Source: Terriglobia bacterium (lineage in GTDB: Bacteria > Acidobacteriota > Terriglobia > Terriglobales > Acidobacteriaceae). Taken from it: a DNA stretch of 64,000 nucleotides. Of the stretch, positions 1-64,000 are shown piece after piece. Each line of letters starts with the position of its first letter. The stretch's first letter is position 1. The position numbers were made by a program, and so were the translations under genes. Under the pieces are notes generated by a model. The model did no database searches. It was not told the DNA's origin and saw only the letters and a program-made list of their open reading frames with translations. The stretch lies in contig JAIQGE010000015.1 in NCBI GenBank assembly GCA_020072815.1, positions 1-64,000 on the forward strand, written 5' to 3'.

Positions 1-455
1 GGAAGTAGTAGAACAGTGACTCGGTCCGGGATTGTTCACCCATCATCTGGTGTGCTCCTCCTGAACATCTCATTAGCACACTTGATGATCATCACCAACA
101 ACAAAACCCGGATGTGCAGCCGAGTTTTTCAACAGTCTCATCTGGTTTAGAAACGGCCCTGGCGACTCCCAATGGGCTTGGAATTTCAGCTACTTAGCGC
201 CACAGTTTTGATGAGGTTTTTGGAACGGCAACTTCCGTGTTCCGTCATCCGACCGCGATCGGGGCGCTTGATCCAGCGGACCAGCACTTCCGAGAACCGG
301 ACTTCTGGACCCGGATAAGTTACGGTTTGCCCGTGATCCGGGCCCAACGAATGGGGCGCGCGCTCACACCGCCTTGTGATGGTCGGCCTTTCAACGTCTT
401 CACAATGAAGAACATCGGGTGAGCTGCAGTTGCCATAAACGATGGTCTTCATGGT
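1..455. other. Non-coding left edge, no supported gene
   Basis: No open frame here has a ribosome binding site together with recognisable protein sequence. The only structure I see is a 65-bp block at 244-308 that recurs in diverged form at 13986-14052. The stretch lies downstream of the minus-strand DUF4386 gene. Confidence 0.5.
244..308 (+). repeat. Dispersed intergenic repeat, copy 1
   Basis: Aligned by eye to 13986-14052 in the same orientation, about 50 of 67 columns agree. The shared blocks include GACCGC, ATCGGGGC, CACTTCC and GAACCGGACTTC. Neither copy lies in a convincing reading frame, so shared protein coding is unlikely to explain the match. It could be a degraded insertion-sequence end or an intergenic repeat family. 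Confidence 0.4.
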
Positions 456-1139
456 TCAGGCAGCATCCTCGCGAGCGCCCTTGATCAGCGTCCAGAACAC
501 GAATCCGCCCTCCCCAAGGGCTTGCGGCAGCGTTGATATCTGGGCGACGATGCTTCCGTAACCCGGGAGGAAGAAATACGTCAAGGCGTCAATCACGTAC
601 GAACACCCGGCGATGAACACCAGGACGCCGAGCAGACGGGGAAGGAAGCCGGACTTGTAGACGAGAATCCCCAGTGGCAGGAGCCACAGACCCCAATACA
701 TTACGGCCGCGTGTATTCCCTGGTTTCGCAAACCAAGGAATCCCAGTGTGAGGGCATCGAGCTGCCGTTTGTCGAAAGCGGACAGGTAGCTGGCCCCGCT
801 CGTCAATACGAGTGGGCCAGCCAGCACCACCATGTTGACGAACCCGATCGCAACCATGCCGAACACGAACCCCACCAACAATCGGGCCTGTTTGCGGTCC
901 ACGTCCTTGAACAGGTCATACAGGACCATTGCCATCCAGATGGCAAAGACTCCGCACATCAACTCGGCGAAGACCCCGAGCCGGTACAACGCCGGGGACG
1001 CCTCAATCCGGCTCGCCGTCGCCGCCGCGTCCCCCCGGACGAAGAAGACGTAAGGGATGTACACGAGCGTGAATGCACCGGGCAGGCTCATCGCCGCGTA
1101 GAGCACGCCGCCGAGTCTGGCTGTCTGTTTGCGTGACAT
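456..1139 (-). CDS. DUF4386-family integral membrane protein
   Basis: A 227-residue hydrophobic protein with about six predicted membrane segments. It begins MSRKQTARLGGVLYAAM and carries the short N-terminal stretch followed by paired helices seen in DUF4386 proteins. The family has no established biochemical role. An ATG at 1139 is preferred over the GTG one codon upstream because GGGAG lies about nine bases before it. The C-terminus (FWTLIKGAREDAA) matches the usual family end, so the gene looks intact. It stands alone, with no same-strand neighbour within several hundred bases. The family call rests on overall pattern rather than a single diagnostic motif. Confidence 0.65.
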   Translation of the reverse strand: MSRKQTARLGGVLYAAMSLPGAFTLVYIPYVFFVRGDAAATASRIEASPALYRLGVFAELMCGVFAIWMAMVLYDLFKDVDRKQARLLVGFVFGMVAIGFVNMVVLAGPLVLTSGASYLSAFDKRQLDALTLGFLGLRNQGIHAAVMYWGLWLLPLGILVYKSGFLPRLLGVLVFIAGCSYVIDALTYFFLPGYGSIVAQISTLPQALGEGGFVFWTLIKGAREDAA

Positions 1140-1726
1140 CACTGTTGTCTCCCGTCTTCCGTTAGTCGTCTTTCAAAACCGTAGTTGCGATAGGCGATGG
1201 TCTTAGTGAGCGATTGAATCAGCCTGCATGCCGCGCTGCGCCTGAGCAACCGCAGAACAGACCGTGAGGAGGTTATTCCACCCTAGGAATAGGGTGCGCT
1301 TCGTCCTGGAGACAGATACGAGAACCGGAGCCCGACAGTTCTACTTTTCTTTGTAGGTGAAAGTTCGGACAACGGCTCTTCGTGACCAGTCGGCACACAG
1401 GCTATCTTATCTCAATGGGAGTTCAGGCCCACCTGCTCTGCGGACGGCCAAGTCCTGGTTAGTCGGCTACACGGAAGCTATCCACAAACGGGCTTGGGAG
1501 ACATCATAGGCGATCTCCCACAAGCCGACTTCGGGCCCGGAATAGTTTCCCGATGGCCCGTCAATGTTCCAGGATCGTGGATTGTGCCTGCAGAATCGTT
1601 GGTAAACACATGCCGACTTCTCGGTACAAACTCGGCCAATTGCCTCGACGCCCGGTTGTGGACCTTGCGCGCGGGAGGCTTGAAAAGGCAGCAGAACGAT
1701 TCAGCCGGGAGTATGATTTCGGAGAA
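1140..1726. other. Intergenic stretch between divergent genes
   Basis: It separates the minus-strand DUF4386 gene from the plus-strand phospholipase-D-like lipoprotein and should hold both promoters. I could not single out a convincing -35/-10 pair. The frames crossing it lack a ribosome binding site and recognisable protein sequence. Confidence 0.4.
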
Positions 1727-3235
1727 ATGCGCGTATTGGTCAAACTCATCTTCACTAGTTCCTTGGCTCTTTCGCTGGGCGCTTGCGCCCATCGGGATTC
1801 ACCTTTTTGCGGACAAAAAGCTGACAACTCAAAGGCAGTTCGAAGCAAGTCGACGCTGATTACAAAAATTGAAGGAGATGCCGTTCACGTCACCGATTAC
1901 CTGGGCGCGGAACGATGGATGCAAAAGGAGATTCCCTACGAGTCCTGGAGGCATGTTGCGGATCGGTTGTCCCGAGACGTTATCTCTAACACTTCTTTTC
2001 CTCCCCGGAACCACGGTCAGCCCAGTCTTTTGAAGGAAGACGGCTACAGAAAAGAGATGACCGGCGTTCTGCAAAAGCCGTTCCGGTTTCAATTTGTTTC
2101 TGGAAACCAGGTTGACGTGCTGGTCAACGGACCGGCTTCTTTCGCTAACAGAAAAGAGCTGATTGAGCAGGCCCGCGAGTCAATCTACATGTTTGCGTGG
2201 GCCTTCTATGATGATGGGACAGGTTGGGAATTCGCCGACTGGCTTATTAATGCCAAACTGAAACGTCTCTGCGAAGGCGGAGATTTGGATATCAAGATTG
2301 TGGTCGACGGCAATGTGGCCAAGGAAATCGGTTATCGGGACGTCCTCAACTATCTGGAAAAGTATCCCTCATTTTCCAAGAGCCCGATTCAAATTGTGCG
2401 CCTCAAAGACAAGCGGGACCCTTACATGGGAATGCATCGCAAAGTGATGATCGTGGATCGTCAATACATGGTCATGGGTGGAATGAACGTGGGAAACATA
2501 TACAGCCACTTGTACCCGGACAAAGGTGGCCGCTGGAGAGATACGGACATTTACGTCAGAGGGCCTGCGATCAATCAGGCGCAAATGACGTTTGTCGATG
2601 AATGGAACGAGCAAAGGGGCCGGAAGGAATTAACTTTTCTTCCCTATGATTTCGGAGCCCCTTCGGGCGAAGGTCTTTCCATGATTGTCGATCATCAGCC
2701 CTTGCGGGATGACAACATTCATATAGCGACGGTGAAAGCTTTCTACGGCGCCTCGCAATCGATCGATATTGAGAATGCCTATTTTATTTTGGACGCAGTC
2801 ATGGAAAGGGCGCTTGTAGACGCCCTCAAGCGGGGGGTTCGCGTAAGGATCCTTTCGAACTCCAAGGACAGCATCGATGAGCCGGTAATGACGGTCCCGA
2901 TTTTGCAAAGTCTGGCACGGCTCAAGAAGCAGGGAGCGGAAGTCTTCACGAAAAAGGTCTATGACGGCTCAACGACTTTGCACAGCAAGTTCCTGTTGGT
3001 CGATGGAGTCTTCTGCTGGATTGGAAGTTACAATTTTCATCCCCGGTCTTACCGCTACGAGCGGGAGATCGTTTTTGCCTCATTCGATGAAAACCTGGCC
3101 GCGCAATTCGGCAAAATCTTCGCGGAAGATATCGCGCCCGAGCGAGCCACTAAGCCGTCTCTTGAAGAACTGCGCAACGTCAAGAGCAGCCTGCTCAACA
3201 AAGAGGTTAGCTCGCATTTCTTCGATCAGCTGTGA
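1727..3235 (+). CDS. Phospholipase D-like / cardiolipin synthase-like lipoprotein
   Basis: A 502-residue protein of the phospholipase D superfamily, which catalyses phosphodiester transfer or hydrolysis through two HxKx4D motifs. Both motifs are present: HRKVMIVD at about residue 237, followed by GGMN, and HSKFLLVD at about residue 419, followed by GSYN. That layout is typical of bacterial cardiolipin-synthase-like enzymes. The open frame extends further upstream, but the ATG at 1727 gives a lipoprotein signal (LALSLGAC, lipid Cys at residue 20) and has GGAG just before it, so I start there. The lipobox implies a membrane-anchored extracytoplasmic enzyme. The actual substrate (phospholipid or nucleic acid) cannot be read from sequence. 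It is monocistronic. Confidence 0.8.
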   Translation: MRVLVKLIFTSSLALSLGACAHRDSPFCGQKADNSKAVRSKSTLITKIEGDAVHVTDYLGAERWMQKEIPYESWRHVADRLSRDVISNTSFPPRNHGQPSLLKEDGYRKEMTGVLQKPFRFQFVSGNQVDVLVNGPASFANRKELIEQARESIYMFAWAFYDDGTGWEFADWLINAKLKRLCEGGDLDIKIVVDGNVAKEIGYRDVLNYLEKYPSFSKSPIQIVRLKDKRDPYMGMHRKVMIVDRQYMVMGGMNVGNIYSHLYPDKGGRWRDTDIYVRGPAINQAQMTFVDEWNEQRGRKELTFLPYDFGAPSGEGLSMIVDHQPLRDDNIHIATVKAFYGASQSIDIENAYFILDAVMERALVDALKRGVRVRILSNSKDSIDEPVMTVPILQSLARLKKQGAEVFTKKVYDGSTTLHSKFLLVDGVFCWIGSYNFHPRSYRYEREIVFASFDENLAAQFGKIFAEDIAPERATKPSLEELRNVKSSLLNKEVSSHFFDQL

Positions 3236-3316
3236 TGCGTTATTCCTGCCGTCCCATCCTTGTGCCTTTGACATGTAGGCTCATTTCCCAAACGAGAACC
3301 TCTCTAAGAGGGGGTG

Positions 3317-3436
3317 CTAGTTACTCGTCCCCCCCAGCTTCTTCTCCAACAGGAAATACATTGCGGGGATCAGGGCGAAGATGAAGAACGAGGCGTAGAT
3401 CGAAACGTAGGCCAGCGGAACGGAAAGCAGGTAGAC
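3317..3436 (-). pseudogene. TMEM175 (DUF1211) family C-terminal remnant
   Basis: The last 39 codons of a minus-strand frame read as a hydrophobic tail with LLSVPLAYVSIYASFF followed by ALIPAMYFLLEKKL. This resembles the end of bacterial TMEM175-type potassium channels. The sequence upstream in the frame does not continue as channel sequence and no start is present. I read it as the surviving 3' end of a deleted gene. The match is from memory of the family pattern and covers only one and a half helices. Confidence 0.4.
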
Positions 3437-3865
3437 GTGCCGGAGAGAGCGTTCTTGTGCTGGATGTGCTGATGATATTCGGTCATGGCGGAAGCGGATG
3501 AGGGAGGCGGTCGAGGCGGCTTCTGTGCGAGCAGTCGGTCTGCGAACCATCGCGACGACCCAAAGTGGCCTGCGTCAATTGTTCTGCGCAGAGCTCCGTT
3601 CCCGTTTCAGGACTCTGTACATCACCAACAACGGGGGGAACCGTCTCGAACAATAAATACCAGGGGCCGTCGTTCGACCTCCGTATGCAATTGACACTCT
3701 CTAGTTTGATGCGAGTTGTGTGTTGTGGTCTCCTGGGAATTGAATTTTTAAGTTCATTGTCATTCGATTCGTTTCTGTGGTGTGATCTTACTCTCAGGCG
3801 GCGGTGGCGAGTATTGAAGTGTTGGAGTGTTGGAGGGACAGTTGTCCTAACCTTGGAGGCTTTTG

Positions 3866-3935
3866 ATGCGACTGATCGCCTGGAATTGCTGTATGGGTTT
3901 TACACGGAAAGCCCCGCGACTCTTTGGGCTCCAAC
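3866..3935 (+). pseudogene. Endonuclease/exonuclease/phosphatase family N-terminal fragment
   Basis: An ATG at 3866, preceded by a GGAGG-like site, opens MRLIAWNCCMGFTRKAPRLF. This strongly resembles the first strand (WNC plus a basic helix) of endonuclease/exonuclease/phosphatase proteins. After about 23 residues the family sequence stops, and the rest of the open frame is unrelated. It looks like a truncated gene start. The fragment is short, so this is tentative. Confidence 0.3.
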
Positions 3936-4238
3936 GGGCCCTTGAGGGATATTTGGTTGCCGTTGCTGTCTGTGATCAGAGAGGCAAAAGCCAGCTGGGA
4001 ACAGTACTGGTCGCCCCCATGCGTATCGTCGAACATTGCGGGGGTTGCCGGGAGCTGAAAGGCCGGACGATGGTTGCAGGAGCAAGTAAGTCTCCGCAGT
4101 TGTTGAGGTTAGAGGGGTGGGCGAAACACCACCCTGGGCGCAAGAGATGTTGATCTGACTCGTTTGCCTCTCTTAGAAATGGATTTTTGCTGTTTCCTGT
4201 CGATCAGGATAGTCGGTACTCATATTCCGGGTCCTCGC

Positions 4239-4805
4239 TTATTGCAGAGTGAAGTCAACGGCGCTATCGCTGCTAACGGTGATTTTCTTGGATTGGACTT
4301 TTTTACCCTCGTGCCAAGCGGTAATTGTGTATGGACCGTCGGGTACGTTAGAGAGAGTGAAGTCACCGGCTGCGTCGGTCTCGGCGAAGTAGGGAGTGGG
4401 AGACACGATGACGAAAGCCGACATTTCAGGGTGCGCGCTGCAAAGCAAGGGGACGATACCGGGGTCGGTAAACTTGAAAGACCGTTTCTGCCCCTCCGGC
4501 CAAGTGCCCAGGTTGTGGGTCTTCTTCTTGTCCCCGGAAATGGACGGCCAGAATACGTTGTGTTGTACTTTGTCGCTGTTCAGGAACTCGACCGTCGTCC
4601 CCACTTGGACCACCAGCACGTGCGGCTGGAAGAGCAATCCGCGTTGGTCCATGGTCACGATCTTTTCTGCGGGCTGTGGTGCAGTGCTTTCCAAATAGAC
4701 TACTGACTTGCCCGGAGACACTTTGCCTTTGATTGAGCCGGCCATGCACAATTGAGACGCGACAAGGGCCAAAGCAATGACCTGGAGTGAATATTTGAGT
4801 TTCAT
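4239..4805 (-). CDS. Exported blue-copper (plastocyanin-like) protein with C-terminal Ig-like domain
   Basis: A 188-residue exported protein. After a signal peptide (about 1-22) it has a cupredoxin fold with a type-1 copper ligand set: His82 in KVQHN, then Cys122, His125 and Met128 in LLCSAHPEM. Residues from about 140 form a carboxypeptidase-regulatory-like beta domain (FTLSNVPDGPYTITAWHEGKK). Such proteins usually shuttle single electrons in the periplasm. The ATG at 4805 has GAGAGGA just upstream and begins at the signal peptide, so it is preferred over an earlier frame extension. It lies 44 bp downstream of the dihaem cytochrome gene and is the last gene of the respiratory cluster, so it is a plausible soluble acceptor of the module. 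Confidence 0.75.
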   Translation of the reverse strand: MKLKYSLQVIALALVASQLCMAGSIKGKVSPGKSVVYLESTAPQPAEKIVTMDQRGLLFQPHVLVVQVGTTVEFLNSDKVQHNVFWPSISGDKKKTHNLGTWPEGQKRSFKFTDPGIVPLLCSAHPEMSAFVIVSPTPYFAETDAAGDFTLSNVPDGPYTITAWHEGKKVQSKKITVSSDSAVDFTLQ

Positions 4806-4849
4806 TTTTCCTCTCTTCAAGACTACTGGCTGCAAATCCTCAACGGCCT

Positions 4850-5875
4850 CTATCGCCGAGCCGCATATTCGGCAAAGTAGATTGCCGCGATCTCTTCCTC
4901 AGTGAAATACGGGTAGGCGGGCATCACATCCCCCCCTGTTTTTTTCATCACGTCGCAGGAGCCATATTGGACCTGGTGAACAACGCCGCTGAGAGAGTGC
5001 CCTCTCGGGATGCTGGCGAGTGACGGAATGGTCCCCTGCTGCATGCTCGCGTGTCCAGCGCCTGGACCGGTGGCGTCGTGACATATGTGACAGGTCCCCC
5101 TCTCGATGTGCTCGCCCACCCGGGCGGCGGATTCGGGAACAAGAAGACCATCACGTTTTGTCGGTGGGACCCCAGCCAGCTTCTCCAGATGACCCAGCAA
5201 AGCGTCCACTTCATCTGCGCGCAGGTACTCAAAGGACGGCATGCTCTTTCCACCGTGTTGAAGCCGGTCGCGCAGGGAGGTGTCTGCCATTTCGGTCACC
5301 TCGTTGATCATGTCGTCATCCACATCGATTCCTCTCGCCGTCAGGCGAGTTCGCGTCAATACCGCGGACGTTCCCTGGACGGGGCCCAGCACCGAGTTGA
5401 TTTCCGGCGTTGATCCTTTTCCATCGGGTCCGTGGCATCCCTGGCAATTCCAGCGGTAAAGATCAGCTCCCGTCACCACGAATTTTTCATTCAGGATTTC
5501 CGAAGATTGTTCCGGGCGGGCGCGGAACGTCGAGAGCAATCGCTGGACAATCGGTTTCAAGTTGTCCGGCCCTGCAGGAGTTCCCGTTGTAAGTCCCGGC
5601 TTCTGGTCGGTGGCGGGAACGGGCCCTCCTGCTCCCACCTGGCCCATCTGAGTTTGTGAGACTGTGAGCCCAAGATGTTTCAGCCAGCTTGGCCCCTGCA
5701 CGGAAGTAGTGGGGAGCTCACGGGGTTTTGCGTCCGCAATCAGCATCTTTCCCGGTTGCTGCGCGCTCCCCTGCCCCCCGTTGGCTTGCATGTTTTGCCC
5801 TGAAGCGGAAAGCCGGAACCCGGCCACTGCCAGGGTCGCGGCGAGTACCAAAACAACATAGATCATCCGGTTCAT
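4850..5875 (-). CDS. Dihaem cytochrome c, exported
   Basis: A 341-residue protein with an N-terminal signal or anchor (IYVVLVLAATLAVAG) and two haem c sites, CQGCH at 144-148 and CHICH at 262-266. Each is followed by a likely Met ligand region (for example SMPSFEYL after the first and VMPAYPYF after the second). The ATG at 5875 is chosen because upstream codons read back into the preceding gene. It is 11 bp from the end of the NrfD-like gene, indicating co-translation. In comparable NrfD modules the cytochrome takes electrons from the iron-sulfur subunit and hands them to a soluble carrier or reductase. Residues 23-115 are Gly/Pro/Gln-rich, have no recognised domain and may be a flexible tether. 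Confidence 0.8.
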   Translation of the reverse strand: MNRMIYVVLVLAATLAVAGFRLSASGQNMQANGGQGSAQQPGKMLIADAKPRELPTTSVQGPSWLKHLGLTVSQTQMGQVGAGGPVPATDQKPGLTTGTPAGPDNLKPIVQRLLSTFRARPEQSSEILNEKFVVTGADLYRWNCQGCHGPDGKGSTPEINSVLGPVQGTSAVLTRTRLTARGIDVDDDMINEVTEMADTSLRDRLQHGGKSMPSFEYLRADEVDALLGHLEKLAGVPPTKRDGLLVPESAARVGEHIERGTCHICHDATGPGAGHASMQQGTIPSLASIPRGHSLSGVVHQVQYGSCDVMKKTGGDVMPAYPYFTEEEIAAIYFAEYAARR

Positions 5876-5886
5876 GAAGTGTGGCC

Positions 5887-8052
5887 TCACTTGCTTTGGA
5901 AATTGGACTGCAAAGCGTGGTGAACATTGAGCGCCTGGGGTGTGCTTAATGTTACGGTTGATGACGCAGTCAATGCTGCGGTTGATGATGCGGCTAACGG
6001 CGTCTGGATCGATGCTGGTTCTGTGTCCTGGGAAACGCTGCGCATTTTCCATAGGATCAAGTATCCAAAAGTGTAGATAAATGCCGCCCACATGGTGCCG
6101 TAGAACGCCAGAAAAGGAACCGTGATAGACGGGGTAGCGAAAGGAGTGATCAACACACCGGTTTGAGGCAGCGAAGGCAACGGTCGTGCGCCGAAATCAA
6201 CAGTGATGTTGAAGTCTGCAGGAGCGTATTCTTCATCGCCGCGGAAAGCCACTTGCACGGGATAGGAACCGTAGCGGCGGTCTTTGATGATCAGTTGCGC
6301 CTTGCCATCGGCCAGTGTGGGGCGGCTACCGAACGAAAGGTTGCCGAGACCGGTCTTTACTGAAAACTCCACGGGCTTGAAGCTGATGGGCGCCCCGCTC
6401 GCGTCACGCAAGGTGGCAATGACGGCCACGGGAGGCAGTGGTTTCGGCTCGTTTTGAGGTGAGCGGGTGAGCAGTCCATGCAGAGTGAAGAGGCCAGCGT
6501 ACGTCGAAACACGTTCTTTCCCCACAGGAGCACTCTCGTCGGACGCGGACACGCGGGTCGCTTCCGCCAACGGAACCGTCTTCCACTCCGCAGTGATTGC
6601 GGCTACTTTGGTTGGCTTGGGCCGGACTGGGCCGGCAGCGTTCGCGCTTGTACCCCAAAGCAGCAGGGCCGCCAACATCAAGGCTGGAAACACGATTCCC
6701 GGTTTCCACCACCGCGCGGGCACAACCACGGCGGGCTCGGGCTGTGCGATCTCCGGTTCCTGCTCGCGCGTCTCCCACATTGATACGATCGGGAACACCT
6801 TGGCCATCAACGTGTAAATCAACGCGAAGCCGGCAACCGCGGCCGCAGTGATTGACCACTCCACCCAACTGGGATGGTAGTGTGTCCACTCCCAGGGCAG
6901 CCTTTGTCCCGAAGGCAGATAGGGGCTGCGCAGCGTTGGAACAACGATGATGTAGCGCTTCACCCAAGCGCCCACGATCACCAGTGCCGATGAGAACACC
7001 ACGCCGGGTATGGTATAGCGCTGATAGCGCTTGAAGCCCAGCACGGCGATCATGACGGCCGCCGGAATAAATACGCACATGCTCTGCGCGACCCAGAACA
7101 ATACGGCATAGTCACCAGTAAATAGGCGGTCCATCAGCATGCGCTCCATTCCTTCCAGCTTGTAGCCGGCGGTCAGGTACTCGTTGATGTTGAAGTACAG
7201 ATAGATGAGCGAGAACGCGAGCAGCAGCAGGCCCAGTTTGCGGAAGTGCAGATCCTCAACGTATTGTTGCAGGCGGAAAACGCGCCGCAGCACCCACATG
7301 GAGAAGATCACGCCGGCTGTCCCGGAATAGATGGCGCCCACGACGAAATAAGGCCCAAAGATGCTACTGTTCCATCCTGGACGCAGGGTCATGGCGAAGA
7401 TCCACGAGACCACCGTGTGCACCGAGACCGCCAGGGGGATAATGAAGACGGCCATGGAGGAGATGGACTTCTCCAGCAGCGCCTTCTGTCCCACTGTCCC
7501 GGTCCAACCCAGCGAAAGCGCGCGATACAGGCGGCGCCGCCAGGAAGAGATCTGCGGGAGTTTGGCCAGAATCGCCAGGTCGGGGATCATGGGGATGTAG
7601 AAATAGAGGATGCAGCCGGTCAGGTAGGTGCTCACACCGAGCACATCCCAGATGATGGGCGACTGTATGCGGCCGTAGCGGAACACGTTGAGCAGCCGGT
7701 CGGGCCGGCCCATGTCAATCATGACCATAGGCGCGCCAATGCACAGCGCAAACACTGTGATGGCCTCGGCCATGCGGGTGATCGGTTTCCGCCATTCGGT
7801 GTCCGTGACTCGCAGTATGGCCGAAATCAGCGTGCCCGCGTGGCTGATGCCGATGAAGAAAACGAAATTGGTAATGTACAGCCCCCAGGAGATCTGGTCG
7901 CGCATGCCGGTGACGATCAGCCCGTTCCGCAGCTGTTGGATGTAGGCGTACAGCCCCCACAGCAGGACCGCGACTAGGAAACCGACCCAGAGATAGAATC
8001 GCCAGGTGTTTTCCAGCATCGAACGCAGCAAATTCTGTTCACGAGCTTCCAT
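5887..8052 (-). CDS. NrfD/PsrC (ActC-like) quinone-reacting membrane subunit with extra C-terminal domain
   Basis: A 721-residue membrane protein. Residues of about 15-430 carry the NrfD/PsrC fold, with HAGTLISAILRV, WRKPITRMAEAIT, SPIIWDVLGVSTYLT and SVHTVVSWIFAM, the last followed by GWNSSIFGPYF. These are closest in pattern to ActC of alternative complex III. Such subunits oxidise or reduce quinones and dock an iron-sulfur subunit. Unusually there is a further helix at about 445-470, a roughly 165-residue extracytoplasmic beta-rich domain, another helix near 655-675 and a Ser/Thr-rich tail. Typical NrfD or ActC proteins are about 300-480 residues, so this is a fusion or extension. The ATG at 8052 is favoured over a GTG at 8058 because GAGAGG sits five bases upstream. 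The gene follows the ferredoxin gene by 9 bp. Confidence 0.85.
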   Translation of the reverse strand: MEAREQNLLRSMLENTWRFYLWVGFLVAVLLWGLYAYIQQLRNGLIVTGMRDQISWGLYITNFVFFIGISHAGTLISAILRVTDTEWRKPITRMAEAITVFALCIGAPMVMIDMGRPDRLLNVFRYGRIQSPIIWDVLGVSTYLTGCILYFYIPMIPDLAILAKLPQISSWRRRLYRALSLGWTGTVGQKALLEKSISSMAVFIIPLAVSVHTVVSWIFAMTLRPGWNSSIFGPYFVVGAIYSGTAGVIFSMWVLRRVFRLQQYVEDLHFRKLGLLLLAFSLIYLYFNINEYLTAGYKLEGMERMLMDRLFTGDYAVLFWVAQSMCVFIPAAVMIAVLGFKRYQRYTIPGVVFSSALVIVGAWVKRYIIVVPTLRSPYLPSGQRLPWEWTHYHPSWVEWSITAAAVAGFALIYTLMAKVFPIVSMWETREQEPEIAQPEPAVVVPARWWKPGIVFPALMLAALLLWGTSANAAGPVRPKPTKVAAITAEWKTVPLAEATRVSASDESAPVGKERVSTYAGLFTLHGLLTRSPQNEPKPLPPVAVIATLRDASGAPISFKPVEFSVKTGLGNLSFGSRPTLADGKAQLIIKDRRYGSYPVQVAFRGDEEYAPADFNITVDFGARPLPSLPQTGVLITPFATPSITVPFLAFYGTMWAAFIYTFGYLILWKMRSVSQDTEPASIQTPLAASSTAALTASSTVTLSTPQALNVHHALQSNFQSK

Positions 8053-8061
8053 GCTCACCTC

Positions 8062-8907
8062 TCAGTGCCCCATGCCTGCCATGTCGGTTTGCTGCTTCTC
8101 CTCGGGAGACGGGTACTTACGGCTGGCGGGAGGCAGGTAATAAACGCGCGGCTCAGTCCCCAGTTCTTCCAACAATCGAAAACCAGCCCCACGCTGGGCG
8201 ATCTTGGAGAACTGGATGGTCTCCCCTTTGCCGTTGGTCACCGCATCGTCAAGTTGATCTCCGAAGTAGATGGCTCCCATTTTGCAGGTTGCGGCGCACG
8301 CGGGAAGCTTTCCCGCCTTCAGGTGCTCGGGACAGAAGATGCACTTTTCTATCGTGCCTTTGCGGTGCGGGTAGTTGTATTCCACGTCGTAGGAGCGGGC
8401 CAGTTCCTGCGACGTATGCGGCGGCTCTCCCCAGTTGAAGGAGCGCGCGGAATATGGACATTGGGCGATGCAGTTGCGGCAACCGATGCAGCGATCGTCA
8501 TCCTGGATGACTATGCCATCCGTGCGTTTGTAAGTAGCGCCTACCGGGCAGGCCCGTACACACGGCGGGTTATCGCACTGCATGCAAGGACGGGGCAAAA
8601 AATAAGGCCCAGCAGCCTCATTGTCGGTAATTTCAAATACCTTGATCCACTCCTGCATCGGCGGAACGAAGTGCATCGCAGTGCAGGCTTTGGTGCAGTC
8701 CCGGCATCCGTCGCACTTGGCCAGGTCAATAACCATGACCCATTTCTGGTTGCCGGGAGCAATGGACCGCGCCGGAAGCACTTCGCGGAACATCTTCGCG
8801 GCGCCCGCCTTCCATGCCGCTCCCACAGCTACCACGACCCCGGTTCCGCGCGCCAGGAACTGCACGAAACCGCGCCGTGACATCGCGTTGTCCGAAGGCT
8901 TGCTCAT
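8062..8907 (-). CDS. Tat-exported four [4Fe-4S] ferredoxin subunit (NrfC/DmsB-like)
   Basis: A 281-residue iron-sulfur protein with a twin-arginine signal (SRRGFVQF at about residues 10-17). Four cysteine clusters match the DmsB/NrfC/PsrB family: CDGCRDCTKAC, CMQCDNPPCVRAC, CIGCRNCIAQC and the CIFC...CAATC pair near 189-208. It would sit outside the membrane on the NrfD-like subunit and carry electrons between quinone and the haem or copper partners. The ATG at 8907 overlaps the stop of the upstream cupredoxin gene (ATGA), implying coupled translation. No molybdopterin oxidoreductase gene, the usual partner of this family, is present anywhere in the cluster. In alternative complex III the equivalent domain is fused to ActB. 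Confidence 0.88.
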   Translation of the reverse strand: MSKPSDNAMSRRGFVQFLARGTGVVVAVGAAWKAGAAKMFREVLPARSIAPGNQKWVMVIDLAKCDGCRDCTKACTAMHFVPPMQEWIKVFEITDNEAAGPYFLPRPCMQCDNPPCVRACPVGATYKRTDGIVIQDDDRCIGCRNCIAQCPYSARSFNWGEPPHTSQELARSYDVEYNYPHRKGTIEKCIFCPEHLKAGKLPACAATCKMGAIYFGDQLDDAVTNGKGETIQFSKIAQRGAGFRLLEELGTEPRVYYLPPASRKYPSPEEKQQTDMAGMGH

Positions 8908-9302
8908 GGGGTGACCACCAGCCGCATCTTCATGTCGTCGTGGCCTGCACCGCATTTGACCGTGCACTCCACCACGTATTGGCCCGGCTGCGCAGGCGCC
9001 GCCAGGGTAAAGTCTTGCGTGCCTTCCTTAAGGCGCAAGTCCCATCCCTGGTCCTTGAGCGCATTGATTGTGAAGGTATGGATGGTGCCGTCTTTGTCCC
9101 ACTCCGTGCTCTTGTTGGCGATGATCCGCAGATGCACGACCTCATTGGCTTTCATAGTGATGACCGGCATTTTCTGGCCTTGAATCTTGAACAAGTTGTC
9201 CTTGTCGGCAATCACAGTAATCAGCCGCGGCGGGCCACCGGACATGGCCGGCGTAACCCAAACCAGGAACATGATCAGGATGACAGGCAGAATTCGATTC
9301 AT
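8904..9302 (-). CDS. Exported CuA-type cupredoxin
   Basis: A 132-residue cupredoxin with an N-terminal signal (MNRILPVILIMFLVWVTPAMS). The C-terminus has C113-TVK-C117-GAG-H121-DD-M124, the CuA ligand spacing of cytochrome c oxidase subunit II and nitrous oxide reductase. A further His75 in TIHTF sits where CuA proteins supply their first histidine. It is therefore expected to hold a binuclear copper electron-transfer centre rather than a type-1 site. The start at 9302 is chosen for the signal peptide; a GGAGG lies about 15 bases upstream, slightly far. The gene heads the ferredoxin-NrfD-cytochrome run and has its own upstream -24/-12-like promoter and activator dyad. No haem-copper oxidase core subunit is nearby. 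Confidence 0.8.
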   Translation of the reverse strand: MNRILPVILIMFLVWVTPAMSGGPPRLITVIADKDNLFKIQGQKMPVITMKANEVVHLRIIANKSTEWDKDGTIHTFTINALKDQGWDLRLKEGTQDFTLAAPAQPGQYVVECTVKCGAGHDDMKMRLVVTP

Positions 9303-9342
9303 TTTTAACAAGTGCCACCTCCCAAGAAACTGTGTAGGACAG

Positions 9343-9360
9343 ATGCATTTTGGCCACCAG
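9343..9360 (-). promoter_or_regulatory. Putative sigma-54 (-24/-12) promoter for the cupredoxin-NrfD operon
   Basis: Read on the minus strand, CTGGTGGCCAAAATGCAT has GG at 9358-9357 and GC at 9346-9345, the invariant GG-N10-GC spacing of sigma-54 promoters. The -12 element is TGC rather than the ideal TTGC, so it is a weaker match. The implied transcript start is about 30 bases before the gene start at 9302. The neighbouring regulator is a GAFTGA-type sigma-54 activator. Confidence 0.45.
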
Positions 9361-9503
9361 TCCGATATCGCGTGCAGCATGCCCCAGCCGGAGCGACAGT
9401 AAGTGCGCACAAACGTTGATCTCTGTGGCTGCCGGCAAGAGAGGTCACAAGTGATTAGTGATGACTGCGGCCGTTCTGCACGCGAAGAGCATCGGACAGT
9501 TTG

Positions 9504-9520
9504 TGTCAGATAGTCGGACA
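9504..9520. promoter_or_regulatory. Putative activator dyad (UAS), copy A
   Basis: The 17-mer TGTCAGATAGTCGGACA is a TGTC/GACA dyad that agrees at 14 of 17 positions with 10894-10910. A second half site, ATCGGACA, lies at 9491-9498. The centre is roughly 180 bp upstream of the predicted start of the cupredoxin transcript, within the normal range for NtrC-type enhancers. Confidence 0.55.
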
Positions 9521-9522
9521 TC

Positions 9523-10770
9523 TCAGTGGCGCGCCCCGGCCGGCAAATTCAGGAAGGCAAGCAGGTCGCCGACATCGTCTCCGGCCAAGGTTGGCCAGGC
9601 CAGTCCCAATTGGCGAGTTTGCGCATGCATCTGCTGGCCGTGTCGCCACAGTGCCACCGCCAGACTGATCGAGTTGTAGGTTCGCCCTCGAAGCGCGGGG
9701 GCCCGCGGGGTGCCTTCGGCGTTTTCGCCGTGACAGCGGCTGCAACCGCGCCACTGAAACACGCTTGCTCCCACATGGGGCGAACCGGAGGGTTCAACGT
9801 ATGTAAGGCTGTAGAGGAACGCGAAAATATCTGTCATCTCCTGGGCCGAAAGCTTGGGGCGCGTGATGCCTTGCCGAGCCATCGCCTTCTCCATCTGGGG
9901 ACAATGGCTGACCATAGCGCCGCCCAGTTCCATAAACGTCCCCGGCAACGGCCGCTCAGGCACAAAGCTGGGTCCCTCCAGGGTGTAGGCATCACGAATG
10001 GAGTGACATCCCGCGCAGGATTTCTGTTGAAACGTCTGCCATCCACGCTCGGGATCGCCGTACGGTACCGGGCCATTTGAGCTATCCTGCCGCACGAACG
10101 CATACAGGTCCCGCATCTCATGACCCTGAAATTTCGGCCATGGGACCCCTTCCTGCTCCGCGGATTGCCGCATTTTCGAAGCGTGGTTCCAAAGGGCTTC
10201 CGTCCACTCCATCGGCCCGATTAGGTCGTTAACTGCCGCAAGATCCGGCCCTGTCCTGCCGCCGGCCCCGTGAACGGCGTGACAACGCACGCACCCTTTG
10301 CTTTGAAATAACTCGCGCCCGATGACGGGATCACCGGGATCATCAACGTGGCGGGACATATAGAGGTAGGACAGCAACTGCGCAACGTCGTCGTAGCTGA
10401 GACTGGGACGAGGAACGCCGTCGGTGCGCATCCGCTCCCACATCTTGGGTCCGTGGTTCCACATCGCCGTGACCAGCTGTGGCAGGTCCGATCGGGACGG
10501 ATCTCTGCGGCCCAGGTCGGGGCCCACGTTGCCACCCTCGCCATTCACCGAATGGCAGCGAATGCAGCCTTTCGCGCGGAACACTACGCTGCCTTGTTGT
10601 GGGCTGCTTGCCAGAAAAAGCGAAGATCGCTCGCGCGCTCGCCGGCCCTGAGTAACCATGGCCCCGGCGAACACCACCACAGCGACTGTAGCCAGGAGCG
10701 CCCAAGCGATCAGGCGAATCGGCTGGCGCCCTTCGGAACTCTGGCCATGCGACACGGTAGGTCTCCGCAT
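9523..10770 (-). CDS. Membrane-anchored tetrahaem cytochrome c of four tandem modules
   Basis: A 415-residue protein with one N-terminal membrane helix (about 20-40) and four haem c motifs: CIRCH (69), CVRCH (160), CAGCH (252) and CSRCH (343). The motifs are 83-92 residues apart, and the intervening sequence repeats the same plan: a Gly-rich stretch with GPDL in the first two, an H-x3-M element (NHGPKM, NHASKM, SHCPQM, RHGQQM), then P-x-L/F and a helix. So the protein is four duplicated monohaem domains, each with its own candidate Met ligand. ATG at 10770 has AGGAG nearby. However the predicted sigma-54 start falls at about 10768, which would instead favour GTG at 10755 (GGAG seven bases upstream). 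It probably accepts electrons from the NrfD module. Confidence 0.85.
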   Translation of the reverse strand: MRRPTVSHGQSSEGRQPIRLIAWALLATVAVVVFAGAMVTQGRRARERSSLFLASSPQQGSVVFRAKGCIRCHSVNGEGGNVGPDLGRRDPSRSDLPQLVTAMWNHGPKMWERMRTDGVPRPSLSYDDVAQLLSYLYMSRHVDDPGDPVIGRELFQSKGCVRCHAVHGAGGRTGPDLAAVNDLIGPMEWTEALWNHASKMRQSAEQEGVPWPKFQGHEMRDLYAFVRQDSSNGPVPYGDPERGWQTFQQKSCAGCHSIRDAYTLEGPSFVPERPLPGTFMELGGAMVSHCPQMEKAMARQGITRPKLSAQEMTDIFAFLYSLTYVEPSGSPHVGASVFQWRGCSRCHGENAEGTPRAPALRGRTYNSISLAVALWRHGQQMHAQTRQLGLAWPTLAGDDVGDLLAFLNLPAGARH

Positions 10771-10778
10771 GAGACTCC

Positions 10779-10794
10779 TGCAATCGCCTGGCCA
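10779..10794 (-). promoter_or_regulatory. Putative sigma-54 (-24/-12) promoter for the tetrahaem cytochrome gene
   Basis: On the minus strand, TGGCCAGGCGATTGCA matches TGGC-N8-TTGCA with GG and GC ten bases apart, a near-consensus sigma-54 promoter. Its predicted transcript start is about 10768. It lies 134 bp downstream of the centre of the dyad at 10894-10910. Confidence 0.6.
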
Positions 10795-10876
10795 TCACGG
10801 GCGTGAAGTGATCTGAAAACTAACTTGATTGCAAACGGTTAGCGTTGGTGTTTGTGAAGAGCGGCCGGCCGGCAAG

Positions 10877-10910
10877 TGTCCGATCTGCGTGCATGTCAGA
10901 ATATCGGACA
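10877..10910. promoter_or_regulatory. Putative activator dyad (UAS), copy B
   Basis: TGTCAGAATATCGGACA at 10894-10910 is the partner of the dyad at 9504-9520. An extra half site, TGTCCGAT at 10877-10884, is the exact inverse of ATCGGACA at 10903-10910. The spacing to the predicted sigma-54 promoter suits binding of an NtrC-family dimer or tetramer. The most likely protein is the regulator encoded immediately upstream. Confidence 0.55.
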
Positions 10911-10923
10911 GTCGCGGCGGTAG

Positions 10924-12303
10924 CTACGGTTCGGTACGGTACTCCCGCATCTTGCGATAAAGCGTGTCGCGAGAGATCCCCAGGAGCGCAGCGGCCTTGC
11001 TTCGGTTTCCTTCCGCCAGTCGCAGCGCCCGGTCGATGGCCATCCGCTCCAGCGGCTCCATCGCCACCGTCTGCCCTACACCTTTGGCCGCAGGCTCGTC
11101 CGCTAGTCCGGCCGGATCGAGTAACGGCCGCAGGTCTTTTTCCGTAATGGTCTGCGGATCGTCGCGCGACAACGCGGCGAGGCTTTCGAGCAGGTTCTCC
11201 AGTTCGCGGACGTTGCCTGGGAACGCGTACTTGAGCAGCAATTCCAGAGCACTGCGATGGAGTGTGATGTGCCGTTCGTAGCGTTGTTCCAGCCTTTGCA
11301 GCGTGTGTTGCGCAAACACCAGAATGTCCTCCGGCCGCGCGCGCAGCGGAGGAATCTCGATCACTACAGTCGCAATCCGGAAATAGAAATCCTGGCGAAG
11401 CTGCTCGTGGCGAAGCTCGTCGTTGGTGCGGTTGGTAGCAGCAATGATACGCACGTCCACGGGAATGGCCTTGGTGCCGCCTACCGGCCGCACCTCTTTA
11501 TCCTGCAGCACCCGCAGCAGCTTCACCTGGACTTCCTTCGGCATCTCGCCAATCTCGTCCAGGAACACGGTGCCACGCGCCGCGGAAGCGAAAATTCCCG
11601 CGCCGTCCGCAAAGGCGCCGGTGAAAGCACCGCGACGATAGCCAAACAGCTCACTCTCAACCAACTCCCTGGGCAGAGCGCCGCAATTCACCGGAACGAA
11701 CTGGTTGGCCGCGCGGCCGCTGGCGGCGTGGATGGCGCGTGCCAGCAGTTCTTTCCCCGTGCCGGTTTCACCCAGCACCAGAACCGGCGAATCGGATTCG
11801 GCTGCTGTCCGCGCCTTCTCAACCGCCCGCTGCATGAGCGGCGAAACGTACACCAGCGAGTCGAATGAGGGACGGCAACGATGCAAGTGACTCTCGAGTT
11901 GCGAGACCCGGCTTCGCAGCCGGAATACCTCCACGATCCGCCCCACTTTCTTCTTCACTGCTTCGGGCTCCAGCGGCTTGGTCAGATAGTCTTCCGCGCC
12001 CCGCTTGATGGCCTCGACTGCCGTTTCGATGGTTCCAAAGCCGGTCATGATCATCACCGCCAGATCGGGATCTTCTCTTCGCAACTGCTCCATCAGCGTG
12101 ATGCCATCCGTCAGCGGCATCATCAGGTCCAGCAGCGCCAGGCAAATGCGGGGGTTCTTCTTCTGGATAGCGAGCGCTTCTTCGCCATCATGGGCAATTT
12201 CCACCAGGTATCCCTCTTCCTCCAGGAATTCCTGGAGGGTCCTGGTGAGGCTGGGGTCATCGTCCACGACCAGCACCGTGGGCTTGGCGCCTGACTCGTT
12301 CAT
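10924..12303 (-). CDS. NtrC-family sigma-54-dependent response regulator
   Basis: A 459-residue activator in the order receiver, AAA+ and Fis-type HTH. The receiver has the acidic patch DDD (14-16), phospho-acceptor Asp59 in LLDLMMP and Lys109. The AAA+ domain has Walker A GETGTGKE (178-185), the sigma-54-contacting GAFTGA loop (225-230) and FLDE (247-250). The C-terminus ends with EGNRSKAAALLGISRDTLYRKM, a Fis-like helix-turn-helix. All elements needed for phosphorylation-dependent open-complex formation with sigma-54 are present. Its start overlaps the kinase stop by four bases (ATGA). It ends 153 bp before the tetrahaem cytochrome gene, whose upstream region carries a dyad and a -24/-12 promoter, so it very likely controls the redox genes. 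Confidence 0.93.
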   Translation of the reverse strand: MNESGAKPTVLVVDDDPSLTRTLQEFLEEEGYLVEIAHDGEEALAIQKKNPRICLALLDLMMPLTDGITLMEQLRREDPDLAVMIMTGFGTIETAVEAIKRGAEDYLTKPLEPEAVKKKVGRIVEVFRLRSRVSQLESHLHRCRPSFDSLVYVSPLMQRAVEKARTAAESDSPVLVLGETGTGKELLARAIHAASGRAANQFVPVNCGALPRELVESELFGYRRGAFTGAFADGAGIFASAARGTVFLDEIGEMPKEVQVKLLRVLQDKEVRPVGGTKAIPVDVRIIAATNRTNDELRHEQLRQDFYFRIATVVIEIPPLRARPEDILVFAQHTLQRLEQRYERHITLHRSALELLLKYAFPGNVRELENLLESLAALSRDDPQTITEKDLRPLLDPAGLADEPAAKGVGQTVAMEPLERMAIDRALRLAEGNRSKAAALLGISRDTLYRKMREYRTEP

Positions 12304-13637
12304 GCTGATACCTCTTCCGGTGCCGCTGCTCTTGACGAGAGCGGCAGCTCGATCCGTACCACCGTGCCCTGGTTCGGAACGCTGTCAATGTGCATGCAGC
12401 CTTCATGTTCCTGGAGGATGGTCGCTGCAATGGACAACCCCAGCCCGGTACCCTTGCCCACCGGCTTAGTCGTGAAAAACGGCTCGCAAATATGTGGCAG
12501 GTTGTTCGGATCAATGCCGCAGCCGTCGTCTTCGATGGTTACGTGAATCCGCTGGTTTTCCGTGTGGCAGCCAACCAGAATATGTCCCTTTAGGCCGACG
12601 GCGTCCAGTGCATTGGTGATCAGGATCAGGAACAAGGCCTCAATCTGGTTGCGATCGGCCATGACCGCGGAACCGGGCACCTGGTCCATGTCCAGCGTGA
12701 TGCGGGCCTGTTTGGCCACAAGTTGTGGGCTTAAAAAACTCAAGACCGAATGAAGCGTTTCCTGGATGCCTTCCGCGTGCCGCGCAAGTTGTGGCCGGCG
12801 GCTGAAGTCCAGCAGCCGGCGAACAAACTGCTGGCAATAACGAATGCTGCCCTCCAGGTCACCGAGGTCCGTGTCCACGGCTGAGTTCTGGGCGTGCTTG
12901 CGCGCCAGCTGGACGCGCAGGAGCATGGACGCCAGCGGGGTATTCAGGTGGTGTGCTGTTCCCGCCGCCATCTGGCCCATCGTGGTCAGCTTTTCAACCT
13001 GCAGCAGAGTCTGTCGCAGACGGATGCGTTCCCGGATATCGACACTCACCTCCAGGAAGTAATGACCGGGTTCCTCTTCGTGATATGGAAGTACGTTGGC
13101 TTGCACGTCAATGATATCGCCGTGCTTTGCGCAACGGCGCGTTTCAACGTCCAGCACCGGTTTGCCCTGGGAGGCTTGCGCAAGAAACGTCTGCATTTCG
13201 TGTTGCTTCTCGGCGGGGACGATTGGCAGCTTGCGTCCAATCACCTCAGCGCGGGTGTAACCGTAGAGGTCCTCAGCCGAGGCATTCCACTCTTCAACCA
13301 CCAAAGCAGAGTCGAAAAGCGCGATGGCCGCGGGAGAACAGTTGAGAATCCCGAGATAGCGCGCCCGCGAGCGCCGCAGCTGTTGTTCGCTTTTACGGCG
13401 TCCCCGCAACACAAACCAGCCGGCCCAGAACGCCAACAGGAAAGAGGAAAACACGCCTCGGCTAATGTAAAGGTAATGAAGAGTAAGGTAATCGGCGTCG
13501 CGGAAGAAGCGTGATTCCAGCAGTTCCCATACGGCGAACACAAATCCGACAACGCTGATGCTCGAAAGCACCAGCGTCACCCAAAACCACCGCCGTTCGG
13601 GAAAATTGTCGGGCATCACTCCCCGGGTTGCGGCCAT
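12300..13637 (-). CDS. PAS-containing membrane sensor histidine kinase
   Basis: A 445-residue kinase with two membrane helices (about 19-38 and 60-78) separated by only some 20 residues, so a large periplasmic sensor is absent. A PAS domain follows (about 90-205), then the dimerisation box with the likely phospho-acceptor His229 (GTAHHLNTPL). The ATPase domain has NALDAVG, DDGCGI and GKGTGLGLSIA. It is the cognate partner of the sigma-54 activator with which it overlaps by four bases. The architecture suggests sensing of a membrane or cytoplasmic redox or quinone signal through PAS, though no Cys pair or haem-binding signature is obvious in that domain. ATG at 13637 is accepted because the frame extends only slightly further. 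Confidence 0.9.
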   Translation of the reverse strand: MAATRGVMPDNFPERRWFWVTLVLSSISVVGFVFAVWELLESRFFRDADYLTLHYLYISRGVFSSFLLAFWAGWFVLRGRRKSEQQLRRSRARYLGILNCSPAAIALFDSALVVEEWNASAEDLYGYTRAEVIGRKLPIVPAEKQHEMQTFLAQASQGKPVLDVETRRCAKHGDIIDVQANVLPYHEEEPGHYFLEVSVDIRERIRLRQTLLQVEKLTTMGQMAAGTAHHLNTPLASMLLRVQLARKHAQNSAVDTDLGDLEGSIRYCQQFVRRLLDFSRRPQLARHAEGIQETLHSVLSFLSPQLVAKQARITLDMDQVPGSAVMADRNQIEALFLILITNALDAVGLKGHILVGCHTENQRIHVTIEDDGCGIDPNNLPHICEPFFTTKPVGKGTGLGLSIAATILQEHEGCMHIDSVPNQGTVVRIELPLSSRAAAPEEVSA

Positions 13638-14416
13638 CTTTGTTCGACAACCTAGGCTGGAAAGGTATCCCTGTTTCTCACTCCCTGGCTGTGATCGCCG
13701 TCACATGGGGGTTGGTTCGGTGGGCCACGTTTCTGGCTTCCGGGGACACAATTGAAAATTGGGCCTTGCTAGCGGCTAGATGTACGAAGTTCCCAGAATC
13801 CTGATTCTGAAACAGCCATAATGTCCTGCCTAGGCACCGTAAACTTAGTCACTTGGCGACCCACTTAAGCCGAGGTTTTTGGCAACAGCACGTTCACGGC
13901 TGCCCTTTACTTATGAGCTTGGAAGAGAAGGGGGTGACCGTCCACAAAAGCACAGTGTGGCCGTTCATCGACTTCCGGGTTGCCCGTGATCTGACCGCAA
14001 TCGGGGCACACGGTCCAACAGGCAACTGCACTTCCCCGAACCGGACTTCGGGGGCGTCTTGACGGCATCGTTTCTTAAGATCGCGACCTTGCAGGCGGGG
14101 TTAGATTTCCAGGAACCCATCCAAAAATTATTTTTGAAACGTTCATGTCCTCATCTGCACTAACATCGGAAGGGATTTCCGATCCCGAATTGCAGTCATT
14201 GTGGCATTTGGCACAGATTGAGGCCTGAAATTGAGGCCTGAAGGTGATAGAGGCTCGCGTTCACCCCGAGGCCTTACTCCCAGCATTCATTTTTCTTAAC
14301 GTAGGTGACCGTCTTGGTGAAGCCGCAATTCCTTCGGTAACTGAAGTTGACATGTTGTTTGGCGGGCCGAATCAGGATTGCCATAATTCTAATTCAGAAG
14401 ATTGGGAGGAAAACAC
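13638..14416. other. Intergenic stretch between divergent genes, with a repeat copy
   Basis: It separates the sensor-kinase operon (minus) from the BNR-propeller gene (plus). No reading frame here resembles a protein. It includes the second copy of the dispersed repeat at 13986-14052. A clear promoter could not be assigned for either side. Confidence 0.4.
13986..14052 (+). repeat. Dispersed intergenic repeat, copy 2
   Basis: Diverged direct copy of 244-308; both lie in non-coding DNA, 13.7 kb apart. Further weak similarity (a GAGGTTTTTGG block) precedes both copies, at about 213 and 13870. Confidence 0.4.
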
Positions 14417-17400
14417 ATGCCCCTCACATTTGCACATTGCCTCCGGCTTTGCCGGTCCACCCGCTGGTTGACTCTGTGCTTGCTCGCCTTCTGTATGGCG
14501 CCTTCGGTGGTTGAGAGTCAGTCGGTAATTCAAGGGATTAACTGGTTTCCAATCGGTCCGGCTGACTACCAAAACGGACAGACCAACGCCGATTCTCGGG
14601 TGCATGCCAGCGGCCGCGCGACGGTGATCGCGGTGAATCCAGCGAACTCGAATGACGTCTGGCTGGGAACGGCCGGCGGGGGTGTATGGCACTCTACCAA
14701 CGGTGGGGTCAACTGGTTGCCAATGTCCGACAATGAGGCATCTCTGGCCATCGGTTCAATCGCGCTGGATGGTTGCAGCGCCAGCGGCTGCTCTGTGATT
14801 TATGCGGGTACCGGGGAAAACGGCATCCGGCGTGACACCTATTACGGCATGGGACTGCTGATTGGATCGACTTCGGGCGGCGAGTTTCCCACGTTCAGTT
14901 GGAATCTGGTGGGCGCCAGCCTTTTCAAGTTCGCATCGATTACCAACGTCGTTCTCGATCCTACGACCTCGGCGGGCAGCAAGGTGATTTACGTTTCCGT
15001 GTCGAGCGGCGTTACTGCTTCCGCGACTGAATCAACGGTGACGGCGCCCCCGCCGCCGCAAGGCTATGGAATCTACAAGTCCACAAATCAAGGCTCCGGC
15101 TGGACCCACCTCACCGTTCCCGGATCGGGAACTGCCCGGTCAACCGATCTGTTGATGGATCCGCAGAGCAACACGACACTTTATGCCGGCTTCCTGGGAA
15201 AAGGCATCTTCAAGACTACGGATGGAGGAGCACACTGGTGTCCGCTGAACTCCGGCATCGCGCTGCCACCGGGATGCGCGGCAGCCACGGGACTGCCCAA
15301 CCCGGCAACCACTACCTTCGACAGCGTGCGGCTGGCCATTCGTCATCCTAGCGCCGCATCACCGGCTGTCCTTTACGCCGTTCTTGGTAATTGTCCCGAT
15401 CCCATTGGCAATGGGCCGGTCTTTGGAGGCTACTGCAGTTCGCCCTTGTTCAAAACCACCGATGCAGGCGCGACTTGGACCCAGGTCAACGCTGGCGTGC
15501 CAACGGGTTTCAGCCGCTATCACCAGGCGCTGACCATCGACCCAGGCACTGACGCGACGGTCTATTTCGGCGGCCTGGTCATCAACAAGTCCACCAATAG
15601 CGGCCAAACATTTAATGAGATGGGCGCGAACGTCCACCCGGATCACCATGATCTGGTTTTTCCCGACCCCTCGAACGCGAGCCGCATTTACGACGTGAAC
15701 GATGGCGGTTTTGTGTTTTCCAACGACGGCGGTAATTCGTGGACCAGCGGGAACAGCGATCTGCAAATCAGCGGATTCCAATCCCTTTCTTTCTCGCCGT
15801 TGACGGCTCGCATTATCGGAGGGACGCAGGACAACGGAACCGAAATGTGGGTGGGCACGCGCATCTGGAACCACAGTGACGATGGCGACTCCGCCTCGAC
15901 CGTCATGGACCGGGATGACGTCATGACCATGTTCGATCTTTACGTGAGCGTGGATCCCCGCAGGTCCACGGACGGCGGCAGCTGTTGTGGCTGGTCAAGC
16001 ATTACGAATGGCTTGAATACCTTGGAGCCGGCATCCTTTTATGCTCCAATCGTGGAGGCCGCCGCGGCTCCCCATAATCTTTTCTTCGGCAGCAACCGTT
16101 TGTACCGGAGCCCCGACAAAGGCAGCTCCTGGACCGCGGTGAGCCCGGTGCTGGGCGGAACGACACCAGTCTTTCCTGATATAGGCGTTTCCAACGTGAT
16201 TACGACCATTGCCGTGGCCCCCAGCAATGGCAACCGCGTTTACATCGGCTACTACGACGGGCAAATGTTCGTCACCAATAGCGCCTGCACCACCCTGGCT
16301 TGCTGGACCCCGATCGGGGGCGCAGCCAAGGGTCTTCCCAACGCGCCGATCACGCGCATCGCCGTGGATCCCAACAGCCCCGATGTCGCTTACGCCACCT
16401 ACTCGGGCTTCAGCGCCGGAGCCCATGTGTTCAAGACCACGAACGGCGGCGGCATGTGGACACCGGCGAATACCGGGCTGCCAAGCATCCCCACCAACAC
16501 CATCACGGTGGAAAACCCCACTACCCTCTGGGTGGGCACGGATGACGGAGTTTATCTGAGCACCAACTCTGGTGGCAGCTGGATCAAATATGGAACTGGA
16601 CTGCCGCATGTACCGGTGTATGAGATTTCCGTTGACACAGTTCGTGGGCGTCTTTACGCGGGTACCCACGGCCGCGGCGCGTTCATCATTACGCAACCGT
16701 TCCTCAGCAACTTTGAAGGCTGGGTGAACAATGACATCTGGGACATCCCGGTGTTTGGCAATGGCTTTGTCGGCACTCTGGCGAACCCGGTCGGCTCCGC
16801 CTGCACCATGCAGATCATTCAGCAAAATGGCGCCGTCTGCGCTGCATCTACCACCGATGACATGGGCGGAACCATTTCGTTTGACGGCTCGGGCAGCATC
16901 GTGACCAGCAAAGGCGGCTTCTACAAAGGAAAAACCGTTGCGTGGGCCTGCTTCAATGGAAGCTGCATCGGCGGCAAGACAATCGCGCAATGCAATCCGC
17001 CTGGCAACCCGATCACCAGCGTAACCATCACCTGCGGCGGGCAGGTGGGGATTGATCATATTTTGGGTTGTCCGGCGCAAGCGAATCCCCCGAGCAGCAT
17101 TCTGGGTCTTTCCGGTATGCCGGCCGGGGGGCCAGCGCCGGGACCTGGTCCGGCTCCGCCAACACCCGGATCGGAACCGGTCCCAGCCGCTAATTTTGAC
17201 GTGATTCCCGCGGTACAGGGACGGAACGGTGTGCAGGTCCTGTGCACTGCGAATGTCGCCCTGCAGACGGGAACTAAGACCGACGCGGCGCTCTTGAAGA
17301 CGCGCGACGCCGTGAATTCAACTCCCTCCTGCCAGCAAAGCGGGGTGAAAGCTGAGGTTCATGGAATACCACCGGAACCGCTCAAAGGGGAAGACCTCCA

Positions 17401-18382
17401 GGGCAGCCCGCCGAATTTGAAGCTGTTCGCGCCGTCGGCCGTGGGAGGGCAATTGTTCACGGCAATCCATGCGGCTCCCGGATCGGCGACCAGCACGTGT
17501 TTCGACGTCTCGGGAATCGGCTCACCGTTGCGCAACCAAATCGCCGTCATGAAGGTCGACTTGGAAACTTCGCCCGGTGGCGCGGCCGGTGGTGACGTTA
17601 CGGTGCGCGAGAGCTCCAGCCTGGGTTCTTGCACAGCCAAGGTGCACACCGATCCCGGGGAGAGTGCCGCCCAGATTGCCAGCGACCTGGCCAAGGCTTT
17701 CCAGGCGCCCGGCGTACCCGGACCCGCCGCGTGTCCAGCAAACCAGAATCCGCGCGACATCACACCCGACGGAACGTCGATTATCAGCGTGCTGGCGTCG
17801 GAATTGCGGGTGTGCAATACCGACCGCAACGTGGGCATCCTGATTGGTCCCAAGGAGCTGCCCAACGTAAAGACTCGCGCCCTGCAGTACTCAGCCAAAT
17901 TCGTGTGCGGACAGGTGGAGAAGGAAAAGGACTTGTTGCATGACCTGTTCGGCAAGAAGGACAAGAAAGGCGACAAAGATAAGGACAGGGATGATAAGGA
18001 TAAAGATAAAGACAAAGATGAGGACCGCGACCGCGGCGGGGAGCAGGTAGCCAACGGAAGGTACTACACCGCCATCAACGTTCACAATCCTACGGAGAGA
18101 CCGGCAGCGATCCGGATGAAATTCGCCGTGGCGCAGGCGGACGGAAAACCCGGCCCGATTTCGCGTTTCCTCGATCTCCGGCTCGGACCCGATGAGGTGA
18201 TTTCCATCAATTGCTCCCAGATCCACCGGTGGCTCGCAACCAAAGAGAAGTTCTTGGATGGATTTGCGGTGCTCGAGAGCGACGTCGAGCTCGACGTCGT
18301 TGCGGTATACACCGCAGCCGGGGAGCACGGAGACGTACAAACCCTGCACACCGAACGTGTGCCGGCCCGCTTGCAGCAATAG
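14417..18382 (+). CDS. Secreted BNR/sortilin-type beta-propeller protein, 1321 residues
   Basis: A large exported protein. After a signal peptide, residues up to about 770 hold many BNR-type repeats (for example GGVWHSTNGGVNW, GIFKTTDGGAHW, LFKTTDAGATW, VFKTTNGGGMW and VYLSTNSGGSW), predicted to form one or more beta-propellers. A Pro/Gly linker (about 895-920) precedes a Cys-containing region of unknown fold. Next come a Lys/Asp-rich tract at about 1175-1205 and a final 110-residue beta domain beginning RYYTAINVHNP. The ATG at 14417 has GGAGG seven bases upstream, better than an in-frame TTG at 14402. Function is unknown; such propellers usually bind ligands or polymers at the cell surface. 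The next gene starts 49 bp downstream and may be co-transcribed. Confidence 0.75.
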   Translation: MPLTFAHCLRLCRSTRWLTLCLLAFCMAPSVVESQSVIQGINWFPIGPADYQNGQTNADSRVHASGRATVIAVNPANSNDVWLGTAGGGVWHSTNGGVNWLPMSDNEASLAIGSIALDGCSASGCSVIYAGTGENGIRRDTYYGMGLLIGSTSGGEFPTFSWNLVGASLFKFASITNVVLDPTTSAGSKVIYVSVSSGVTASATESTVTAPPPPQGYGIYKSTNQGSGWTHLTVPGSGTARSTDLLMDPQSNTTLYAGFLGKGIFKTTDGGAHWCPLNSGIALPPGCAAATGLPNPATTTFDSVRLAIRHPSAASPAVLYAVLGNCPDPIGNGPVFGGYCSSPLFKTTDAGATWTQVNAGVPTGFSRYHQALTIDPGTDATVYFGGLVINKSTNSGQTFNEMGANVHPDHHDLVFPDPSNASRIYDVNDGGFVFSNDGGNSWTSGNSDLQISGFQSLSFSPLTARIIGGTQDNGTEMWVGTRIWNHSDDGDSASTVMDRDDVMTMFDLYVSVDPRRSTDGGSCCGWSSITNGLNTLEPASFYAPIVEAAAAPHNLFFGSNRLYRSPDKGSSWTAVSPVLGGTTPVFPDIGVSNVITTIAVAPSNGNRVYIGYYDGQMFVTNSACTTLACWTPIGGAAKGLPNAPITRIAVDPNSPDVAYATYSGFSAGAHVFKTTNGGGMWTPANTGLPSIPTNTITVENPTTLWVGTDDGVYLSTNSGGSWIKYGTGLPHVPVYEISVDTVRGRLYAGTHGRGAFIITQPFLSNFEGWVNNDIWDIPVFGNGFVGTLANPVGSACTMQIIQQNGAVCAASTTDDMGGTISFDGSGSIVTSKGGFYKGKTVAWACFNGSCIGGKTIAQCNPPGNPITSVTITCGGQVGIDHILGCPAQANPPSSILGLSGMPAGGPAPGPGPAPPTPGSEPVPAANFDVIPAVQGRNGVQVLCTANVALQTGTKTDAALLKTRDAVNSTPSCQQSGVKAEVHGIPPEPLKGEDLQGSPPNLKLFAPSAVGGQLFTAIHAAPGSATSTCFDVSGIGSPLRNQIAVMKVDLETSPGGAAGGDVTVRESSSLGSCTAKVHTDPGESAAQIASDLAKAFQAPGVPGPAACPANQNPRDITPDGTSIISVLASELRVCNTDRNVGILIGPKELPNVKTRALQYSAKFVCGQVEKEKDLLHDLFGKKDKKGDKDKDRDDKDKDKDKDEDRDRGGEQVANGRYYTAINVHNPTERPAAIRMKFAVAQADGKPGPISRFLDLRLGPDEVISINCSQIHRWLATKEKFLDGFAVLESDVELDVVAVYTAAGEHGDVQTLHTERVPARLQQ

Positions 18383-18431
18383 GGGGCTTGTTTACGTGAC
18401 TGTATTCAGCTATCCAGGACGGAGGATCGCG

Positions 18432-19844
18432 ATGGCGAACATCGCGATCCTTGCCTTGGTGTTGGTCCCCACGCTAGCGTGGCCGCAGGCGCCGCGCCAG
18501 CAGAGCGTTGTAGTTCTCTGGAACCAGGCCGCACTCGCTGCCATACGGAACACCAGAACTTCGCCTCCCGTGGCGGCACGGGCCATGGCCATCGTCCACA
18601 CCTGCATGTTCGATGCATGGGCAGCCTATGATGACGTTGCTGTAGGAACAAGACTCGGCGGTAGCCTGCGCCGCCCGCAGGCTGAGCGCACTGCGGCCAA
18701 CAAGAAAAAGGCGATAAGCTTCGCGGCCTACCGTGCCTTGGATGATCTCTTTCCGGGGCAGAGGCCTACAAATATGGATCCTCTCATGCAGGCTCTGGGA
18801 TTTAATCCTGCGGAGGCCGCGGACGCCGGCACGCCCAGCGGCATTGGCAAAAGCGCCTGTGACGCGGTGCTAGAGTTTCGACATCGCGACGGGGCGAACC
18901 AGCTCGGCGACCGGCGTCCCGGCGCCTATTCTGACTACACCGGTTTCACTCCGGCCAATACCTCTGAGGTCCTGATAGACCAGAACCGTTGGCAACCGCT
19001 GCTGGTTAATGGGACTCCGCAGAGATGGCTCTTGCCGCACTGGGCCATGGTCACGCCATTTGGGCTGACTTCTGGCGCTCAGTTCCGCGATGTCATGCTG
19101 GCCCAGGGGCCTGCTCGCTATCCCTCTCCCCGTTACTGGAAACAAACCCTGGATGTGGTGGATTTAAGCGCCCACCTGGGCGATACGGAGAAAGTAATAG
19201 CGGAGTATTGGGCCGACGGCGCCTCAACCGTAACTCCACCCGGACACTGGATGGTCTTTGCGCAACAGGTCTCGCAGCGCGACCACCAGAGCCTTGATCA
19301 GGACGTCAAGCTCTTTTTCATTCTGGCGAACGCCCTCATGGACGCAGGGATCGCCGCCTGGGACGCGAAACGTTGCACGGATTTAATTCGTCCGGTGAGT
19401 GTAGTGCGCGCGCTCCTGAGTACAAGGCAGATACAAGCCTGGGCTGGACCGGGGCTGGGAGTAAGAACCGTGTACGGTAAAGACTTCAGGAGCTACCTGC
19501 CCACGCCACCTTTCGCCAGCTATGTCTCTGGCCATAGCGCGTTCAGCGCCGCGGGCGCGGAAATTCTGAAGCGATTTACGGGCAGTGACCAATTCGGTGA
19601 ATCTTTCATCGCTGGGCCGGGAACGTCCTTGATTGAGGTTGGGCTCACACCCTCGGCACCCGTAACGCTCTCGTGGCCAACGTTTTCAGACGCGGCGGAC
19701 CAGGCGGGCATGTCGCGGCGTTATGGGGGCATCCATTACGAGGAAGATGATCTGGCCGGGCGCGCCCTGGGACGCGCTGTTGCCAACAAAGCATGGGACA
19801 AGGCGATAGCCTACATCGACGGGACAGCCACTGGAACCAACTGA
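18432..19844 (+). CDS. Vanadium-dependent haloperoxidase / PAP2-superfamily exported enzyme
   Basis: A 470-residue exported protein with a signal peptide (NIAILALVLVPTLAWPQ). It has the three vanadate/phosphate-binding elements of the haloperoxidase-PAP2 fold: K-R-x5-RP (KRCTDLIRP, about residue 315), SGHSAFSAA (about 365) and R-x5-H (RRYGGIHYEEDD, about 430). Active enzymes oxidise halides with peroxide or hydrolyse phosphate esters, and the sequence does not decide between the two. The acidic EEDD after the catalytic His is common in bacterial vanadium-haloperoxidase-like proteins. ATG at 18432 follows GGAGGA by five bases. It sits directly behind the propeller gene on the same strand. Confidence 0.8.
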   Translation: MANIAILALVLVPTLAWPQAPRQQSVVVLWNQAALAAIRNTRTSPPVAARAMAIVHTCMFDAWAAYDDVAVGTRLGGSLRRPQAERTAANKKKAISFAAYRALDDLFPGQRPTNMDPLMQALGFNPAEAADAGTPSGIGKSACDAVLEFRHRDGANQLGDRRPGAYSDYTGFTPANTSEVLIDQNRWQPLLVNGTPQRWLLPHWAMVTPFGLTSGAQFRDVMLAQGPARYPSPRYWKQTLDVVDLSAHLGDTEKVIAEYWADGASTVTPPGHWMVFAQQVSQRDHQSLDQDVKLFFILANALMDAGIAAWDAKRCTDLIRPVSVVRALLSTRQIQAWAGPGLGVRTVYGKDFRSYLPTPPFASYVSGHSAFSAAGAEILKRFTGSDQFGESFIAGPGTSLIEVGLTPSAPVTLSWPTFSDAADQAGMSRRYGGIHYEEDDLAGRALGRAVANKAWDKAIAYIDGTATGTN

Positions 19845-20564
19845 TCCTTGGAACGCTATCATTCCCGGAAGAGACAACGAACCTGAGCGGGGTGCGGGTA
19901 GTGGGTCAGTTTGATCAAACTGCACCACTACCGGGGTGTGGCCGTGAATTTCACGACAAGCCGAATGTTTGGCTCGTGTCAAAGTGCTATTCGCGGTCCA
20001 GAAACGGGCTTGAACGAAGCCGCTTCGCGGCGGACGCTATCACGTGCGTGCAGCAAGCGACATCGGAGATCCGAGAGAAATTCAGGAGTAGGCAGCCTTG
20101 AAGAATGTTGTGCCTCGCGTTACGATGAGGCGATCATTGAGCCGGGCTTTACGCTTATGTCGATGAAATTCGATTTGAGAGGCGCCACGCAACTACCCTT
20201 CCTTCCAACGACTTGCGAAACAAAGTCGATTGAAATCCCATAGCTCCCGCCGCGAACAAAGCGGCTTCCTTCAAGCCGCGGTATTGAAAAGCGCCCCCAC
20301 ATCAAAATCGTGCTGCCTTTTCGCGCTGCGGCGCTTCCGATACAGCCCTAAGGCTTCTGGGAAACGCCAAGGTTGGTTCCCGCCTCCGGGTGTGTCGTCG
20401 GCAACCCAGAAACGGGCATCTGGGAGATCGGGGGCGAGCGGCGTCCAAGCAGCACCACGCTTCTCCCAAGAGAACTTAGCGCTGGCGTTTTCTGGTCGGC
20501 TGGCGCCGAGATCGGATTGGCCAGAAAGCTTAGCACATCGTGTCACAGGGCCCCGCAGCGGCCA
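19845..20564. other. Convergent intergenic stretch
   Basis: About 720 bp between the ends of two convergent genes. It contains a 36-bp near-perfect palindrome (19897-19932) and a short hairpin GCGGCTT-N5-AAGCCGC (20261-20279). I see no credible gene in it. Confidence 0.45.
19897..19932. repeat. 36-bp near-perfect palindrome
   Basis: The core CAGTTTGATCAAACTG (19907-19922) is perfect. The arms GGTAGTGG and CCACTACC extend it, giving 16 of 18 paired positions. There is no T tract on either side, so a simple intrinsic terminator is unlikely. It may be a bidirectional transcription-blocking hairpin or fused insertion-sequence ends. Confidence 0.55.
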
Positions 20565-22742
20565 TTACTGGTTGCGCTTCCAATCCGGCACGTAATATCC
20601 ATGTGCGACTACACTGTAGCGAGAACCTGAAACGGGGAAAAAACCTGGAAAATGAACGAGTAGGCTTTCGCCTCGCCGCAATTGGACATACTGTCCGTCC
20701 TGATCCTGAAGGGTGCTGAGATCCGGCAGTAAGATTCTGGTTTTCCCTTCTGCTGTCATTTCGCGTACGAAGAGCTGATCGATGTATGAGACTTCAGGGT
20801 CCTCTTCTCTGATCAGAACAGTTCCATCGAAATCAGCTAGACTGATCTCATCGGTTGATTCTTTGTGAGAGCTGTTGAAACCGTACAGAATGTGTCCTTG
20901 TCTTTCCCATAAGTCCGTTCCCCGCGACTTTGCGTAGATATATGGGCAACTGCCGACGCCACCCCCACCTTCCCAGATCGCGAACACCTCCGGGTCGTAC
21001 TGCCTCACTGGGTAGACAAATCCGTCCACCTCAATGTCATCCAGCATCAGCGATGTGCCCGTAACAAAGACCTTACCGAAAGCCGGGTCGGGATTCTCTT
21101 GAGTTAAATAGTGGTCGAAGACGCCAGATGGAAGAACCACAGGATGTGGATGGGCGGCGCCAGGTGCGGGGAAGCTCGGCAGTTCGACGTGCGTAACGCT
21201 CTGAATCTGCGAGCGCAAGTCCCTCCTTTGAGCAGTCGGAAGAGTCCTGCCGAATCCAAAGGCAGGTTCCTTAGCTGCGAGCACGACTGCAAGCGGGACT
21301 ATTATTTTTTCCCCCGGTGCAAGAATCCCCTGTGGAATGAGAGTCGTCAGTTTCGATGTAGTAGATCGCAAAGCAGCCTGGTCGGCAGGAAATTCACGCA
21401 ATCCCTGGGGGCTATGCTCCCTTATGCTGGCGGGCCCAATCCTGAGGGGCGAAGAGGAAGTATTCTCCAAAGTGACGACTCGGAGCTTGGTTGGCCGCGC
21501 GACAAAAGCTATCAACCATTCCTCCTCGCATCCTCCTTGATCAGGCCGATTCGCGGGAATGAGTGCGACCGCTGCGAACTCCAGCGGCATGGAATGACCG
21601 GCCTGTTGCATGAGCAAAGAATGCTCCCCTGCAAAGCGTCGCAAATCCTCCCCCGTTGCAAACCTCCAGAAGAAGAACGCCGGATTGAACCGAACCATGC
21701 CGGAGGAGGAGCCGGGCTCGAATAGCACCGAGCCATGTGTGCCGTCTAGAAGCCGTTCCGGCACGATTTCAAGGTGCCATTCGTCAGAACTTGTGTTTAA
21801 GGAAGCAACGTCCGCTGTAGTCGCCTGGCGAAACCAAGATATGCTGGGCGGGCTCCCGCTGAAAAACATCTTCCCTTCGTTCTTACGGCGGAAGTCCATC
21901 CAATCCACGGTCGCCCCGCCAGTGATCTCGACTCTGGCCCGATTCTCCTGGTTGGATTCGAATGGAGCACCCATCGGTTCGGAGAAGCTCCTAACCAAGG
22001 AACTCATCTCGTTGTACACGTGGTTGGGGACCAGGAAGGGATGTCCACCAAGCCGTTTGTCCCAAGCAACGTCGATTTCGCCTTTCATCAAGAAATCGAT
22101 CGCCATACCGTCTACATCGAAATAAAACAGACGAAAAGGCGGCGTTCCCTGGGGCATAGTGATCAACATCTCATTCGGCTTCCGATTCAGGAAGTCAACA
22201 GGCGTTCTGCTTTTTATATCCTTGTACTGAACCTCGACAACGAGCTGCCCGATTTGCAGCCCACGTAGATCAACCTTCTCAAATCGGAATCTCCCGTCTG
22301 TGGTGGTCATTGTGTGCTCGATTTGGCCGTTGCGTAGGAGATTAACCAGAGCCCCATTGATTGGTTGCTTGGTGGCGCTTACCACCAGACCCTCCACGTC
22401 GCGCATTTTGAGGTCACGATACGAGTCGTAGGCGGCAGAGCTGGTTATTGCCAGAGCAGCGGAAAACAATACAAGTGTGGCAGCTTTTGTAAACCCATTG
22501 ACCTGCAACAGGCGTCGCAGAATGACCGTTTCCCACTTTTGCTCCTTGTCCGCGGACTCCGAAGAAGGTCTCAGTTCATTCACACTGGCATTAATCGCTG
22601 CGAGAATCAGCGCCCCAACCTCAACGACGGTTTTGAAGGACGATCCGAGCCAGAGAGCAGCCGAACCAATGCACCAGACGACCCCCACACTAAAACTGAT
22701 GAGCCAGAGAGTTGTATGTTGAGAACGCTTAGGTAAATCCAC
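20565..22742 (-). CDS. Orphan 725-residue membrane protein with Ig-like domain
   Basis: I do not recognise the family. The first 125 residues hold about three membrane helices (9-32, 38-52 and 83-105), with a conserved-looking cytoplasmic loop between the second and third. Residues of about 113-195 look like a carboxypeptidase-regulatory beta domain (VEGLVVSATKQPINGALVNLL then TTDGRFRFEKVDL). The remaining 530 residues are soluble, Pro/Gly-rich and lack familiar catalytic motifs. Several segments (FFYLR-type hydrophobic strands, YDPEVFAIWEGGGGVGSCPYIYAK) suggest a beta-rich fold. Start at 22742 is the first ATG of a long uninterrupted frame. It has no operon partner and lies in the region I consider accessory. 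The length and intact frame argue that it is a real gene. Confidence 0.6.
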   Translation of the reverse strand: MDLPKRSQHTTLWLISFSVGVVWCIGSAALWLGSSFKTVVEVGALILAAINASVNELRPSSESADKEQKWETVILRRLLQVNGFTKAATLVLFSAALAITSSAAYDSYRDLKMRDVEGLVVSATKQPINGALVNLLRNGQIEHTMTTTDGRFRFEKVDLRGLQIGQLVVEVQYKDIKSRTPVDFLNRKPNEMLITMPQGTPPFRLFYFDVDGMAIDFLMKGEIDVAWDKRLGGHPFLVPNHVYNEMSSLVRSFSEPMGAPFESNQENRARVEITGGATVDWMDFRRKNEGKMFFSGSPPSISWFRQATTADVASLNTSSDEWHLEIVPERLLDGTHGSVLFEPGSSSGMVRFNPAFFFWRFATGEDLRRFAGEHSLLMQQAGHSMPLEFAAVALIPANRPDQGGCEEEWLIAFVARPTKLRVVTLENTSSSPLRIGPASIREHSPQGLREFPADQAALRSTTSKLTTLIPQGILAPGEKIIVPLAVVLAAKEPAFGFGRTLPTAQRRDLRSQIQSVTHVELPSFPAPGAAHPHPVVLPSGVFDHYLTQENPDPAFGKVFVTGTSLMLDDIEVDGFVYPVRQYDPEVFAIWEGGGGVGSCPYIYAKSRGTDLWERQGHILYGFNSSHKESTDEISLADFDGTVLIREEDPEVSYIDQLFVREMTAEGKTRILLPDLSTLQDQDGQYVQLRRGESLLVHFPGFFPVSGSRYSVVAHGYYVPDWKRNQ

Positions 22743-23114
22743 AGGCTTGCGACCTCACCCTTTCAAGATTCGGGTCAGAATACTCGATGAGACGTTATTC
22801 CTAAAGCTATTTCAGACTGTTTTAGCCCCGACGTGTTTGGACGCACCGTCGAGCAAGAGCGTGAGAATCGTCTGGCCCACCTCTGCCCGAATTTTAACTC
22901 CGCCTCGCCTCCTCGGGCGCAACCGCCGAGTCGAACTGATAGAGCGTCTGGTTTAAGAAGCACTTTGCTAAGTCACAGTTCGGAACTTCAGATCTGCCGG
23001 CAACCCCTCCCACAAATCTGCTCTGTCCGGCCCGTGATATGAATAAAATGCCCTAGAAAGCCACCACCCAATCCTCGCGGGTGGATCATCGATTTAGGGA
23101 GCAGACTATGGCAA
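22743..23114. other. Intergenic stretch, nothing recognised
   Basis: It should hold the promoter of the minus-strand orphan membrane protein. No protein-like frame, strong hairpin or repeat is seen. Confidence 0.35.
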
Positions 23115-23329
23115 TTGCTCGCGATTCCGGACGTAAGGACGGAACGCAAATTGCGCCAGGAGGACATGATTGGGTACCGCTTCAGCCTGGCTCACTGGCA
23201 GATGATTGAGGCCGGAGCTCGAGCACCCTCTTCACGCTGTTGCGCGTATGCGACTCGTGCGGCGTCACTCCAGAGCAGCTTGTGGCGGGGTTGGGTCATC
23301 ATCTGCGCAAGCGTCGAGCAGCGGAGTGA
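23115..23329 (+). pseudogene. Frameshifted XRE-family regulator
   Basis: The frame from 23115 reads RTERKLRQEDMIGYRFSLAH followed by WQMIEAG, a typical XRE helix-turn-helix. The family sequence then continues in a different frame (TLFTLLRVCDSCGVTPEQL followed by VAGLGHHLRKRR) to a TGA at 23327-23329. The break is at about 23214-23219 and needs a one-base change. The two halves join into a normal small regulator, so this is a recently inactivated gene, a sequencing error or a frameshift. It overlaps the end of the convergent minus-strand gene by about 30 bp. Confidence 0.6.
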
Positions 23330-23736
23330 GATGAGGACCGTTTTGACTTGCGGGCAGTACCCGGTTGCGAGCGAAGTGTTTTGCTCCTTTTCAAAGCGGG
23401 TGGTTTCTTGCCTTGTCTTGCCAATTCCCTACGCCGCTCCTCGGCGTGGATAAAAACATCGTCCGGGTCGCGCAGTTCCTTCTCCCGCGCCAGCCTCGCT
23501 TTGCCGAACCGAAACTGGTCGTGGGACTCAACTTCGTCCATGGCGATCATCACGTCCTCGTTGATTTCCGCCTGCAGTTCCTGGGCATAGGACTGGTAGA
23601 GCCGGGTGAACTTCGGGCTCAAGATCCCGGATTCCCCCAGAGCGCGGCAATTCGCGACGATGTTGGCGAATGAGAGATTGAGGCGATAGATCGTATGATA
23701 AATGCGCAGTTTCCCGGCGGCGTCACGATCAGCCAT
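23299..23736 (-). CDS. Hypothetical protein, 145 residues, helical
   Basis: I do not recognise the family. The protein starts MADRDAAGKLRIYHTIYRLN, is predicted mostly helical in its first 100 residues, and ends in a Lys/Arg/Ser-rich tail (KRSKTLRSQPGTARKSKRSS) that could bind nucleic acid. An ATG at 23736 is chosen because GAGG lies five bases before it; an earlier ATG has none. It neighbours small DNA-binding genes and a transposase, so it may belong to mobile-element cargo. No enzymatic motif is visible. Confidence 0.5.
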   Translation of the reverse strand: MADRDAAGKLRIYHTIYRLNLSFANIVANCRALGESGILSPKFTRLYQSYAQELQAEINEDVMIAMDEVESHDQFRFGKARLAREKELRDPDDVFIHAEERRRELARQGKKPPALKRSKTLRSQPGTARKSKRSSSHSAARRLRR

Positions 23737-23990
23737 GGTCGCCTCTAACAAAGATGCTCCGGGAGCCGGCTTGCGCTCGCTCGGGGGAGGCGGAGACGGG
23801 AATGTCGGGGCCGTTGTCTTTTACCCTCAGGAGCCAGAAAAGAGCATCGAACAGCAGGTCTAAAAGAACGTTAAAGAACCTGGATTTCATAGCCTGGAAA
23901 TGATCTCACAATTTGATTATGGTAATCAACTATATAGTTATGGAATTCCGTTTCTTGGGGTTGCGAGCGCCTCCGTGTTACGGTCGCTTC

Positions 23991-24221
23991 GTGATCACTG
24001 GAAGACAGTTGCGCGCCGCACGGGTCTTGCTCGGCTGGGAACAAATCGAACTGGCGAAGCGCTCTCGCGTCGCCATTGGCACTATCCGCCGTATGGAGTC
24101 TTTCAGCGGCCAAATCGGCTCGCGTACCTCCACACTCTCCCAAGTCCAGCAGGCGCTGGAAAAAGCAGGAATCCAGTTCCTCAATGACGAGAGTCCGGGC
24201 GTACGCATCAGAAAGAAATAA
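23991..24221 (+). CDS. Small XRE-type helix-turn-helix protein
   Basis: A 76-residue protein starting with GTG (MITGRQLRAARVLLGWEQIE). It follows the pattern of very small XRE regulators that begin with MI-x3-QLRAAR and place the helix-turn-helix at residues 15-40 (LAKRSRVAIGTIRRME). The C-terminal half (LSQVQQALEKAGIQFLNDES) is the usual short dimerisation helix and strand. A longer frame upstream adds residues without similarity, and the GTG has no strong Shine-Dalgarno, so the start is uncertain. It would act as a DNA-binding repressor or antitoxin-like regulator, but no toxin gene is adjacent. It lies 300 bp from the IS91-type element. Confidence 0.6.
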   Translation: MITGRQLRAARVLLGWEQIELAKRSRVAIGTIRRMESFSGQIGSRTSTLSQVQQALEKAGIQFLNDESPGVRIRKK

Positions 24222-24521
24222 ATGCTCAAATTCTTGGGGTTATGTCGCCATGATAGCGTCGTGCCTTGATATATAGGAAAGATAAGAACTCATTTCAGTC
24301 ACATTCCGCCAGATGAGTTGTCCTTGTGTTCATCTATAGGAAAAACAAGAATTCATTTCAAACCTGCGGAGTGCGCTCAAGAAGAGGGTTTGTCTTAATG
24401 TGATGGGCGGCGAGACGAAAAATGAATGTGAATCGTCATTAGTTCTGTTTCCGATCTCACATAAGGATCCAAAAAGACAGAGCTTTCCCCGATTCTTGGG
24501 ACAGTTGAATGTTAGCTCGCG
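24222..24521. other. Intergenic stretch with two short direct repeats
   Basis: A lower-GC stretch next to the end of the IS91-family transposase gene. It holds two near-identical 26-bp direct repeats. It may contain one terminus of the insertion element, but I could not fix its boundary. Confidence 0.4.
24272..24360 (+). repeat. Pair of 26-bp direct repeats
   Basis: The copies are at 24272-24297 and 24335-24360. Both read TATAGGAAA, three variable bases, AAGAA, one variable base, then TCATTTCA, and match at 23 of 26 positions. They are 63 bp apart, about six helical turns. This could be a binding site of the small XRE protein just upstream or part of the transposon end. Confidence 0.5.
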
Positions 24522-25622
24522 CTACGCTGCAACCGGACAGTACTGGCCAACATATTGCATCGGTTGGCCGCGACTATCAATCCGCGGATTTCTCCCAAAA
24601 TACTTCATGATCATCTCTGCCCAAGACAATCGGCGTGGGCGGGGGCGTCGGGTTTGGCCCAGCAGCTTGAACATGATGGCGAAAACACGGCTCCGGGAGC
24701 GAGGCGCCAGCAAACCGTAGTAGCGGACGGAATGCACGTATTTATCGGGTACGTGATCCGCTAGAATCTGGATGAATTCCTCTTTAGTCAGCTCGTCCAA
24801 AACGGTCTCTTTGGTGGCAGTGTCTTTGGTCAAGAATTTAACCGTCGGCCCGTCGATTTCCTGGAAACGATGTTGCGCAATGGGAGGCCTCCGGATATAG
24901 CGGGCTGCATACCCCAAGAAATGGCTTTTTGAAATACGTTCTTGCATATCAACATGCCAGCCGACTTCGTATTTGTCTGCAAGTAGTTCTCGCAACTCCC
25001 AGCTTTTCAAGTCTGATTTCAGTATTCCTGCCTCAAGAGCCAGGCGGAGATATGTGATGACGCCATGTTTCCACAACTTCATGAAGCCCACCGGATTGAG
25101 GGTCAATCCTTCTATCCAGCGGCTTTCCACTTCCGAAAGGCCGCCGGCGGAGACCAGCATATGAAGGTGCGTATTGAAATTCAGGTGCCGCCCGAAAGTG
25201 TGCTGCACCACCAGGATAAGCGGCCGTATTCCATACTTGTCTTTCATCCACTGCAATACCGCTTCACCGCCCATGGTAGGGAGGTCATGCAGCAAGTGCC
25301 GGTTTTGTTTAAAAATACCCCAGAAAACATCGGGCATGGTAAAGACAAGTCCGGCATAGGGGACATCCGGGAGCTGGGTCCACTGCTCCCGTTGCCATTG
25401 AAGCGTCGCTCGATAACCGCAGCTAGGGCAGGACCGCACTTTACATGTGAAATAGACGCGTCGTACCTCCGTTTCAGAGGCATAGATTTGCCAGCCCAAC
25501 GCGGGAGTTCTGCATGCGATCATCTTCCTGAAGCTTTCGCGGACGCACGCGCGAGTACCGTCGTGATCCCAGGCAGATCGCGCGTCCTTAAGGATCTGCT
25601 TCATCGGTTCTTCTAAGGACAT
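24522..25622 (-). CDS. IS91-family (HUH, rolling-circle) transposase
   Basis: A 366-residue transposase. An N-terminal zinc-binding element is visible (CKVRSCPSCGYRAT). The HUH motif is NTHLHMLVSAGG, and the catalytic tyrosine region is HFLGYAARYIRRPPI. The C-terminal VRYYGLLAPRSR is characteristic of IS91/IS801-type enzymes. These nick single strands at ori and ter ends and move by rolling circle, often carrying adjacent DNA. ATG at 25622 has GGGAGGAGG upstream and overlaps the end of the preceding gene by ten bases. Length is close to that of relatives, so it appears intact. Terminal ori and ter sequences were not identified. Confidence 0.85.
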   Translation of the reverse strand: MSLEEPMKQILKDARSAWDHDGTRACVRESFRKMIACRTPALGWQIYASETEVRRVYFTCKVRSCPSCGYRATLQWQREQWTQLPDVPYAGLVFTMPDVFWGIFKQNRHLLHDLPTMGGEAVLQWMKDKYGIRPLILVVQHTFGRHLNFNTHLHMLVSAGGLSEVESRWIEGLTLNPVGFMKLWKHGVITYLRLALEAGILKSDLKSWELRELLADKYEVGWHVDMQERISKSHFLGYAARYIRRPPIAQHRFQEIDGPTVKFLTKDTATKETVLDELTKEEFIQILADHVPDKYVHSVRYYGLLAPRSRSRVFAIMFKLLGQTRRPRPRRLSWAEMIMKYFGRNPRIDSRGQPMQYVGQYCPVAA

Positions 25623-26317
25623 GGAAGGGCCTCCTCCCGAAATCCAAGACGTTGGGCTATGTCTTCTGAAAGGGCAAGGATTGGCACCGATGCCTTGATG
25701 AAGATCACGTCCACGGCGCCGAGCGCTTCTGGTGCCAGAGAGCCCAACCGGCTTACAGTCTCGCTCAAAGTTGCATTCTTCCACCGGCTTGCTGATCGGC
25801 GTTTAGACTTCAGCTTCTTCACCTGCCGCGCAACCAGCTTTTCTGCAACTCTCTCCATGCCGCGATGTCGCCTATAAAGCTTCAAACTCTCGCACTGGCA
25901 GATGCGTGATTCTTTGGACCATCTCCAAGCCCTATCGATCTTGATCTCTCCGTTGCACAGTGCTCGCACGATTTCCTGATCGCCAGTCTTAAGGACTTCG
26001 AGCAGCGCATTCAGCCTGGATGCGGGAACCTTAATGCCGAGTCGCGCATAACTCGGGTGCGGCCGGAGGTCACCCACCAGCCAGGGAACAAGTTGGTCTC
26101 GCATATGTGTAACCGTGGGGGAATTATGGGAGGAAACGCTCTGGCCATTTTGTTGATTTCTTGGTTCCGAATCCGGCGAGATACGTCCGCGATTTTCCGA
26201 GAATTGAGATTCAGCCATTGCCCAAAACCTGGCGTCGTCACGGGCAGGTGCAGGACACGTTGCGGAAGAAGCGCCGTTATCCGATTTTCCAAAAGGAATA
26301 AGCGGTCCAGCTGTCAT
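25613..26317 (-). CDS. Unknown protein co-encoded with the IS91-type transposase
   Basis: A 234-residue protein whose end overlaps the transposase start by ten bases, implying translational coupling and a shared role. The middle has DLRPHPSYARLGIKVPASRL, which resembles the N-terminus of ParB-nuclease-like proteins (LRPHPSYVRH). The typical ParB continuation (IDGYARWELARRQG) is replaced by a different sequence, including IKIDRAWRWSKESRICQ. The C-terminus is basic, then hydrophobic. The N-terminal 70 residues look poorly conserved, so the true start may be the Met in VTHMRDQLVPW. It could be an accessory DNA-binding subunit, comparable to the additional ORF some IS91-like elements carry. The family call is weak. 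Confidence 0.5.
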   Translation of the reverse strand: MTAGPLIPFGKSDNGASSATCPAPARDDARFWAMAESQFSENRGRISPDSEPRNQQNGQSVSSHNSPTVTHMRDQLVPWLVGDLRPHPSYARLGIKVPASRLNALLEVLKTGDQEIVRALCNGEIKIDRAWRWSKESRICQCESLKLYRRHRGMERVAEKLVARQVKKLKSKRRSASRWKNATLSETVSRLGSLAPEALGAVDVIFIKASVPILALSEDIAQRLGFREEALPCP

Positions 26318-26487
26318 TCAGGCACACGGCGATCGGTGTGTGCCGTAAATGTGCCATACGGCGACAACTGGCTGTCAACTTCCAGCCACTTCTGCAACCT
26401 TGGCGATACCTTCCGTGCGAGCGTAAGTTGGGGGTAAGTGATTGATTTGATTTGACGAGCAACTATTTTTGGCTGCTCACGCTTTCA

Positions 26488-26535
26488 TGCCTCCGAAGCA
26501 ACAGGCCGGGAGTTCGAATCTCTCCGGGCGCACCA
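26488..26535 (+). other. 3' fragment of tRNA-Arg(CCG), putative attachment site
   Basis: The anticodon loop CTCCGAA (26491-26497, anticodon CCG) is followed by a variable region. A well-formed T arm follows (GGGAG-TTCGAAT-CTCTC), then the acceptor strand CGGGCGC with A and an encoded CCA ending at 26535. The matching 5' strand GCGCCCG, the D arm and most of the 5' anticodon stem are missing from the preceding 80 bases, so this is not a functional tRNA. A tRNA remnant starting at the anticodon loop is what tyrosine-recombinase integration leaves at the far end of an island. The element would lie to the left. Confidence 0.7.
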
Positions 26536-26576
26536 TCACCCCTTGAGTCGTTCGTCAGAGAGATCCTTTGTTCTGG

Positions 26577-27062
26577 TCAGTCGTTCTCTGGCGCAATCGG
26601 CTTCTCGCGGCCCAGGCGGCCGCTTTCAGGAACCGGAGATGTCTTGACTGCCTTGTGCAAAGTCTTCGGTGTGCGACCAGAACCCTTCGTCCATAGAACG
26701 CGTGCTGAAGGCTTGCTCTGCGAAGGATCGCGGACTACCTCCTCGCGACGCAAAGGGCTGACGCCGAGTTTGTGCGCCGTCAGTGCATCAAGTTGTCCTG
26801 TAACCGGCAGGTTCTCAGCTTTCTGAAATCCGCGAATGCTCGCCCGGGTCCGGAGACCGAGGACGCCATCCATCTTTCCGCGGTAGTGTCCTTTGCCCCA
26901 CAGAGTTTGCTGCACCTTCTTGACGTCGGTTCGATCTCCGGCTGCCGGCATTTCTTTGCTGGAGTTGGCCTCCGCAGTGATCGGCGGGCCGGGTCCTGAA
27001 ATCCCCGTCGTCAGCAACAGCAAGGCGATTCCGGCGCATACGGCTTTGCTGACGAAGAACAT
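26577..27062 (-). CDS. Exported peptidoglycan-binding-domain protein
   Basis: A 161-residue exported protein. A signal peptide (FFVSKAVCAGIALLLLTTGIS) precedes one peptidoglycan-binding type-1 domain at about 47-98, with VKKVQQTLWGKGHYRGKMDG and RTRASIRGFQKAENLPVTGQ. A basic, Ser/Pro-rich tail follows with no second domain or catalytic region, so it probably anchors to the wall or modulates a partner rather than cutting peptidoglycan. The ATG at 27062 is preceded by GAGGAGAGGGA; longer frames upstream add no signal. It is the first intact gene to the right of the tRNA scar. It is divergent from fhs and probably separately transcribed. Confidence 0.7.
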   Translation of the reverse strand: MFFVSKAVCAGIALLLLTTGISGPGPPITAEANSSKEMPAAGDRTDVKKVQQTLWGKGHYRGKMDGVLGLRTRASIRGFQKAENLPVTGQLDALTAHKLGVSPLRREEVVRDPSQSKPSARVLWTKGSGRTPKTLHKAVKTSPVPESGRLGREKPIAPEND

Positions 27063-27341
27063 TCCCTCTCCTCTATTTGCATGCCAGGCCGTTGTACGGC
27101 GCAACTCTCCTGAACGGAAGGCGGACCGAAGACTTGGTCTCGCTCGCAAATGGTTCTCACAGAGAACTTTCTCATTTCGGAGGCGCCGAAGACTGGTCAA
27201 AAAAGCTCAGTTCGATGAACAGTCTGCAAGCGAATGAACGCTGTTCTGGCTTCTAGATCATCGGCCGGGGTGCGCCTTATACGTGTTTCCTTTTAGCCCT
27301 TGTCTGTTTCTCTGCCAGGCTTTAGACTCGACAGTTTGCTT

Positions 27342-28955
27342 ATGAGCCAAAATTTACTGCCCATTCAGTCCATTGCCGCCAAGCTGAACTTGCCCGAAGC
27401 TTATTTCGAGCCCATTGGCCGCCACGGCGCCAAGCTCAACTTGGATATTCTTTCCGACCCCAAATTTCCCCGGCGTGGGAAGTTGATCCTGGTTACGGCA
27501 ACGACACCCACCGCGTCGGGAGAAGGCAAGACCGTGACCTCAATCGGCCTGACCCAGGGTTTGGAGCGCCTTGGCCGCAGGACCATTATCACTTCGCGCG
27601 AGCCGTCGCTGGGGCCGGTGTTTGGTATGAAGGGCGGCGCTGCCGGCGGCGGACTCTCGCAGATCGAGCCCAGCCAGAAGATCAATCTGCATTTTCATGG
27701 CGACTTTCACGCGATCACGTCAGCCCACAACCTGCTGGCCGCCTTGGTGGACGCCCACCTCTTTCATGGCAACGACCTGCAACTCGATCCCGACCAGATC
27801 ACCTGGCCGCGCACCATGGACATGAATGACCGCGCGCTGCGCCGCATTACGGTGGAGATCGGCGAGAAGAAGGGCGGGCCCACACGCAACACAGGTTTTG
27901 TGATCACCGCGGCGTCGGAGGTCATGGCCGTCATGGCGCTGGCCAGCGGCTTTGAAGATCTGCGGCGCCGGCTGGACGCCATCGTCGTGGGCGTCTCCAA
28001 GAGCGGAAAGCCGGTGCGCGCGGCCGATTTGAAGGCCACCGGAGCCATGATGGCGTTGCTGGCTGAGGCCATTCTGCCCAACCTGGTGCAGACCACCGAA
28101 GGCACTCCGGCCATGGTGCATACCGGCCCCTTCGGCAATATCGCTCACGGGACCAGCAGCATCGTCTCCCACAATATGGGAATCCGCCTGGCCGACTACG
28201 TGGTCAATGAAGCCGGATTCGCCGCTGATCTGGGAGCAGAAAAGTATTTTGATATTGTCATGCGATCGTCGGGCATCGCGCCTTCCTGCGCGGTGCTGGT
28301 GAGCACCGTGCAGAGCTTGCGCAACCAGGGTGAAGGCGATCTGGAGAAAGGCTTCCCCAACCTGGCGCGCCACATCCAGAACCTGAAGAACTTTGGCGTT
28401 CCGGTGGTGGTGGCGATCAATCGCTTCCCCAATGACACCGACGCCGACTTAAAGCGCATGGCCGATTACTGCGCCCAGCACGGCGCGGAGTTCGCCTTGA
28501 GCGAAGCCTACGCCAAAGGCGGCGCCGGCGCCGAGCAGCTCGCCGAAAAAGTAGTGCAGACGATTGAGAAGAACCCCAATCCCAACGTCCAACCCATCTA
28601 CGCGCTGGAAGACGCCATGGAAGACAAGATTGCCAAAGTGGCCACCGGCATCTACGGCGCGGGCGGCGTCAACTTCAGCGACAAAGCCAAAGCCAAGCTA
28701 CAACAGTTCAAGGACTGGGGTTTCAGCAAACTGCCGGTGTGCATCGCCAAGACGCAGTATTCGTTCACCGATAATCCCAAGGTCCTGGGGGCGCCCACCG
28801 GTTGGACGCTCAACGTGACCGACGCCTCGCTCTCCGCCGGTGCCGGATTTGTGGTGGTGATCTCCGGCAACATGATGCTGATGCCCGGACTGCCCAAGGT
28901 TTCGCGCGCGATGAGCGTGGACGTGAACGCCAAGGGAGAGATTATTGGCGTGTAA
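27342..28955 (+). CDS. fhs: Formate--tetrahydrofolate ligase
   Basis: Catalyses ATP-dependent formation of 10-formyltetrahydrofolate from formate, feeding one-carbon units to purine, fMet and serine metabolism. The 537-residue protein carries the ATP-binding P-loop TPTASGEGKTVTS at about residues 54-66 and the family blocks EPSLGPVFGMKGGAAGGG, then FHGDFHAITSAHNLL and HTGPFGNIAHGTSS. The length is near the usual 550-560. ATG at 27342 gives MSQNLLPIQSIAAKL, the normal N-terminus; frames upstream add nothing conserved. It is monocistronic, ending in a strong intrinsic terminator 36 bp downstream. With metH elsewhere in the window it reflects ordinary C1 metabolism. No riboswitch is evident upstream. 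Confidence 0.96.
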   Translation: MSQNLLPIQSIAAKLNLPEAYFEPIGRHGAKLNLDILSDPKFPRRGKLILVTATTPTASGEGKTVTSIGLTQGLERLGRRTIITSREPSLGPVFGMKGGAAGGGLSQIEPSQKINLHFHGDFHAITSAHNLLAALVDAHLFHGNDLQLDPDQITWPRTMDMNDRALRRITVEIGEKKGGPTRNTGFVITAASEVMAVMALASGFEDLRRRLDAIVVGVSKSGKPVRAADLKATGAMMALLAEAILPNLVQTTEGTPAMVHTGPFGNIAHGTSSIVSHNMGIRLADYVVNEAGFAADLGAEKYFDIVMRSSGIAPSCAVLVSTVQSLRNQGEGDLEKGFPNLARHIQNLKNFGVPVVVAINRFPNDTDADLKRMADYCAQHGAEFALSEAYAKGGAGAEQLAEKVVQTIEKNPNPNVQPIYALEDAMEDKIAKVATGIYGAGGVNFSDKAKAKLQQFKDWGFSKLPVCIAKTQYSFTDNPKVLGAPTGWTLNVTDASLSAGAGFVVVISGNMMLMPGLPKVSRAMSVDVNAKGEIIGV

Positions 28956-28990
28956 CCGCTAAGAATAAGCAGACGCTCAAACGCAAAAAT

Positions 28991-29015
28991 GCCCGCGGAC
29001 AACGCGGGCTTTTTT
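28991..29015 (+). terminator. Intrinsic terminator after fhs
   Basis: GCCCGCG-GACAA-CGCGGGC forms a seven-base-pair perfect stem followed by six T residues, immediately downstream of fhs. Confidence 0.9.
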
Positions 29016-29050
29016 GGTGAATCAGTTCGATTGCGGTTTATGAATTGGGT

Positions 29051-29965
29051 CTATCGCTTGGTGGGTATGATCCCGCTATCGCAGATAGAGTAGGTAAGTC
29101 CGTTGGGCGCTGCACTGCGCAGATCAGGGACGCCGAAGGTAGTCTTGCCATCGCCGCCAAACCTGGTTCCCAACTGGTTGAACAACGCCGGGTTCTGTGC
29201 AATCTGCAATGTCTGGCCGTCCGCGGGGACACCCGAGGTAACCGAGCCGGCACTCAGAATGATTTCGCCGATGTTGCAGGAGCGTCCGTTGCCAGCAGCT
29301 GCTCCTTGTGTATTCGCGCCAAAAAGATTGCTGGAGTTTCCGGGAGGGCCCTGCGGGCCTTGCTGCCCGGTCTCACCTTTGTCGCCCTTGGGACCTTGCG
29401 GTCCAATAGGGCCGATCGGTCCGATGGGCCCGATAGCTCCCTGCGGTCCGGCAGGTCCCTGCGCGCCAGCCTTGCCTTCCGGACCGGCGGGGCCTTGCGC
29501 TCCCTGCGCGCCGGTGTCTCCCTTGTCGCCTTTGTCGCCCTTCGCTCCGACGGCGCCGATGGTGGCGTCAAACTGCGCGGTCCTGCTGTCAGCGTCATCG
29601 CCGTCGTCGCCCTTCTTGTCGCCGCGACGATTGCTGGCGCGGGTGACCCGCAGAACGTAGCTTCCCGGCGCGATCTTAGTCGGCGCCACCGTGATGTGCG
29701 TATCCGTAAACGAGTGGACGGACTGGTCCAGCCCATCCAGTACAACAGCCGGCGGAAAGGCGTTGCCAAAGCCTTTGCCGAAAATGTCCATTTGCACCGG
29801 GCTGGGATTGCCGGAGTCAAACGTGAACGTCACTTTTTCGATGACCGGGACTTGCTGTTTCCCTCCGTCGTCGGCGCGCACGATTGCGGACGCGCAAGAA
29901 AGCATCAGGAAGAGTCCGAGTGTAGTGGCGGAGGCAAAGCTCCGCGCAAAGCTGTTGCGTCGCAT
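29051..29965 (-). CDS. Secreted collagen-like protein with IPT/TIG and tail-collar-like domains
   Basis: A 304-residue exported protein. The signal peptide covers about 1-30. An IPT/TIG-like beta domain follows ([20 protein letters not shown]), then about 25 Gly-X-Y triplets (about 133-213, for example [13 protein letters not shown] and [19 protein letters not shown]). The C-terminal part resembles a phage tail-collar domain ([20 protein letters not shown]). Bacterial collagen-like tracts form triple helices that act as surface stalks, with the globular ends as trimerising or binding heads. ATG at 29965 is chosen for its signal peptide and an AAGGA site. The gene is isolated between fhs and a conserved hypothetical. 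Role in adhesion is inference. Confidence 0.8.
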
Positions 29966-30208
29966 GATAAAAGTCCTTACTTCAAATTGTGAGGGGACCT
30001 TTGTTCGTGCTGGTAGAGGCTGAACCACATCAGCCTTGCGATCTTGGAAGTGGCGACAACAACTTGCAGCGAACTTGGGTGCATTCTGGGCCAAGTGGCC
30101 GGATCAGGCAAGTTACCGCCGGAACTGGTGGGCGAACCAGGCTTGTAAACAGCCACAGTAAGAACCTGAGGTGCAAAGAGTTACGGCGCAATCGCGGGCC
30201 GCGGCTGG

Positions 30209-31003
30209 TTACAGATCGGGGCCGTTCTTGCCCGTCATTTTGCTGAGCTGGAACTTAGCTTTGAGTTTGACCTTGCCCGCCTGGCTGAAGAACTCAATCT
30301 CTTTTTCGTCTGCCGGGATGGCGGGTTCCCCGGCTGCCGTTTTTCGCGGAAACTTGAACGTCAGCTGGTAGGGCGTGGTGCGGCCTCCATACTTGGCGAT
30401 GAGCACGGACTCCGGCGCGATCTTCTTTTGCGTCTTGGGATCCACCAGGTTGGTAATCTTGATCAGCCCGTCCTCGTCCAGTCCTTCAAAGGGTGTCATG
30501 TCCGGCGAATTGACGATGATGATGTAATCGTCCGGCGTATCTTCCAGCAAATCGTCGCCTTTTTCCGGGTCCACGCGGCCGCACAGCGAAGACTGGCGGA
30601 ATTTGGCGGCGCGAACCGTGCGCGACGACTGCCAGGTGACCTGAAAGATCACAATGGACTCGGTAGCTCCCGTGGCCCAGGAGGAGGGCGTTCTGTCCCC
30701 CTTGCCCCATTCCGGCCGGCCGTTGCAGTCCACCGGCAGGGGCGTAAGGAAGTGGGTGGAGCCTTTGAGCCACGGCGCTCCAACTTCCACCATCTTTACC
30801 CAGGGCGAATCAAAAAGGATCTTCTGCACGTCCTCCATCGTCCAGGCTTTGTACTCTTTGTCCTTCCACGGGTCGGCGGCAAATGCGGTGATGGCGATCG
30901 CCGCCACACAGATTCCCACGAGCATCTTGAGCGGCGCTCGCAAACCAGTTTCAGCCTTGCGGCGTAAGGGATGAACTGCGGACGGTCTGGCGAATGGACG
31001 CAT
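30209..31003 (-). CDS. Conserved exported hypothetical protein
   Basis: A 264-residue protein with a basic N-terminus and one hydrophobic segment (LKMLVGICVAAIAITAFAA), probably a signal peptide or anchor. The mature part opens with DPWKDKEYKAWTMEDVQKIL followed by FDSPWVK, a pattern I associate with uncharacterised secreted Acidobacteriota proteins of GWxTD-like appearance. The strict GWxTD motif is not present. The rest is a mixed alpha/beta domain with no catalytic motif recognised. ATG at 31003 has AGGG upstream; an internal Met at the hydrophobic segment lacks a binding site. It could be a periplasmic lipid or ligand binder, but function is unknown. Confidence 0.6.
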   Translation of the reverse strand: MRPFARPSAVHPLRRKAETGLRAPLKMLVGICVAAIAITAFAADPWKDKEYKAWTMEDVQKILFDSPWVKMVEVGAPWLKGSTHFLTPLPVDCNGRPEWGKGDRTPSSWATGATESIVIFQVTWQSSRTVRAAKFRQSSLCGRVDPEKGDDLLEDTPDDYIIIVNSPDMTPFEGLDEDGLIKITNLVDPKTQKKIAPESVLIAKYGGRTTPYQLTFKFPRKTAAGEPAIPADEKEIEFFSQAGKVKLKAKFQLSKMTGKNGPDL

Positions 31004-31242
31004 AAGGGCCCTCGTTGCAGATGAAGTGCACTAACTTTTCGTTTCTGGATTTGTTTCGGACGGCGCTATTGTAGGTCTCGGGTTTTGGCGGAGTCAATCT
31101 TTATCATGGCTGCCACGCGCTCATCTCATTGTTTGCATTTTGGTTATCATCTGCCGGCCCGGTCACACGCCCGGTGTGGCCTTTTGTGCCGGAAGGGAAC
31201 CGCCAGCCGCCGCGCATCGTATAACATTTGGGAGAGGCCTCT

Positions 31243-31440
31243 ATGTTGACTTTTTTGCTGTGGTGCATCCTTTTGGTGGTGTGCTGGCCGCTGGCCCTGA
31301 TCGCCCTGGTCCTGTATCCCTTGGTGTGGTTGATTCTGCTGCCTTTCCGCATCGTGGGCATCGCCGTGGGCGGGGTGCTGGAACTGCTGCGCTCCATCAT
31401 TTTCCTTCCGGCTCGCGTCCTGAGCGGACGCCGGGCTTAG
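31243..31440 (+). CDS. Small hydrophobic membrane protein, 65 residues
   Basis: Starts MLTFLLWCILLVVCWPLALI, with GGGAGAGG eight bases upstream. It holds two membrane segments (about 3-25 and 28-50) joined by a Pro and ends in a basic tail (LPARVLSGRRA). No family is recognised. The strong ribosome site, clean hydrophobic pattern and following hairpin support expression. It lies alone between the hypothetical gene and the convergent minor pilin operon. Confidence 0.6.
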   Translation: MLTFLLWCILLVVCWPLALIALVLYPLVWLILLPFRIVGIAVGGVLELLRSIIFLPARVLSGRRA

Positions 31441-31511
31441 ATTTCCCCTCGCCAGGTTTTGCGCAGCGCCGGCGCCTCGACGGGCAAGCGCGGGGGAGCC
31501 TCGCAAAAAGT

Positions 31512-31537
31512 CAGGGACGCGATTTTCCGCGTCCCTG
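31512..31537. terminator. Strong hairpin between convergent genes
   Basis: CAGGGACGCG-ATTTTC-CGCGTCCCTG is a perfect ten-base-pair stem with a six-base loop, placed between the small membrane protein gene and the end of the pilin operon. There is no clear T run, so it may act as a bidirectional or RNA-stabilising hairpin rather than a textbook terminator. Confidence 0.6.
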
Positions 31538-31600
31538 TATCTAATGATTGTAGATAGAAGCTCAGCCAAATTCTGGCCGGGTAGGCACCGGCGGTATCTC

Positions 31601-33529
31601 TCAGAGCGATGACTCCGAAGAGCCCACAACTTTGAACGGCGCCGCCCCAAAGATCACGTCAATCACATCGCAACTGTAGGCGATGCTGAAGCCGGCGACG
31701 CCCGGTGTTGCCCGGTCCGTTGCGGTTTGCAAATTCAAAGTGGTCCCTGACTGCAACAACAAGCCACCCCTGATAAAACCGCTGGCGCCTGGGCCAACTA
31801 CGAACTGGCCATTGGTGCCTTGCACCAGGACCAGTCCTGTCCATTGCAAAGTAGCGTTGTTGATTTCCAGATCATTGGGGACCACCAGGATGCCGAACCC
31901 AGACAGGCTTGCTCCGGACGAGAGCTTTAGGTTCGGGTCCGTGATCACCACGATGGCCGGGTTGGCGCTGGTGCCATAGCTGGGCGCCAGACTGGCTGCG
32001 GACACCGCGAAGTAGTTAGGCTTACTGTTGTTGGCGGCGACGAACGTATTGAGCGCCGCAATGGAATTCTGCATCATCAAGGCGCTGCCTGACTGGTAAA
32101 CCGTGGAATCTGCCTGGTTCCCTGGTCCGCCAACAAACGGAGACGTGGCGTTCACCGGCAGTGTCACGGCGGGCACCTGAGGCGCAAAGAAAGCTGAGGT
32201 GGCCAGCAGTTCCGGGGCCGCCAGATTGAGATTGGCGTAGCAAGTCGGGTCGCTCGGATCGCAGCTTGTGCTTGGCGGCAGCGGTGTGGGCGTCGCGATC
32301 GGCGTGGGCGTTGGCATGGGCGTGGGTGTCGGAGTCGAATCATGGCCGTCGTGACCGTGGTGGTCTCCACTTCCGCTCGGCGTCGGTGTCGGAGTCGGAG
32401 CCGGCGTGGGCGTCGGAGTCGGACTCGAAGTCGTGCTGCTGCCTCCGCTGGTGATGAACCGCGGAGTTGGGTCCGTGCCGCGCACCCACCACAAACCGGG
32501 CGTGCAGGTGTTGCTTCCGATGCTGCTGCCATCAGCATTGCAGGAATTATTGGCCACGGTCACGATGTTGAAGCGCAGATCGTCCAACGACTGTTGCAAA
32601 CGGCTGGAAGTCTGCGTGGTATCCGATCCCAATGCGGAAACGGCTGAGCAGCGGCCGCTGCTGGAAAGTGAGCCGTCCACGGCATGCGGCCGGCCGTCAA
32701 TCGCCGTGTTGGGAATGCCTGAGCCCGAGGTGCCGAACAAAACTGCGGCGTCCGGAGCGTCCATGGTGATGGCCCCAGGAGGGCGAATCGAAGGCGCGGC
32801 CACTTCAGCGCGCAATACCTTGCTGGCGCTCAAGCCCGCGGGGCCGGGAGTGGCTGCCAGCGCGGTCAGCATGTATACCGTCTGCATGCCGTTGGCGTCA
32901 CAAGCCGGATTCACGCCGCCGGGCGAGACTTGTTCGGTTTGTCCGTCCCAGCAAACGCGCGCCCCGGCCAGAGCGGCAGAGTCCACGGGATAAGGACCAA
33001 TGCCGTTGGTCTTCATGTTGATGCGGACCCATTTGTAACCCATGGGGCCGATGGCCGGCGTCATGGCAGCTTGCGGCGTCAGGTTCCACCCTGCGGTCGA
33101 AGGCACCACGTTGCATTTTGTCCCGTTCGGAACGCCGGACGGGTAGTCATGACAAAGCTGGGTGTCAAAATAGCGGTTGCTGGGGTCGGTGGGATCAACC
33201 ACCTCGCCTCCCGCCGGATTCAACACGTACAACACGCCGCCGGCGTTGCCGGCCACATCTTGCGGCAGCAGATCCGCCAGGCCTCCGCCTGCGGGATTGG
33301 TGGCCCAGGGATACTTCAGCCGGTCGCGGACTTCTTCCACGCCGGAACGCGCCGCGTAATAGGTGCTCAAACTGGTCGAGTAGTTGGCGTCAATGCGGGT
33401 CTCTGTGTCCGCTGACAGCACCATGAACAAGCCAATCGCTGACAGCAGAAGCAGCGCAAACAGCGTGAGCAGCAGGGCTGCTCCGCGCTCTCTGGTCCGA
33501 ATTGCTGTGGCCATGGCGATTTTCATCAT
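31601..33529 (-). CDS. PilX-like minor pilin assembly protein with Pro/Thr repeat
   Basis: A 642-residue protein whose first 70 residues match the PilX N-terminus: basic RERGAALLLTLFALLLLSAI, then a long hydrophobic helix continuing with a Tyr-rich segment (YYAARSGVEEVRDRL). PilX-type proteins sit at the tip complex of type IV pili or type II-like pseudopili. Family members are usually 150-250 residues; this one is much longer. It includes a PTPTPT-rich tract at about 361-420 interrupted by a His/Asp-rich piece (SGDHHGHDGHD), separating two beta-rich regions. Its ATG overlaps the PilW stop (ATGA). It is the last gene of the four-gene minor pilin operon. Confidence 0.75.
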   Translation of the reverse strand: MMKIAMATAIRTRERGAALLLTLFALLLLSAIGLFMVLSADTETRIDANYSTSLSTYYAARSGVEEVRDRLKYPWATNPAGGGLADLLPQDVAGNAGGVLYVLNPAGGEVVDPTDPSNRYFDTQLCHDYPSGVPNGTKCNVVPSTAGWNLTPQAAMTPAIGPMGYKWVRINMKTNGIGPYPVDSAALAGARVCWDGQTEQVSPGGVNPACDANGMQTVYMLTALAATPGPAGLSASKVLRAEVAAPSIRPPGAITMDAPDAAVLFGTSGSGIPNTAIDGRPHAVDGSLSSSGRCSAVSALGSDTTQTSSRLQQSLDDLRFNIVTVANNSCNADGSSIGSNTCTPGLWWVRGTDPTPRFITSGGSSTTSSPTPTPTPAPTPTPTPSGSGDHHGHDGHDSTPTPTPMPTPTPIATPTPLPPSTSCDPSDPTCYANLNLAAPELLATSAFFAPQVPAVTLPVNATSPFVGGPGNQADSTVYQSGSALMMQNSIAALNTFVAANNSKPNYFAVSAASLAPSYGTSANPAIVVITDPNLKLSSGASLSGFGILVVPNDLEINNATLQWTGLVLVQGTNGQFVVGPGASGFIRGGLLLQSGTTLNLQTATDRATPGVAGFSIAYSCDVIDVIFGAAPFKVVGSSESSL

Positions 33530-34275
33530 TGGCTCAACCTTGAGGTTGCGGACATCGAAGTTCGCATGTAGCCCCCGCTGGCCGGATCACGAAGCGTGGT
33601 GACCAGGCTGAGATTGATCTTGATGGTACGGATGGAAGCGATGGTGGCTTGACCGCTTGTCGTGGAGATGTTCACTCCTCCAGTTACGTCTATCGGATTG
33701 CCATTGATGTCATAAAACGCAAACAGGTCCTCGCCGGATTGTCCCGCGCCGGTGCCTGGGGGATAGACCTGGTTGGTTTCCGTGTAGTTAATGGTTGTCG
33801 GCTGCGCCAGCGGACTTCCCGGTGTCTTGGGTACGGCGTAACGCCGTACGCAGGGGCAATTGGGATCATTGGAATCGCTGGCGACGTAGCCGATGGTCAC
33901 GCTGTAGACCTGCCCTTCCTGGTTGACGTCGCCTTCCATCAGAATGCTCGTGGGCGAAACCGCCACCAGGCCCGCGGCCACGCGGGGATCAGTGTTGTCC
34001 GGCATGCTGGCATACATGGAAGACTTGGGATAGCCGGCCATGTGCAGATCGCGCACCGTCTGGTCCAGAAACTCGCGCGCCTGCTGGCTCATGTCCAGTT
34101 TCATGGCTTCCGATGCTGACCTTTTCTGCATGCTGTCAACCTGTTCGAACACCGCCGCGGTAATGACGCCGAAGATGGCCACGGCAATCAACATCTCCAG
34201 CAGGGTAACGCCCGCCGCCGCGCGGCTACTGCGCTGTCTGGCCATGGTCGCTGATGATGGACGGCGCTGCGCCAT
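33526..34275 (-). CDS. PilW-like minor pilin
   Basis: A 249-residue prepilin with a basic leader and the class-III signal AAAG-VTLLEMLIAVAIFG, where cleavage after Gly leaves an N-terminal hydrophobic helix with Glu near position 5. The later part (FLDQTVRDLHMAGYP) follows the PilW pattern. It would prime pilus assembly with the PilV, PilX and FimT products encoded alongside. Its ATG overlaps the PilV stop by one base (TAATG). An internal ATG ten codons later (MARQRSS) is also possible. Prepilin peptidase and pilus motor genes are not in the window. Confidence 0.8.
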   Translation of the reverse strand: MAQRRPSSATMARQRSSRAAAGVTLLEMLIAVAIFGVITAAVFEQVDSMQKRSASEAMKLDMSQQAREFLDQTVRDLHMAGYPKSSMYASMPDNTDPRVAAGLVAVSPTSILMEGDVNQEGQVYSVTIGYVASDSNDPNCPCVRRYAVPKTPGSPLAQPTTINYTETNQVYPPGTGAGQSGEDLFAFYDINGNPIDVTGGVNISTTSGQATIASIRTIKINLSLVTTLRDPASGGYMRTSMSATSRLSQ

Positions 34276-34835
34276 TACAAATTCCCCCGATAATTATGCA
34301 AAGTAACGGGCCGGGCAAAAACCGCCGCCGGGCTCGCGTTGCCAACCATGGCTTTGGCGCTCACCGTAACCAGTTGCGTACCCGGCGTTGGGCCGGGATC
34401 AATTCTCCAGCGCACGTCATACCGTACACCCGAACCTGCCGGGCACCCGCCATACTGCATCGAGTAATTGGGGACTGGCGCCTGGGTGTAGTCCACGGCT
34501 GCGTCAAACGCTCCCGGGGCAATTAGCGGCGAGCCGCCGGGATTTGTATCCACAACAAAAGCGTTGCCGGCACAATCGTTGACCTGCGTCATCGCGGCAG
34601 GACCGGTTGCGCTCTGCGGAATGGCCACGATCTTTTCCATGGTGCTCTCAGCCAGGGTGGCCGCGGTGGTGTTCAGCTTGGAGCGTCCGTTATTGGCCGT
34701 GGCCACAAAGATGATCCCCATGCTCCCTAGCAGCCCTACCGTCAAAATGGTCATCGCGATCAGCAGTTCGATCAGGGTGAAGCCGCCTGAGCGCCCGCGG
34801 GAACTGGAACACCGAATTTGCGCCACTGTTTTCAT
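34275..34835 (-). CDS. PilV-like minor pilin
   Basis: A 186-residue prepilin. The leader ends GRSGG and is followed by FTLIELLIAMTILTVGLLGS, a canonical type IV prepilin cleavage site with Glu5. Downstream sequence (IIFVATANNGRSKLNTTAATL) fits the PilV/GspI group. ATG at 34835 gives a short basic leader; the frame runs further upstream without signal features. It follows the FimT-like gene by 37 bp and overlaps the PilW start by one base, so it is translationally coupled in a minor-pilin operon. Confidence 0.8.
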   Translation of the reverse strand: MKTVAQIRCSSSRGRSGGFTLIELLIAMTILTVGLLGSMGIIFVATANNGRSKLNTTAATLAESTMEKIVAIPQSATGPAAMTQVNDCAGNAFVVDTNPGGSPLIAPGAFDAAVDYTQAPVPNYSMQYGGCPAGSGVRYDVRWRIDPGPTPGTQLVTVSAKAMVGNASPAAVFARPVTLHNYRGNL

Positions 34836-34872
34836 TTCGTCTTCTAAACTAACTTCTCCTGGACCAACTTCC

Positions 34873-35523
34873 CTAATTCCAACTTCTTCCACCGCCTGGG
34901 GCCGGCGTGTAAACCCATATTTTGACCCTGCCCGTGGGGCTCACGGTGACCGCGGCGTAGGAAATGTCCACCGTGGAACGCTGCATCTGCAAATATTGCA
35001 CCCAGGCCACCGAGCCGGAGGGAATCAAGTTCACGCAACCGGACGTCGTGGATGTTCGCTGGCACGGCAGGCCGCGTCCGTTCCAGGCCAGGCCCGGCAC
35101 CATGTGGTCCTGCTGGTTGTACATCACGGAGCTTTCCAGGGAGATGGGCGTGAAGCCCAAGGTGGTCTGGTCCATGGTCACGGGCAGTCCCGTGTTGTTC
35201 AAAGTGACCAGCCCAGACAACTGCACTTGCGGTTCCGTGGGAGCACAGAGTCCATCGCCGTCCAGGTCCAGGCAAACCTGCGCTGGACGCGCGCCCGGCG
35301 GCGTGCTCAACACTTCGTAATAGGTGTTGTCCTGGGTGGACCGTATGCGGGCCTGCTGATAAAAGCTGGCCAACTGCTCGGCGGCCGATTTCAGTTTGGC
35401 GTTGTCCACCACGCGGGAGATGCTGGGGAGAGCAAGTCCTCCGACGACCAGCATGATCGCCAGAACGATCAGCAGCTCCGTCAGGCTGAACCCCGCTCGT
35501 GATTTCTTTTCCGCCAACCTCAC
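34873..35523 (-). CDS. FimT/GspH-like minor pilin
   Basis: A 216-residue prepilin starting with GTG. The cleavage site is SRAG-FSLTELLIVLAIMLVVGG. The helix continues into PSISRVVDNAKLKSAAEQLA, followed by YQQARIRSTQDN, the FimT/GspH signature. The C-terminal region contains a Cys pair (C-QRTSTTSG-C) that could form a disulfide-bonded loop as in other minor pilins. AAGGTGTGGA lies directly upstream. It is first in the operon, and the 720-bp region ahead probably carries the promoter. These proteins initiate pilus assembly and can take part in DNA uptake. Confidence 0.8.
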   Translation of the reverse strand: MRLAEKKSRAGFSLTELLIVLAIMLVVGGLALPSISRVVDNAKLKSAAEQLASFYQQARIRSTQDNTYYEVLSTPPGARPAQVCLDLDGDGLCAPTEPQVQLSGLVTLNNTGLPVTMDQTTLGFTPISLESSVMYNQQDHMVPGLAWNGRGLPCQRTSTTSGCVNLIPSGSVAWVQYLQMQRSTVDISYAAVTVSPTGRVKIWVYTPAPGGGRSWN

Positions 35524-36242
35524 TCCACACCTTCCTGGACAAGCTGTGAGCTCGCTCGTTTTTTGAGCGACAAAAAGGGCCCTATCAACACATAAGTGCT
35601 TGCATGCATCCGAACCATCTACCCTGGCAAGGGGGGCTGCCAGGCTGTCATACGCGAGTAGATTTCAGATGACTTTCGTAAGGTTACTTTGGTACCCAAA
35701 CATAGTAGCGCACGTGCAAGTGTGATCTGTTAATAATCCACTTAAGCTATTGATTATAAGCTAATTATAATTATTTCCCCAGTGCCTAAAAATGGGTCAA
35801 ATGGCCACCTTCTAAGGCGGCCGTCCGGCCTCCGGGTGCTGTGTTCTTATGGCCCTGACCGCTAGGCCATTGGCCATAAGAACAACAACCTCGTGCATAT
35901 ACACAGCAAATGTTTTCATGTCGAAACGTTCTCCGTCACACGTTCTGCGTGACCGCCAGGTTTCATCCAGAGCTCTTCGCGGTCCTTCAGGAAGTCTCCG
36001 GATCTTCCGCCAAGGCTTGGTTCTTTGTCGCCACCGTCTTCAAAAAGGGCGACTGGTTGTGATTCGTCGATGGCAGGAAGAGGAACCCAACACCGGTTTT
36101 CAGGCTTTGGACTCGTCTGGCTGGGAGAGCAAACTTAGGCCACCACTGCTTGGTATAATCGGTTGCCTTCTTGCACAGGGAACCTATCCCCCAGGGGATC
36201 GAGTTTCCCTGCATCCTAGGTATGTATCACCAGGAGGACCGC
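35524..36242. other. Divergent intergenic stretch with AT-rich segment
   Basis: The region lies between the pilin operon and the VWA-type gene. It contains CCTGGCA-N8-TGCCAGG (35624-35645), an AT-rich block near 35730-35780 likely to include promoter elements, and a long hairpin (35843-35883). No supported gene. Confidence 0.45.
35843..35883. repeat. Long inverted repeat
   Basis: GTTCTTATGGCC (35843-35854) and GGCCATAAGAAC (35872-35883) are perfect inverse copies, giving a 12-base-pair stem with a 17-base loop. There is no T run after it. It could be a protein-binding dyad or an insertion-element end. Confidence 0.6.
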
Positions 36243-37238
36243 ATGGCTTCGCGTCTTTTACTTCTAGTCGTCATAGTTTCTCTTACTTTCCCGGTTTCCA
36301 GCCTTTCCCAGCAAGCGTGTAGAGCCGAGTTCTTCGTCGGTGTGATCGGCGCCACGGGAGACAGCTTCCGTGGACTCGGCGCGGACGACTTCTCGGCGCG
36401 CGCCGCCAAGTCCGCCATCGCCATCAAGTCGGTCAGCTTCGATGATGGTCCGCGCCGCGTGCTGTTTGTCGTAGACAACGGCAAGAAGATCAACAGCAAC
36501 ACTAGAAAAGTTGAGATCGAAATGGTGAATGCCATGATGGCCGCAGGGCGTCCCGGCGACACTTTTGCTTTGATCGCCACCCATGGAGCAAACCGCACTG
36601 CCAAGTTTGGCGAAGAACGCGCCAATTTGACCTCTGTTCTGGCCCAGGAGGTGGACAGCAAATCCGGAGCCACGGTGGGCGCACTGGACGCGTTGATGGA
36701 AGGAATTGAATGGTTCGGAGCTCCGGCCAATGGTGACGCGATTGTGGTCATCGCCGCTGAACTGGAGGGCAGCCACAAGGCCAATCCTAAAGCAGTCGCC
36801 AAGGCCCTGGCAGAGCATCGCATCCGCATGTTCGGTTTAGCGTTGGGCCCGGTGGCCACAAAGAGTGTGGTAGCCGGTGGGACGATGACCTCCACCACGT
36901 CCCAGGGATTGGCATACACCACGCCGGGCGTCGGGGACATGGTGTACAACACCGGCGACGAAAATTTCTTTCCGCTTACCAGCCGTAGTGGCGGCCTGGT
37001 GCTGGGGGTGCTCGGCGGATCACGCCAGGCCTACAATCTGGAGGATCCCAAAACAAAACAGATGCTGGGACAAAAAGCCCGCCAGGTCTTCAGCATGATC
37101 GGCACGTTTTATCGTGTGGAAATTGTGCCGCCGCAGCTCTCGCATCCGGAAGATATTAAAGTGGATGTAGTGGAGCGGATCCACAAAATCGCCCCGCAGA
37201 TGTGGCTTCTGTATCCAGTGGAACTGGGTCCCTGCTAA
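36243..37238 (+). CDS. Exported VWA-like protein
   Basis: A 331-residue exported protein: signal peptide ASRLLLLVVIVSLTFPVSSL, then a short N-terminal part (RAEFFVGVIGATGDSFRGLG) and a von Willebrand factor A-like fold. The first strand is VLFVVDNGKKINSN, where the usual MIDAS DxSxS is degraded to DNGKK. Later strands follow (DTFALIATHG, GDAIVVIAAELEG). It resembles the VWFA-related domain proteins common in Acidobacteriota, many of which have lost metal binding. ATG at 36243 has AGGAGG immediately upstream. It stands alone; partner and role are unknown. Confidence 0.7.
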   Translation: MASRLLLLVVIVSLTFPVSSLSQQACRAEFFVGVIGATGDSFRGLGADDFSARAAKSAIAIKSVSFDDGPRRVLFVVDNGKKINSNTRKVEIEMVNAMMAAGRPGDTFALIATHGANRTAKFGEERANLTSVLAQEVDSKSGATVGALDALMEGIEWFGAPANGDAIVVIAAELEGSHKANPKAVAKALAEHRIRMFGLALGPVATKSVVAGGTMTSTTSQGLAYTTPGVGDMVYNTGDENFFPLTSRSGGLVLGVLGGSRQAYNLEDPKTKQMLGQKARQVFSMIGTFYRVEIVPPQLSHPEDIKVDVVERIHKIAPQMWLLYPVELGPC

Positions 37239-37406
37239 AGCACCGCAAGCAAACAGCATTCGCATAAACGGTGCACCGCCTCAATGACGGCGCATCACGA
37301 TCTTCCTGGTTCCGCCCGTCCTGCGCAACTAATGCCTTCTGCCGGGTTAATACGTCGCATAGCGCTTTCACCTGGAGGAATTTGGAACGAGGGAGAGATC
37401 TTTACT

Positions 37407-37895
37407 ATGCGACGAAATCTGGCTCATCTAATGGCACTGGCAGTTCTGGGACTGGGGACCGCGGCTTTTGCCCAACCCACGGGCGACGGTTCTGATCTTC
37501 GCAATGACCGCAGAGATGTGCGGCAAGACAAACGCGACCTGCGCGGCGACCGCAGGGACATCCGCTCCGATAAACGCGATCTGCGGGCCGATCGCACCGA
37601 CCGCAACGCCGATCGCCGCGACCTGAACCGCGACAATCGTGACCTGGCCCGCGACCGCCGCGAGCGCAACCAGGACCTGAGAAACGGCGATGTCCGCGAC
37701 GCCAGGAAAGAACAGCGCGACATCAATCGCGACAAGCGCGATATCCGCAGCGACCGGCGCGACCTGCGCGCTGACAAACGCGACATACGCAACGACCGTC
37801 GCGACCTGAGCAAAGACCGCAGGGATGCGCGCAGCGACAAACGGGACATCAAGCACGACCGGCGGGACATCCGTCGCGACAAGCGCGGCAAGTAG
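37407..37895 (+). CDS. Exported Arg/Asp heptad-repeat protein
   Basis: A 162-residue protein. A signal peptide (RRNLAHLMALAVLGLGTAAFAQ) precedes about 18 copies of a seven-residue unit of the form D-R/K-R-D-I/L/V-R-x that fills nearly all the rest. Arg, Lys and Asp dominate, and the pattern predicts a single long, highly charged helix or coiled coil stabilised by i to i+3/i+4 salt bridges. Similar exported RD-repeat proteins occur in Acidobacteriota and some Proteobacteria without known function. ATG at 37407 has GGGAGAGA upstream. The repeat opens long frames on the opposite strand, which I regard as artefacts. A clear terminator follows. Confidence 0.75.
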   Translation: MRRNLAHLMALAVLGLGTAAFAQPTGDGSDLRNDRRDVRQDKRDLRGDRRDIRSDKRDLRADRTDRNADRRDLNRDNRDLARDRRERNQDLRNGDVRDARKEQRDINRDKRDIRSDRRDLRADKRDIRNDRRDLSKDRRDARSDKRDIKHDRRDIRRDKRGK

Positions 37896-37920
37896 AATCT
37901 GACTCGAGAATTCGAAGCGA

Positions 37921-37950
37921 AGCCCTGGGGGCATTCCCCGGGGCTTTTCT
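37921..37950 (+). terminator. Intrinsic terminator after the heptad-repeat gene
   Basis: AGCCCTGGGG-GCATT-CCCCGGGGCT forms a ten-base-pair stem with one G-T pair, followed by TTTCT. Confidence 0.8.
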
Positions 37951-38192
37951 ATTTTGGCCCGAGGTGAATCGGTCGGATTCGGCTACTTGGGTGGGATAAG
38001 TGCGCTGCCGTACCCCATTCGGCTCCAGATTGCGGCTGCAAACGCGCGGTTGGAACGGATTGTGCGAGAGCCGAGGGGATCAGAACCCCATGAGTAAACA
38101 CTACATCTAGTGTTCGTCGTCAAGCGCTTCCACAAGGCACAGGAGTCGCCCCGGTGAACTGTAATTTCCACAGGACACCCCAAAAATAGTCC

Positions 38193-38220
38193 TTGACACA
38201 GATAGGGTTAGGCGTACGAT
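38193..38220 (+). promoter_or_regulatory. Probable sigma-70 promoter of the division cluster
   Basis: TTGACA (38193-38198) and TACGAT (38215-38220) are separated by 16 bases. The MraZ-box repeats start directly after the -10 element, so a bound repressor would block transcription. The leader to the mraZ start is about 180 bases. Confidence 0.7.
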
Positions 38221-38275
38221 GTGGTAGAAAGTGGTTTGAAGTGGTACAAAAGTGGTTCGATCTAGGGGTAAGTGG
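38221..38275 (+). promoter_or_regulatory. MraZ-binding box: phased GTGG repeats
   Basis: GTGGT occurs at 38221, 38231, 38241 and 38252, with a further GTGG at 38272, so the first four are spaced 10, 10 and 11 bases. MraZ proteins bind direct repeats of this type ahead of their own gene and repress or tune the division cluster. The position right after the -10 fits repression. Confidence 0.8.
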
Positions 38276-38406
38276 CCAGAAGTAGAGCAAAGGGCAAATG
38301 AACCATAAAAACCCCCAAATTGCGGTGACCGAGCCAGTAAATCAGCAAGAAATGGCCGTTTTTGCCTCCGTTCGACCGGCAAAAGCCGGAATGGAAGTAA
38401 GACCCA

Positions 38407-38847
38407 ATGTTTCGCGGCAACCATCCAACTCGCGTGGACGAAAAGGGACGGCTCAAGGTCCCCGCGGAGTTCAAGCGCCTCATAGACGAGAAGTACGGAA
38501 CGCAATTTTACATCACTTCTTTGGACGGAAAGGTTGCTCAAGTATATCCCTTCGAGGAATGGCAGCGGATCGAGCAGAAGCTGGCGCAGCTATCGAATTT
38601 CAACCCGACCAAGAAAAAGCTTTTGAGCCGCACCAACTATTACGGCCAGGTTGTCGAGATGGACGGGCAGGGGCGCTTGCTGATGCCGGCGCTGCTGCGC
38701 GACGCGGCCGGGATCAAGGGCGAAGTGGCGGTGGTGGGCAATCTTACTTACCTGGAAGTGCAGAGCATCGAGCGCTACCAGAAGGACATCGAAGACAACC
38801 CGATCACGTCGGACGATGAGAAGACACTCGACGAACTGGGCATCTAG
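38407..38847 (+). CDS. mraZ: Transcriptional regulator MraZ
   Basis: A 146-residue AbrB-fold regulator with two tandem MraZ/SpoVT domains. The first opens FRGNHPTRVDEKGRLKVPAEF, and the second has NYYGQVVEMDGQGRLLMPALL. Both contain the DxxGR loop that contacts DNA. MraZ forms a ring oligomer that binds phased repeats in its own promoter, and such repeats are present upstream. ATG at 38407 follows GGAAG by about eleven bases and gives the standard start MFRG. The stop overlaps the rsmH start by one base. Confidence 0.95.
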   Translation: MFRGNHPTRVDEKGRLKVPAEFKRLIDEKYGTQFYITSLDGKVAQVYPFEEWQRIEQKLAQLSNFNPTKKKLLSRTNYYGQVVEMDGQGRLLMPALLRDAAGIKGEVAVVGNLTYLEVQSIERYQKDIEDNPITSDDEKTLDELGI

Positions 38848-39803
38848 TGGCGCGGCAAGAAAACGATTTTGGCTCGAAAAAAGCTCCCGAGGGGGCGCAT
38901 GGCGGTGGAAAAGCGGCTGGCCATGTTTCAGTTCTTTTACAAGAAGCGATCGACTTTTTGGCAATCCGTCGCGGCGGGACCTATATCGACGCGACCCTGG
39001 GTTTGGGCGGCCACAGTTTCGAAATTGCAAAGCGCCTCAGCCCACAGGGTCATTTGATTGGCTTCGATAAAGACACCCACGCGCTGGAGCAGGCAGGGCA
39101 GAGGCTTTCGGAGGTCGGAGGTGATGCTCCGAAAATCACTCTGCTGCATAGCTCATACGCCGACGTCGCCAGTCACGTGCCGCCCGCATCTGCGGACGGG
39201 CTGCTGGCCGACCTGGGCGTGAGTTCGCTCCAGTTCGGGGACCCCCGGCGCGGATTCAGTTTTCAGGCGGATGGACCGCTCGACATGCGGATGGACCCGC
39301 AGGGTGAGCGTACCGCCGATCAAGTGGTAAACCACATGCGCGAAGAAGACCTCGCAAATGTGATTTACGAATTCGGTGAGGAAAGGAGGTCGCGGAGAAT
39401 CGCCAGAGCCATTGTCCGGGCGCGGCCGATAAGAAGTACCGCTCATCTGGCACAAGTCATATCGGCTGCGCTCCGGTCAATGAAACAGCGACACGGGGCT
39501 CGGGAAAAGATTCATCCGGCGACCAGGACTTTCCAGGCAATCCGAATCTTCGTAAACCGCGAACTGGAAGACCTGCAGGCGCTGCTCGAAGCGGCGCCTA
39601 AGGTGCTGAAAACAGGGGGACGGCTGGTGGTGATCAGCTTTCACTCCCTGGAAGACAGAATGGTGAAAGACGCCCTCAGAAAAGGTAGGGAAGAGGGCAT
39701 CTACAACGTTCTTACTAAGAGGCCAGTCGTCGGAACCGAAGCAGAGGTTGATCGCAACCCACGGTCACGCAGTGCGAAGCTGCGGGCCGCGGAGAGACTT
39801 TAG
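38847..39803 (+). CDS. rsmH: 16S rRNA (cytosine1402-N4)-methyltransferase RsmH
   Basis: A 318-residue SAM-dependent methyltransferase that modifies C1402 in the ribosomal P site. The SAM-binding motif is YIDATLGLGGHSFEIAKRL at about residue 41. Further family blocks are LADLGVSSLQFGDPRRGFSF and VVISFHSLEDRMVKD near the end. Translation starts with GTG at 38847 inside TAGTG, coupled to mraZ. The length is typical. It retains the usual position between mraZ and ftsL in the division and cell-wall cluster. Confidence 0.95.
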   Translation: MARQENDFGSKKAPEGAHGGGKAAGHVSVLLQEAIDFLAIRRGGTYIDATLGLGGHSFEIAKRLSPQGHLIGFDKDTHALEQAGQRLSEVGGDAPKITLLHSSYADVASHVPPASADGLLADLGVSSLQFGDPRRGFSFQADGPLDMRMDPQGERTADQVVNHMREEDLANVIYEFGEERRSRRIARAIVRARPIRSTAHLAQVISAALRSMKQRHGAREKIHPATRTFQAIRIFVNRELEDLQALLEAAPKVLKTGGRLVVISFHSLEDRMVKDALRKGREEGIYNVLTKRPVVGTEAEVDRNPRSRSAKLRAAERL

Positions 39804-39964
39804 AGTTTTGCTTCTCGTGCACCGTGGTAGGGCAGGGAAGCGAGCAGGATTCCGGGAGGGCGCTGCCTTCCTCCATTACTTGGGCGAAAACTACAGGTTC
39901 CTTCCTTTGCATCGGCGCCTTCCCGGAACACAAAGATCCCTCGAGAAAGCTGAGGACCAAAGAA

Positions 39965-40147
39965 ATGTTTCAAGGCACAACGATTGACGAGCTGATCAAC
40001 AGCGTGGAGCGCGCGGAACAGAACGCGCACAAACAGACCGCTCACAAACAGACCGCTCACAAACAAAGCGAGGACGCCGTGGCGTTCTCTTTTCGCGACT
40101 ATCCGCTCCGCCGCGTGGAGTTGCAGGAACTAACTGAGGTGGCTTAG
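39965..40147 (+). CDS. Small hypothetical protein with HKQTA repeats, between rsmH and ftsL
   Basis: A 60-residue protein (MFQGTTIDELINSVERAEQN at its start) with GAGGA about eight bases before the ATG. Its stop TAG abuts the ATG of the FtsL gene, which suggests operon membership. The middle has three near-identical copies of AHKQT encoded by a tandem 15-base repeat (cacaaacagaccgct). The C-terminus is FSFRDYPLRRVELQELTEV. No known division protein matches. It may be lineage-specific. The 160 bases between it and rsmH show nothing else. Confidence 0.55.
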   Translation: MFQGTTIDELINSVERAEQNAHKQTAHKQTAHKQSEDAVAFSFRDYPLRRVELQELTEVA

Positions 40148-40666
40148 ATGTCAGCCGGAGCAATGAACATTACGGGCATGATTACGCCGGTGGATTTGCG
40201 CGCGGCAGACGCGCCTGCCGGTGCGCGCCGGGTGTCAGCCACGGCGGGGATCACGCCGGAATTCTATTTTCACAAGAATATTGATAATTCGCGCGTGGTG
40301 AAAGTCTCGGATCCGCGCCGCCGCCGGGAGATCCGCCTGTTTTCCGGCAGCGTGGCCGTGTTGTTCCTGCTCATCATGGTTTATTCCTGGCAGCACTTCA
40401 GTGCCGTGGAATACGGCTACAAGATTGAAGCGCAGAAATCTGAACGCGACCGCCTGGTGGAAGTGAACCGCAATCTTAAGCTGGAGGAAGCCGGCCTGCG
40501 CGATCCCGGCAGAATTGATGTGTTGGCGCGGCAGATGGGCCTGGAATCGCCCGAACCGGGTCAGGTCATGCGACTGAATGACGGCGACACGGATCGGCCG
40601 TCCGGTCTGGCGGGTGGTCCGGTGATGGCTCGTATGTCTCCGGTGGCAGTGGTGCCGGCGCAATAG
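40148..40666 (+). CDS. ftsL: Cell division protein FtsL-like
   Basis: A 172-residue bitopic protein. A cytoplasmic N-terminus of about 65 residues is followed by one membrane helix (LFSGSVAVLFLLIMVYSW) and a short coiled coil with a leucine-type pattern (YKIEAQKSERDRLVEVNRNLKLEEAGLRDPGRID). FtsL joins FtsB and FtsQ to activate septal synthesis by FtsWI. The family is poorly conserved, so the call rests on topology, the RDPxRID-like element and the position between rsmH and ftsI. The start is a clean ATG abutting the preceding stop. Confidence 0.8.
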   Translation: MSAGAMNITGMITPVDLRAADAPAGARRVSATAGITPEFYFHKNIDNSRVVKVSDPRRRREIRLFSGSVAVLFLLIMVYSWQHFSAVEYGYKIEAQKSERDRLVEVNRNLKLEEAGLRDPGRIDVLARQMGLESPEPGQVMRLNDGDTDRPSGLAGGPVMARMSPVAVVPAQ

Positions 40667-40803
40667 CCGAAGGCATGTTGCCGAGATCGCTGCGGAAAAA
40701 GTTTAATCAGCAAGTTTGAGCCGGTTCGCCGGTTCATTCGATGGCGGACTCTGGAAAACCAGCTAGGGCCGCCATTACGTTTTTGTGGCGCTAAGAAACA
40801 AGC

Positions 40804-42933
40804 GTGGCCAACACTACTCCCAATCGGCGTCTCACCTACCTGGCCGCATTCCTGGCATTCTGGTTTGTGGCCATCTGCCTCCGTCTGGTTTGGGTGCAGG
40901 TGGTTTGCTACGGAGATTACGCTGGCAAAGCCGGCCGCCAACAACAGCGCACCATTGAAGTCTCCGCCGTGCGCGGCAACATCTATGACCGCAAGGGCAA
41001 CGAGCTGGCCATGACGGTCACCGTGGACTCGGTCTTTGCCGTGCCATCTGAAATCCCCGACGTTCGCTCCGTTTCCCGGCTGCTGGGCAGCATTCTGAAC
41101 AGCGATCCCATGGAAATCGAGCACCGTATGAGCGGGACACATGCGTTTGCCTGGGTGGCGCGCAAGATTGATCCCGCCCAGGCCGCGCGCATCCGCTCGC
41201 TCAACTTAAAAGGCATCTACTTTCAAAAAGAGTCCAAGCGGTTTTATCCCAAGCGCGAGATGGCGGCGCAGGCGCTGGGCACGGTGGGCATGGATGACAC
41301 TGGCCTGACCGGGTTGGAGCGCGAATTTCAACCGCAGTTGGCGGGCAAACCGGGCAAGTTGCTGATCTCCATGGACGCCAAGAAGCGCTGGTTCGGACGC
41401 GTGGAGAAGAAGCCAGACCCGGGCGACAACCTGGTCCTGACGCTGGACGAAAACATTCAGTACATCGCGGAGCGCGAACTGGAGAAGGCCATCGCGGACA
41501 CGCACGCGGAAGCGGGGACCATCATCGTAGAAAATCCGCGCACCGGTGAGATTCTTGCGCTGGCCAACCGACCCACATTCAATCCCAACCTGCTCAGCGC
41601 AACCGATCCCAGATCGCTCAAGAACCGCGCGGTGAGTGACATTTACGAGCCGGGGTCCACGTTCAAGATTGTCACGCTGGCCGCGGCGCTGGAAGAAAAG
41701 ATCACCAATCCCGATGAAGTCGTGGACTGCCAGAACGGCTCCATCGTGCTCAACGGGTTGAAAATCCACGACCACAAATCTTACGGCGACTTGACCGTCG
41801 CGCAAGTGCTGGAGAAATCCAGTGACGTGGGCGCCATCAAGATCGCGCTGCGGTTGGGCGAACAGCGTTTTGACCGTTACATCCGCAACTTCGGTTTCGG
41901 CTCGCAATCGGGCATCGAGCTGCCCTACGAAACGCGCGGCATGACCAAGCCGGTGACCCGCTGGTCCAAGGTGAGTATCGGCGCAATTTCCATGGGCCAG
42001 GAGATTGGCGTTTCCCCGATCCAACTGGTGAGCATGGTTTCCACCATCGCCAATGACGGAGTGTACGTGCCGCCGCGGATCGTCGCCGGGACCACGCCGC
42101 CCCGCAGCACGCCGCAGTTGATTGCGTTTCATCCCGCGCTGGGGCGCCGCGTGATCTCCACCCTGACTGCCGCGCAAATGAAGAGCATGATGGAGGGCGT
42201 GGTGCTGCGCGGAACCGGCAAGCGGGCCATTCTGGATGGCTACAGCTCCGCGGGCAAGACCGGCACGGCGCAGAAGATTGACGAGAACGGCAGATACTCG
42301 CACCAAAAGCACGTTCTTTCTTTTGTGGGCTTTGCGCCAATCAACAACCCGGCAGTCACCGTGCTGGTGGTGCTGGACACCCCAACCGGCCCGCAGGATG
42401 GCGGCATGGTGGCAGGGCCGGTGTTTTCACGCGTGGCCCAGCAGGTGCTGGGTTACATGAACGTTCCGCATGACGTGGAGTTGCAGGCCCGGCGACGCAT
42501 GACGCTGCGCGCGCAAGCAAAGAATGAAGATCTGACCGACGCTGCTCCGGATTACATCGCGGACCAGACAGCGACAGCGTCGGTTGCTGCACCGGCCAGT
42601 GCGGAGCCTGCGGGGCCGCAGCCGGCTGATGGAAGCACCAAACAGGCAGTCGCACAGGCGACTCCGGTGGCCAAGCCTTCTGCCCCTCCGCAAACTGCGC
42701 CTGTGATCATGACTGCGGCAGTGGTCCCGCGTGGGACTCTGGTGGTGGATGTCGGCGGCAGCGTGACGGTTCCGGATTTTCGCGGCAAGCCTTTGCGTAC
42801 AGCGCTGGAAGAAGCCGAGTCAGCGGGATTGGAACTGGAAGTCAGCGGCAGCGGAGTTGGGAAAGAACAGTCGCCGGCGGCAGGAGCGAAAGTGATGCCG
42901 GGAGGACACGTGGTGGTGAGATTTGGAAGATGA
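40804..42933 (+). CDS. ftsI: Septal peptidoglycan transpeptidase (FtsI / PBP3-type) with PASTA domain
   Basis: A 709-residue class B penicillin-binding protein that cross-links septal peptidoglycan. An N-terminal membrane helix (about 10-30) is followed by the dimerisation domain (VRGNIYDRKGNELA). The transpeptidase domain has the catalytic S285TFK288, the second motif S339SD341 and the KTG motif (SAGKTGTAQK). The second motif is normally SxN; an Asp is unusual. A Pro/Ala-rich linker (about 590-640) leads to one PASTA domain (VPDFRGKPLRTALEEAESAG), as in many Gram-positive and some acidobacterial homologues. The GTG start lacks a strong Shine-Dalgarno. murE, the usual next gene, is absent. 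Confidence 0.92.
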   Translation: MANTTPNRRLTYLAAFLAFWFVAICLRLVWVQVVCYGDYAGKAGRQQQRTIEVSAVRGNIYDRKGNELAMTVTVDSVFAVPSEIPDVRSVSRLLGSILNSDPMEIEHRMSGTHAFAWVARKIDPAQAARIRSLNLKGIYFQKESKRFYPKREMAAQALGTVGMDDTGLTGLEREFQPQLAGKPGKLLISMDAKKRWFGRVEKKPDPGDNLVLTLDENIQYIAERELEKAIADTHAEAGTIIVENPRTGEILALANRPTFNPNLLSATDPRSLKNRAVSDIYEPGSTFKIVTLAAALEEKITNPDEVVDCQNGSIVLNGLKIHDHKSYGDLTVAQVLEKSSDVGAIKIALRLGEQRFDRYIRNFGFGSQSGIELPYETRGMTKPVTRWSKVSIGAISMGQEIGVSPIQLVSMVSTIANDGVYVPPRIVAGTTPPRSTPQLIAFHPALGRRVISTLTAAQMKSMMEGVVLRGTGKRAILDGYSSAGKTGTAQKIDENGRYSHQKHVLSFVGFAPINNPAVTVLVVLDTPTGPQDGGMVAGPVFSRVAQQVLGYMNVPHDVELQARRRMTLRAQAKNEDLTDAAPDYIADQTATASVAAPASAEPAGPQPADGSTKQAVAQATPVAKPSAPPQTAPVIMTAAVVPRGTLVVDVGGSVTVPDFRGKPLRTALEEAESAGLELEVSGSGVGKEQSPAAGAKVMPGGHVVVRFGR

Positions 42934-42955
42934 AGCGATTTAGTAACTGGATAAT

Positions 42956-42971
42956 TTGGTAATTTGGTAAT
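42956..42971 (+). repeat. Left arm of 16-bp perfect inverted repeat
   Basis: TTGGTAATTTGGTAAT at 42956-42971 is the exact inverse complement of 43335-43350. The two arms tightly bracket the four-helix-bundle gene. The arms themselves are tandem TTGGTAA units. Confidence 0.75.
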
Positions 42972-42972
42972 C

Positions 42973-43329
42973 GTGAGCAGACAAGACGAGCTTCGTGATC
43001 GAACAAAGAAGTTTGCCATCAGGATCGTACGTCTCTTTCGCGCACTGCCGAAATCCATTGAAGCCCAAGTGATGGGGAAGCAGCTGCTGCGCTGTGGCAC
43101 ATCTGCAGCAGCAAACTATCGCGCCGCGTGCCGCGCCCGATCAAAAGCTGAGTTTGTCGCAAGAATCGGCATTGTTGCAGAAGAAGCTGACGAAAGCGTC
43201 CTGTGGATTGAAATGCTGGAGGAAACGAATGTTCTCAGTCGTGATCGGCTCGCGGAAATCGTGAAAGAAGCCCGTGAACTTACCGCGATTTTCTCTGCAT
43301 CTCACAAAACTGCAAGGGACAATCGGTAG
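42973..43329 (+). CDS. Four-helix-bundle protein (23S rRNA intervening-sequence / Avd-like family)
   Basis: A 118-residue helical protein of the S23-type family first seen inside 23S rRNA intervening sequences; Avd of diversity-generating retroelements shares the fold. Recognisable blocks are FAIRIVRLFRALPKS followed by GKQLLRCGTSAAANYRAACR, then EFVARIGIVAEEADESVLWI and a terminal helix (EARELTAIFSASHKT). GTG at 42973 gives the usual short N-terminus (SRQDELRDRTKKFA). The gene sits in an inverted repeat at the point where the division cluster breaks off. There is no reverse transcriptase or rRNA nearby. These proteins are common solitary genes of unknown function and may be mobile. Confidence 0.8.
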   Translation: MSRQDELRDRTKKFAIRIVRLFRALPKSIEAQVMGKQLLRCGTSAAANYRAACRARSKAEFVARIGIVAEEADESVLWIEMLEETNVLSRDRLAEIVKEARELTAIFSASHKTARDNR

Positions 43330-43334
43330 TTTCA

Positions 43335-43350
43335 ATTACCAAATTACCAA
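43335..43350 (-). repeat. Right arm of 16-bp perfect inverted repeat
   Basis: ATTACCAAATTACCAA, the inverse complement of 42956-42971, begins five bases after the stop of the four-helix-bundle gene. It is followed by two further degenerate TTACCAA units up to about 43370. Confidence 0.75.
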
Positions 43351-43370
43351 CTTACCCAATTACCAATTTC

Positions 43371-43886
43371 CTAGATAAACATCTCTTCGTCTTCTTCCAT
43401 AGCGTTGCCCGTGGCGGGTTTTTTGCGGGAGCGGTTAGCGCGCAGGAAGCCCAGCCCCGCGTTGACCGCGTGCAGGATGGCGCGGACGCGGCGCACCGGC
43501 CCCAGAACTTTGTACTGCAGAAGTTCCGTAGTGGTTTCGATCTTCTCCATGGTATGGCCCACGAACTCGTCCAGGCGGACGGCGTGGCCGTGCGCGCGCT
43601 CCACGATATCGCCGGTGGCCTCCGCGATTTGTGATACCTGGTCGCGCACGGTAGCGCTGGATTCTGCCAGATTGGCGGTGATTTCCGCGATCTTGGGCTG
43701 AGCGTCATCCAGGATGGCGCGGCTGGTCGCCAGGATAGGCGTGGCTTGTTCTTCCACGCGCCCGGCAAGCTCCTGTATGCGCGCGGCCGTCTGCTTCATC
43801 GCCAGAAACATTGCGATCAAGATCACCAACTGAATCACGATGGCGACGGCCGCAACAATCACGAAAATGGCAACAACTTTGTCCAC
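43371..43886 (-). CDS. DUF948-like membrane-anchored coiled-coil protein
   Basis: A 171-residue protein. One N-terminal helix (VVAIFVIVAAVAIVIQLVIL) is followed by a long amphipathic coiled coil (residues 30-125: ARIQELAGRVEEQATPILAT, then AESSATVRDQVSQIAEATGD) and a short acidic end (MEEDEEMFI). This matches the plan of DUF948 proteins, which are membrane-tethered helical proteins often found with YtxH proteins. The next gene upstream is exactly such a YtxH protein, 21 bp away, so the two are an operon. Role in envelope stress is suggested only by analogy. The start at 43886 is the only Met before the helix. Confidence 0.65.
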   Translation of the reverse strand: MDKVVAIFVIVAAVAIVIQLVILIAMFLAMKQTAARIQELAGRVEEQATPILATSRAILDDAQPKIAEITANLAESSATVRDQVSQIAEATGDIVERAHGHAVRLDEFVGHTMEKIETTTELLQYKVLGPVRRVRAILHAVNAGLGFLRANRSRKKPATGNAMEEDEEMFI

Positions 43887-43907
43887 GATAAAAGTGAAGT
43901 CCCTGTT

Positions 43908-44216
43908 TTAGGAGCCTTTCTTGCCTTCGCCGGCGGTAGCTTCACGATACGCCTGGCGGCTGGCATCAATGGCCCGACTAATCTGCTCTTTTTGCTGGCC
44001 GACGACTTCCTTGCCGCGGTCCACCCACTGGCCCACGGTTTCGCGCGCCTCGCGGCCGCGATTTTTCAGGTACTCGGTGCCTTCCTGCGCGGTGTTCTTG
44101 AGGGCCTCGCGGGTCTCGCGTCCGGATCGCGGAGCGTACAGCACGCCCATCAAAGCGCCAAAGCCCAGTCCTGCCACAAACCACAACAGATTGTTGCCGT
44201 TATCTCTATCTGACAT
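43908..44216 (-). CDS. YtxH-domain protein
   Basis: A 102-residue protein with the YtxH signature: a short N-terminal tail, one glycine-rich membrane helix (LLWFVAGLGFGALMGVLYAP) immediately followed by RSGRETREAL, then a charged amphipathic helix. YtxH proteins are stress-associated in Bacillus, and biochemical function is unknown. The gene precedes the DUF948-like gene on the same strand with a 21-bp gap. The C-terminus is Lys/Glu-rich (REATAGEGKKGS). Confidence 0.8.
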   Translation of the reverse strand: MSDRDNGNNLLWFVAGLGFGALMGVLYAPRSGRETREALKNTAQEGTEYLKNRGREARETVGQWVDRGKEVVGQQKEQISRAIDASRQAYREATAGEGKKGS

Positions 44217-44343
44217 GCAGTAACCTCCACAAAACTCGATGGTAACACCCGGCGCTGCCCTTATTCAAATGTACGGCGGACGCTGTACCTGAGGCGGAGC
44301 TTTCTCAGACGGACGCTTGTGCCCGGCTTGTTGCGCCAGAAAA

Positions 44344-46047
44344 TCAGGGCTCTCCATAGGTGTCAGAGTAGCTGCCGCTCTTGATCTTGGCCACCACCTT
44401 GAATCGCTTCAAGGGCACAGCCAGCAGGGCGCGGGCAAACGTAATGGATTCCACCGTGCGCACGTCAGGGTCCTTGATTTCCTGCAGCAGCTTGGCGGTG
44501 GCGGGATGGGAGATCTTGGTTTCAATCTCAACGAATTGCCGATACGCGTCCGCCGATGGCCACCAGGCTTTTAATGCTTTGTTGGGATCGTCAGGATTGA
44601 TGTCAATATCCAGCATCTTGCCGGCGACGCTGAGCCCCTCGCCCACCACGTCTTCCGCCCGGTCAACGTCTTCCATCTGTAAATAGAGGTTGGCGGCGGT
44701 CGCAAGATGCCGCGCCTGATTGCCCAAGGGCAGGTCTTTGATGGCTTTTCTCAGTTCAGAAAGCGCCGAGCGGGCGGCGGTGGGGTTCTTCTTCATGGTC
44801 AAGCGGGCCAGGGCTTCCAGCGTGGTTGCGCGCGGCGCCGGCCCGTAGGAGCGCGGGCTGCCGATCGTCACCGGCAGCATGCTGGCTTGGGCAATGGCTT
44901 GCGTGGGATCAGTCTCCGCAAGTTGCAGGATCAGGTCTTGGCGACGCTGTATTTCCTGGCGGATCGCCATGTCGGAGGCAGCCTTGCCGCCGGCGTTTTT
45001 GTTGGTCACGTTAAAGCTGGTGTTGCGGCGCGGCGGCTGGCCATCTTTGCCGGGCGACAGCGGCATGACCGAATCAATGCCGTTGGGATACTTGTCCATG
45101 GTGATCTTGAGCGTTGCGTTTTCTTCCAGCAGATGTTGGGCGCCGCTTTCGTCCAATTTGCGCAGCAGAGGGAGCAGCGCAAAGAGCTGAAATTCGTAGA
45201 TGGAGCTGAAGCTGGCTGAGCCCCCCGATCCGCCTGCGGTAATGGCGAAAGTATCGTCAGCCTTGCGGGCCTGGCTCAGAATCTCATCAATGGCTTCGCG
45301 CGCCAGTTTGGGCGGCATGCTCTCGCCAAAGCGCGTGACCAATGCGGTGAGATCGCCGCCAAAAGTCACCGTCCGCTTGTTGTGCTCATGGACGCGGTAA
45401 CTGGCCACGGCGGAGGCAAACAGCGACTGCTTTTCCGCGTTCATTTCCGGCGGCATGGCATCCAGCAGGGACGTGGCCGCGCCGTAAGGGAACTCGTCCC
45501 AGGATGTCACCTGCTGGATGAGGTGCATGGCTTTGTCGAACTGTTTCTTCTGAACGTAGTTGCCAATGATGACCTGCGACGCCTGTTTGCGGGCGTCGGG
45601 TTCGGCTTGCACCAGGCGCTCTTCCACATCGGACGGGGAGATGGGAAGCAGGACGCGAAAGATCTCAGTTTGCAAGTCGCTCTTGGTTTGGTCGTCATCC
45701 TGGATAGCGAGCGATACGGAGAACGCGTCCTGCAGCAGCCCGCGGGCCTTGGGTTGATCGGACGCAGCGTAAGCGGCCGCGATCTGCAAGAGCGAATAAC
45801 AGCGCATCGGCGCATCCAGTCCGCGGGCCTGGCTTTCCGCCAGCTCCAGTGTCTGATGGGCGAGCAACTGGTCGGGGGTAAGCTTAGGCTTTGCGTCGGC
45901 AGAGTCTTTGGCGGCCTTCGTCTTTGCCGGCGGCTTAGCGGATGGCGCGTCCGGCTTAGGTGCGGAAGTCTTGGGTTCCTGGGCGACGCTCCAATGCAAC
46001 GTCATAACGACCAAAGTAAGCACCGTCACTCTGCTGATGTGAAACAT
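44344..46047 (-). CDS. Exported helical-repeat protein of unknown function
   Basis: A 567-residue exported protein. It has a signal peptide (FHISRVTVLTLVVMTLHWSVAQ), an Ala/Lys/Pro-rich spacer and then an all-helical region. The helices resemble TPR/HEAT-type arrays (LELAESQARGLDAPMRCYSL, SQVIIGNYVQKKQFDKAMHL and RADEVVGEGLSVAGKMLDID-like segments). There is no catalytic motif. Many Acidobacteriota carry such proteins with a Leu-Ala-rich repeated helix; I do not recognise a named family. ATG at 46047 is chosen because it starts the signal peptide and has GGGGG nearby, although the frame continues upstream. It is monocistronic. Confidence 0.6.
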   Translation of the reverse strand: MFHISRVTVLTLVVMTLHWSVAQEPKTSAPKPDAPSAKPPAKTKAAKDSADAKPKLTPDQLLAHQTLELAESQARGLDAPMRCYSLLQIAAAYAASDQPKARGLLQDAFSVSLAIQDDDQTKSDLQTEIFRVLLPISPSDVEERLVQAEPDARKQASQVIIGNYVQKKQFDKAMHLIQQVTSWDEFPYGAATSLLDAMPPEMNAEKQSLFASAVASYRVHEHNKRTVTFGGDLTALVTRFGESMPPKLAREAIDEILSQARKADDTFAITAGGSGGSASFSSIYEFQLFALLPLLRKLDESGAQHLLEENATLKITMDKYPNGIDSVMPLSPGKDGQPPRRNTSFNVTNKNAGGKAASDMAIRQEIQRRQDLILQLAETDPTQAIAQASMLPVTIGSPRSYGPAPRATTLEALARLTMKKNPTAARSALSELRKAIKDLPLGNQARHLATAANLYLQMEDVDRAEDVVGEGLSVAGKMLDIDINPDDPNKALKAWWPSADAYRQFVEIETKISHPATAKLLQEIKDPDVRTVESITFARALLAVPLKRFKVVAKIKSGSYSDTYGEP

Positions 46048-46342
46048 GTCATGACCCCCGGTAGACGCGGACGACCGCCATCGATTGTAACCATATTCAT
46101 AAGGGGTGTTTAGTCCTGAATTCGGCACTCCGGCGCTGGTTCGGGTTGGCAACGTGGGCCGTTGCGCCAAACATTTACAGGCGCTTTACACCAAACTGTC
46201 AGGTTCTTTACGTCGAACGTGCGGGAAACGTGTTTCCATGAGTGTACGGAGTGAGCGGTTGATCAAGTTCGCAGCGCAATTTCTTATTGATTGGCATCGG
46301 CACTCAAAAATCTTGTTAAAGGTTTGACGGAGAAGCAAAAAA

Positions 46343-46843
46343 ATGAAAAAGCCCCTTTTGAAAGTACTAGCAGCGGTCGCGGTCGGAGTGCTGGGTCTGG
46401 TGGCGTTTGCCCAGATGCCCAAGCATCATGATCCGGCGGCGCGCATCCAGCATCACGTGGATTTCCTGACCAAGAAGCTGGCGCTGACCCCGGCGCAACA
46501 GCAGCAGGCCACCACCATTTTCACCAACCAGGCCAACGCCGGCAAGGCGATGCGCGAACAGATGAAGACCGCGCATGAGAGCCTGAAGGCCGCCGTGCAG
46601 AAGAATGACAGCGCGGCGATTGACCAGGCCTCCAACACCATCGGCAACACCACGGCGCAGATGATTTCCTCGCGCGCCAAGGCGCGGGCTGCGTTTTTCG
46701 CCACGCTCACTCCTGACCAGCAAAGCAAACTCACGGAAATGGAAAGTCATGGCCGGGGCAAAGGCTGGGGCCATGGACGCGGACGCGGCGGACATGGCGG
46801 ACCCGGCGGACCCGGCGGACCTCCTCCGGACGGACAATTCTAA
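46343..46843 (+). CDS. Spy/CpxP-like periplasmic protein
   Basis: A 166-residue exported helical protein: signal peptide (KKPLLKVLAAVAVGVLGLVAFAQ), then HHVDFLTKKLALTPAQQQQA and FFATLTPDQQSKLTEMES. It thus has two LTxxQ motifs, the hallmark of Spy/CpxP periplasmic chaperones and metal-stress proteins. The C-terminus is Gly/His/Arg-rich (GKGWGHGRGRGGHGGPGG), which could bind metal. ATG at 46343 has GGAG about eleven bases upstream. It is followed by a strong terminator, hence monocistronic. The stress signal is unknown. Confidence 0.75.
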   Translation: MKKPLLKVLAAVAVGVLGLVAFAQMPKHHDPAARIQHHVDFLTKKLALTPAQQQQATTIFTNQANAGKAMREQMKTAHESLKAAVQKNDSAAIDQASNTIGNTTAQMISSRAKARAAFFATLTPDQQSKLTEMESHGRGKGWGHGRGRGGHGGPGGPGGPPPDGQF

Positions 46844-46869
46844 GAGCCCAGGTCTCCTTCTGGCTCTCC

Positions 46870-46922
46870 CGCTGAGGACAGGCCCCAAGTCGGCAGCTTG
46901 GGCTTGTCCTCAGCATTTTTTT
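46870..46922 (+). terminator. Intrinsic terminator after the Spy-like gene
   Basis: GCTGAGGACA pairs with TGTCCTCAGC, and inner arms CCCAAG and CTTGGG extend the hairpin; a run of seven T residues follows. Confidence 0.85.
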
Positions 46923-47097
46923 ATGGCGATTCCAGAACAGGCCTAAAACCCTGCTAAATCCACAAGATCCAGATTATTCAGGGACTTTCAGAGCACACCC
47001 CAAGTGATCTTTACGATAACTTTACAATCCGCTTTCCGGTTGTTTACCCTGCGCGAACCAGGCGCCAGCTAAGCTCGAAGGAGAGGTAAGGATTCGT

Positions 47098-47550
47098 ATG
47101 TCACTGGCGCCAAACACCATCAATGTGGGGAGCTTCAATTCGCTGCCCGAGGCGCCCCCGCGACTGGGCCGGAAGAGCGCGCTGGTGGTGGACGATTCGT
47201 CCACCATCCTGCACATGATCTGCACTTTGCTGGAACACCATAAAGTGGTGGAAGTGGTGGGCCGGGCGGAGAATGGATTGGAAGCGATCGATGCGGTCGC
47301 CAGCCTGAATCCTGAAATCGTGCTGATCGACGCGGAGCTTCCGGAGATGAGCGGCCTGCGCACGGCGCTGGTGCTTTCCCAGATGTGTCCGGCAACCAAA
47401 GTTGTTTTGATGACCATGGACCCCAGTTCGCAATTTCGCGAAGCCTGCGCCGGGTGCGGCGCGCACGCGGTGATTTACAAACCGCGTTTCCTGAAAGAGC
47501 TTTCAGCCGTGCTGCGGAACAATCCCGCCCCGCACAAGCCGGTGGCGTAG
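47098..47550 (+). CDS. Single-domain response regulator
   Basis: A 150-residue protein: a 24-residue N-terminal extension, then a receiver domain with acidic residues D32 D33, phospho-acceptor Asp78 (VLIDAELPEMSG) and a conserved Lys in YKPRF. There is no output domain, so it acts through protein partners or as a phosphate shuttle. ATG at 47098 follows GGAGAGGTAAGG. It precedes a sensor kinase gene by 130 bp on the same strand, with its own kinase unknown. The sequence after Asp78 (MTMDPSSQFREACAGCGAHA) has two cysteines, a possible redox-sensitive pair, which is only suggestive. Confidence 0.8.
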   Translation: MSLAPNTINVGSFNSLPEAPPRLGRKSALVVDDSSTILHMICTLLEHHKVVEVVGRAENGLEAIDAVASLNPEIVLIDAELPEMSGLRTALVLSQMCPATKVVLMTMDPSSQFREACAGCGAHAVIYKPRFLKELSAVLRNNPAPHKPVA

Positions 47551-47679
47551 AGGATCACCCGGTGTGCCCGCGTACCAGTTGTACTTTCCGCAGACGCGGT
47601 TGCCATCCCCAAGGAAATATAATGAAGACGGGAACGGGCTTGGCAGCTCAACGCTTGCCTGGAACGGCGCGACCTTAAA

Positions 47680-49761
47680 ATGGTGATGAAGATGAGACCG
47701 GCGACGAAAGAGCGAGTTTTCTGGTGGACGGCCGTGCCCGCCCTGGCCGGAGTGCTGGTGTTTCTCGCCGTCCTGCAATACCACTGGAGCCAGCAGGTCA
47801 GCGACGCCTCGCGGGAGCAGATGCTGTCCAACTTGCAGACCGCGCTGACGGGATTCCGCCTGGACCTGACCCACGAACTGGGCGCGGCGTGCCTGGAGGT
47901 GAGATCGGCGGTCCGCGAATCCGCGAACCAGAACAGCACGCGGTTCGGCGAACGATTCCAACATTGGCAGCAGACCGCGACCCATCCCGCGCTGGTGTCC
48001 CAGATATTTCTTTGGCAGAGCATCCCAGTTCAGAGCAACCCAGGGCAGACCAGCCGTCCAAGTCAAGACAATCAAGGCCGCTTGGTGCGTTTGTTTCCGG
48101 TGAGCGAGCACAATGATAAAGATGCGGTGAGCTGGCCACCCGAATTTCAGCGACTCCAGCAACGTCTGCAGGCGATGTCGCAACCAACCGACCGCCCGGG
48201 TAATGGCGGACCGCGTTTTTTCCGAAACAACAGAGGCCGGGGCCGCGGCGGAGCAGGGCCACGCGGTGGAACTGGACCGCGCGACGGTGCAGGGTCGCGA
48301 GCCGGTCGTCCGAACCGTAGCGCCGGCACTGCGGACGCGTTCCTCCCCTGGTTTGTGGACCAGTCCATCCCCGCGCTGGCGTCTCCTGTGCGGCAGCGCG
48401 ATGAAGCCGGCGGCGATACCGCTTCCCCCGCTTCGGTTTCCTGGATCATCATCCAGTTGAATCCCGGCGTGCTGGAAAAAGAAATCTTCCCCGAACTGGC
48501 GCAGAAGTACTTTGGCGGCACCGGCGGCTTGAGCTACCACGTGGCGGTGGTAGACCAAAGCGCGCAGGCGCACGCGCTGTATGCTTCCGTCGCCGGGTTT
48601 GGCGGGAGCAGCGATCAAGCTCCCGACGCCGCGCTGGACCTGTTTGGTCCGCCACTCCGCCGCAACGGACCGGCCGTTGCCGTCGGGCCGCAGGACGTAT
48701 TTGGCCCGCGCACAGGAACTACGGCAACCAGCGGACGTCCGCGGCAAGCGCAGAACCCCAACGGCGACCGCCGTGATTCCGGCGGGGAAAGAATGGTCCG
48801 CCTGGAGCCAATCCGCTATTCGTCGGACGACGGCGTGTGGAAAGTTGTGGTGAAGCATCCTAGCGGCTCGGTGGAAGCTGCCGTGAGCGGATTGCGCCGT
48901 CACAATCTGGCGGTGAGCTTTGGCGTTCTGGTGTTGCTGGCCGTGACCATGGGATTGGTGGTGGCTGCCAGCCAGCGCGCGCGGCGGCTGGCCATGCTGC
49001 AGATGGATTTTGTGGCCGGCGTGTCGCACGAGCTGCGCACGCCGCTGGCGGTGATTTCTTCCGCAGCGGAAAACATCGCGCACGGCGTGGTCGCCGACAA
49101 GCAACAACTGGCGCGCTACGGCGCGTCCATCGTGAAGCAAGCGCGCCAGCTCGCGCAACTGGTGGACCAGGTGCTGGTGTTCGCCGCCACCCAGCAAAAG
49201 CCGCAACGCTACCCGTTGCGTGCCGTGAACGTGAGTGAAGTGCTTTCCGCCGCGCTGGAAAATACGGCGAGCGTGGTCACTGCCGCGGGAGTTTCCGTGG
49301 AGCGCAATCTTGAGCCGGGATTGCCGCCGGTGAGCGCTGATTTCGCCGCGCTCTCGCAGTGCCTGCAAAACCTGATTACCAACGCCGTGAAATATGGCGG
49401 TGACGGACGCTGGGTGGGCATCCGTGCGGCAGCGCGCAAAGAAGGCGACGCCGTCCGCGAAGTGGAGATCACCGTTCAGGATCACGGCATGGGGATGAGC
49501 CAGGAAGAGTTGAAGCATATCTTTGAGCCTTTTTATCGCAGTCCGTCGGTCGCGGGATCCAGTATCCACGGCACCGGCCTGGGCCTGCCCCTGGCCAAGA
49601 CGGTGATTGAAGCCATGCGCGGCACCCTTGCGGTGGAGAGCGAACCAGGCAAGGGAAGCGCTTTCACCATCCGCCTGGCGGTGGCCGACGGCCTGCGCGA
49701 ATCACACGACGAACGCGCCGCCAAGAAAATCTCCGGACAGACCGCGGGTGAAACGCCATGA
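47680..49761 (+). CDS. Sensor histidine kinase with Gly/Arg-rich extracytoplasmic insertion
   Basis: A 693-residue kinase. The first membrane helix is at about 14-33, followed by a large extracytoplasmic region (about 35-405) and a second helix (409-430). The dimerisation box has the phospho-acceptor H450 (VSHELRTPLAVI), and the ATPase domain has NAVKYGG, DHGMGM and GTGLGLPLAK. Residues 176-216 of the sensor region are a low-complexity Gly/Arg/Pro tract (RGRGRGGAGPRGGTGP) that looks like an expansion. The stop overlaps the OmpR-type regulator start (ATGA), so they form a two-component pair. The ATG at 47680 lacks a good Shine-Dalgarno; another Met two codons on is equally possible. Confidence 0.88.
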   Translation: MVMKMRPATKERVFWWTAVPALAGVLVFLAVLQYHWSQQVSDASREQMLSNLQTALTGFRLDLTHELGAACLEVRSAVRESANQNSTRFGERFQHWQQTATHPALVSQIFLWQSIPVQSNPGQTSRPSQDNQGRLVRLFPVSEHNDKDAVSWPPEFQRLQQRLQAMSQPTDRPGNGGPRFFRNNRGRGRGGAGPRGGTGPRDGAGSRAGRPNRSAGTADAFLPWFVDQSIPALASPVRQRDEAGGDTASPASVSWIIIQLNPGVLEKEIFPELAQKYFGGTGGLSYHVAVVDQSAQAHALYASVAGFGGSSDQAPDAALDLFGPPLRRNGPAVAVGPQDVFGPRTGTTATSGRPRQAQNPNGDRRDSGGERMVRLEPIRYSSDDGVWKVVVKHPSGSVEAAVSGLRRHNLAVSFGVLVLLAVTMGLVVAASQRARRLAMLQMDFVAGVSHELRTPLAVISSAAENIAHGVVADKQQLARYGASIVKQARQLAQLVDQVLVFAATQQKPQRYPLRAVNVSEVLSAALENTASVVTAAGVSVERNLEPGLPPVSADFAALSQCLQNLITNAVKYGGDGRWVGIRAAARKEGDAVREVEITVQDHGMGMSQEELKHIFEPFYRSPSVAGSSIHGTGLGLPLAKTVIEAMRGTLAVESEPGKGSAFTIRLAVADGLRESHDERAAKKISGQTAGETP

Positions 49762-50444
49762 GCAACCGCATCCTGGTCATTGAAGACGAAGAAGACTTGC
49801 GCATGACGCTCAACGACCGTCTCAAGGCCGAAGGCTACGCGCCGGAGTTCGCTGCTGATGGCGACGAAGGCCTGCGCAAAGCCATCCAGGGCAAATACGA
49901 TCTGATTCTTCTGGACGTGATGCTCCCCGGCAAAAACGGCCTGGACGTTTGCCGCGACATCCGCAAAGCCGGGCTCACCGTTCCCATCATCATGCTCACC
50001 GCGCGCGGCCAGTTGCTGGACAAAGTGCTGGGCCTGAAGATCGGGGCCGACGACTATCTCACCAAGCCGTTTGAGATGCTGGAACTGCTGGCCCGCATTG
50101 AAGTCCAGGTCCGCCGCAGCGAGGGGCAAGACCAGGAGCCGGACGGCATCCAGCAAATTGGACCGATCCAGGTGGACCTGCGCGGCACCACCGTCTCCCG
50201 CGACGGCAAAGTTGTCCCGCTTTCCGCCCGCGAATTCCGCCTGCTCCGCTACTTCGTGCTGCACCGCGGAACGACTCTCTCCCGCGAAGTGCTGCTGAAG
50301 GAAGTCTGGGGCTACAACGAAGACACCTTTACCCGGACGGTTGACGTCCACGTGGGCAGCCTGCGCCAGAAACTGGAAGCCGACCCCAAGAAACCGGCGC
50401 TGATCCTGACCGTTCCCGGCCTGGGTTACAAATTTGCGGCGTAA
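49758..50444 (+). CDS. OmpR/PhoB-family response regulator
   Basis: A 228-residue regulator with an N-terminal receiver: EDEED acidic patch, phospho-acceptor Asp near residue 53 in LILLDVMLPGKNG, and Lys in LTKPFEM. The C-terminus is a winged helix (VPLSAREFRLLRYFVLHRG, then VDVHVGSLRQKLE and VPGLGYKF). It is the partner of the preceding kinase, overlapping it by four bases. It would bind direct repeats near target promoters, but targets are not apparent in the window. Confidence 0.92.
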   Translation: MSNRILVIEDEEDLRMTLNDRLKAEGYAPEFAADGDEGLRKAIQGKYDLILLDVMLPGKNGLDVCRDIRKAGLTVPIIMLTARGQLLDKVLGLKIGADDYLTKPFEMLELLARIEVQVRRSEGQDQEPDGIQQIGPIQVDLRGTTVSRDGKVVPLSAREFRLLRYFVLHRGTTLSREVLLKEVWGYNEDTFTRTVDVHVGSLRQKLEADPKKPALILTVPGLGYKFAA

Positions 50445-50447
50445 GAC

Positions 50448-50689
50448 CTTGCCGCTGATGACGGACCAAAACCTCACCACTGATGACGCTGATTACACTG
50501 ATCATCACTGATCAGAACCGGGCAAAGGCCAAGGGCAAAGGGCCATATACAGCGGCCAACTACCAAGAACCAAATACCAAATACCACAAGCCGAAAGCCA
50601 ACCCGGCGATCCTCTGATGCCGCGTCATGTCTTTCTTGACCTGTCTTCAATCAGCGTTCATCGGTGACATCAGCGTCATCAGCGGTAAG
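50448..50689. repeat. Inverted repeat pair in low-complexity spacer
   Basis: CTTGCCGCTGATGACG (50448-50463) and CGTCATCAGCGGTAAG (50674-50689) are inverse copies with one mismatch, bounding about 210 bp. The interior is built from imprecise CTGATGACGCTGAT, GGCAAAGGGC and ACCAAATACC tandem units. It has no coding potential I can support and looks like a small non-autonomous element or an expanded spacer. Confidence 0.45.
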
Positions 50690-50807
50690 TTTTTCCGGTC
50701 TTCACGTAAATTCCCATATTCACCCGTGTAAAAATCCGGTAAAGCCTATGGACTTCACCCCTGGCAACGGATTACAAAGCTCAGCGGAGCACAAAAAGGG
50801 TACCGGC

Positions 50808-51056
50808 ATGATCCAGGATTTATGTCCCCGCGGCGCTGAACTCGTGGAAGCAGCCTCCCGCGCTGATCGTACTTTTAAGGCCAGCATTATCCAGTTTTTT
50901 TCCAATGCCAAAAAAGACGAAGAAGAGATGCGGCAGTTGGAGTCGCTGGGCGAGCTGCAGCGGGACGCCGATGAGGCATTCCATCGCCACCAGAGATTGT
51001 GTACGGCCTGCGCGCACATGCACGAAGCGGCGGTGCGCGAGCCTGCGGGAGATTGA
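50808..51056 (+). CDS. Small hypothetical protein, 82 residues
   Basis: I do not recognise the family. From ATG 50808 it reads MIQDLCPRGAELVEAASRAD and then FFSNAKKDEEEMRQLESLGE, mostly helical and charged. It ends with a C-x2-C pair (HRHQRLCTACAHMHE) that could bind a metal ion. An earlier ATG (50748) would add 20 residues. The frame is followed by a strong terminator, which supports a transcribed gene. Low confidence because it lacks a good Shine-Dalgarno. Confidence 0.4.
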   Translation: MIQDLCPRGAELVEAASRADRTFKASIIQFFSNAKKDEEEMRQLESLGELQRDADEAFHRHQRLCTACAHMHEAAVREPAGD

Positions 51057-51120
51057 TTTCGGCTTTATCCTTAGTTCCTGAGTTTCCTCCATCACTTACA
51101 AACGTGAGCCATGCTGAAAG

Positions 51121-51148
51121 TGGGCGTCCCCGGGCGCCCATTTTTTTT
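51121..51148 (+). terminator. Intrinsic terminator upstream of metH
   Basis: TGGGCG-TCCCCGGG-CGCCCA followed by eight T residues. It ends transcription of the small gene before it and isolates metH. Confidence 0.85.
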
Positions 51149-51414
51149 GGGGGCCTTCGAATGTGCTGCGACGTACCTCTCGATTTGCTGTGTCTTGCGA
51201 AACCCGTGTGACGGCCCCCGCTATCGGGAAGTGTTTCTTCCTTTGCGACCTCCGCGTCCTCTGCTGTGAAATGCCGGGTTCGGTTTTCACCTAAACCCCC
51301 AAAACCCGCCAATCGCCACCCGGATTGCCCTGATCACAGCGACTGTGTGGGACAGTTTCCCGACAGACATTTAGAATAAAGACCAGCGGGAACCTTCGGG
51401 TCTCGACTTAGACA

Positions 51415-54400
51415 ATGAAGACCTTTCTCGACACAGTTCGCGAGCGCGTAGTCGTCTATGACGGCGCGATGGGCACGCAGATCCAGGACCGCAACCCGTC
51501 GCTGGACGACTATTGGGGCCAGGAGAACTGCTCAGAAATTCTGGTCCTGAGCCGCCCGGACATCATCAAGGACATCCACGCCGCCTATTTCACCGCCGGG
51601 GCCGACGTGGTGGAGACGGACACCTTCGGCGGCACCAGCATCGTGCTGGGAGAATTCGGTCTCGCGGACAAAGTCCACGAGATCAACAAGCGCGCCGCGG
51701 AACTGGCGCGCGAAGTCGCCGCCGGTTTCTCCACGCCGGCGCGTCCGCGCTTTGTTGCCGGCTCCATGGGCCCGGGCACCAAGCTGCCTTCGCTGGGACA
51801 CATCGGCTTTGACGCCATGTGGAAGGCCTATCTGGAGCAGGCGCTCGGCCTGATTGACGGCGGCGTTGACGTGCTGCTGATTGAAACCTGTCAGGACATT
51901 CTGCAAACTAAGATCGCGCTGGCTGCAGTGTTTGACGCCATGAAGCAAGCCGGCAAACGCCTGCCGGTGCAGGCGCAAGTCACGCTGCAGGACAACGGCG
52001 CCATGCTGCTGGGGACTGAGATTGGCGCGGTGGAAACCACGCTGGAGCCGTACGATTGCGAAATCGTCGGGCTGAACTGCGCCACCGGACCGAAAGAGAT
52101 GAACGACGCGGTCCGCTACCTGGCGCACAACTCGCCGCAGGAAATTTCCGTGCTGCCCAACGCCGGGCTGCCGCACTCCACGGGGCAGGTCTATCGCCTC
52201 ACGCCGGACGAGTTGGCCGAGTATCACAAGAAGTTCATCACCGAATACGGCGTACGCATTGTCGGCGGATGTTGCGGCACCACGCCCGAGCACATCAAAG
52301 TTGTTTCAGAAATATGCGCGAACCTGGAACCCGCCAAACGCGAAGTGAAGATCACCGCGGCCGCGGCCAGCGCCTACAGCATGGTCCCGCTGGACCTGGA
52401 GCCCAAGCCGCTGATCGTCGCGGAAGAAATGAACACCACCACGCGGGTGGAGAACTTCAAGAACATGGTCCGCGAAGGGAAGTATGACGACATTCTGGCC
52501 CTGGCCAAAAAGCTGGTGGCGGAAGGCTCACACATGCTGGACCTGTGCTGCGCCATTGTGGGCGAAGACGAGAAAGCGTACATCAGCAACATTCTGGACA
52601 AAGTCGCCACGCGTGTGCCCGCGCCGGTGCTGGTGGATTCCACCGAGGCCGACGTGATCGAAGAAGCGCTGAAGCGTATTCCCGGCAAGGCCATCATCAA
52701 CTCTATCAATCTGGAGGACGGTGAGAAGCGCACGTCGAAAGTTCTGCCCATGGCCAAGCGCTACGGTGCGGCGGTGATCGCCCTGACTATTGACGAAGAC
52801 GGCATGGCCCTGACGGCGGAGAAGAAAACCGCCGTCGCCAAGCGCATCTTCAAATTGGCCACCGAAAAATACGGCATTCGTCCGCAGGACCTGATCTTTG
52901 ACGCGCTGACGCTGCCCATTTCCACCGGCCAGGAAGAGTACCGCAGCGCCGGCATTGAGACCCTGAACGCCATCAAGAGGATCAAGCAGGAACTGCCCGA
53001 CGTGAAGACCATTCTGGGCGTGAGCAACATCTCGTTTGGCTTGAACACTTACGCGCGGCGCGTGCTCAACAGCGTGTTCATGAAGGAAGCCGTGGACAAC
53101 GGTCTGGACATGGCGATTGTGAATTACGCCAAAATCTATCCTTTATATAAGATCCCGGAAATTGAGGTGGATCTGGCGCGCAAGCTCATCTATCGCGACC
53201 AGGCGAATGGCGATCCCCTGCAGTTCTACATGGCCCATTTCGCCGGGGCCACGCAGCAGCCGCAGGCGGACGTTACGCCGGTGGAAGCGCTGTCCGTGGA
53301 AGACAAGCTGAAGCGCTGCATCATCAACGGCGAAAAAGCCCTGGGTGACGGCGCGCAGAAGCAGTCGCTGGAGCAGATCCTGGATGCTGCGCTGGCCACC
53401 TACTCGCCGCTGGACATCATTAATACCGTCCTGCTCGATGGCATGAAGACCGTGGGCGAGTTATTTGGCGCGCGCAAGATGCAGTTGCCTTCCGTGCTGG
53501 ATTCCGCCGGCGTGATGAAGCAGGCCGTGGCTTATCTTGAGCCCAAGATGGAGAAGAAGGACGGCAACCAGAAGGGGACCATCGTGCTGGCCACGGTGAA
53601 GGGCGACGTACACGATATCGGCAAGAACCTGGTGGACATCATCCTGAGCAACAACGGCTACAAGGTGGTGAACCTTGGCATCAAGCAGCCGTCGGACTCG
53701 ATCATCGCCGCGGCCAAGCAGCACAACGCGCATGCCATCGGGCTGAGCGGGCTGCTGGTGAAGTCCACCCTGGAGATGAAGTACGTGATCCAGGACTTGC
53801 AAGCCCAGAAGCTGGACTATCCGGTGATCTGCGGCGGCGCTGCGCTCACGCGCAAATACGTGGAAGACGACCTGCGCCGCGAGTACGCGAACTCTGTCTT
53901 CTACGCCGACGATGCTTTTGCCGGCCTGCACATCATGGACGACCTGATCTCCGCCAACGGCCAGCGCGATAAGCGCCTGGAAGAGGGAAGAACAGTAAAA
54001 GAGTTTGCCAAGACCACGGCGATCGCGGGCGGCGCAAGCTCCGCGAGCACGGAACGGTCATCGGCGGTGCAGCCTGCGCCGAACATTCCTGTGCCGCCGT
54101 TTTACGGCGTGCGAGTGCGCAAAGACTGGGACCTTGAGCAACTGTTCAGTTACATCAACCACACGGCACTGTTCAAGAACCAGTGGCAATTGAAGACGGC
54201 GTCGCAAGCCGATTACGCGCGCCTGGTGGAAGAAAAATATAAGCCCGTCCTGCACGACTTGCAGAAAGAGGTTGCGGCACAGGGCTGGTTTGAACCGAAA
54301 GTCGTTTACGGCTACTTTGCCTGCCAGGCTGAAGGCAATGACGTGGTCCTGTACGACTCGCCGCAATCGAAAAGGGAAATCCAGCGGTTTACTTTCCCGC

Positions 54401-54876
54401 GCCAGCGCGAAGGCCGCAAGCTCTCCATCGCCGACTTCTTCTTACCCAAAGACTCCGGGCAGTTTGACGTGATTGGCCTCTCAGTGGTGACCGTGGGCAG
54501 CCGCGCGTCGCTAGAGACCAAGAAGCTCTTTGATGCCGGCGAATTCACCAAGTATCTCTACTTGCACGGACTGAGCGTGGAGACCGCCGAAGCCCTGGCG
54601 GAGTTGCTGCACAAGAACATGAGGGAAGAGTTGGGCATCGCGGGCGACGATGCTCCGCGCATCACTGATCTGTTCCACCAGAAGTATCGGGGGTCGCGCT
54701 ATTCATTCGGCTATCCCGCGTGTCCCAACCTTGAAGACCAGACAAAACTGTTCGCGCTGCTCAAGCCGGAAGAGAACATCGGCGTGCGCCTGACGCCCGG
54801 GTTCCACATGGAGCCGGAACAGTCCACGTCAGCGATTGTCGTGCATCATCCGCAAGCCAAGTATTTCGTGGTGTAG
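51415..54876 (+). CDS. metH: Cobalamin-dependent methionine synthase
   Basis: Transfers a methyl group from methyltetrahydrofolate via cobalamin to homocysteine. The 1153-residue protein shows all modules. The homocysteine domain has zinc ligands in GLNCATGP (about 218) and [10 protein letters not shown] (about 280). The pterin domain follows (about 330-610), then the cobalamin cap (about 640-720). The B12 domain has DVHDIG (about 730), the base-off His loop. The reactivation domain starts at about 895 and includes [15 protein letters not shown], the SAM-binding region. It is slightly shorter than the 1227-residue E. coli protein. ATG at 51415 gives [20 protein letters not shown], the normal start. 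No cobalamin or SAM riboswitch fold is evident upstream. Confidence 0.96.
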
Positions 54877-55513
54877 CGCGGCGCGCTTCTCTAAACATGA
54901 GAAGGACAGCGTTAAGAAACGTTCAGCACATCGCGTGAACCACACACAAACTCATTTGCTTTGACGCCTCATCAACAAAAAAGTTAGCGATGATGAACCG
55001 TCAATTTGTTGCGCGATGGAAAATGCGTGAAGAGCGCGCGACAAGCTCTCCACAATTGTGTAGAGAGCGCGCAGGTTCGCAACAAGAAATCATAGTGCAA
55101 CGTGTTAAGAAATTGTTAAACAAGCGTGCCGATAGTCATCGGTTGGTTGATACATTACCTCAGCCGCGTCGAACTATGCGGATCTAGTGCTCGCGCAATC
55201 AAATGAATAGTCATCTCCGCAACTAATATTTCCGTTGATGTAAGAGATTGCATCGTCGTGCGATGCGTGACGCTGATGTCCTCCGCGTTGCACTCGTCGG
55301 CAGAGCGTCAACCCTCGCAGTATTGCTCATCCGCGCAAGCAAAGCGGGTAGAGCCATATGGGTTAAGTAGTCCGCCGCTGCTCCAGTTCGCGAATGGCAT
55401 GCGCATTGCATTACGCGTTAGCAAGCGATGTGCAACCAGGAGACGGAGAAGAAGGCCGCGCCCGCGGTCTGCCATCGCTGCATGTCCAAAATAGTGAAAT
55501 GGAGATTTGCAGT
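54877..55513. other. Long leader region of the TonB-dependent receptor gene
   Basis: About 640 bp with lower GC than its surroundings. It contains a hairpin at 55045-55068 (GCTCTC, the perfect palindrome CACAATTGTG, TA, then GAGAGC) flanked by GCGCGC on both sides, and several GTTAAGAAA-type motifs. It is likely a promoter and regulatory region. No protein gene is supported. Confidence 0.45.
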
Positions 55514-58500
55514 ATGGAAAGAGTACTACGCAGATTCATAGTTCCTATTGCCATGAGCTTGGCACTCATAGTGTGCATCCCATCGTTCGGCCAGGTCCTC
55601 AAGGGTTCAATCTCAGGGACCGTGGTTGACCCGTAGGGTGCAGTCATACCTGGAGCCCAGGCTAAGGCCACGAATACGCAAACTGGGGTCGCGCTCACTA
55701 CTACCACGGATGAAACCGGGTTCTTCAAGTTCAACCTGATTGCCGCGGGAGACTACAAGATTGAAGTGTCCGCCAAAGGCTTCAGTACGGCCGTGCAGAA
55801 AGACGTTGCCGTGACGGCCGGACAGGACACCGGATTGAGTGCAATCAAGCTTGCCGTCGGTGACATCACCAGTTCGGTGGAAGTCACGGCGACCGCGCCG
55901 ATGATTGAGTCCACGCAGGCGCAGGTTACCAACACGTTCAGCGGTCTGGCGCTGAGCCAGTTCGCCGGCGTCCAGGAAAACCAGGGTCTGGACAACCTGG
56001 CTTTGTTTGTTCCCGGCGTTGTGTCCACGCGTGACAACAGCTTTTCCAATGCCAACGGTGGCACTGGATTCTCTTCGAACGGGTTGCGCGGCCGGAATAA
56101 CGACCAGGAAATTGACGGTCAGAACAACAATGACAACAGCGTGGCTGGCCCGGCGTTGTTTGTCAGCGATCCGGAGTTCGTCCAGCAGTACGTGATCATT
56201 ACCAATAATTTTGGCCCGGAATACGGCCGCAACGCCGGTTCGGTGGTGAATCTGATCACTAAGAGCGGCGGGAATGCGTGGCACGGCAGCATTTACGGCA
56301 ACGAGAACAACTCCGTCCTCAACACTCTGACCAGCGGGCAAAAGAACGCTTCGCCTCCGCTGACCAAGCCGCCGCGCGCCAACGACGAATTCAGCGGTTT
56401 CACCATTGGCGGCCCGGTGGTGAAGAACAAGATGTTCTTCTTCGGCGGATTTGACAATCAACTGGTTTCCACCAGCAGTTTGTTCAACACCGGCAGCGTT
56501 ACCCCCACACCCGCCGGGTTGGCCACGCTGGCGGGTTGTTTCCCCACAGGGGCCAGCGCCAACGCAATCGCGGCGTTAGCCAAGTTTGGTCCGTACGGGA
56601 TTTCCGCCGGCGTTCCAACCCCCGGCAACATCACCACCACGGACCTTACGGGATGTTCGGGGGTTGAGATCGGCACCGTGTCCCGCCTGCTGCCGACCCC
56701 CGCCCACATTTTCAACTGGATTACCCGGGAAGATTTGCAACTGGGCAATAACACCATCACCGGCCGTTATCTTTTCGGGCGGACGAACTTCTTCAACCTC
56801 AATGACAACGGCGCCGCGGGCTACGTGATTAACGTTCCAGCGCTAAGCCAGGCCGCTTTGATCAGCTGGACCCGCAACTTCACCACGCACATGGTCAACG
56901 AGGCGCGCGTTAGCTTTGATCGCCTCAACGTGGAGTTCGGCGGAAGCAGCATCGGTACCGAACCCACCACCGGCAATCTGCTGAACGCGGTGACCAACGT
57001 CGCCTTCCTGGACGGCGCGACCCTTGGCTTCGGCCCCAATCCCGCCTTTCCTCAGGGACGCGTGGTAAACACCTGGCAGGGTCAGGACAACTGGAATTAT
57101 TTGCTTGGCCGGCATCAGCTGAAAGCGGGCGTAAACTATACCTACCAGCAGTCGCCCACCATCTTTTTGCCGGGCGTGAACGGAAACTACAACTACGCCA
57201 GCCTGGACGCCTATGTTCACAACGTTCCTTCCGTCGTGTTCATCACCCAGGGCAATCCGGAGCTTGGGCTGAAAGAGCATGACACGTTCCTGTACCTGGG
57301 CGACGACTGGAAAGTCCGCCAGAACCTGATGCTGAATCTGGGTCTCACCTGGACCTACGTTGGGCAGCCCATCAACCAGCTGAACGACCTGACCGTGAAA
57401 AACGAAACAGGTCCCAACCCTCTGTTCGATCCCACGCTGCCGCTGGCGGTGCGCACATCTCCCAGGATCGCCTCTTTCAAGAACGGTTTTGGGCCCAGCG
57501 CTGGCTTTGCCTACTCGCCGCAGTGGGGAGGCTTCCTCACCGGCAACGGCAAGACCGTGATTCGCGGCGGCTATCGCCTGTCTTACGATCCGGCGTTCTT
57601 CAACATCTTGCTTAACAACTATGGCGGCGCTCCTAACGTACTTTCCACCGCGCTGGTGCCGACCCCTACCACGCTGGCCCAGCTTCAACTCCCTGCGGTG
57701 GCCACCGGGCCGAACGTGCGGGCGCTGGTAGGTCCTCTGGTTCCGGTAGGACAACTGGATCCTCGTACTCTGGGTGAGGCGACGGTTTCCAACGACTTCA
57801 GACCGGACCGCGTGCAGAGCTGGAGTTTCGGGTTCGAGAGGTCCCTCACCAAGAACGCGGCGTTTGAGGCCCGTTATGTGGGCAACCATGCCACGGACCT
57901 CTTCCAGTCCGTAAACGCCAATCCCATGGTTGGCTCGGCCGCGAACCCCGGTCTGGCGCAGTTCTTTCCTAACCTGCTGCCGCCGGGAACAACGGCATGT
58001 GCCGATGCCACGGCGGTTGGATTTGGCCGCGTCAACTGCGATCAGGGAATCGTTTTGCAGCGCAACAACGGCGGTTACTCTGACTACAACGCCCTGCAGT
58101 TGAATTTCCGCGCCAACAACCTATTCAGGCAGCTGACTCTGAACACCGCTTACGCCTTCAGCAAGACCACGGACAACGTAAGCGAGATATTCAACACGTT
58201 CGGGGGCGGCAACACCGTTTCGCTGGCCCAGAACCCCTTCAACACCACCACCGCCGAGCATGGGCTCTCCGGGGTGGATATCCCGCACCAGTTCACCATC
58301 AACTTTGTGGAGCAGTTGCCTTTCTTCAGAGACCAGCACGGCTTTGCTGGACATCTGCTCGGTGGCTGGGCAATCTCCGGCGATTACATTTGGAACTCCG
58401 GACAGAACTACACCCCGTTCATGGCGGTGTTCGCCAACCTTACGGCTGCTGGTGATTTCTATGACCAGGGCTTCCTGAACAACTTCAACGCCGGCGGCCT

Positions 58501-59041
58501 GGGCGTGGCCCGTCCGTTCCTGGGCAACGCCAGCGCTCCGGTCAACACCGTGGGCATCTTCGCAGGCGATGCTTGCTTGCTCTTCGGCGGCGGCTGCGCG
58601 CTTCCGGCCACGCAATTGGTAAGCCTGAATGCGCTCAACGCCAACAACCCTGCGGTGGTCTCGGTGACCAAAGACCAGGTGCACTTCATCGCCAATACCG
58701 GAGTCGCCCAGACCGTATTTGGGACGCCGTTCGGAAACGTCCCGCGCAACGCTCTGCGTGATGCTCCCAGCAATTTCCTCAATCTCAGCGTCTATAAGCG
58801 CGTCAAGCTGGGTGAACATGTGGCCTTTGAGTTCCACACTACCTTCTTGAACGCTTTGAACCATGCCAACTTCCTGGGCGTGAATCCCTTTGTGGAGAAT
58901 GCCGGCAACCCCAACTTTGGGAACGTTTTTGCCACCCCGAGCAAAGACATTGATCTCTTCAACGGCGGCACGGACGGCATTCCGGGCTCCACCCTGGCCG
59001 CGGCTCGTCGCATTTATTTTGGAGGAAAGATCACCTTCTAA
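55514..59041 (+). pseudogene. Oar-like TonB-dependent receptor interrupted by one in-frame amber codon
   Basis: The reading frame from ATG 55514 (GGAG nearby) encodes a signal peptide (IVPIAMSLALIVCIPSFGQ) and the start of a carboxypeptidase-regulatory plug extension. Codon 41 (55634-55636) is then TAG in GTVVDP-stop-GAVIPGA, where relatives usually have Ser; TCG to TAG is one base. The same frame continues without a break for 1135 codons: plug domain (NNDQEIDGQNNNDNSVAGP), then beta-barrel strands to the terminal aromatic strand ending GGKITF. Apart from the stop everything looks functional. It may be a fresh pseudogene, a sequencing error or read-through. Such receptors import large ligands or carbohydrates across the outer membrane. 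Confidence 0.75.
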
Positions 59042-59066
59042 GGCTGTTTCACTTTGCTGACTCAAA

Positions 59067-59096
59067 GGCCCGTCGTTCCGGCGGGCCATTTTTTTT
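59067..59096 (+). terminator. Intrinsic terminator after the receptor gene
   Basis: GGCCCG, an eight- to nine-base loop, then CGGGCC followed by A and eight T residues. Confidence 0.85.
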
Positions 59097-59138
59097 CGGC
59101 GAAGCTCGCGGTGAAGAAAAGGTCGGGTCGAAACGCGG

Positions 59139-59468
59139 TCAGGGCACGGGATCAACAGTGCCGAAGGGTACCGCACGCGTGCAGGAGGAAAGGCGTTTGA
59201 CGGACATCAAGACGCCCCGGCGGATGCCGTACTTGCGCACGGCTTCCACCGAATACTCAGAGCATGTGGGCGAGTAGCGGCAGGCCACAAACTTCCTGGA
59301 AAGGGGCCGTCCAAAGTGCTGGTAACCGTGGACTGCCCCCACAAAGAGCCTGCCGGTTATTTGCCGGTCCGGCGGACGTAGCGAATCCGCAGCCGCCAGC
59401 CCCAGCAGGGCCAGCATCAGAACCAGGTAAGTTGCCGGCTTCTTTAAGCGTTCCCGCAATGCGGACAT
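59139..59468 (-). CDS. yidD: Membrane protein insertion efficiency factor YidD
   Basis: A 109-residue protein of the YidD family, which assists YidC-dependent membrane insertion. The diagnostic core is present: FVACRYSPTCSEYSVEAVRK followed by YG, including the conserved CRYxPTCSxY motif. The N-terminal helix is preceded by a short basic segment (SALRERLKKPATYLVLMLALL). The ATG at 59468 lies inside the end of the upstream zinc-ribbon gene, overlapping by 25 bases, so the two are co-translated. The usual rpmH-rnpA-yidD-yidC neighbourhood is absent, so this is a relocated or second copy. Confidence 0.85.
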   Translation of the reverse strand: MSALRERLKKPATYLVLMLALLGLAAADSLRPPDRQITGRLFVGAVHGYQHFGRPLSRKFVACRYSPTCSEYSVEAVRKYGIRRGVLMSVKRLSSCTRAVPFGTVDPVP

Positions 59469-59812
59469 TTGGCGCTCGCCTGCAGCCGCTTGTTGTTGCA
59501 ACTGGCACACTGAATCAGATTGCCCTGGGGCCGCGCAAGGATGTAGATGACCAATCCAATGAGGCCGGTGAACATCACCAGGATCATCCACAGGACTGCA
59601 TTGTCCAGCCCGCGGTTCTTGGCGTCCTTCGCCACCCAGACCAGTAGTGCGATGTTGAGCGCCAGAATGGCGATGAAGATGAAGATCATGAACGCACCGC
59701 AGCCAAAACAGCCTGCTGCGGCGGCAGCGTCGTCAGGATTACTCTGTGCCCAGAGGGCCTGACTCAGCAAAAGCATCGGTAGAACCAGCAAGAACCCACG
59801 CAATTTGTGCAT
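59444..59812 (-). CDS. Exported or membrane protein with C-terminal zinc ribbon
   Basis: A 122-residue protein. It starts with a signal-like segment (KLRGFLLVLPMLLLSQALWAQ) and has two membrane helices around 39-60 and 70-92 (ILALNIALLVWVAKDAKNRG resembles the PLDc_N topology). It ends with a rubredoxin-like zinc ribbon (CASCNNKRLQASAKCPHCG). The ribbon probably lies in the cytoplasm. Function is unknown. The 25-base overlap with yidD suggests a membrane-protein biogenesis or quality-control context, but this is only inference. Confidence 0.65.
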   Translation of the reverse strand: MHKLRGFLLVLPMLLLSQALWAQSNPDDAAAAAGCFGCGAFMIFIFIAILALNIALLVWVAKDAKNRGLDNAVLWMILVMFTGLIGLVIYILARPQGNLIQCASCNNKRLQASAKCPHCGNA

Positions 59813-60302
59813 TTAGTTTCCCCCAGGAGAGTTTCGAACGCGGCGAGTGCGCCATTCCTCGTTCATCGGTTTCAAAATGCCACTCACTCTACCGGAAGGG
59901 CGAAGTTGTTGGCAAGGGAAAACAGGGTTATGAGCGCAGGAAGGTGAATCCCCCTGCACATTGCGCGCGCGCGTCGAAGAACGTGGCAACTTCTTCCGCC
60001 GCTCCCGCCTTGTGCAGGTCTTAATTGGATGGGTAAAGGGCCGATGCCGCGGCCGGTCAAAGGTCACAGTCAGCGAGTGATCCCGTGTCGTGCGTGACAC
60101 GTCCGTCTCCCAACTGACACAAGATTATCTCTTCGAATCCCGTCAATTTCGGCCTTTCCGCCGCTTCTTCAACTTGGACAACAAAATGCTTCTCTCCCAC
60201 GCGAAGCGTGGACCTATGGAGAGCAAAAAACACAGCAGCAAAGAAACTGCGAGAAAACATGGCGGCTACCTCGCCGCAAGTTGTATAGTCGCAAGTCGAG
60301 CC
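59813..60302. other. Divergent intergenic stretch
   Basis: It separates the yidD pair (minus) from the propeller/VWA pair (plus). No repeat or gene is recognised. A longer reading frame enters from 60090, but it has no binding site and no protein-like sequence before 60303. Confidence 0.4.
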
Positions 60303-62225
60303 ATGAAAGCCTTTGCCCGCTTGAAGTGGCGATATGTGATCGCGCTGGCCCTGGGCCTTGCCGTGGGTTCGGTGGGCCTTGTGTATTGGCAGGCAAGCAG
60401 AGCTTTGCGGGTGGCGACCCATGAGGTCCGCGTGCAGGACGACTTGCCCTTCGTCACCGCCCGCCTCACGCCTGTCAGCAGCAGCTTTGAATGGATCAGC
60501 GCGCCCGCGGCCTTCACCGGCGCTGCCGTCTACAAAGGCGACTTCTACCTCTGTGGCGCTTCCGGGCTCTTTCAGTATGACGCCCACGGCGTGTTGCTCA
60601 AGCACTATCGCCCCGGACAGGACCTCCCACCCGCTCCCCTTCTGCGCATGGCCAGCGGAGTGTTAAAAGACTCTAAAGAGCCAGAGCTTTTCCTCACCAC
60701 GGCCGGCCAGGGCGTTCTGGTCTTCAACGGAACAGACTTCCGCCAGTTCCTGCCCACCGCACCTGAGCTGCGGACCATCACCTCTATTCTTCCTTTGAGT
60801 TCCGGGCAGTTGCTGATCGGCACCCGTAAACGCGGAGTGCTGGTGTATGACGGAGTCCAGCTCAAGCAGTTTCACCCTGCGCTTGCCGCGCTGCACGTGA
60901 CCGAACTGGCCGGCAGCGAAGCCGATCTGTGGGTCGGGACGCAGGACCAGGGCGTAGTCCATTTTCAGGCGGGACGAGCCGAGGCTTTCGCTGAAGCCCA
61001 GGGCATGCCTGATCCGCAAGTGTTCTCCATTGCCTTGCTGGACAGCAAAACCTACGTGGGCACGGCCGCGGGAATCGCAGAATTTGACTCCGGCCGCTTT
61101 GTCCGCGTGCTGGCGCCAGGAATTTTCGCCCGCGCTCTCTACGCCGGCGGAGCCAGCGTCCTTAGCGGCGGCCCCGCGCAGGGGATTGCCGAGATCAATC
61201 CTGAGCCGCGGCGGCTCAAAGGCCTGCTGCAGACCACGGCGACCACCATGTCTGACGTCGAACAGATCTTCCGGGAAGGTGACACGCTCTACGCCGTCAC
61301 TCCCCGCGCGCTCTTCGCCAAACAGGGCGAACATGGCAACTGGCGCCGCGTCCTCTCGCCCGACGCCACCCTCCTGGCGGACCGCAACATCTCAGCCCTG
61401 GCCTTGGACTCCGGCAACCGTCTCTGGGTGGGCTACTTTGATCGCGGCCTCGACCTGTTTGCCCCTGACCTGCGCTCCGCTACGCATATAGAAGATGACA
61501 ACGTTTTTTGCGTGAACCGCATTGTGTCCAATTCCGCATCTGGCGCCATGGTTGTAGCCACGGCCAATGGCCTAGTTCTGTTCGACCAACTCGGACGCAA
61601 ACAACAAGTGCTGGGCCGCAGTGACGGCCTGATGGCTGACCACATCACGGACGCGGCCCTTTATCGCGGCGGCATGGTGCTGGCCACGCCCGCCGGACTC
61701 ACTTTTCTGGATGCCAGCGGCCCCCACAGCCTGTATGCCTTCCATGGCTTGGTCAACAACCACGTTTACACCGTAGCGGCCGACGGAAAAGAAGTTGTGG
61801 CCGGCACGCTGGGCGGAATCTCCGTGCTGGAAGACGAGAACGTTGCCGCCAACTACACCGTGGCCACGCGCGGGCTCACCCACAACTGGATCTCTGCCGT
61901 GGTCCGCGATGGACATGATTGGATTGTTGGCACCTACGGCGGAGGCATCGTGCGCCTGCTGGCCAACGGGCGATTTGAGCCGTTTGAAGTCGCCACCGGC
62001 AAGTTTGAGGTCTATCCCAACGCCATGCTGGCCACCGGCAATCATGTTCTCGCCGGGACGCTGAGCCAGGGACTTTACGTTTACAACCGCAACTCTAATC
62101 GCTGGACGGTCATCACCGAAGGCTTGCCGTCGCTTACGGTGACCGCGCTGGCCTACGGCAACGGAACCATTTACGTGGGCACAGACAACGGTCTGGTCCG
62201 CATCCCGGAGCAAAATCTGCCATGA
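60303..62225 (+). CDS. Membrane-anchored beta-propeller protein
   Basis: A 640-residue protein with an N-terminal helix (YVIALALGLAVGSVGLVYW). Many short repeats resemble the two-component-regulator propeller (for example LLIGTRKRGVLVYDG, LWVGTQDQGVVHFQ, TYVGTAAGIAEFDSG, VVAGTLGGISVLED and IYVGTDNGLVRIPE), predicted to form one or two seven-bladed propellers outside the membrane. There is no kinase or enzyme domain. ATG at 60303 is chosen as the start of the anchor; the Shine-Dalgarno is poor, so an upstream start cannot be excluded. Its stop overlaps the start of the VIT/VWA gene (ATGA), so the pair probably forms a complex or shared function at the envelope. Confidence 0.75.
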   Translation: MKAFARLKWRYVIALALGLAVGSVGLVYWQASRALRVATHEVRVQDDLPFVTARLTPVSSSFEWISAPAAFTGAAVYKGDFYLCGASGLFQYDAHGVLLKHYRPGQDLPPAPLLRMASGVLKDSKEPELFLTTAGQGVLVFNGTDFRQFLPTAPELRTITSILPLSSGQLLIGTRKRGVLVYDGVQLKQFHPALAALHVTELAGSEADLWVGTQDQGVVHFQAGRAEAFAEAQGMPDPQVFSIALLDSKTYVGTAAGIAEFDSGRFVRVLAPGIFARALYAGGASVLSGGPAQGIAEINPEPRRLKGLLQTTATTMSDVEQIFREGDTLYAVTPRALFAKQGEHGNWRRVLSPDATLLADRNISALALDSGNRLWVGYFDRGLDLFAPDLRSATHIEDDNVFCVNRIVSNSASGAMVVATANGLVLFDQLGRKQQVLGRSDGLMADHITDAALYRGGMVLATPAGLTFLDASGPHSLYAFHGLVNNHVYTVAADGKEVVAGTLGGISVLEDENVAANYTVATRGLTHNWISAVVRDGHDWIVGTYGGGIVRLLANGRFEPFEVATGKFEVYPNAMLATGNHVLAGTLSQGLYVYNRNSNRWTVITEGLPSLTVTALAYGNGTIYVGTDNGLVRIPEQNLP

Positions 62226-64000
62226 AACGGCTGCTGGTCATGCTGCTGATTTTCTGCGCGCTGTCCCCCGCCGGCTGGGGCGATGCCGGCGTTCTCATTC
62301 CTCGCGACAAGGCCCAGCCGGACGCGGCCATTCTCTCGCTGGAGGAGATGGAGATCACCGTGCGCATTGACAATCGCGATGCGCGCGTCTTCGTGAAACA
62401 GATCTTCGCCAACCACACCGGGCGCATCGAAGAAGGGAACTACGTCTTCGCGCTCAACAGCCGCGCCGTGGTCTCTGACTTCGCCACCTGGGACGGCCCT
62501 GTCCGCCTTCCCGCGGTGATTCTGGAACGCAAACGCGCGGAAGAGATTTACACCAATCTGAAATGGCAGGCCATTGATCCCGGCCTGTTGCAGATGGGCG
62601 AGCGCACCGCTGACGAAGCCAGCAAGACCGCCGTCTTCAGCGCCAAGATCGTTCCCATTCCCGCCTACGGCACCAAGCGCCTGGAGTTTGAATACCATGA
62701 GAGCATTCCGGTGGAGAGTTTCAAATCGTATTTCGCCATCGCGCTCAAACCGGAAGCCTATCATTCGCAGACCGCGCGGCGTCTGACCATCCATTTTGAA
62801 CTGCGCTCGGAACACGCCATCCGCGACTTCAAGCAAATCAGCGCGGCTTATCCGCTCAAGATCACGCAGAAGAACGCCAACAGCATCACTGGCGAATTCA
62901 CCGGAGACAACGTTGTTCTTGCGGAAGACTTCAACGTCCAGTATGACCTTGACTCTGGCGGCGGGGACACACTGCATGTGCTGACGTATCGCAATCCTGA
63001 TTCCGGCCAGCCTGATCCCACGGAGACCTCGCCACAGCGCAGCACGAACGAACCCGGCTTTGTGGAAGTGGAAGCCTTGCTGGCGGCGAAGAGCAGCGGT
63101 GCGCAGGCGGCGCGTCCGCCCCACAACGTGGTGGTGCTGTTTGATAACTCGCTCTCCATGCAGTGGGACAAGCTGGAGCGCAGTTATGAAGCAATGCAGA
63201 AAGTGCTGCATTCGCTCACTACGCAAGACAAGTTCAATTTGCTGCTGTTCAACAGCAAGATCGCTAACTTCCAGCCGGCCCCCGCCGCAGTGACTCCGGT
63301 GAGCTTGCAGCAGGCAACGGACTTTGTCCGCAACAGCCGCTTGCGCGGCGGGACTGATCTTCAACATGCCCTGGAAGCAGGCATGGCGCAGTGCGCGCAG
63401 GGCTCCAACAACTATCTGGTCGTCCTGACGGACGGCGACGCCACCCGCGGGACCATCCACAGCGGCAAGCTTGCTGCCTGGTACGCGGAGAAGTGGAAGG
63501 CGCTGCCGGATGCCAACCGCCCCAAATTGTTTGTCTTTGCCGTGGGCGACGACGCCAACCTTCCTCTGCTGCGTATGCTCACCCGCAATGACGGGCTACT
63601 CGAAAACGTGCTTTCCACTGAGTCGGCGGACTTCAAGCTGAATGCCTTCATTTCTAAGATGGGCCTGAACCCGATCGGCCAGTTGCGTATGGACGTGGAT
63701 CCGCAGGCGGCGCTCGACCTTATTTATCCTCTGCAGGACACCTCGTTCGCCGGCTCCATGGCCGCCTGGGTCGGGCAATACAAGTCGCCCGCCGGCAAGG
63801 TCAACTTTGACGTCCGCGGCGTGCGCGAAGGCCAGGCCTTTGACATTCACGGCTCAGCCTCGTTGCCGGAGAAATCGCTCGACCACCCGCAGCTTCCGCG
63901 CTTGTGGGCCAAGGCCCGGGTGGACGCATTGCTCGAGAAGATGGAGCGCGACGGCGAAGACCGCGCCAGCATTGATGAGATCATCCGCCTGGCGCGCAAG
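62222..64000 (+). CDS. VIT and VWA domain protein, cut by the window edge
   Basis: At least 593 residues, open to the right edge. The signal peptide is KRLLVMLLIFCALSPAGWG. A VIT domain follows (about 30-180: ILSLEEMEITVRIDNRDARV then FVKQIFANHTGRIEEGNYVF). A VWA domain starts near 300 with a MIDAS motif (VVLFDNSLSM, D-x-S-x-S) and the metal-site partner TDGDATRG; a further region continues downstream. Such proteins resemble inter-alpha-inhibitor and MarR-neighbour VIT proteins and act in surface ligand binding or protein assembly. It starts inside the stop of the propeller gene (ATGA). Confidence 0.85.
   Translation, partial: MKRLLVMLLIFCALSPAGWGDAGVLIPRDKAQPDAAILSLEEMEITVRIDNRDARVFVKQIFANHTGRIEEGNYVFALNSRAVVSDFATWDGPVRLPAVILERKRAEEIYTNLKWQAIDPGLLQMGERTADEASKTAVFSAKIVPIPAYGTKRLEFEYHESIPVESFKSYFAIALKPEAYHSQTARRLTIHFELRSEHAIRDFKQISAAYPLKITQKNANSITGEFTGDNVVLAEDFNVQYDLDSGGGDTLHVLTYRNPDSGQPDPTETSPQRSTNEPGFVEVEALLAAKSSGAQAARPPHNVVVLFDNSLSMQWDKLERSYEAMQKVLHSLTTQDKFNLLLFNSKIANFQPAPAAVTPVSLQQATDFVRNSRLRGGTDLQHALEAGMAQCAQGSNNYLVVLTDGDATRGTIHSGKLAAWYAEKWKALPDANRPKLFVFAVGDDANLPLLRMLTRNDGLLENVLSTESADFKLNAFISKMGLNPIGQLRMDVDPQAALDLIYPLQDTSFAGSMAAWVGQYKSPAGKVNFDVRGVREGQAFDIHGSASLPEKSLDHPQLPRLWAKARVDALLEKMERDGEDRASIDEIIRLARK

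What the first reader, a model, noticed from the sequence alone, without database searches (positions are those of the whole stretch)
4239..13637. A sigma-54-regulated quinol:cytochrome/CuA module without a catalytic subunit
Eight contiguous minus-strand genes form one apparent redox unit: sensor kinase, NtrC-type activator, tetrahaem cytochrome c, CuA-type cupredoxin, Tat-exported four-cluster ferredoxin, ActC/NrfD-like membrane protein, dihaem cytochrome c and blue-copper protein. In known NrfD systems (NrfABCD, PsrABC, alternative complex III, Geobacter Cbc4) the iron-sulfur and NrfD pair serves a dedicated reductase or is fused to a molybdopterin-type subunit. Here no such subunit exists, and the terminal carriers are copper proteins plus two multihaem cytochromes. 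This may be a new branched quinol dehydrogenase feeding copper or extracellular acceptors, switched on by a two-component system. That it is one functional complex is inference from gene order, overlaps and shared regulatory sites.
Basis: partly seen in the sequence, partly recalled or inferred. Interest (0 to 1): 0.8.

Follow-up and report, generated by a model that had tools for sequence, protein, structure and literature searches.

The report
Copper-linked quinone electron-transfer module in Acidobacteria
A set of soil-bacterium genes looks like a wiring module that takes electrons from the inner membrane and passes them through a copper protein, in some relatives next to a conduit through the outer membrane; the building blocks are known, but this copper-containing combination and its private gene switch appear new.

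Summary
The eight genes are real and correctly named. Seven (all but the terminal cupredoxin) recur in the same order in three other Acidobacteriota loci. The core, a stand-alone CuA protein + Tat-exported four-cluster ferredoxin + NrfD with an Ig-like extension, forms one clade (SH-aLRT 99) inside a multi-phylum FeS-NrfD lineage without a molybdopterin subunit, outside alternative complex III. "No catalytic subunit" is therefore true of the locus but not new: such FeS-NrfD modules are described as quinol:periplasmic-acceptor reductases (Melioribacter, MBNT15). What I did not find in print, within my ten searches, is the CuA protein as fixed partner. In 6 of 14 loci compared (window included) an outer-membrane barrel gene lies directly upstream of CuA, in 4 of them with a decaheme cytochrome; one (L053) also has the window's tetrahaem cytochrome and regulators. 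The window copy has no barrel. Sigma-54 control is well supported: a palindrome found only twice in the 5.29-Mb genome lies upstream of the tetrahaem and CuA genes, each followed by a -24/-12-like site, conserved in three relatives. Best reading: a two-component-induced quinol dehydrogenase passing electrons via CuA and cytochromes c to high-potential or outer-membrane acceptors. Direction and acceptor are inferred.

The parts
12300..13637 (-). PAS sensor histidine kinase
   Evidence: Pfam/NCBIfam; kinase + activator pair upstream in window, L050-L053, L057 and L091, 7 of 14 loci with upstream context (the kinase of L053 is cut by the contig end)
10924..12303 (-). NtrC-type sigma-54 activator
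   Evidence: Response_reg + Sigma54_activat + HTH_8, GAFTGA
10894..10910 (-). Activator-type palindrome TGTCCGA-N3-TCTGACA upstream of the tetrahaem gene
   Evidence: one of only two sites of TGTCNGAN{2,4}TCNGACA in the genome, 0 in the control; conserved in L050-L052
10779..10794 (-). sigma-54 -24/-12-like site TGGCCAGGCGATTGCA
   Evidence: 4 matches in the window; 4 of 100 shuffles reach 4, so the match alone is weak; conserved in L050-L052
9523..10770 (-). membrane-anchored tetrahaem cytochrome c; start probably GTG at 10755
   Evidence: 4 CxxCH; homologues in L050-L053 (536-743 bits) and in split-MopB clusters; start
9504..9520 (-). second palindrome TGTCCGA-N3-TCTGACA, upstream of CuA
9344..9359 (-). 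sigma-54 -24/-12-like site TGGTGGCCAAAATGCA
   Evidence: read; GG-N10-GC conserved with L050-L052
8904..9302 (-). stand-alone periplasmic CuA-type cupredoxin with signal sequence
   Evidence: H75, C113, C117, H121, M124 invariant in 14 of 14 rows; model pLDDT 85.3 matches cupredoxin and CuA folds
8062..8907 (-). Tat-exported ferredoxin with four cluster motifs
   Evidence: 16 Cys and RRxF invariant in 14 of 14 rows (the apparently frame-broken copy of L056 was not put in); best NCBIfam DsrO 181.8 bits, cut-off 200
5887..8058 (-). NrfD-like quinone protein with C-terminal helix-Ig-helix extension
   Evidence: Pfam NrfD 1e-36; 10 hydropathy segments in residues 20-420 and one at 453-474; aligned to ActC structures; extension conserved in 7 rows
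4850..5875 (-). dihaem cytochrome c
   Evidence: 2 CxxCH; orthologues in L050-L052 (512-518 bits)
4239..4805 (-). type-1-like cupredoxin with carboxypeptidase-regulatory-like domain; facultative member
   Evidence: Copper-bind + CarboxypepD_reg; no homologue in L050-L052; one after NrfD in L057

Best explanation
A quinol dehydrogenase module without its own substrate-reducing subunit. NrfD oxidises (mena)quinol near the periplasmic face; electrons pass through the four [4Fe-4S] clusters of the Tat-exported ferredoxin to the stand-alone CuA protein and the membrane-anchored tetrahaem and dihaem cytochromes c, and from there to a high-potential periplasmic or outer-membrane acceptor. In several relatives the acceptor side is encoded in the same cluster as a porin-cytochrome conduit; the window genome would have to use a conduit, oxidase or other acceptor encoded elsewhere. 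The sensor kinase/NtrC pair switches on two sigma-54 transcription units, tetrahaem c and CuA-FeS-NrfD-dihaem c(-cupredoxin). Shown from sequence: gene content, cofactor ligands, synteny, phylogeny, regulatory sites. Inferred: direction of electron flow, partners, inducing signal, energy coupling, complex formation.
For: Gene order HK-NtrC-tetrahaem-CuA-FeS-NrfD-dihaem identical in L050, L051 and L052. The CuA profile hits 14 of the 18 clade loci given to (the other 4, L059 and L061-L063, are cut by contig ends upstream) and 0 of the 90 other NrfD loci (17 of which hold only about 4 kb, others are cut by contig ends, and L002 and L047 are one place). CuA ligands and 16 FeS Cys invariant. NrfD keeps the quinone-site Ser (S133 = ActC S164) and Asp (D138 = D169), has Asp (D115) where ActC has H139, as in DsrP, QrcD and Wolinella PsrC, and the gate Arg (R368 = R395, kept in 6 of the 7 rows); positions counted by hand on the alignment, residues from PMC8076601. 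Outer-membrane link in relatives: decaheme + barrel upstream of CuA in L053, L056, L060, L091; small porin + monohaem c in L057, L064. Regulation. Published precedent for FeS-NrfD giving electrons to periplasmic carriers (PMC3534657, PMC9386147, PMC6303296).
Against: ActC Asp253 is Ile220 here. No barrel or decaheme lies in the window operon; no MtrB_PioB match in the genome, and the one strong decaheme-barrel pair (G000:C5) sits with its own cytochrome b and multihaem protein. Decaheme genes are common in the class (117 of 200 over the cut-off, against 15 of 17 module genomes), so genome-level co-occurrence is weak evidence. 8 of the 14 loci show no barrel next to CuA. By sequence alone the CuA match is weak, and the best fold match is a Bacillus cupredoxin, with CuA domains close behind. 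The NrfD model is poor (pLDDT 50.9) and no co-folding was possible. Nothing here measures direction.
Confidence: 0.5

Rival explanations
1. Aerobic or micro-oxic branch: the module works as a bc1/ACIII-like quinol:cytochrome c oxidoreductase whose CuA and cytochromes feed the genome's haem-copper oxidases, without any extracellular step.
For: Cytochrom_C-family haem proteins and a CuA centre resemble oxidase donors; the genome has two full COX1 genes over the cut-off, one beside an ACIII-like cluster; the window operon has no outer-membrane gene.
Against: An ACIII-like cluster (five-haem protein, 1048-aa FeS protein, NrfD) already sits by an oxidase in this genome; no oxidase domain turned up among the neighbour genes scanned against Pfam (not every neighbour was scanned); 6 of 14 loci carry outer-membrane barrels upstream of CuA.
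Confidence: 0.25
2. Reverse direction: electron uptake. Fe(II), Mn(II) or a partner cell donates through a conduit to CuA and the cytochromes, and NrfD reduces quinone, possibly using the proton gradient.
For: Mtr/Mto/Pio conduits occur in both metal reducers and metal oxidisers (PMC6295460, PMC10654088, passages); cupredoxins are expressed on magnetite in Sideroxydans (PMC12016527, passages); QrcABCD shows that NrfD modules can reduce quinone (PMC6303296, PMC13059093, passages).
Against: No direct evidence on direction. CuA centres usually have high potential (recalled), which makes reduction of menaquinone uphill.
Confidence: 0.15
3. A molybdopterin enzyme encoded elsewhere is the real catalytic partner.
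For: The genome has 7 Molybdopterin (PF00384) matches on other contigs.
Against: None lies on the window's contig; no hit to the MopB reference at any of the 18 clade loci; the ferredoxin has its own Tat signal; the split-MopB/ActC NrfDs form a separate clade (SH-aLRT 100).
Confidence: 0.05

Closest known systems
NrfCD-type FeS-NrfD modules without molybdopterin subunit (Melioribacter roseus Mros1572-1571; MBNT15 SHF-111 cluster 2)
   Same: Ferredoxin-like FeS protein + NrfD, cytochromes instead of a molybdopterin subunit, proposed quinol:periplasmic-acceptor reductase (PMC3534657 passages; PMC9386147 section 17)
   Different: No CuA protein, dedicated two-component system or Ig-like NrfD extension is mentioned in the passages read; the sequences were not compared here
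Alternative complex III
   Same: NrfD core most similar among solved structures to ActC; the tetrahaem protein has homologues in split-MopB, ACIII-like clusters, compare the four-haem ActE-like protein of PMC9386147
   Different: No five-haem protein, MopB domain or second NrfD in the operon; NrfD lies outside the ActC/split-MopB clade
DsrOP of DsrMKJOP
   Same: Best NCBIfam matches are DsrO and DsrP; DsrO also exported by its own Tat signal (recalled)
   Different: Both below the curated cut-offs (181.8 of 200; 131.8 of 350); no DsrM, DsrK or DsrJ match among the eight proteins
MtrAB/PioAB/MtoAB porin-cytochrome conduits
   Same: Relatives L053 and L091 carry a DmsE-family decaheme and an MtrB_PioB porin directly upstream of CuA-FeS-NrfD
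   Different: Inner-membrane partners treated in PMC6295460 (passages) are CymA, CbcL/MtoC/MtrH and ImcH; 'NrfD' does not occur in that text; the window locus lacks the conduit
Geobacter Cbc4
   Same: multihaem cytochrome + FeS + NrfD
   Different: sequence not compared here; no CuA recalled

Membership tests
FeS-NrfD quinone module without molybdopterin subunit | exported four-cluster FeS protein next to NrfD | tested here: met
   16 Cys and RRxF invariant in 14 of 14 rows; adjacent NrfD
FeS-NrfD quinone module without molybdopterin subunit | NrfD with conserved quinone-site residues | tested here: met
   S133, D138, D115 invariant in the 7 rows of A1; mapped on ActC; D253 of ActC not kept
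FeS-NrfD quinone module without molybdopterin subunit | no molybdopterin subunit in the cluster | tested here: met
FeS-NrfD quinone module without molybdopterin subunit | quinol oxidation with periplasmic cytochrome reduction | not testable with these tools
   needs biochemistry
Alternative complex III | five-haem ActA and MopB-type ActB in the cluster | tested here: not met
Alternative complex III | NrfD inside the ActC clade | tested here: not met
DsrMKJOP | DsrO and DsrP over curated cut-offs | tested here: not met
DsrMKJOP | DsrM, DsrK, DsrJ in the operon | tested here: not met
   none among the eight proteins
MtrAB-type extracellular conduit | decaheme cytochrome + large barrel in the cluster | tested here: not met
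   absent from the window operon; present next to the core in 4 of 14 contexts
CuA centre | His, 2 Cys, His, Met ligands in a cupredoxin fold | tested here: met
CuA centre | binuclear mixed-valence copper | not testable with these tools
   needs spectroscopy
sigma-54 regulon | activator with GAFTGA, upstream sites, -24/-12 promoter | tested here: met
sigma-54 regulon | rpoN in the genome | not tested
   no search made

The most novel reading that the evidence does not exclude
A new inner-to-outer-membrane respiratory conduit in which a stand-alone CuA protein is the fixed carrier between an NrfD-FeS quinone module and interchangeable outer-membrane exits (MtrAB-like, barrel + decaheme, porin + monohaem c), under a private sigma-54 switch in the window's sub-clade. 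It would belong to a wider FeS-NrfD family that keeps a related porin partner in at least four phyla beyond Acidobacteriota.
Probability: 0.35. Interest if true: 0.78.

Novelty: new variant of a known kind. Interest (0 to 1): 0.6.

Why it matters
If right, it adds a quinone-side partner for extracellular electron transfer beyond CymA, CbcL/MtoC and ImcH, one that uses copper and iron-sulfur clusters and may couple electron flow to the proton gradient through NrfD. It would suggest how some soil and subsurface Acidobacteriota connect to outside acceptors or donors, and it offers a small regulon (two operator sites in the genome) for a direct test.

Tried and rejected
Catalytic subunit in linkage: none on the contig. 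ACIII: rejected by content and tree. DsrOP membership: below cut-offs. MtrB_PioB in the own genome: no match. Genome-level co-occurrence as proof of an extracellular role: set aside. PF11854 over the cut-off in 7 of 17 module genomes against 20 of 200 in the class (one-sided Fisher p 0.0018); TIGR03508 in 15 of 17 against 117 of 200 (p 0.012). The class sample includes the own genome and some module genomes (G055 for one), the module genomes are related, and the class searches scored only the best few candidates per genome (up to 12), so the class counts may be low. Adjacency: 26 over-cut-off decaheme places, hand-counted from the listing, give about 0.05 expected within 6 kb of 14 loci against 4 seen (Poisson 3e-7); rough, because the loci share ancestry. 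NrfD structure model: pLDDT 50.9, not used for fold search. In the tree the four outside references have very long branches, so the rooting is unsure; L072 was put in the split-MopB group although one search gave it no MopB score; two rows of the CuA clade (L061, L062) are cut before any CuA gene. The porin and monohaem profiles were built from the loci they then hit; a leave-one-out repeat found each of the 7 porins (164-409 bits) and 6 monohaem proteins (72-104 bits).
Full report
Setting. The window is bases 1-64000 of contig C15 of a 5.29-Mb assembly in 32 contigs. Its nearest named relatives for this locus are MAGs labelled Acidobacteriota, several of them Terriglobia. The operon ends 4.2 kb from the contig end, so genes further downstream cannot be seen.

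Observation. All eight genes are present as described. Haem motifs: four in the tetrahaem protein, two in the dihaem protein. The ferredoxin has a twin-arginine RRxF motif and 16 cysteines that are invariant in the 14 rows aligned. The CuA protein keeps all five side-chain ligands in 14 of 14 rows; its predicted fold (pLDDT 85.3) matches Cupredoxin_1 of Bacillus best, then the CuA domain of cytochrome ba3 and nitrous oxide reductase. By sequence the CuA hits are weak (best E 0.0036 with the profile; CoxB 21.7 bits against a cut-off of 147.7). NrfD carries a conserved extension of helix, Ig-like domain and helix. The blue-copper gene has no homologue in the three closest loci.

Synteny. One scan of the genome collection kept 80 loci, the best of 272. 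L050, L051 and L052 have the same seven genes in the same order. L053 has a partial kinase (199 bits), the activator (733 bits), tetrahaem c, a DmsE-family decaheme cytochrome, an MtrB_PioB porin, CuA, FeS and NrfD. Of 14 contexts with a CuA gene and sequence upstream of it (window, L033, L050-L057, L060, L064, L065, L091), 5 have tetrahaem c upstream (window, L050-L053), 4 have a decaheme and a barrel (L053, L056, L060, L091), 2 have a small porin and a monohaem cytochrome (L057, L064), 3 have a large multihaem cytochrome downstream instead (L033, L055; cut by the contig end in L054) and 1 has none of these (L065); L053 counts twice. Left out of the 14 are L058 (CuA between two copies of the module) and L059, L061-L063 (cut upstream). 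A kinase/activator pair lies upstream in 7 of 14 (window, L050-L053, L057, L091); in L057 it scores only as a distant relative. The barrels of L056 and L060 and the porins of L057 and L064 match no Pfam family; I read them as outer-membrane proteins from length, composition and sequence end.

Distribution. With the NrfD core as query, clade members (56-71% identity) were found in 3 of 60 relatives (G009, G055, G056); the best match in the 8 same-genus genomes was E 6.6e-61, at the level of ActC. In a sample of 396 phylum genomes, own included, only one other reached 1e-130. The module is rare and patchy.

Phylogeny. In a tree of 75 NrfD rows the 17 rows of the CuA clade form one group (SH-aLRT 99). 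The group lies among FeS-NrfD pairs without a MopB hit from Planctomycetota, Omnitrophota, Verrucomicrobiota, Gemmatimonadota, Armatimonadota, Bacteroidota, Chloroflexota and archaea, among others. The NrfDs of fused ACIII and of split-MopB clusters form a separate group of 33 rows (SH-aLRT 100). The rooting rests on very long outside branches. 5 of the 20 FeS-NrfD rows without MopB (L066, L067, L077, L079, L081) have a porin related to that of L057/L064 a little downstream, 4 of them followed by the same monohaem family; the contig of L077 ends inside the porin. The pair also occurs at L074, which belongs to the MopB group.

Regulation. TGTCNGAN{2,4}TCNGACA matches two places in the whole genome, both in this operon, and none for the reversed control. 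The pattern was derived from these two sites, so the count alone proves little. But the same two positions carry it in L050-L052, while the flanking DNA is less conserved (mean column identity 77%). In the genomes of L051 and L052 the only two sites are these; the genome of L050 has one more; the reversed control gave 0, 0, 1, 1 and 3 in the genomes of L050, L051, L052, L053 and L091, so chance matches occur. The genomes of L053 and L091 have one exact site each, neither in these loci; that of L053 lies between a second activator gene and a second tetrahaem gene. L053 itself has one-mismatch versions before its tetrahaem gene and before its decaheme-porin unit. No such site was found in the other clade loci searched. 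GG-N10-GC sites follow at 10779-10794 and 9344-9359.

Function. The quinone-site Ser and Asp and the gate Arg that PMC8076601 (sections 7 and 8 read) discusses are kept; His139 of ActC is Asp115, as in DsrP, QrcD and Wolinella PsrC, and Asp253 is Ile220. Caution from PMC13059093 (passages): in QrcD the D120A and R358A changes had little effect on growth while S138A abolished electron transfer. The likely chain is quinol - NrfD - four FeS clusters - CuA and cytochromes c - acceptor. The acceptor in the window genome is unknown. It has two full COX1 genes, one beside an ACIII-like cluster, and a decaheme-barrel pair at C5:190720-194295 whose barrel resembles that of L060 (484 bits), but that cluster has its own cytochrome b and nine-haem protein.

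Known or new. PMC3534657 (passages) states that NrfCD pairs lacking a molybdopterin subunit serve as quinol:acceptor reductases donating to periplasmic cytochromes; PMC9386147 (section 17) describes the same in MBNT15 and a four-haem ActE-like protein in an ACIII-like cluster; PMC6303296 (passages) says that the dimer may act alone on soluble periplasmic proteins; [quoted passage not shown] PMC7399161 (passages) reports porin-cytochrome complexes in an acidobacterium. Passages of PMC5566968, PMC6344600, PMC10564751 and PMC10654088 were also looked at and describe no such module. I found no paper that joins CuA with NrfD in such a module in searches of the open-licence library; subscription papers are mostly not held. 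Hence: a new variant of a known kind.

Noticed in passing
L066, L067, L077, L079, L081 (and L057, L064, L074): FeS-NrfD pairs in Omnitrophota, Verrucomicrobiota, Bacteroidota and Planctomycetota sit beside a related 330-480 aa porin, mostly with a roughly 100 aa monohaem cytochrome; possibly a split analogue of Cyc2-type porin-cytochromes.
   Followed up: partly
L035/L058, L036/L063 (G056): Tandem copies: one contig has FeS-NrfD-CuA-FeS-NrfD (cut at both ends), another three NrfD genes in a row, with the Ig-like extension.
   Followed up: no
L170:6577-9801: A 1074-aa open frame with ten CxxCH motifs that ends in an aromatic residue: an apparent fusion of a decaheme cytochrome with an outer-membrane barrel, while L171 has the two as separate genes.
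   Followed up: no
L168:8721-15700 (G000:C5): Decaheme + barrel + monohaem c + cytochrome b + nine-haem cytochrome cluster in the window's own genome.
   Followed up: partly
L176: Second activator-tetrahaem locus in the genome of L053, carrying that genome's only exact copy of the operator palindrome.
   Followed up: no
window 14402-19844, + strand: A large sortilin/Vps10-like protein followed by a vanadium-chloroperoxidase-like protein.
   Followed up: no
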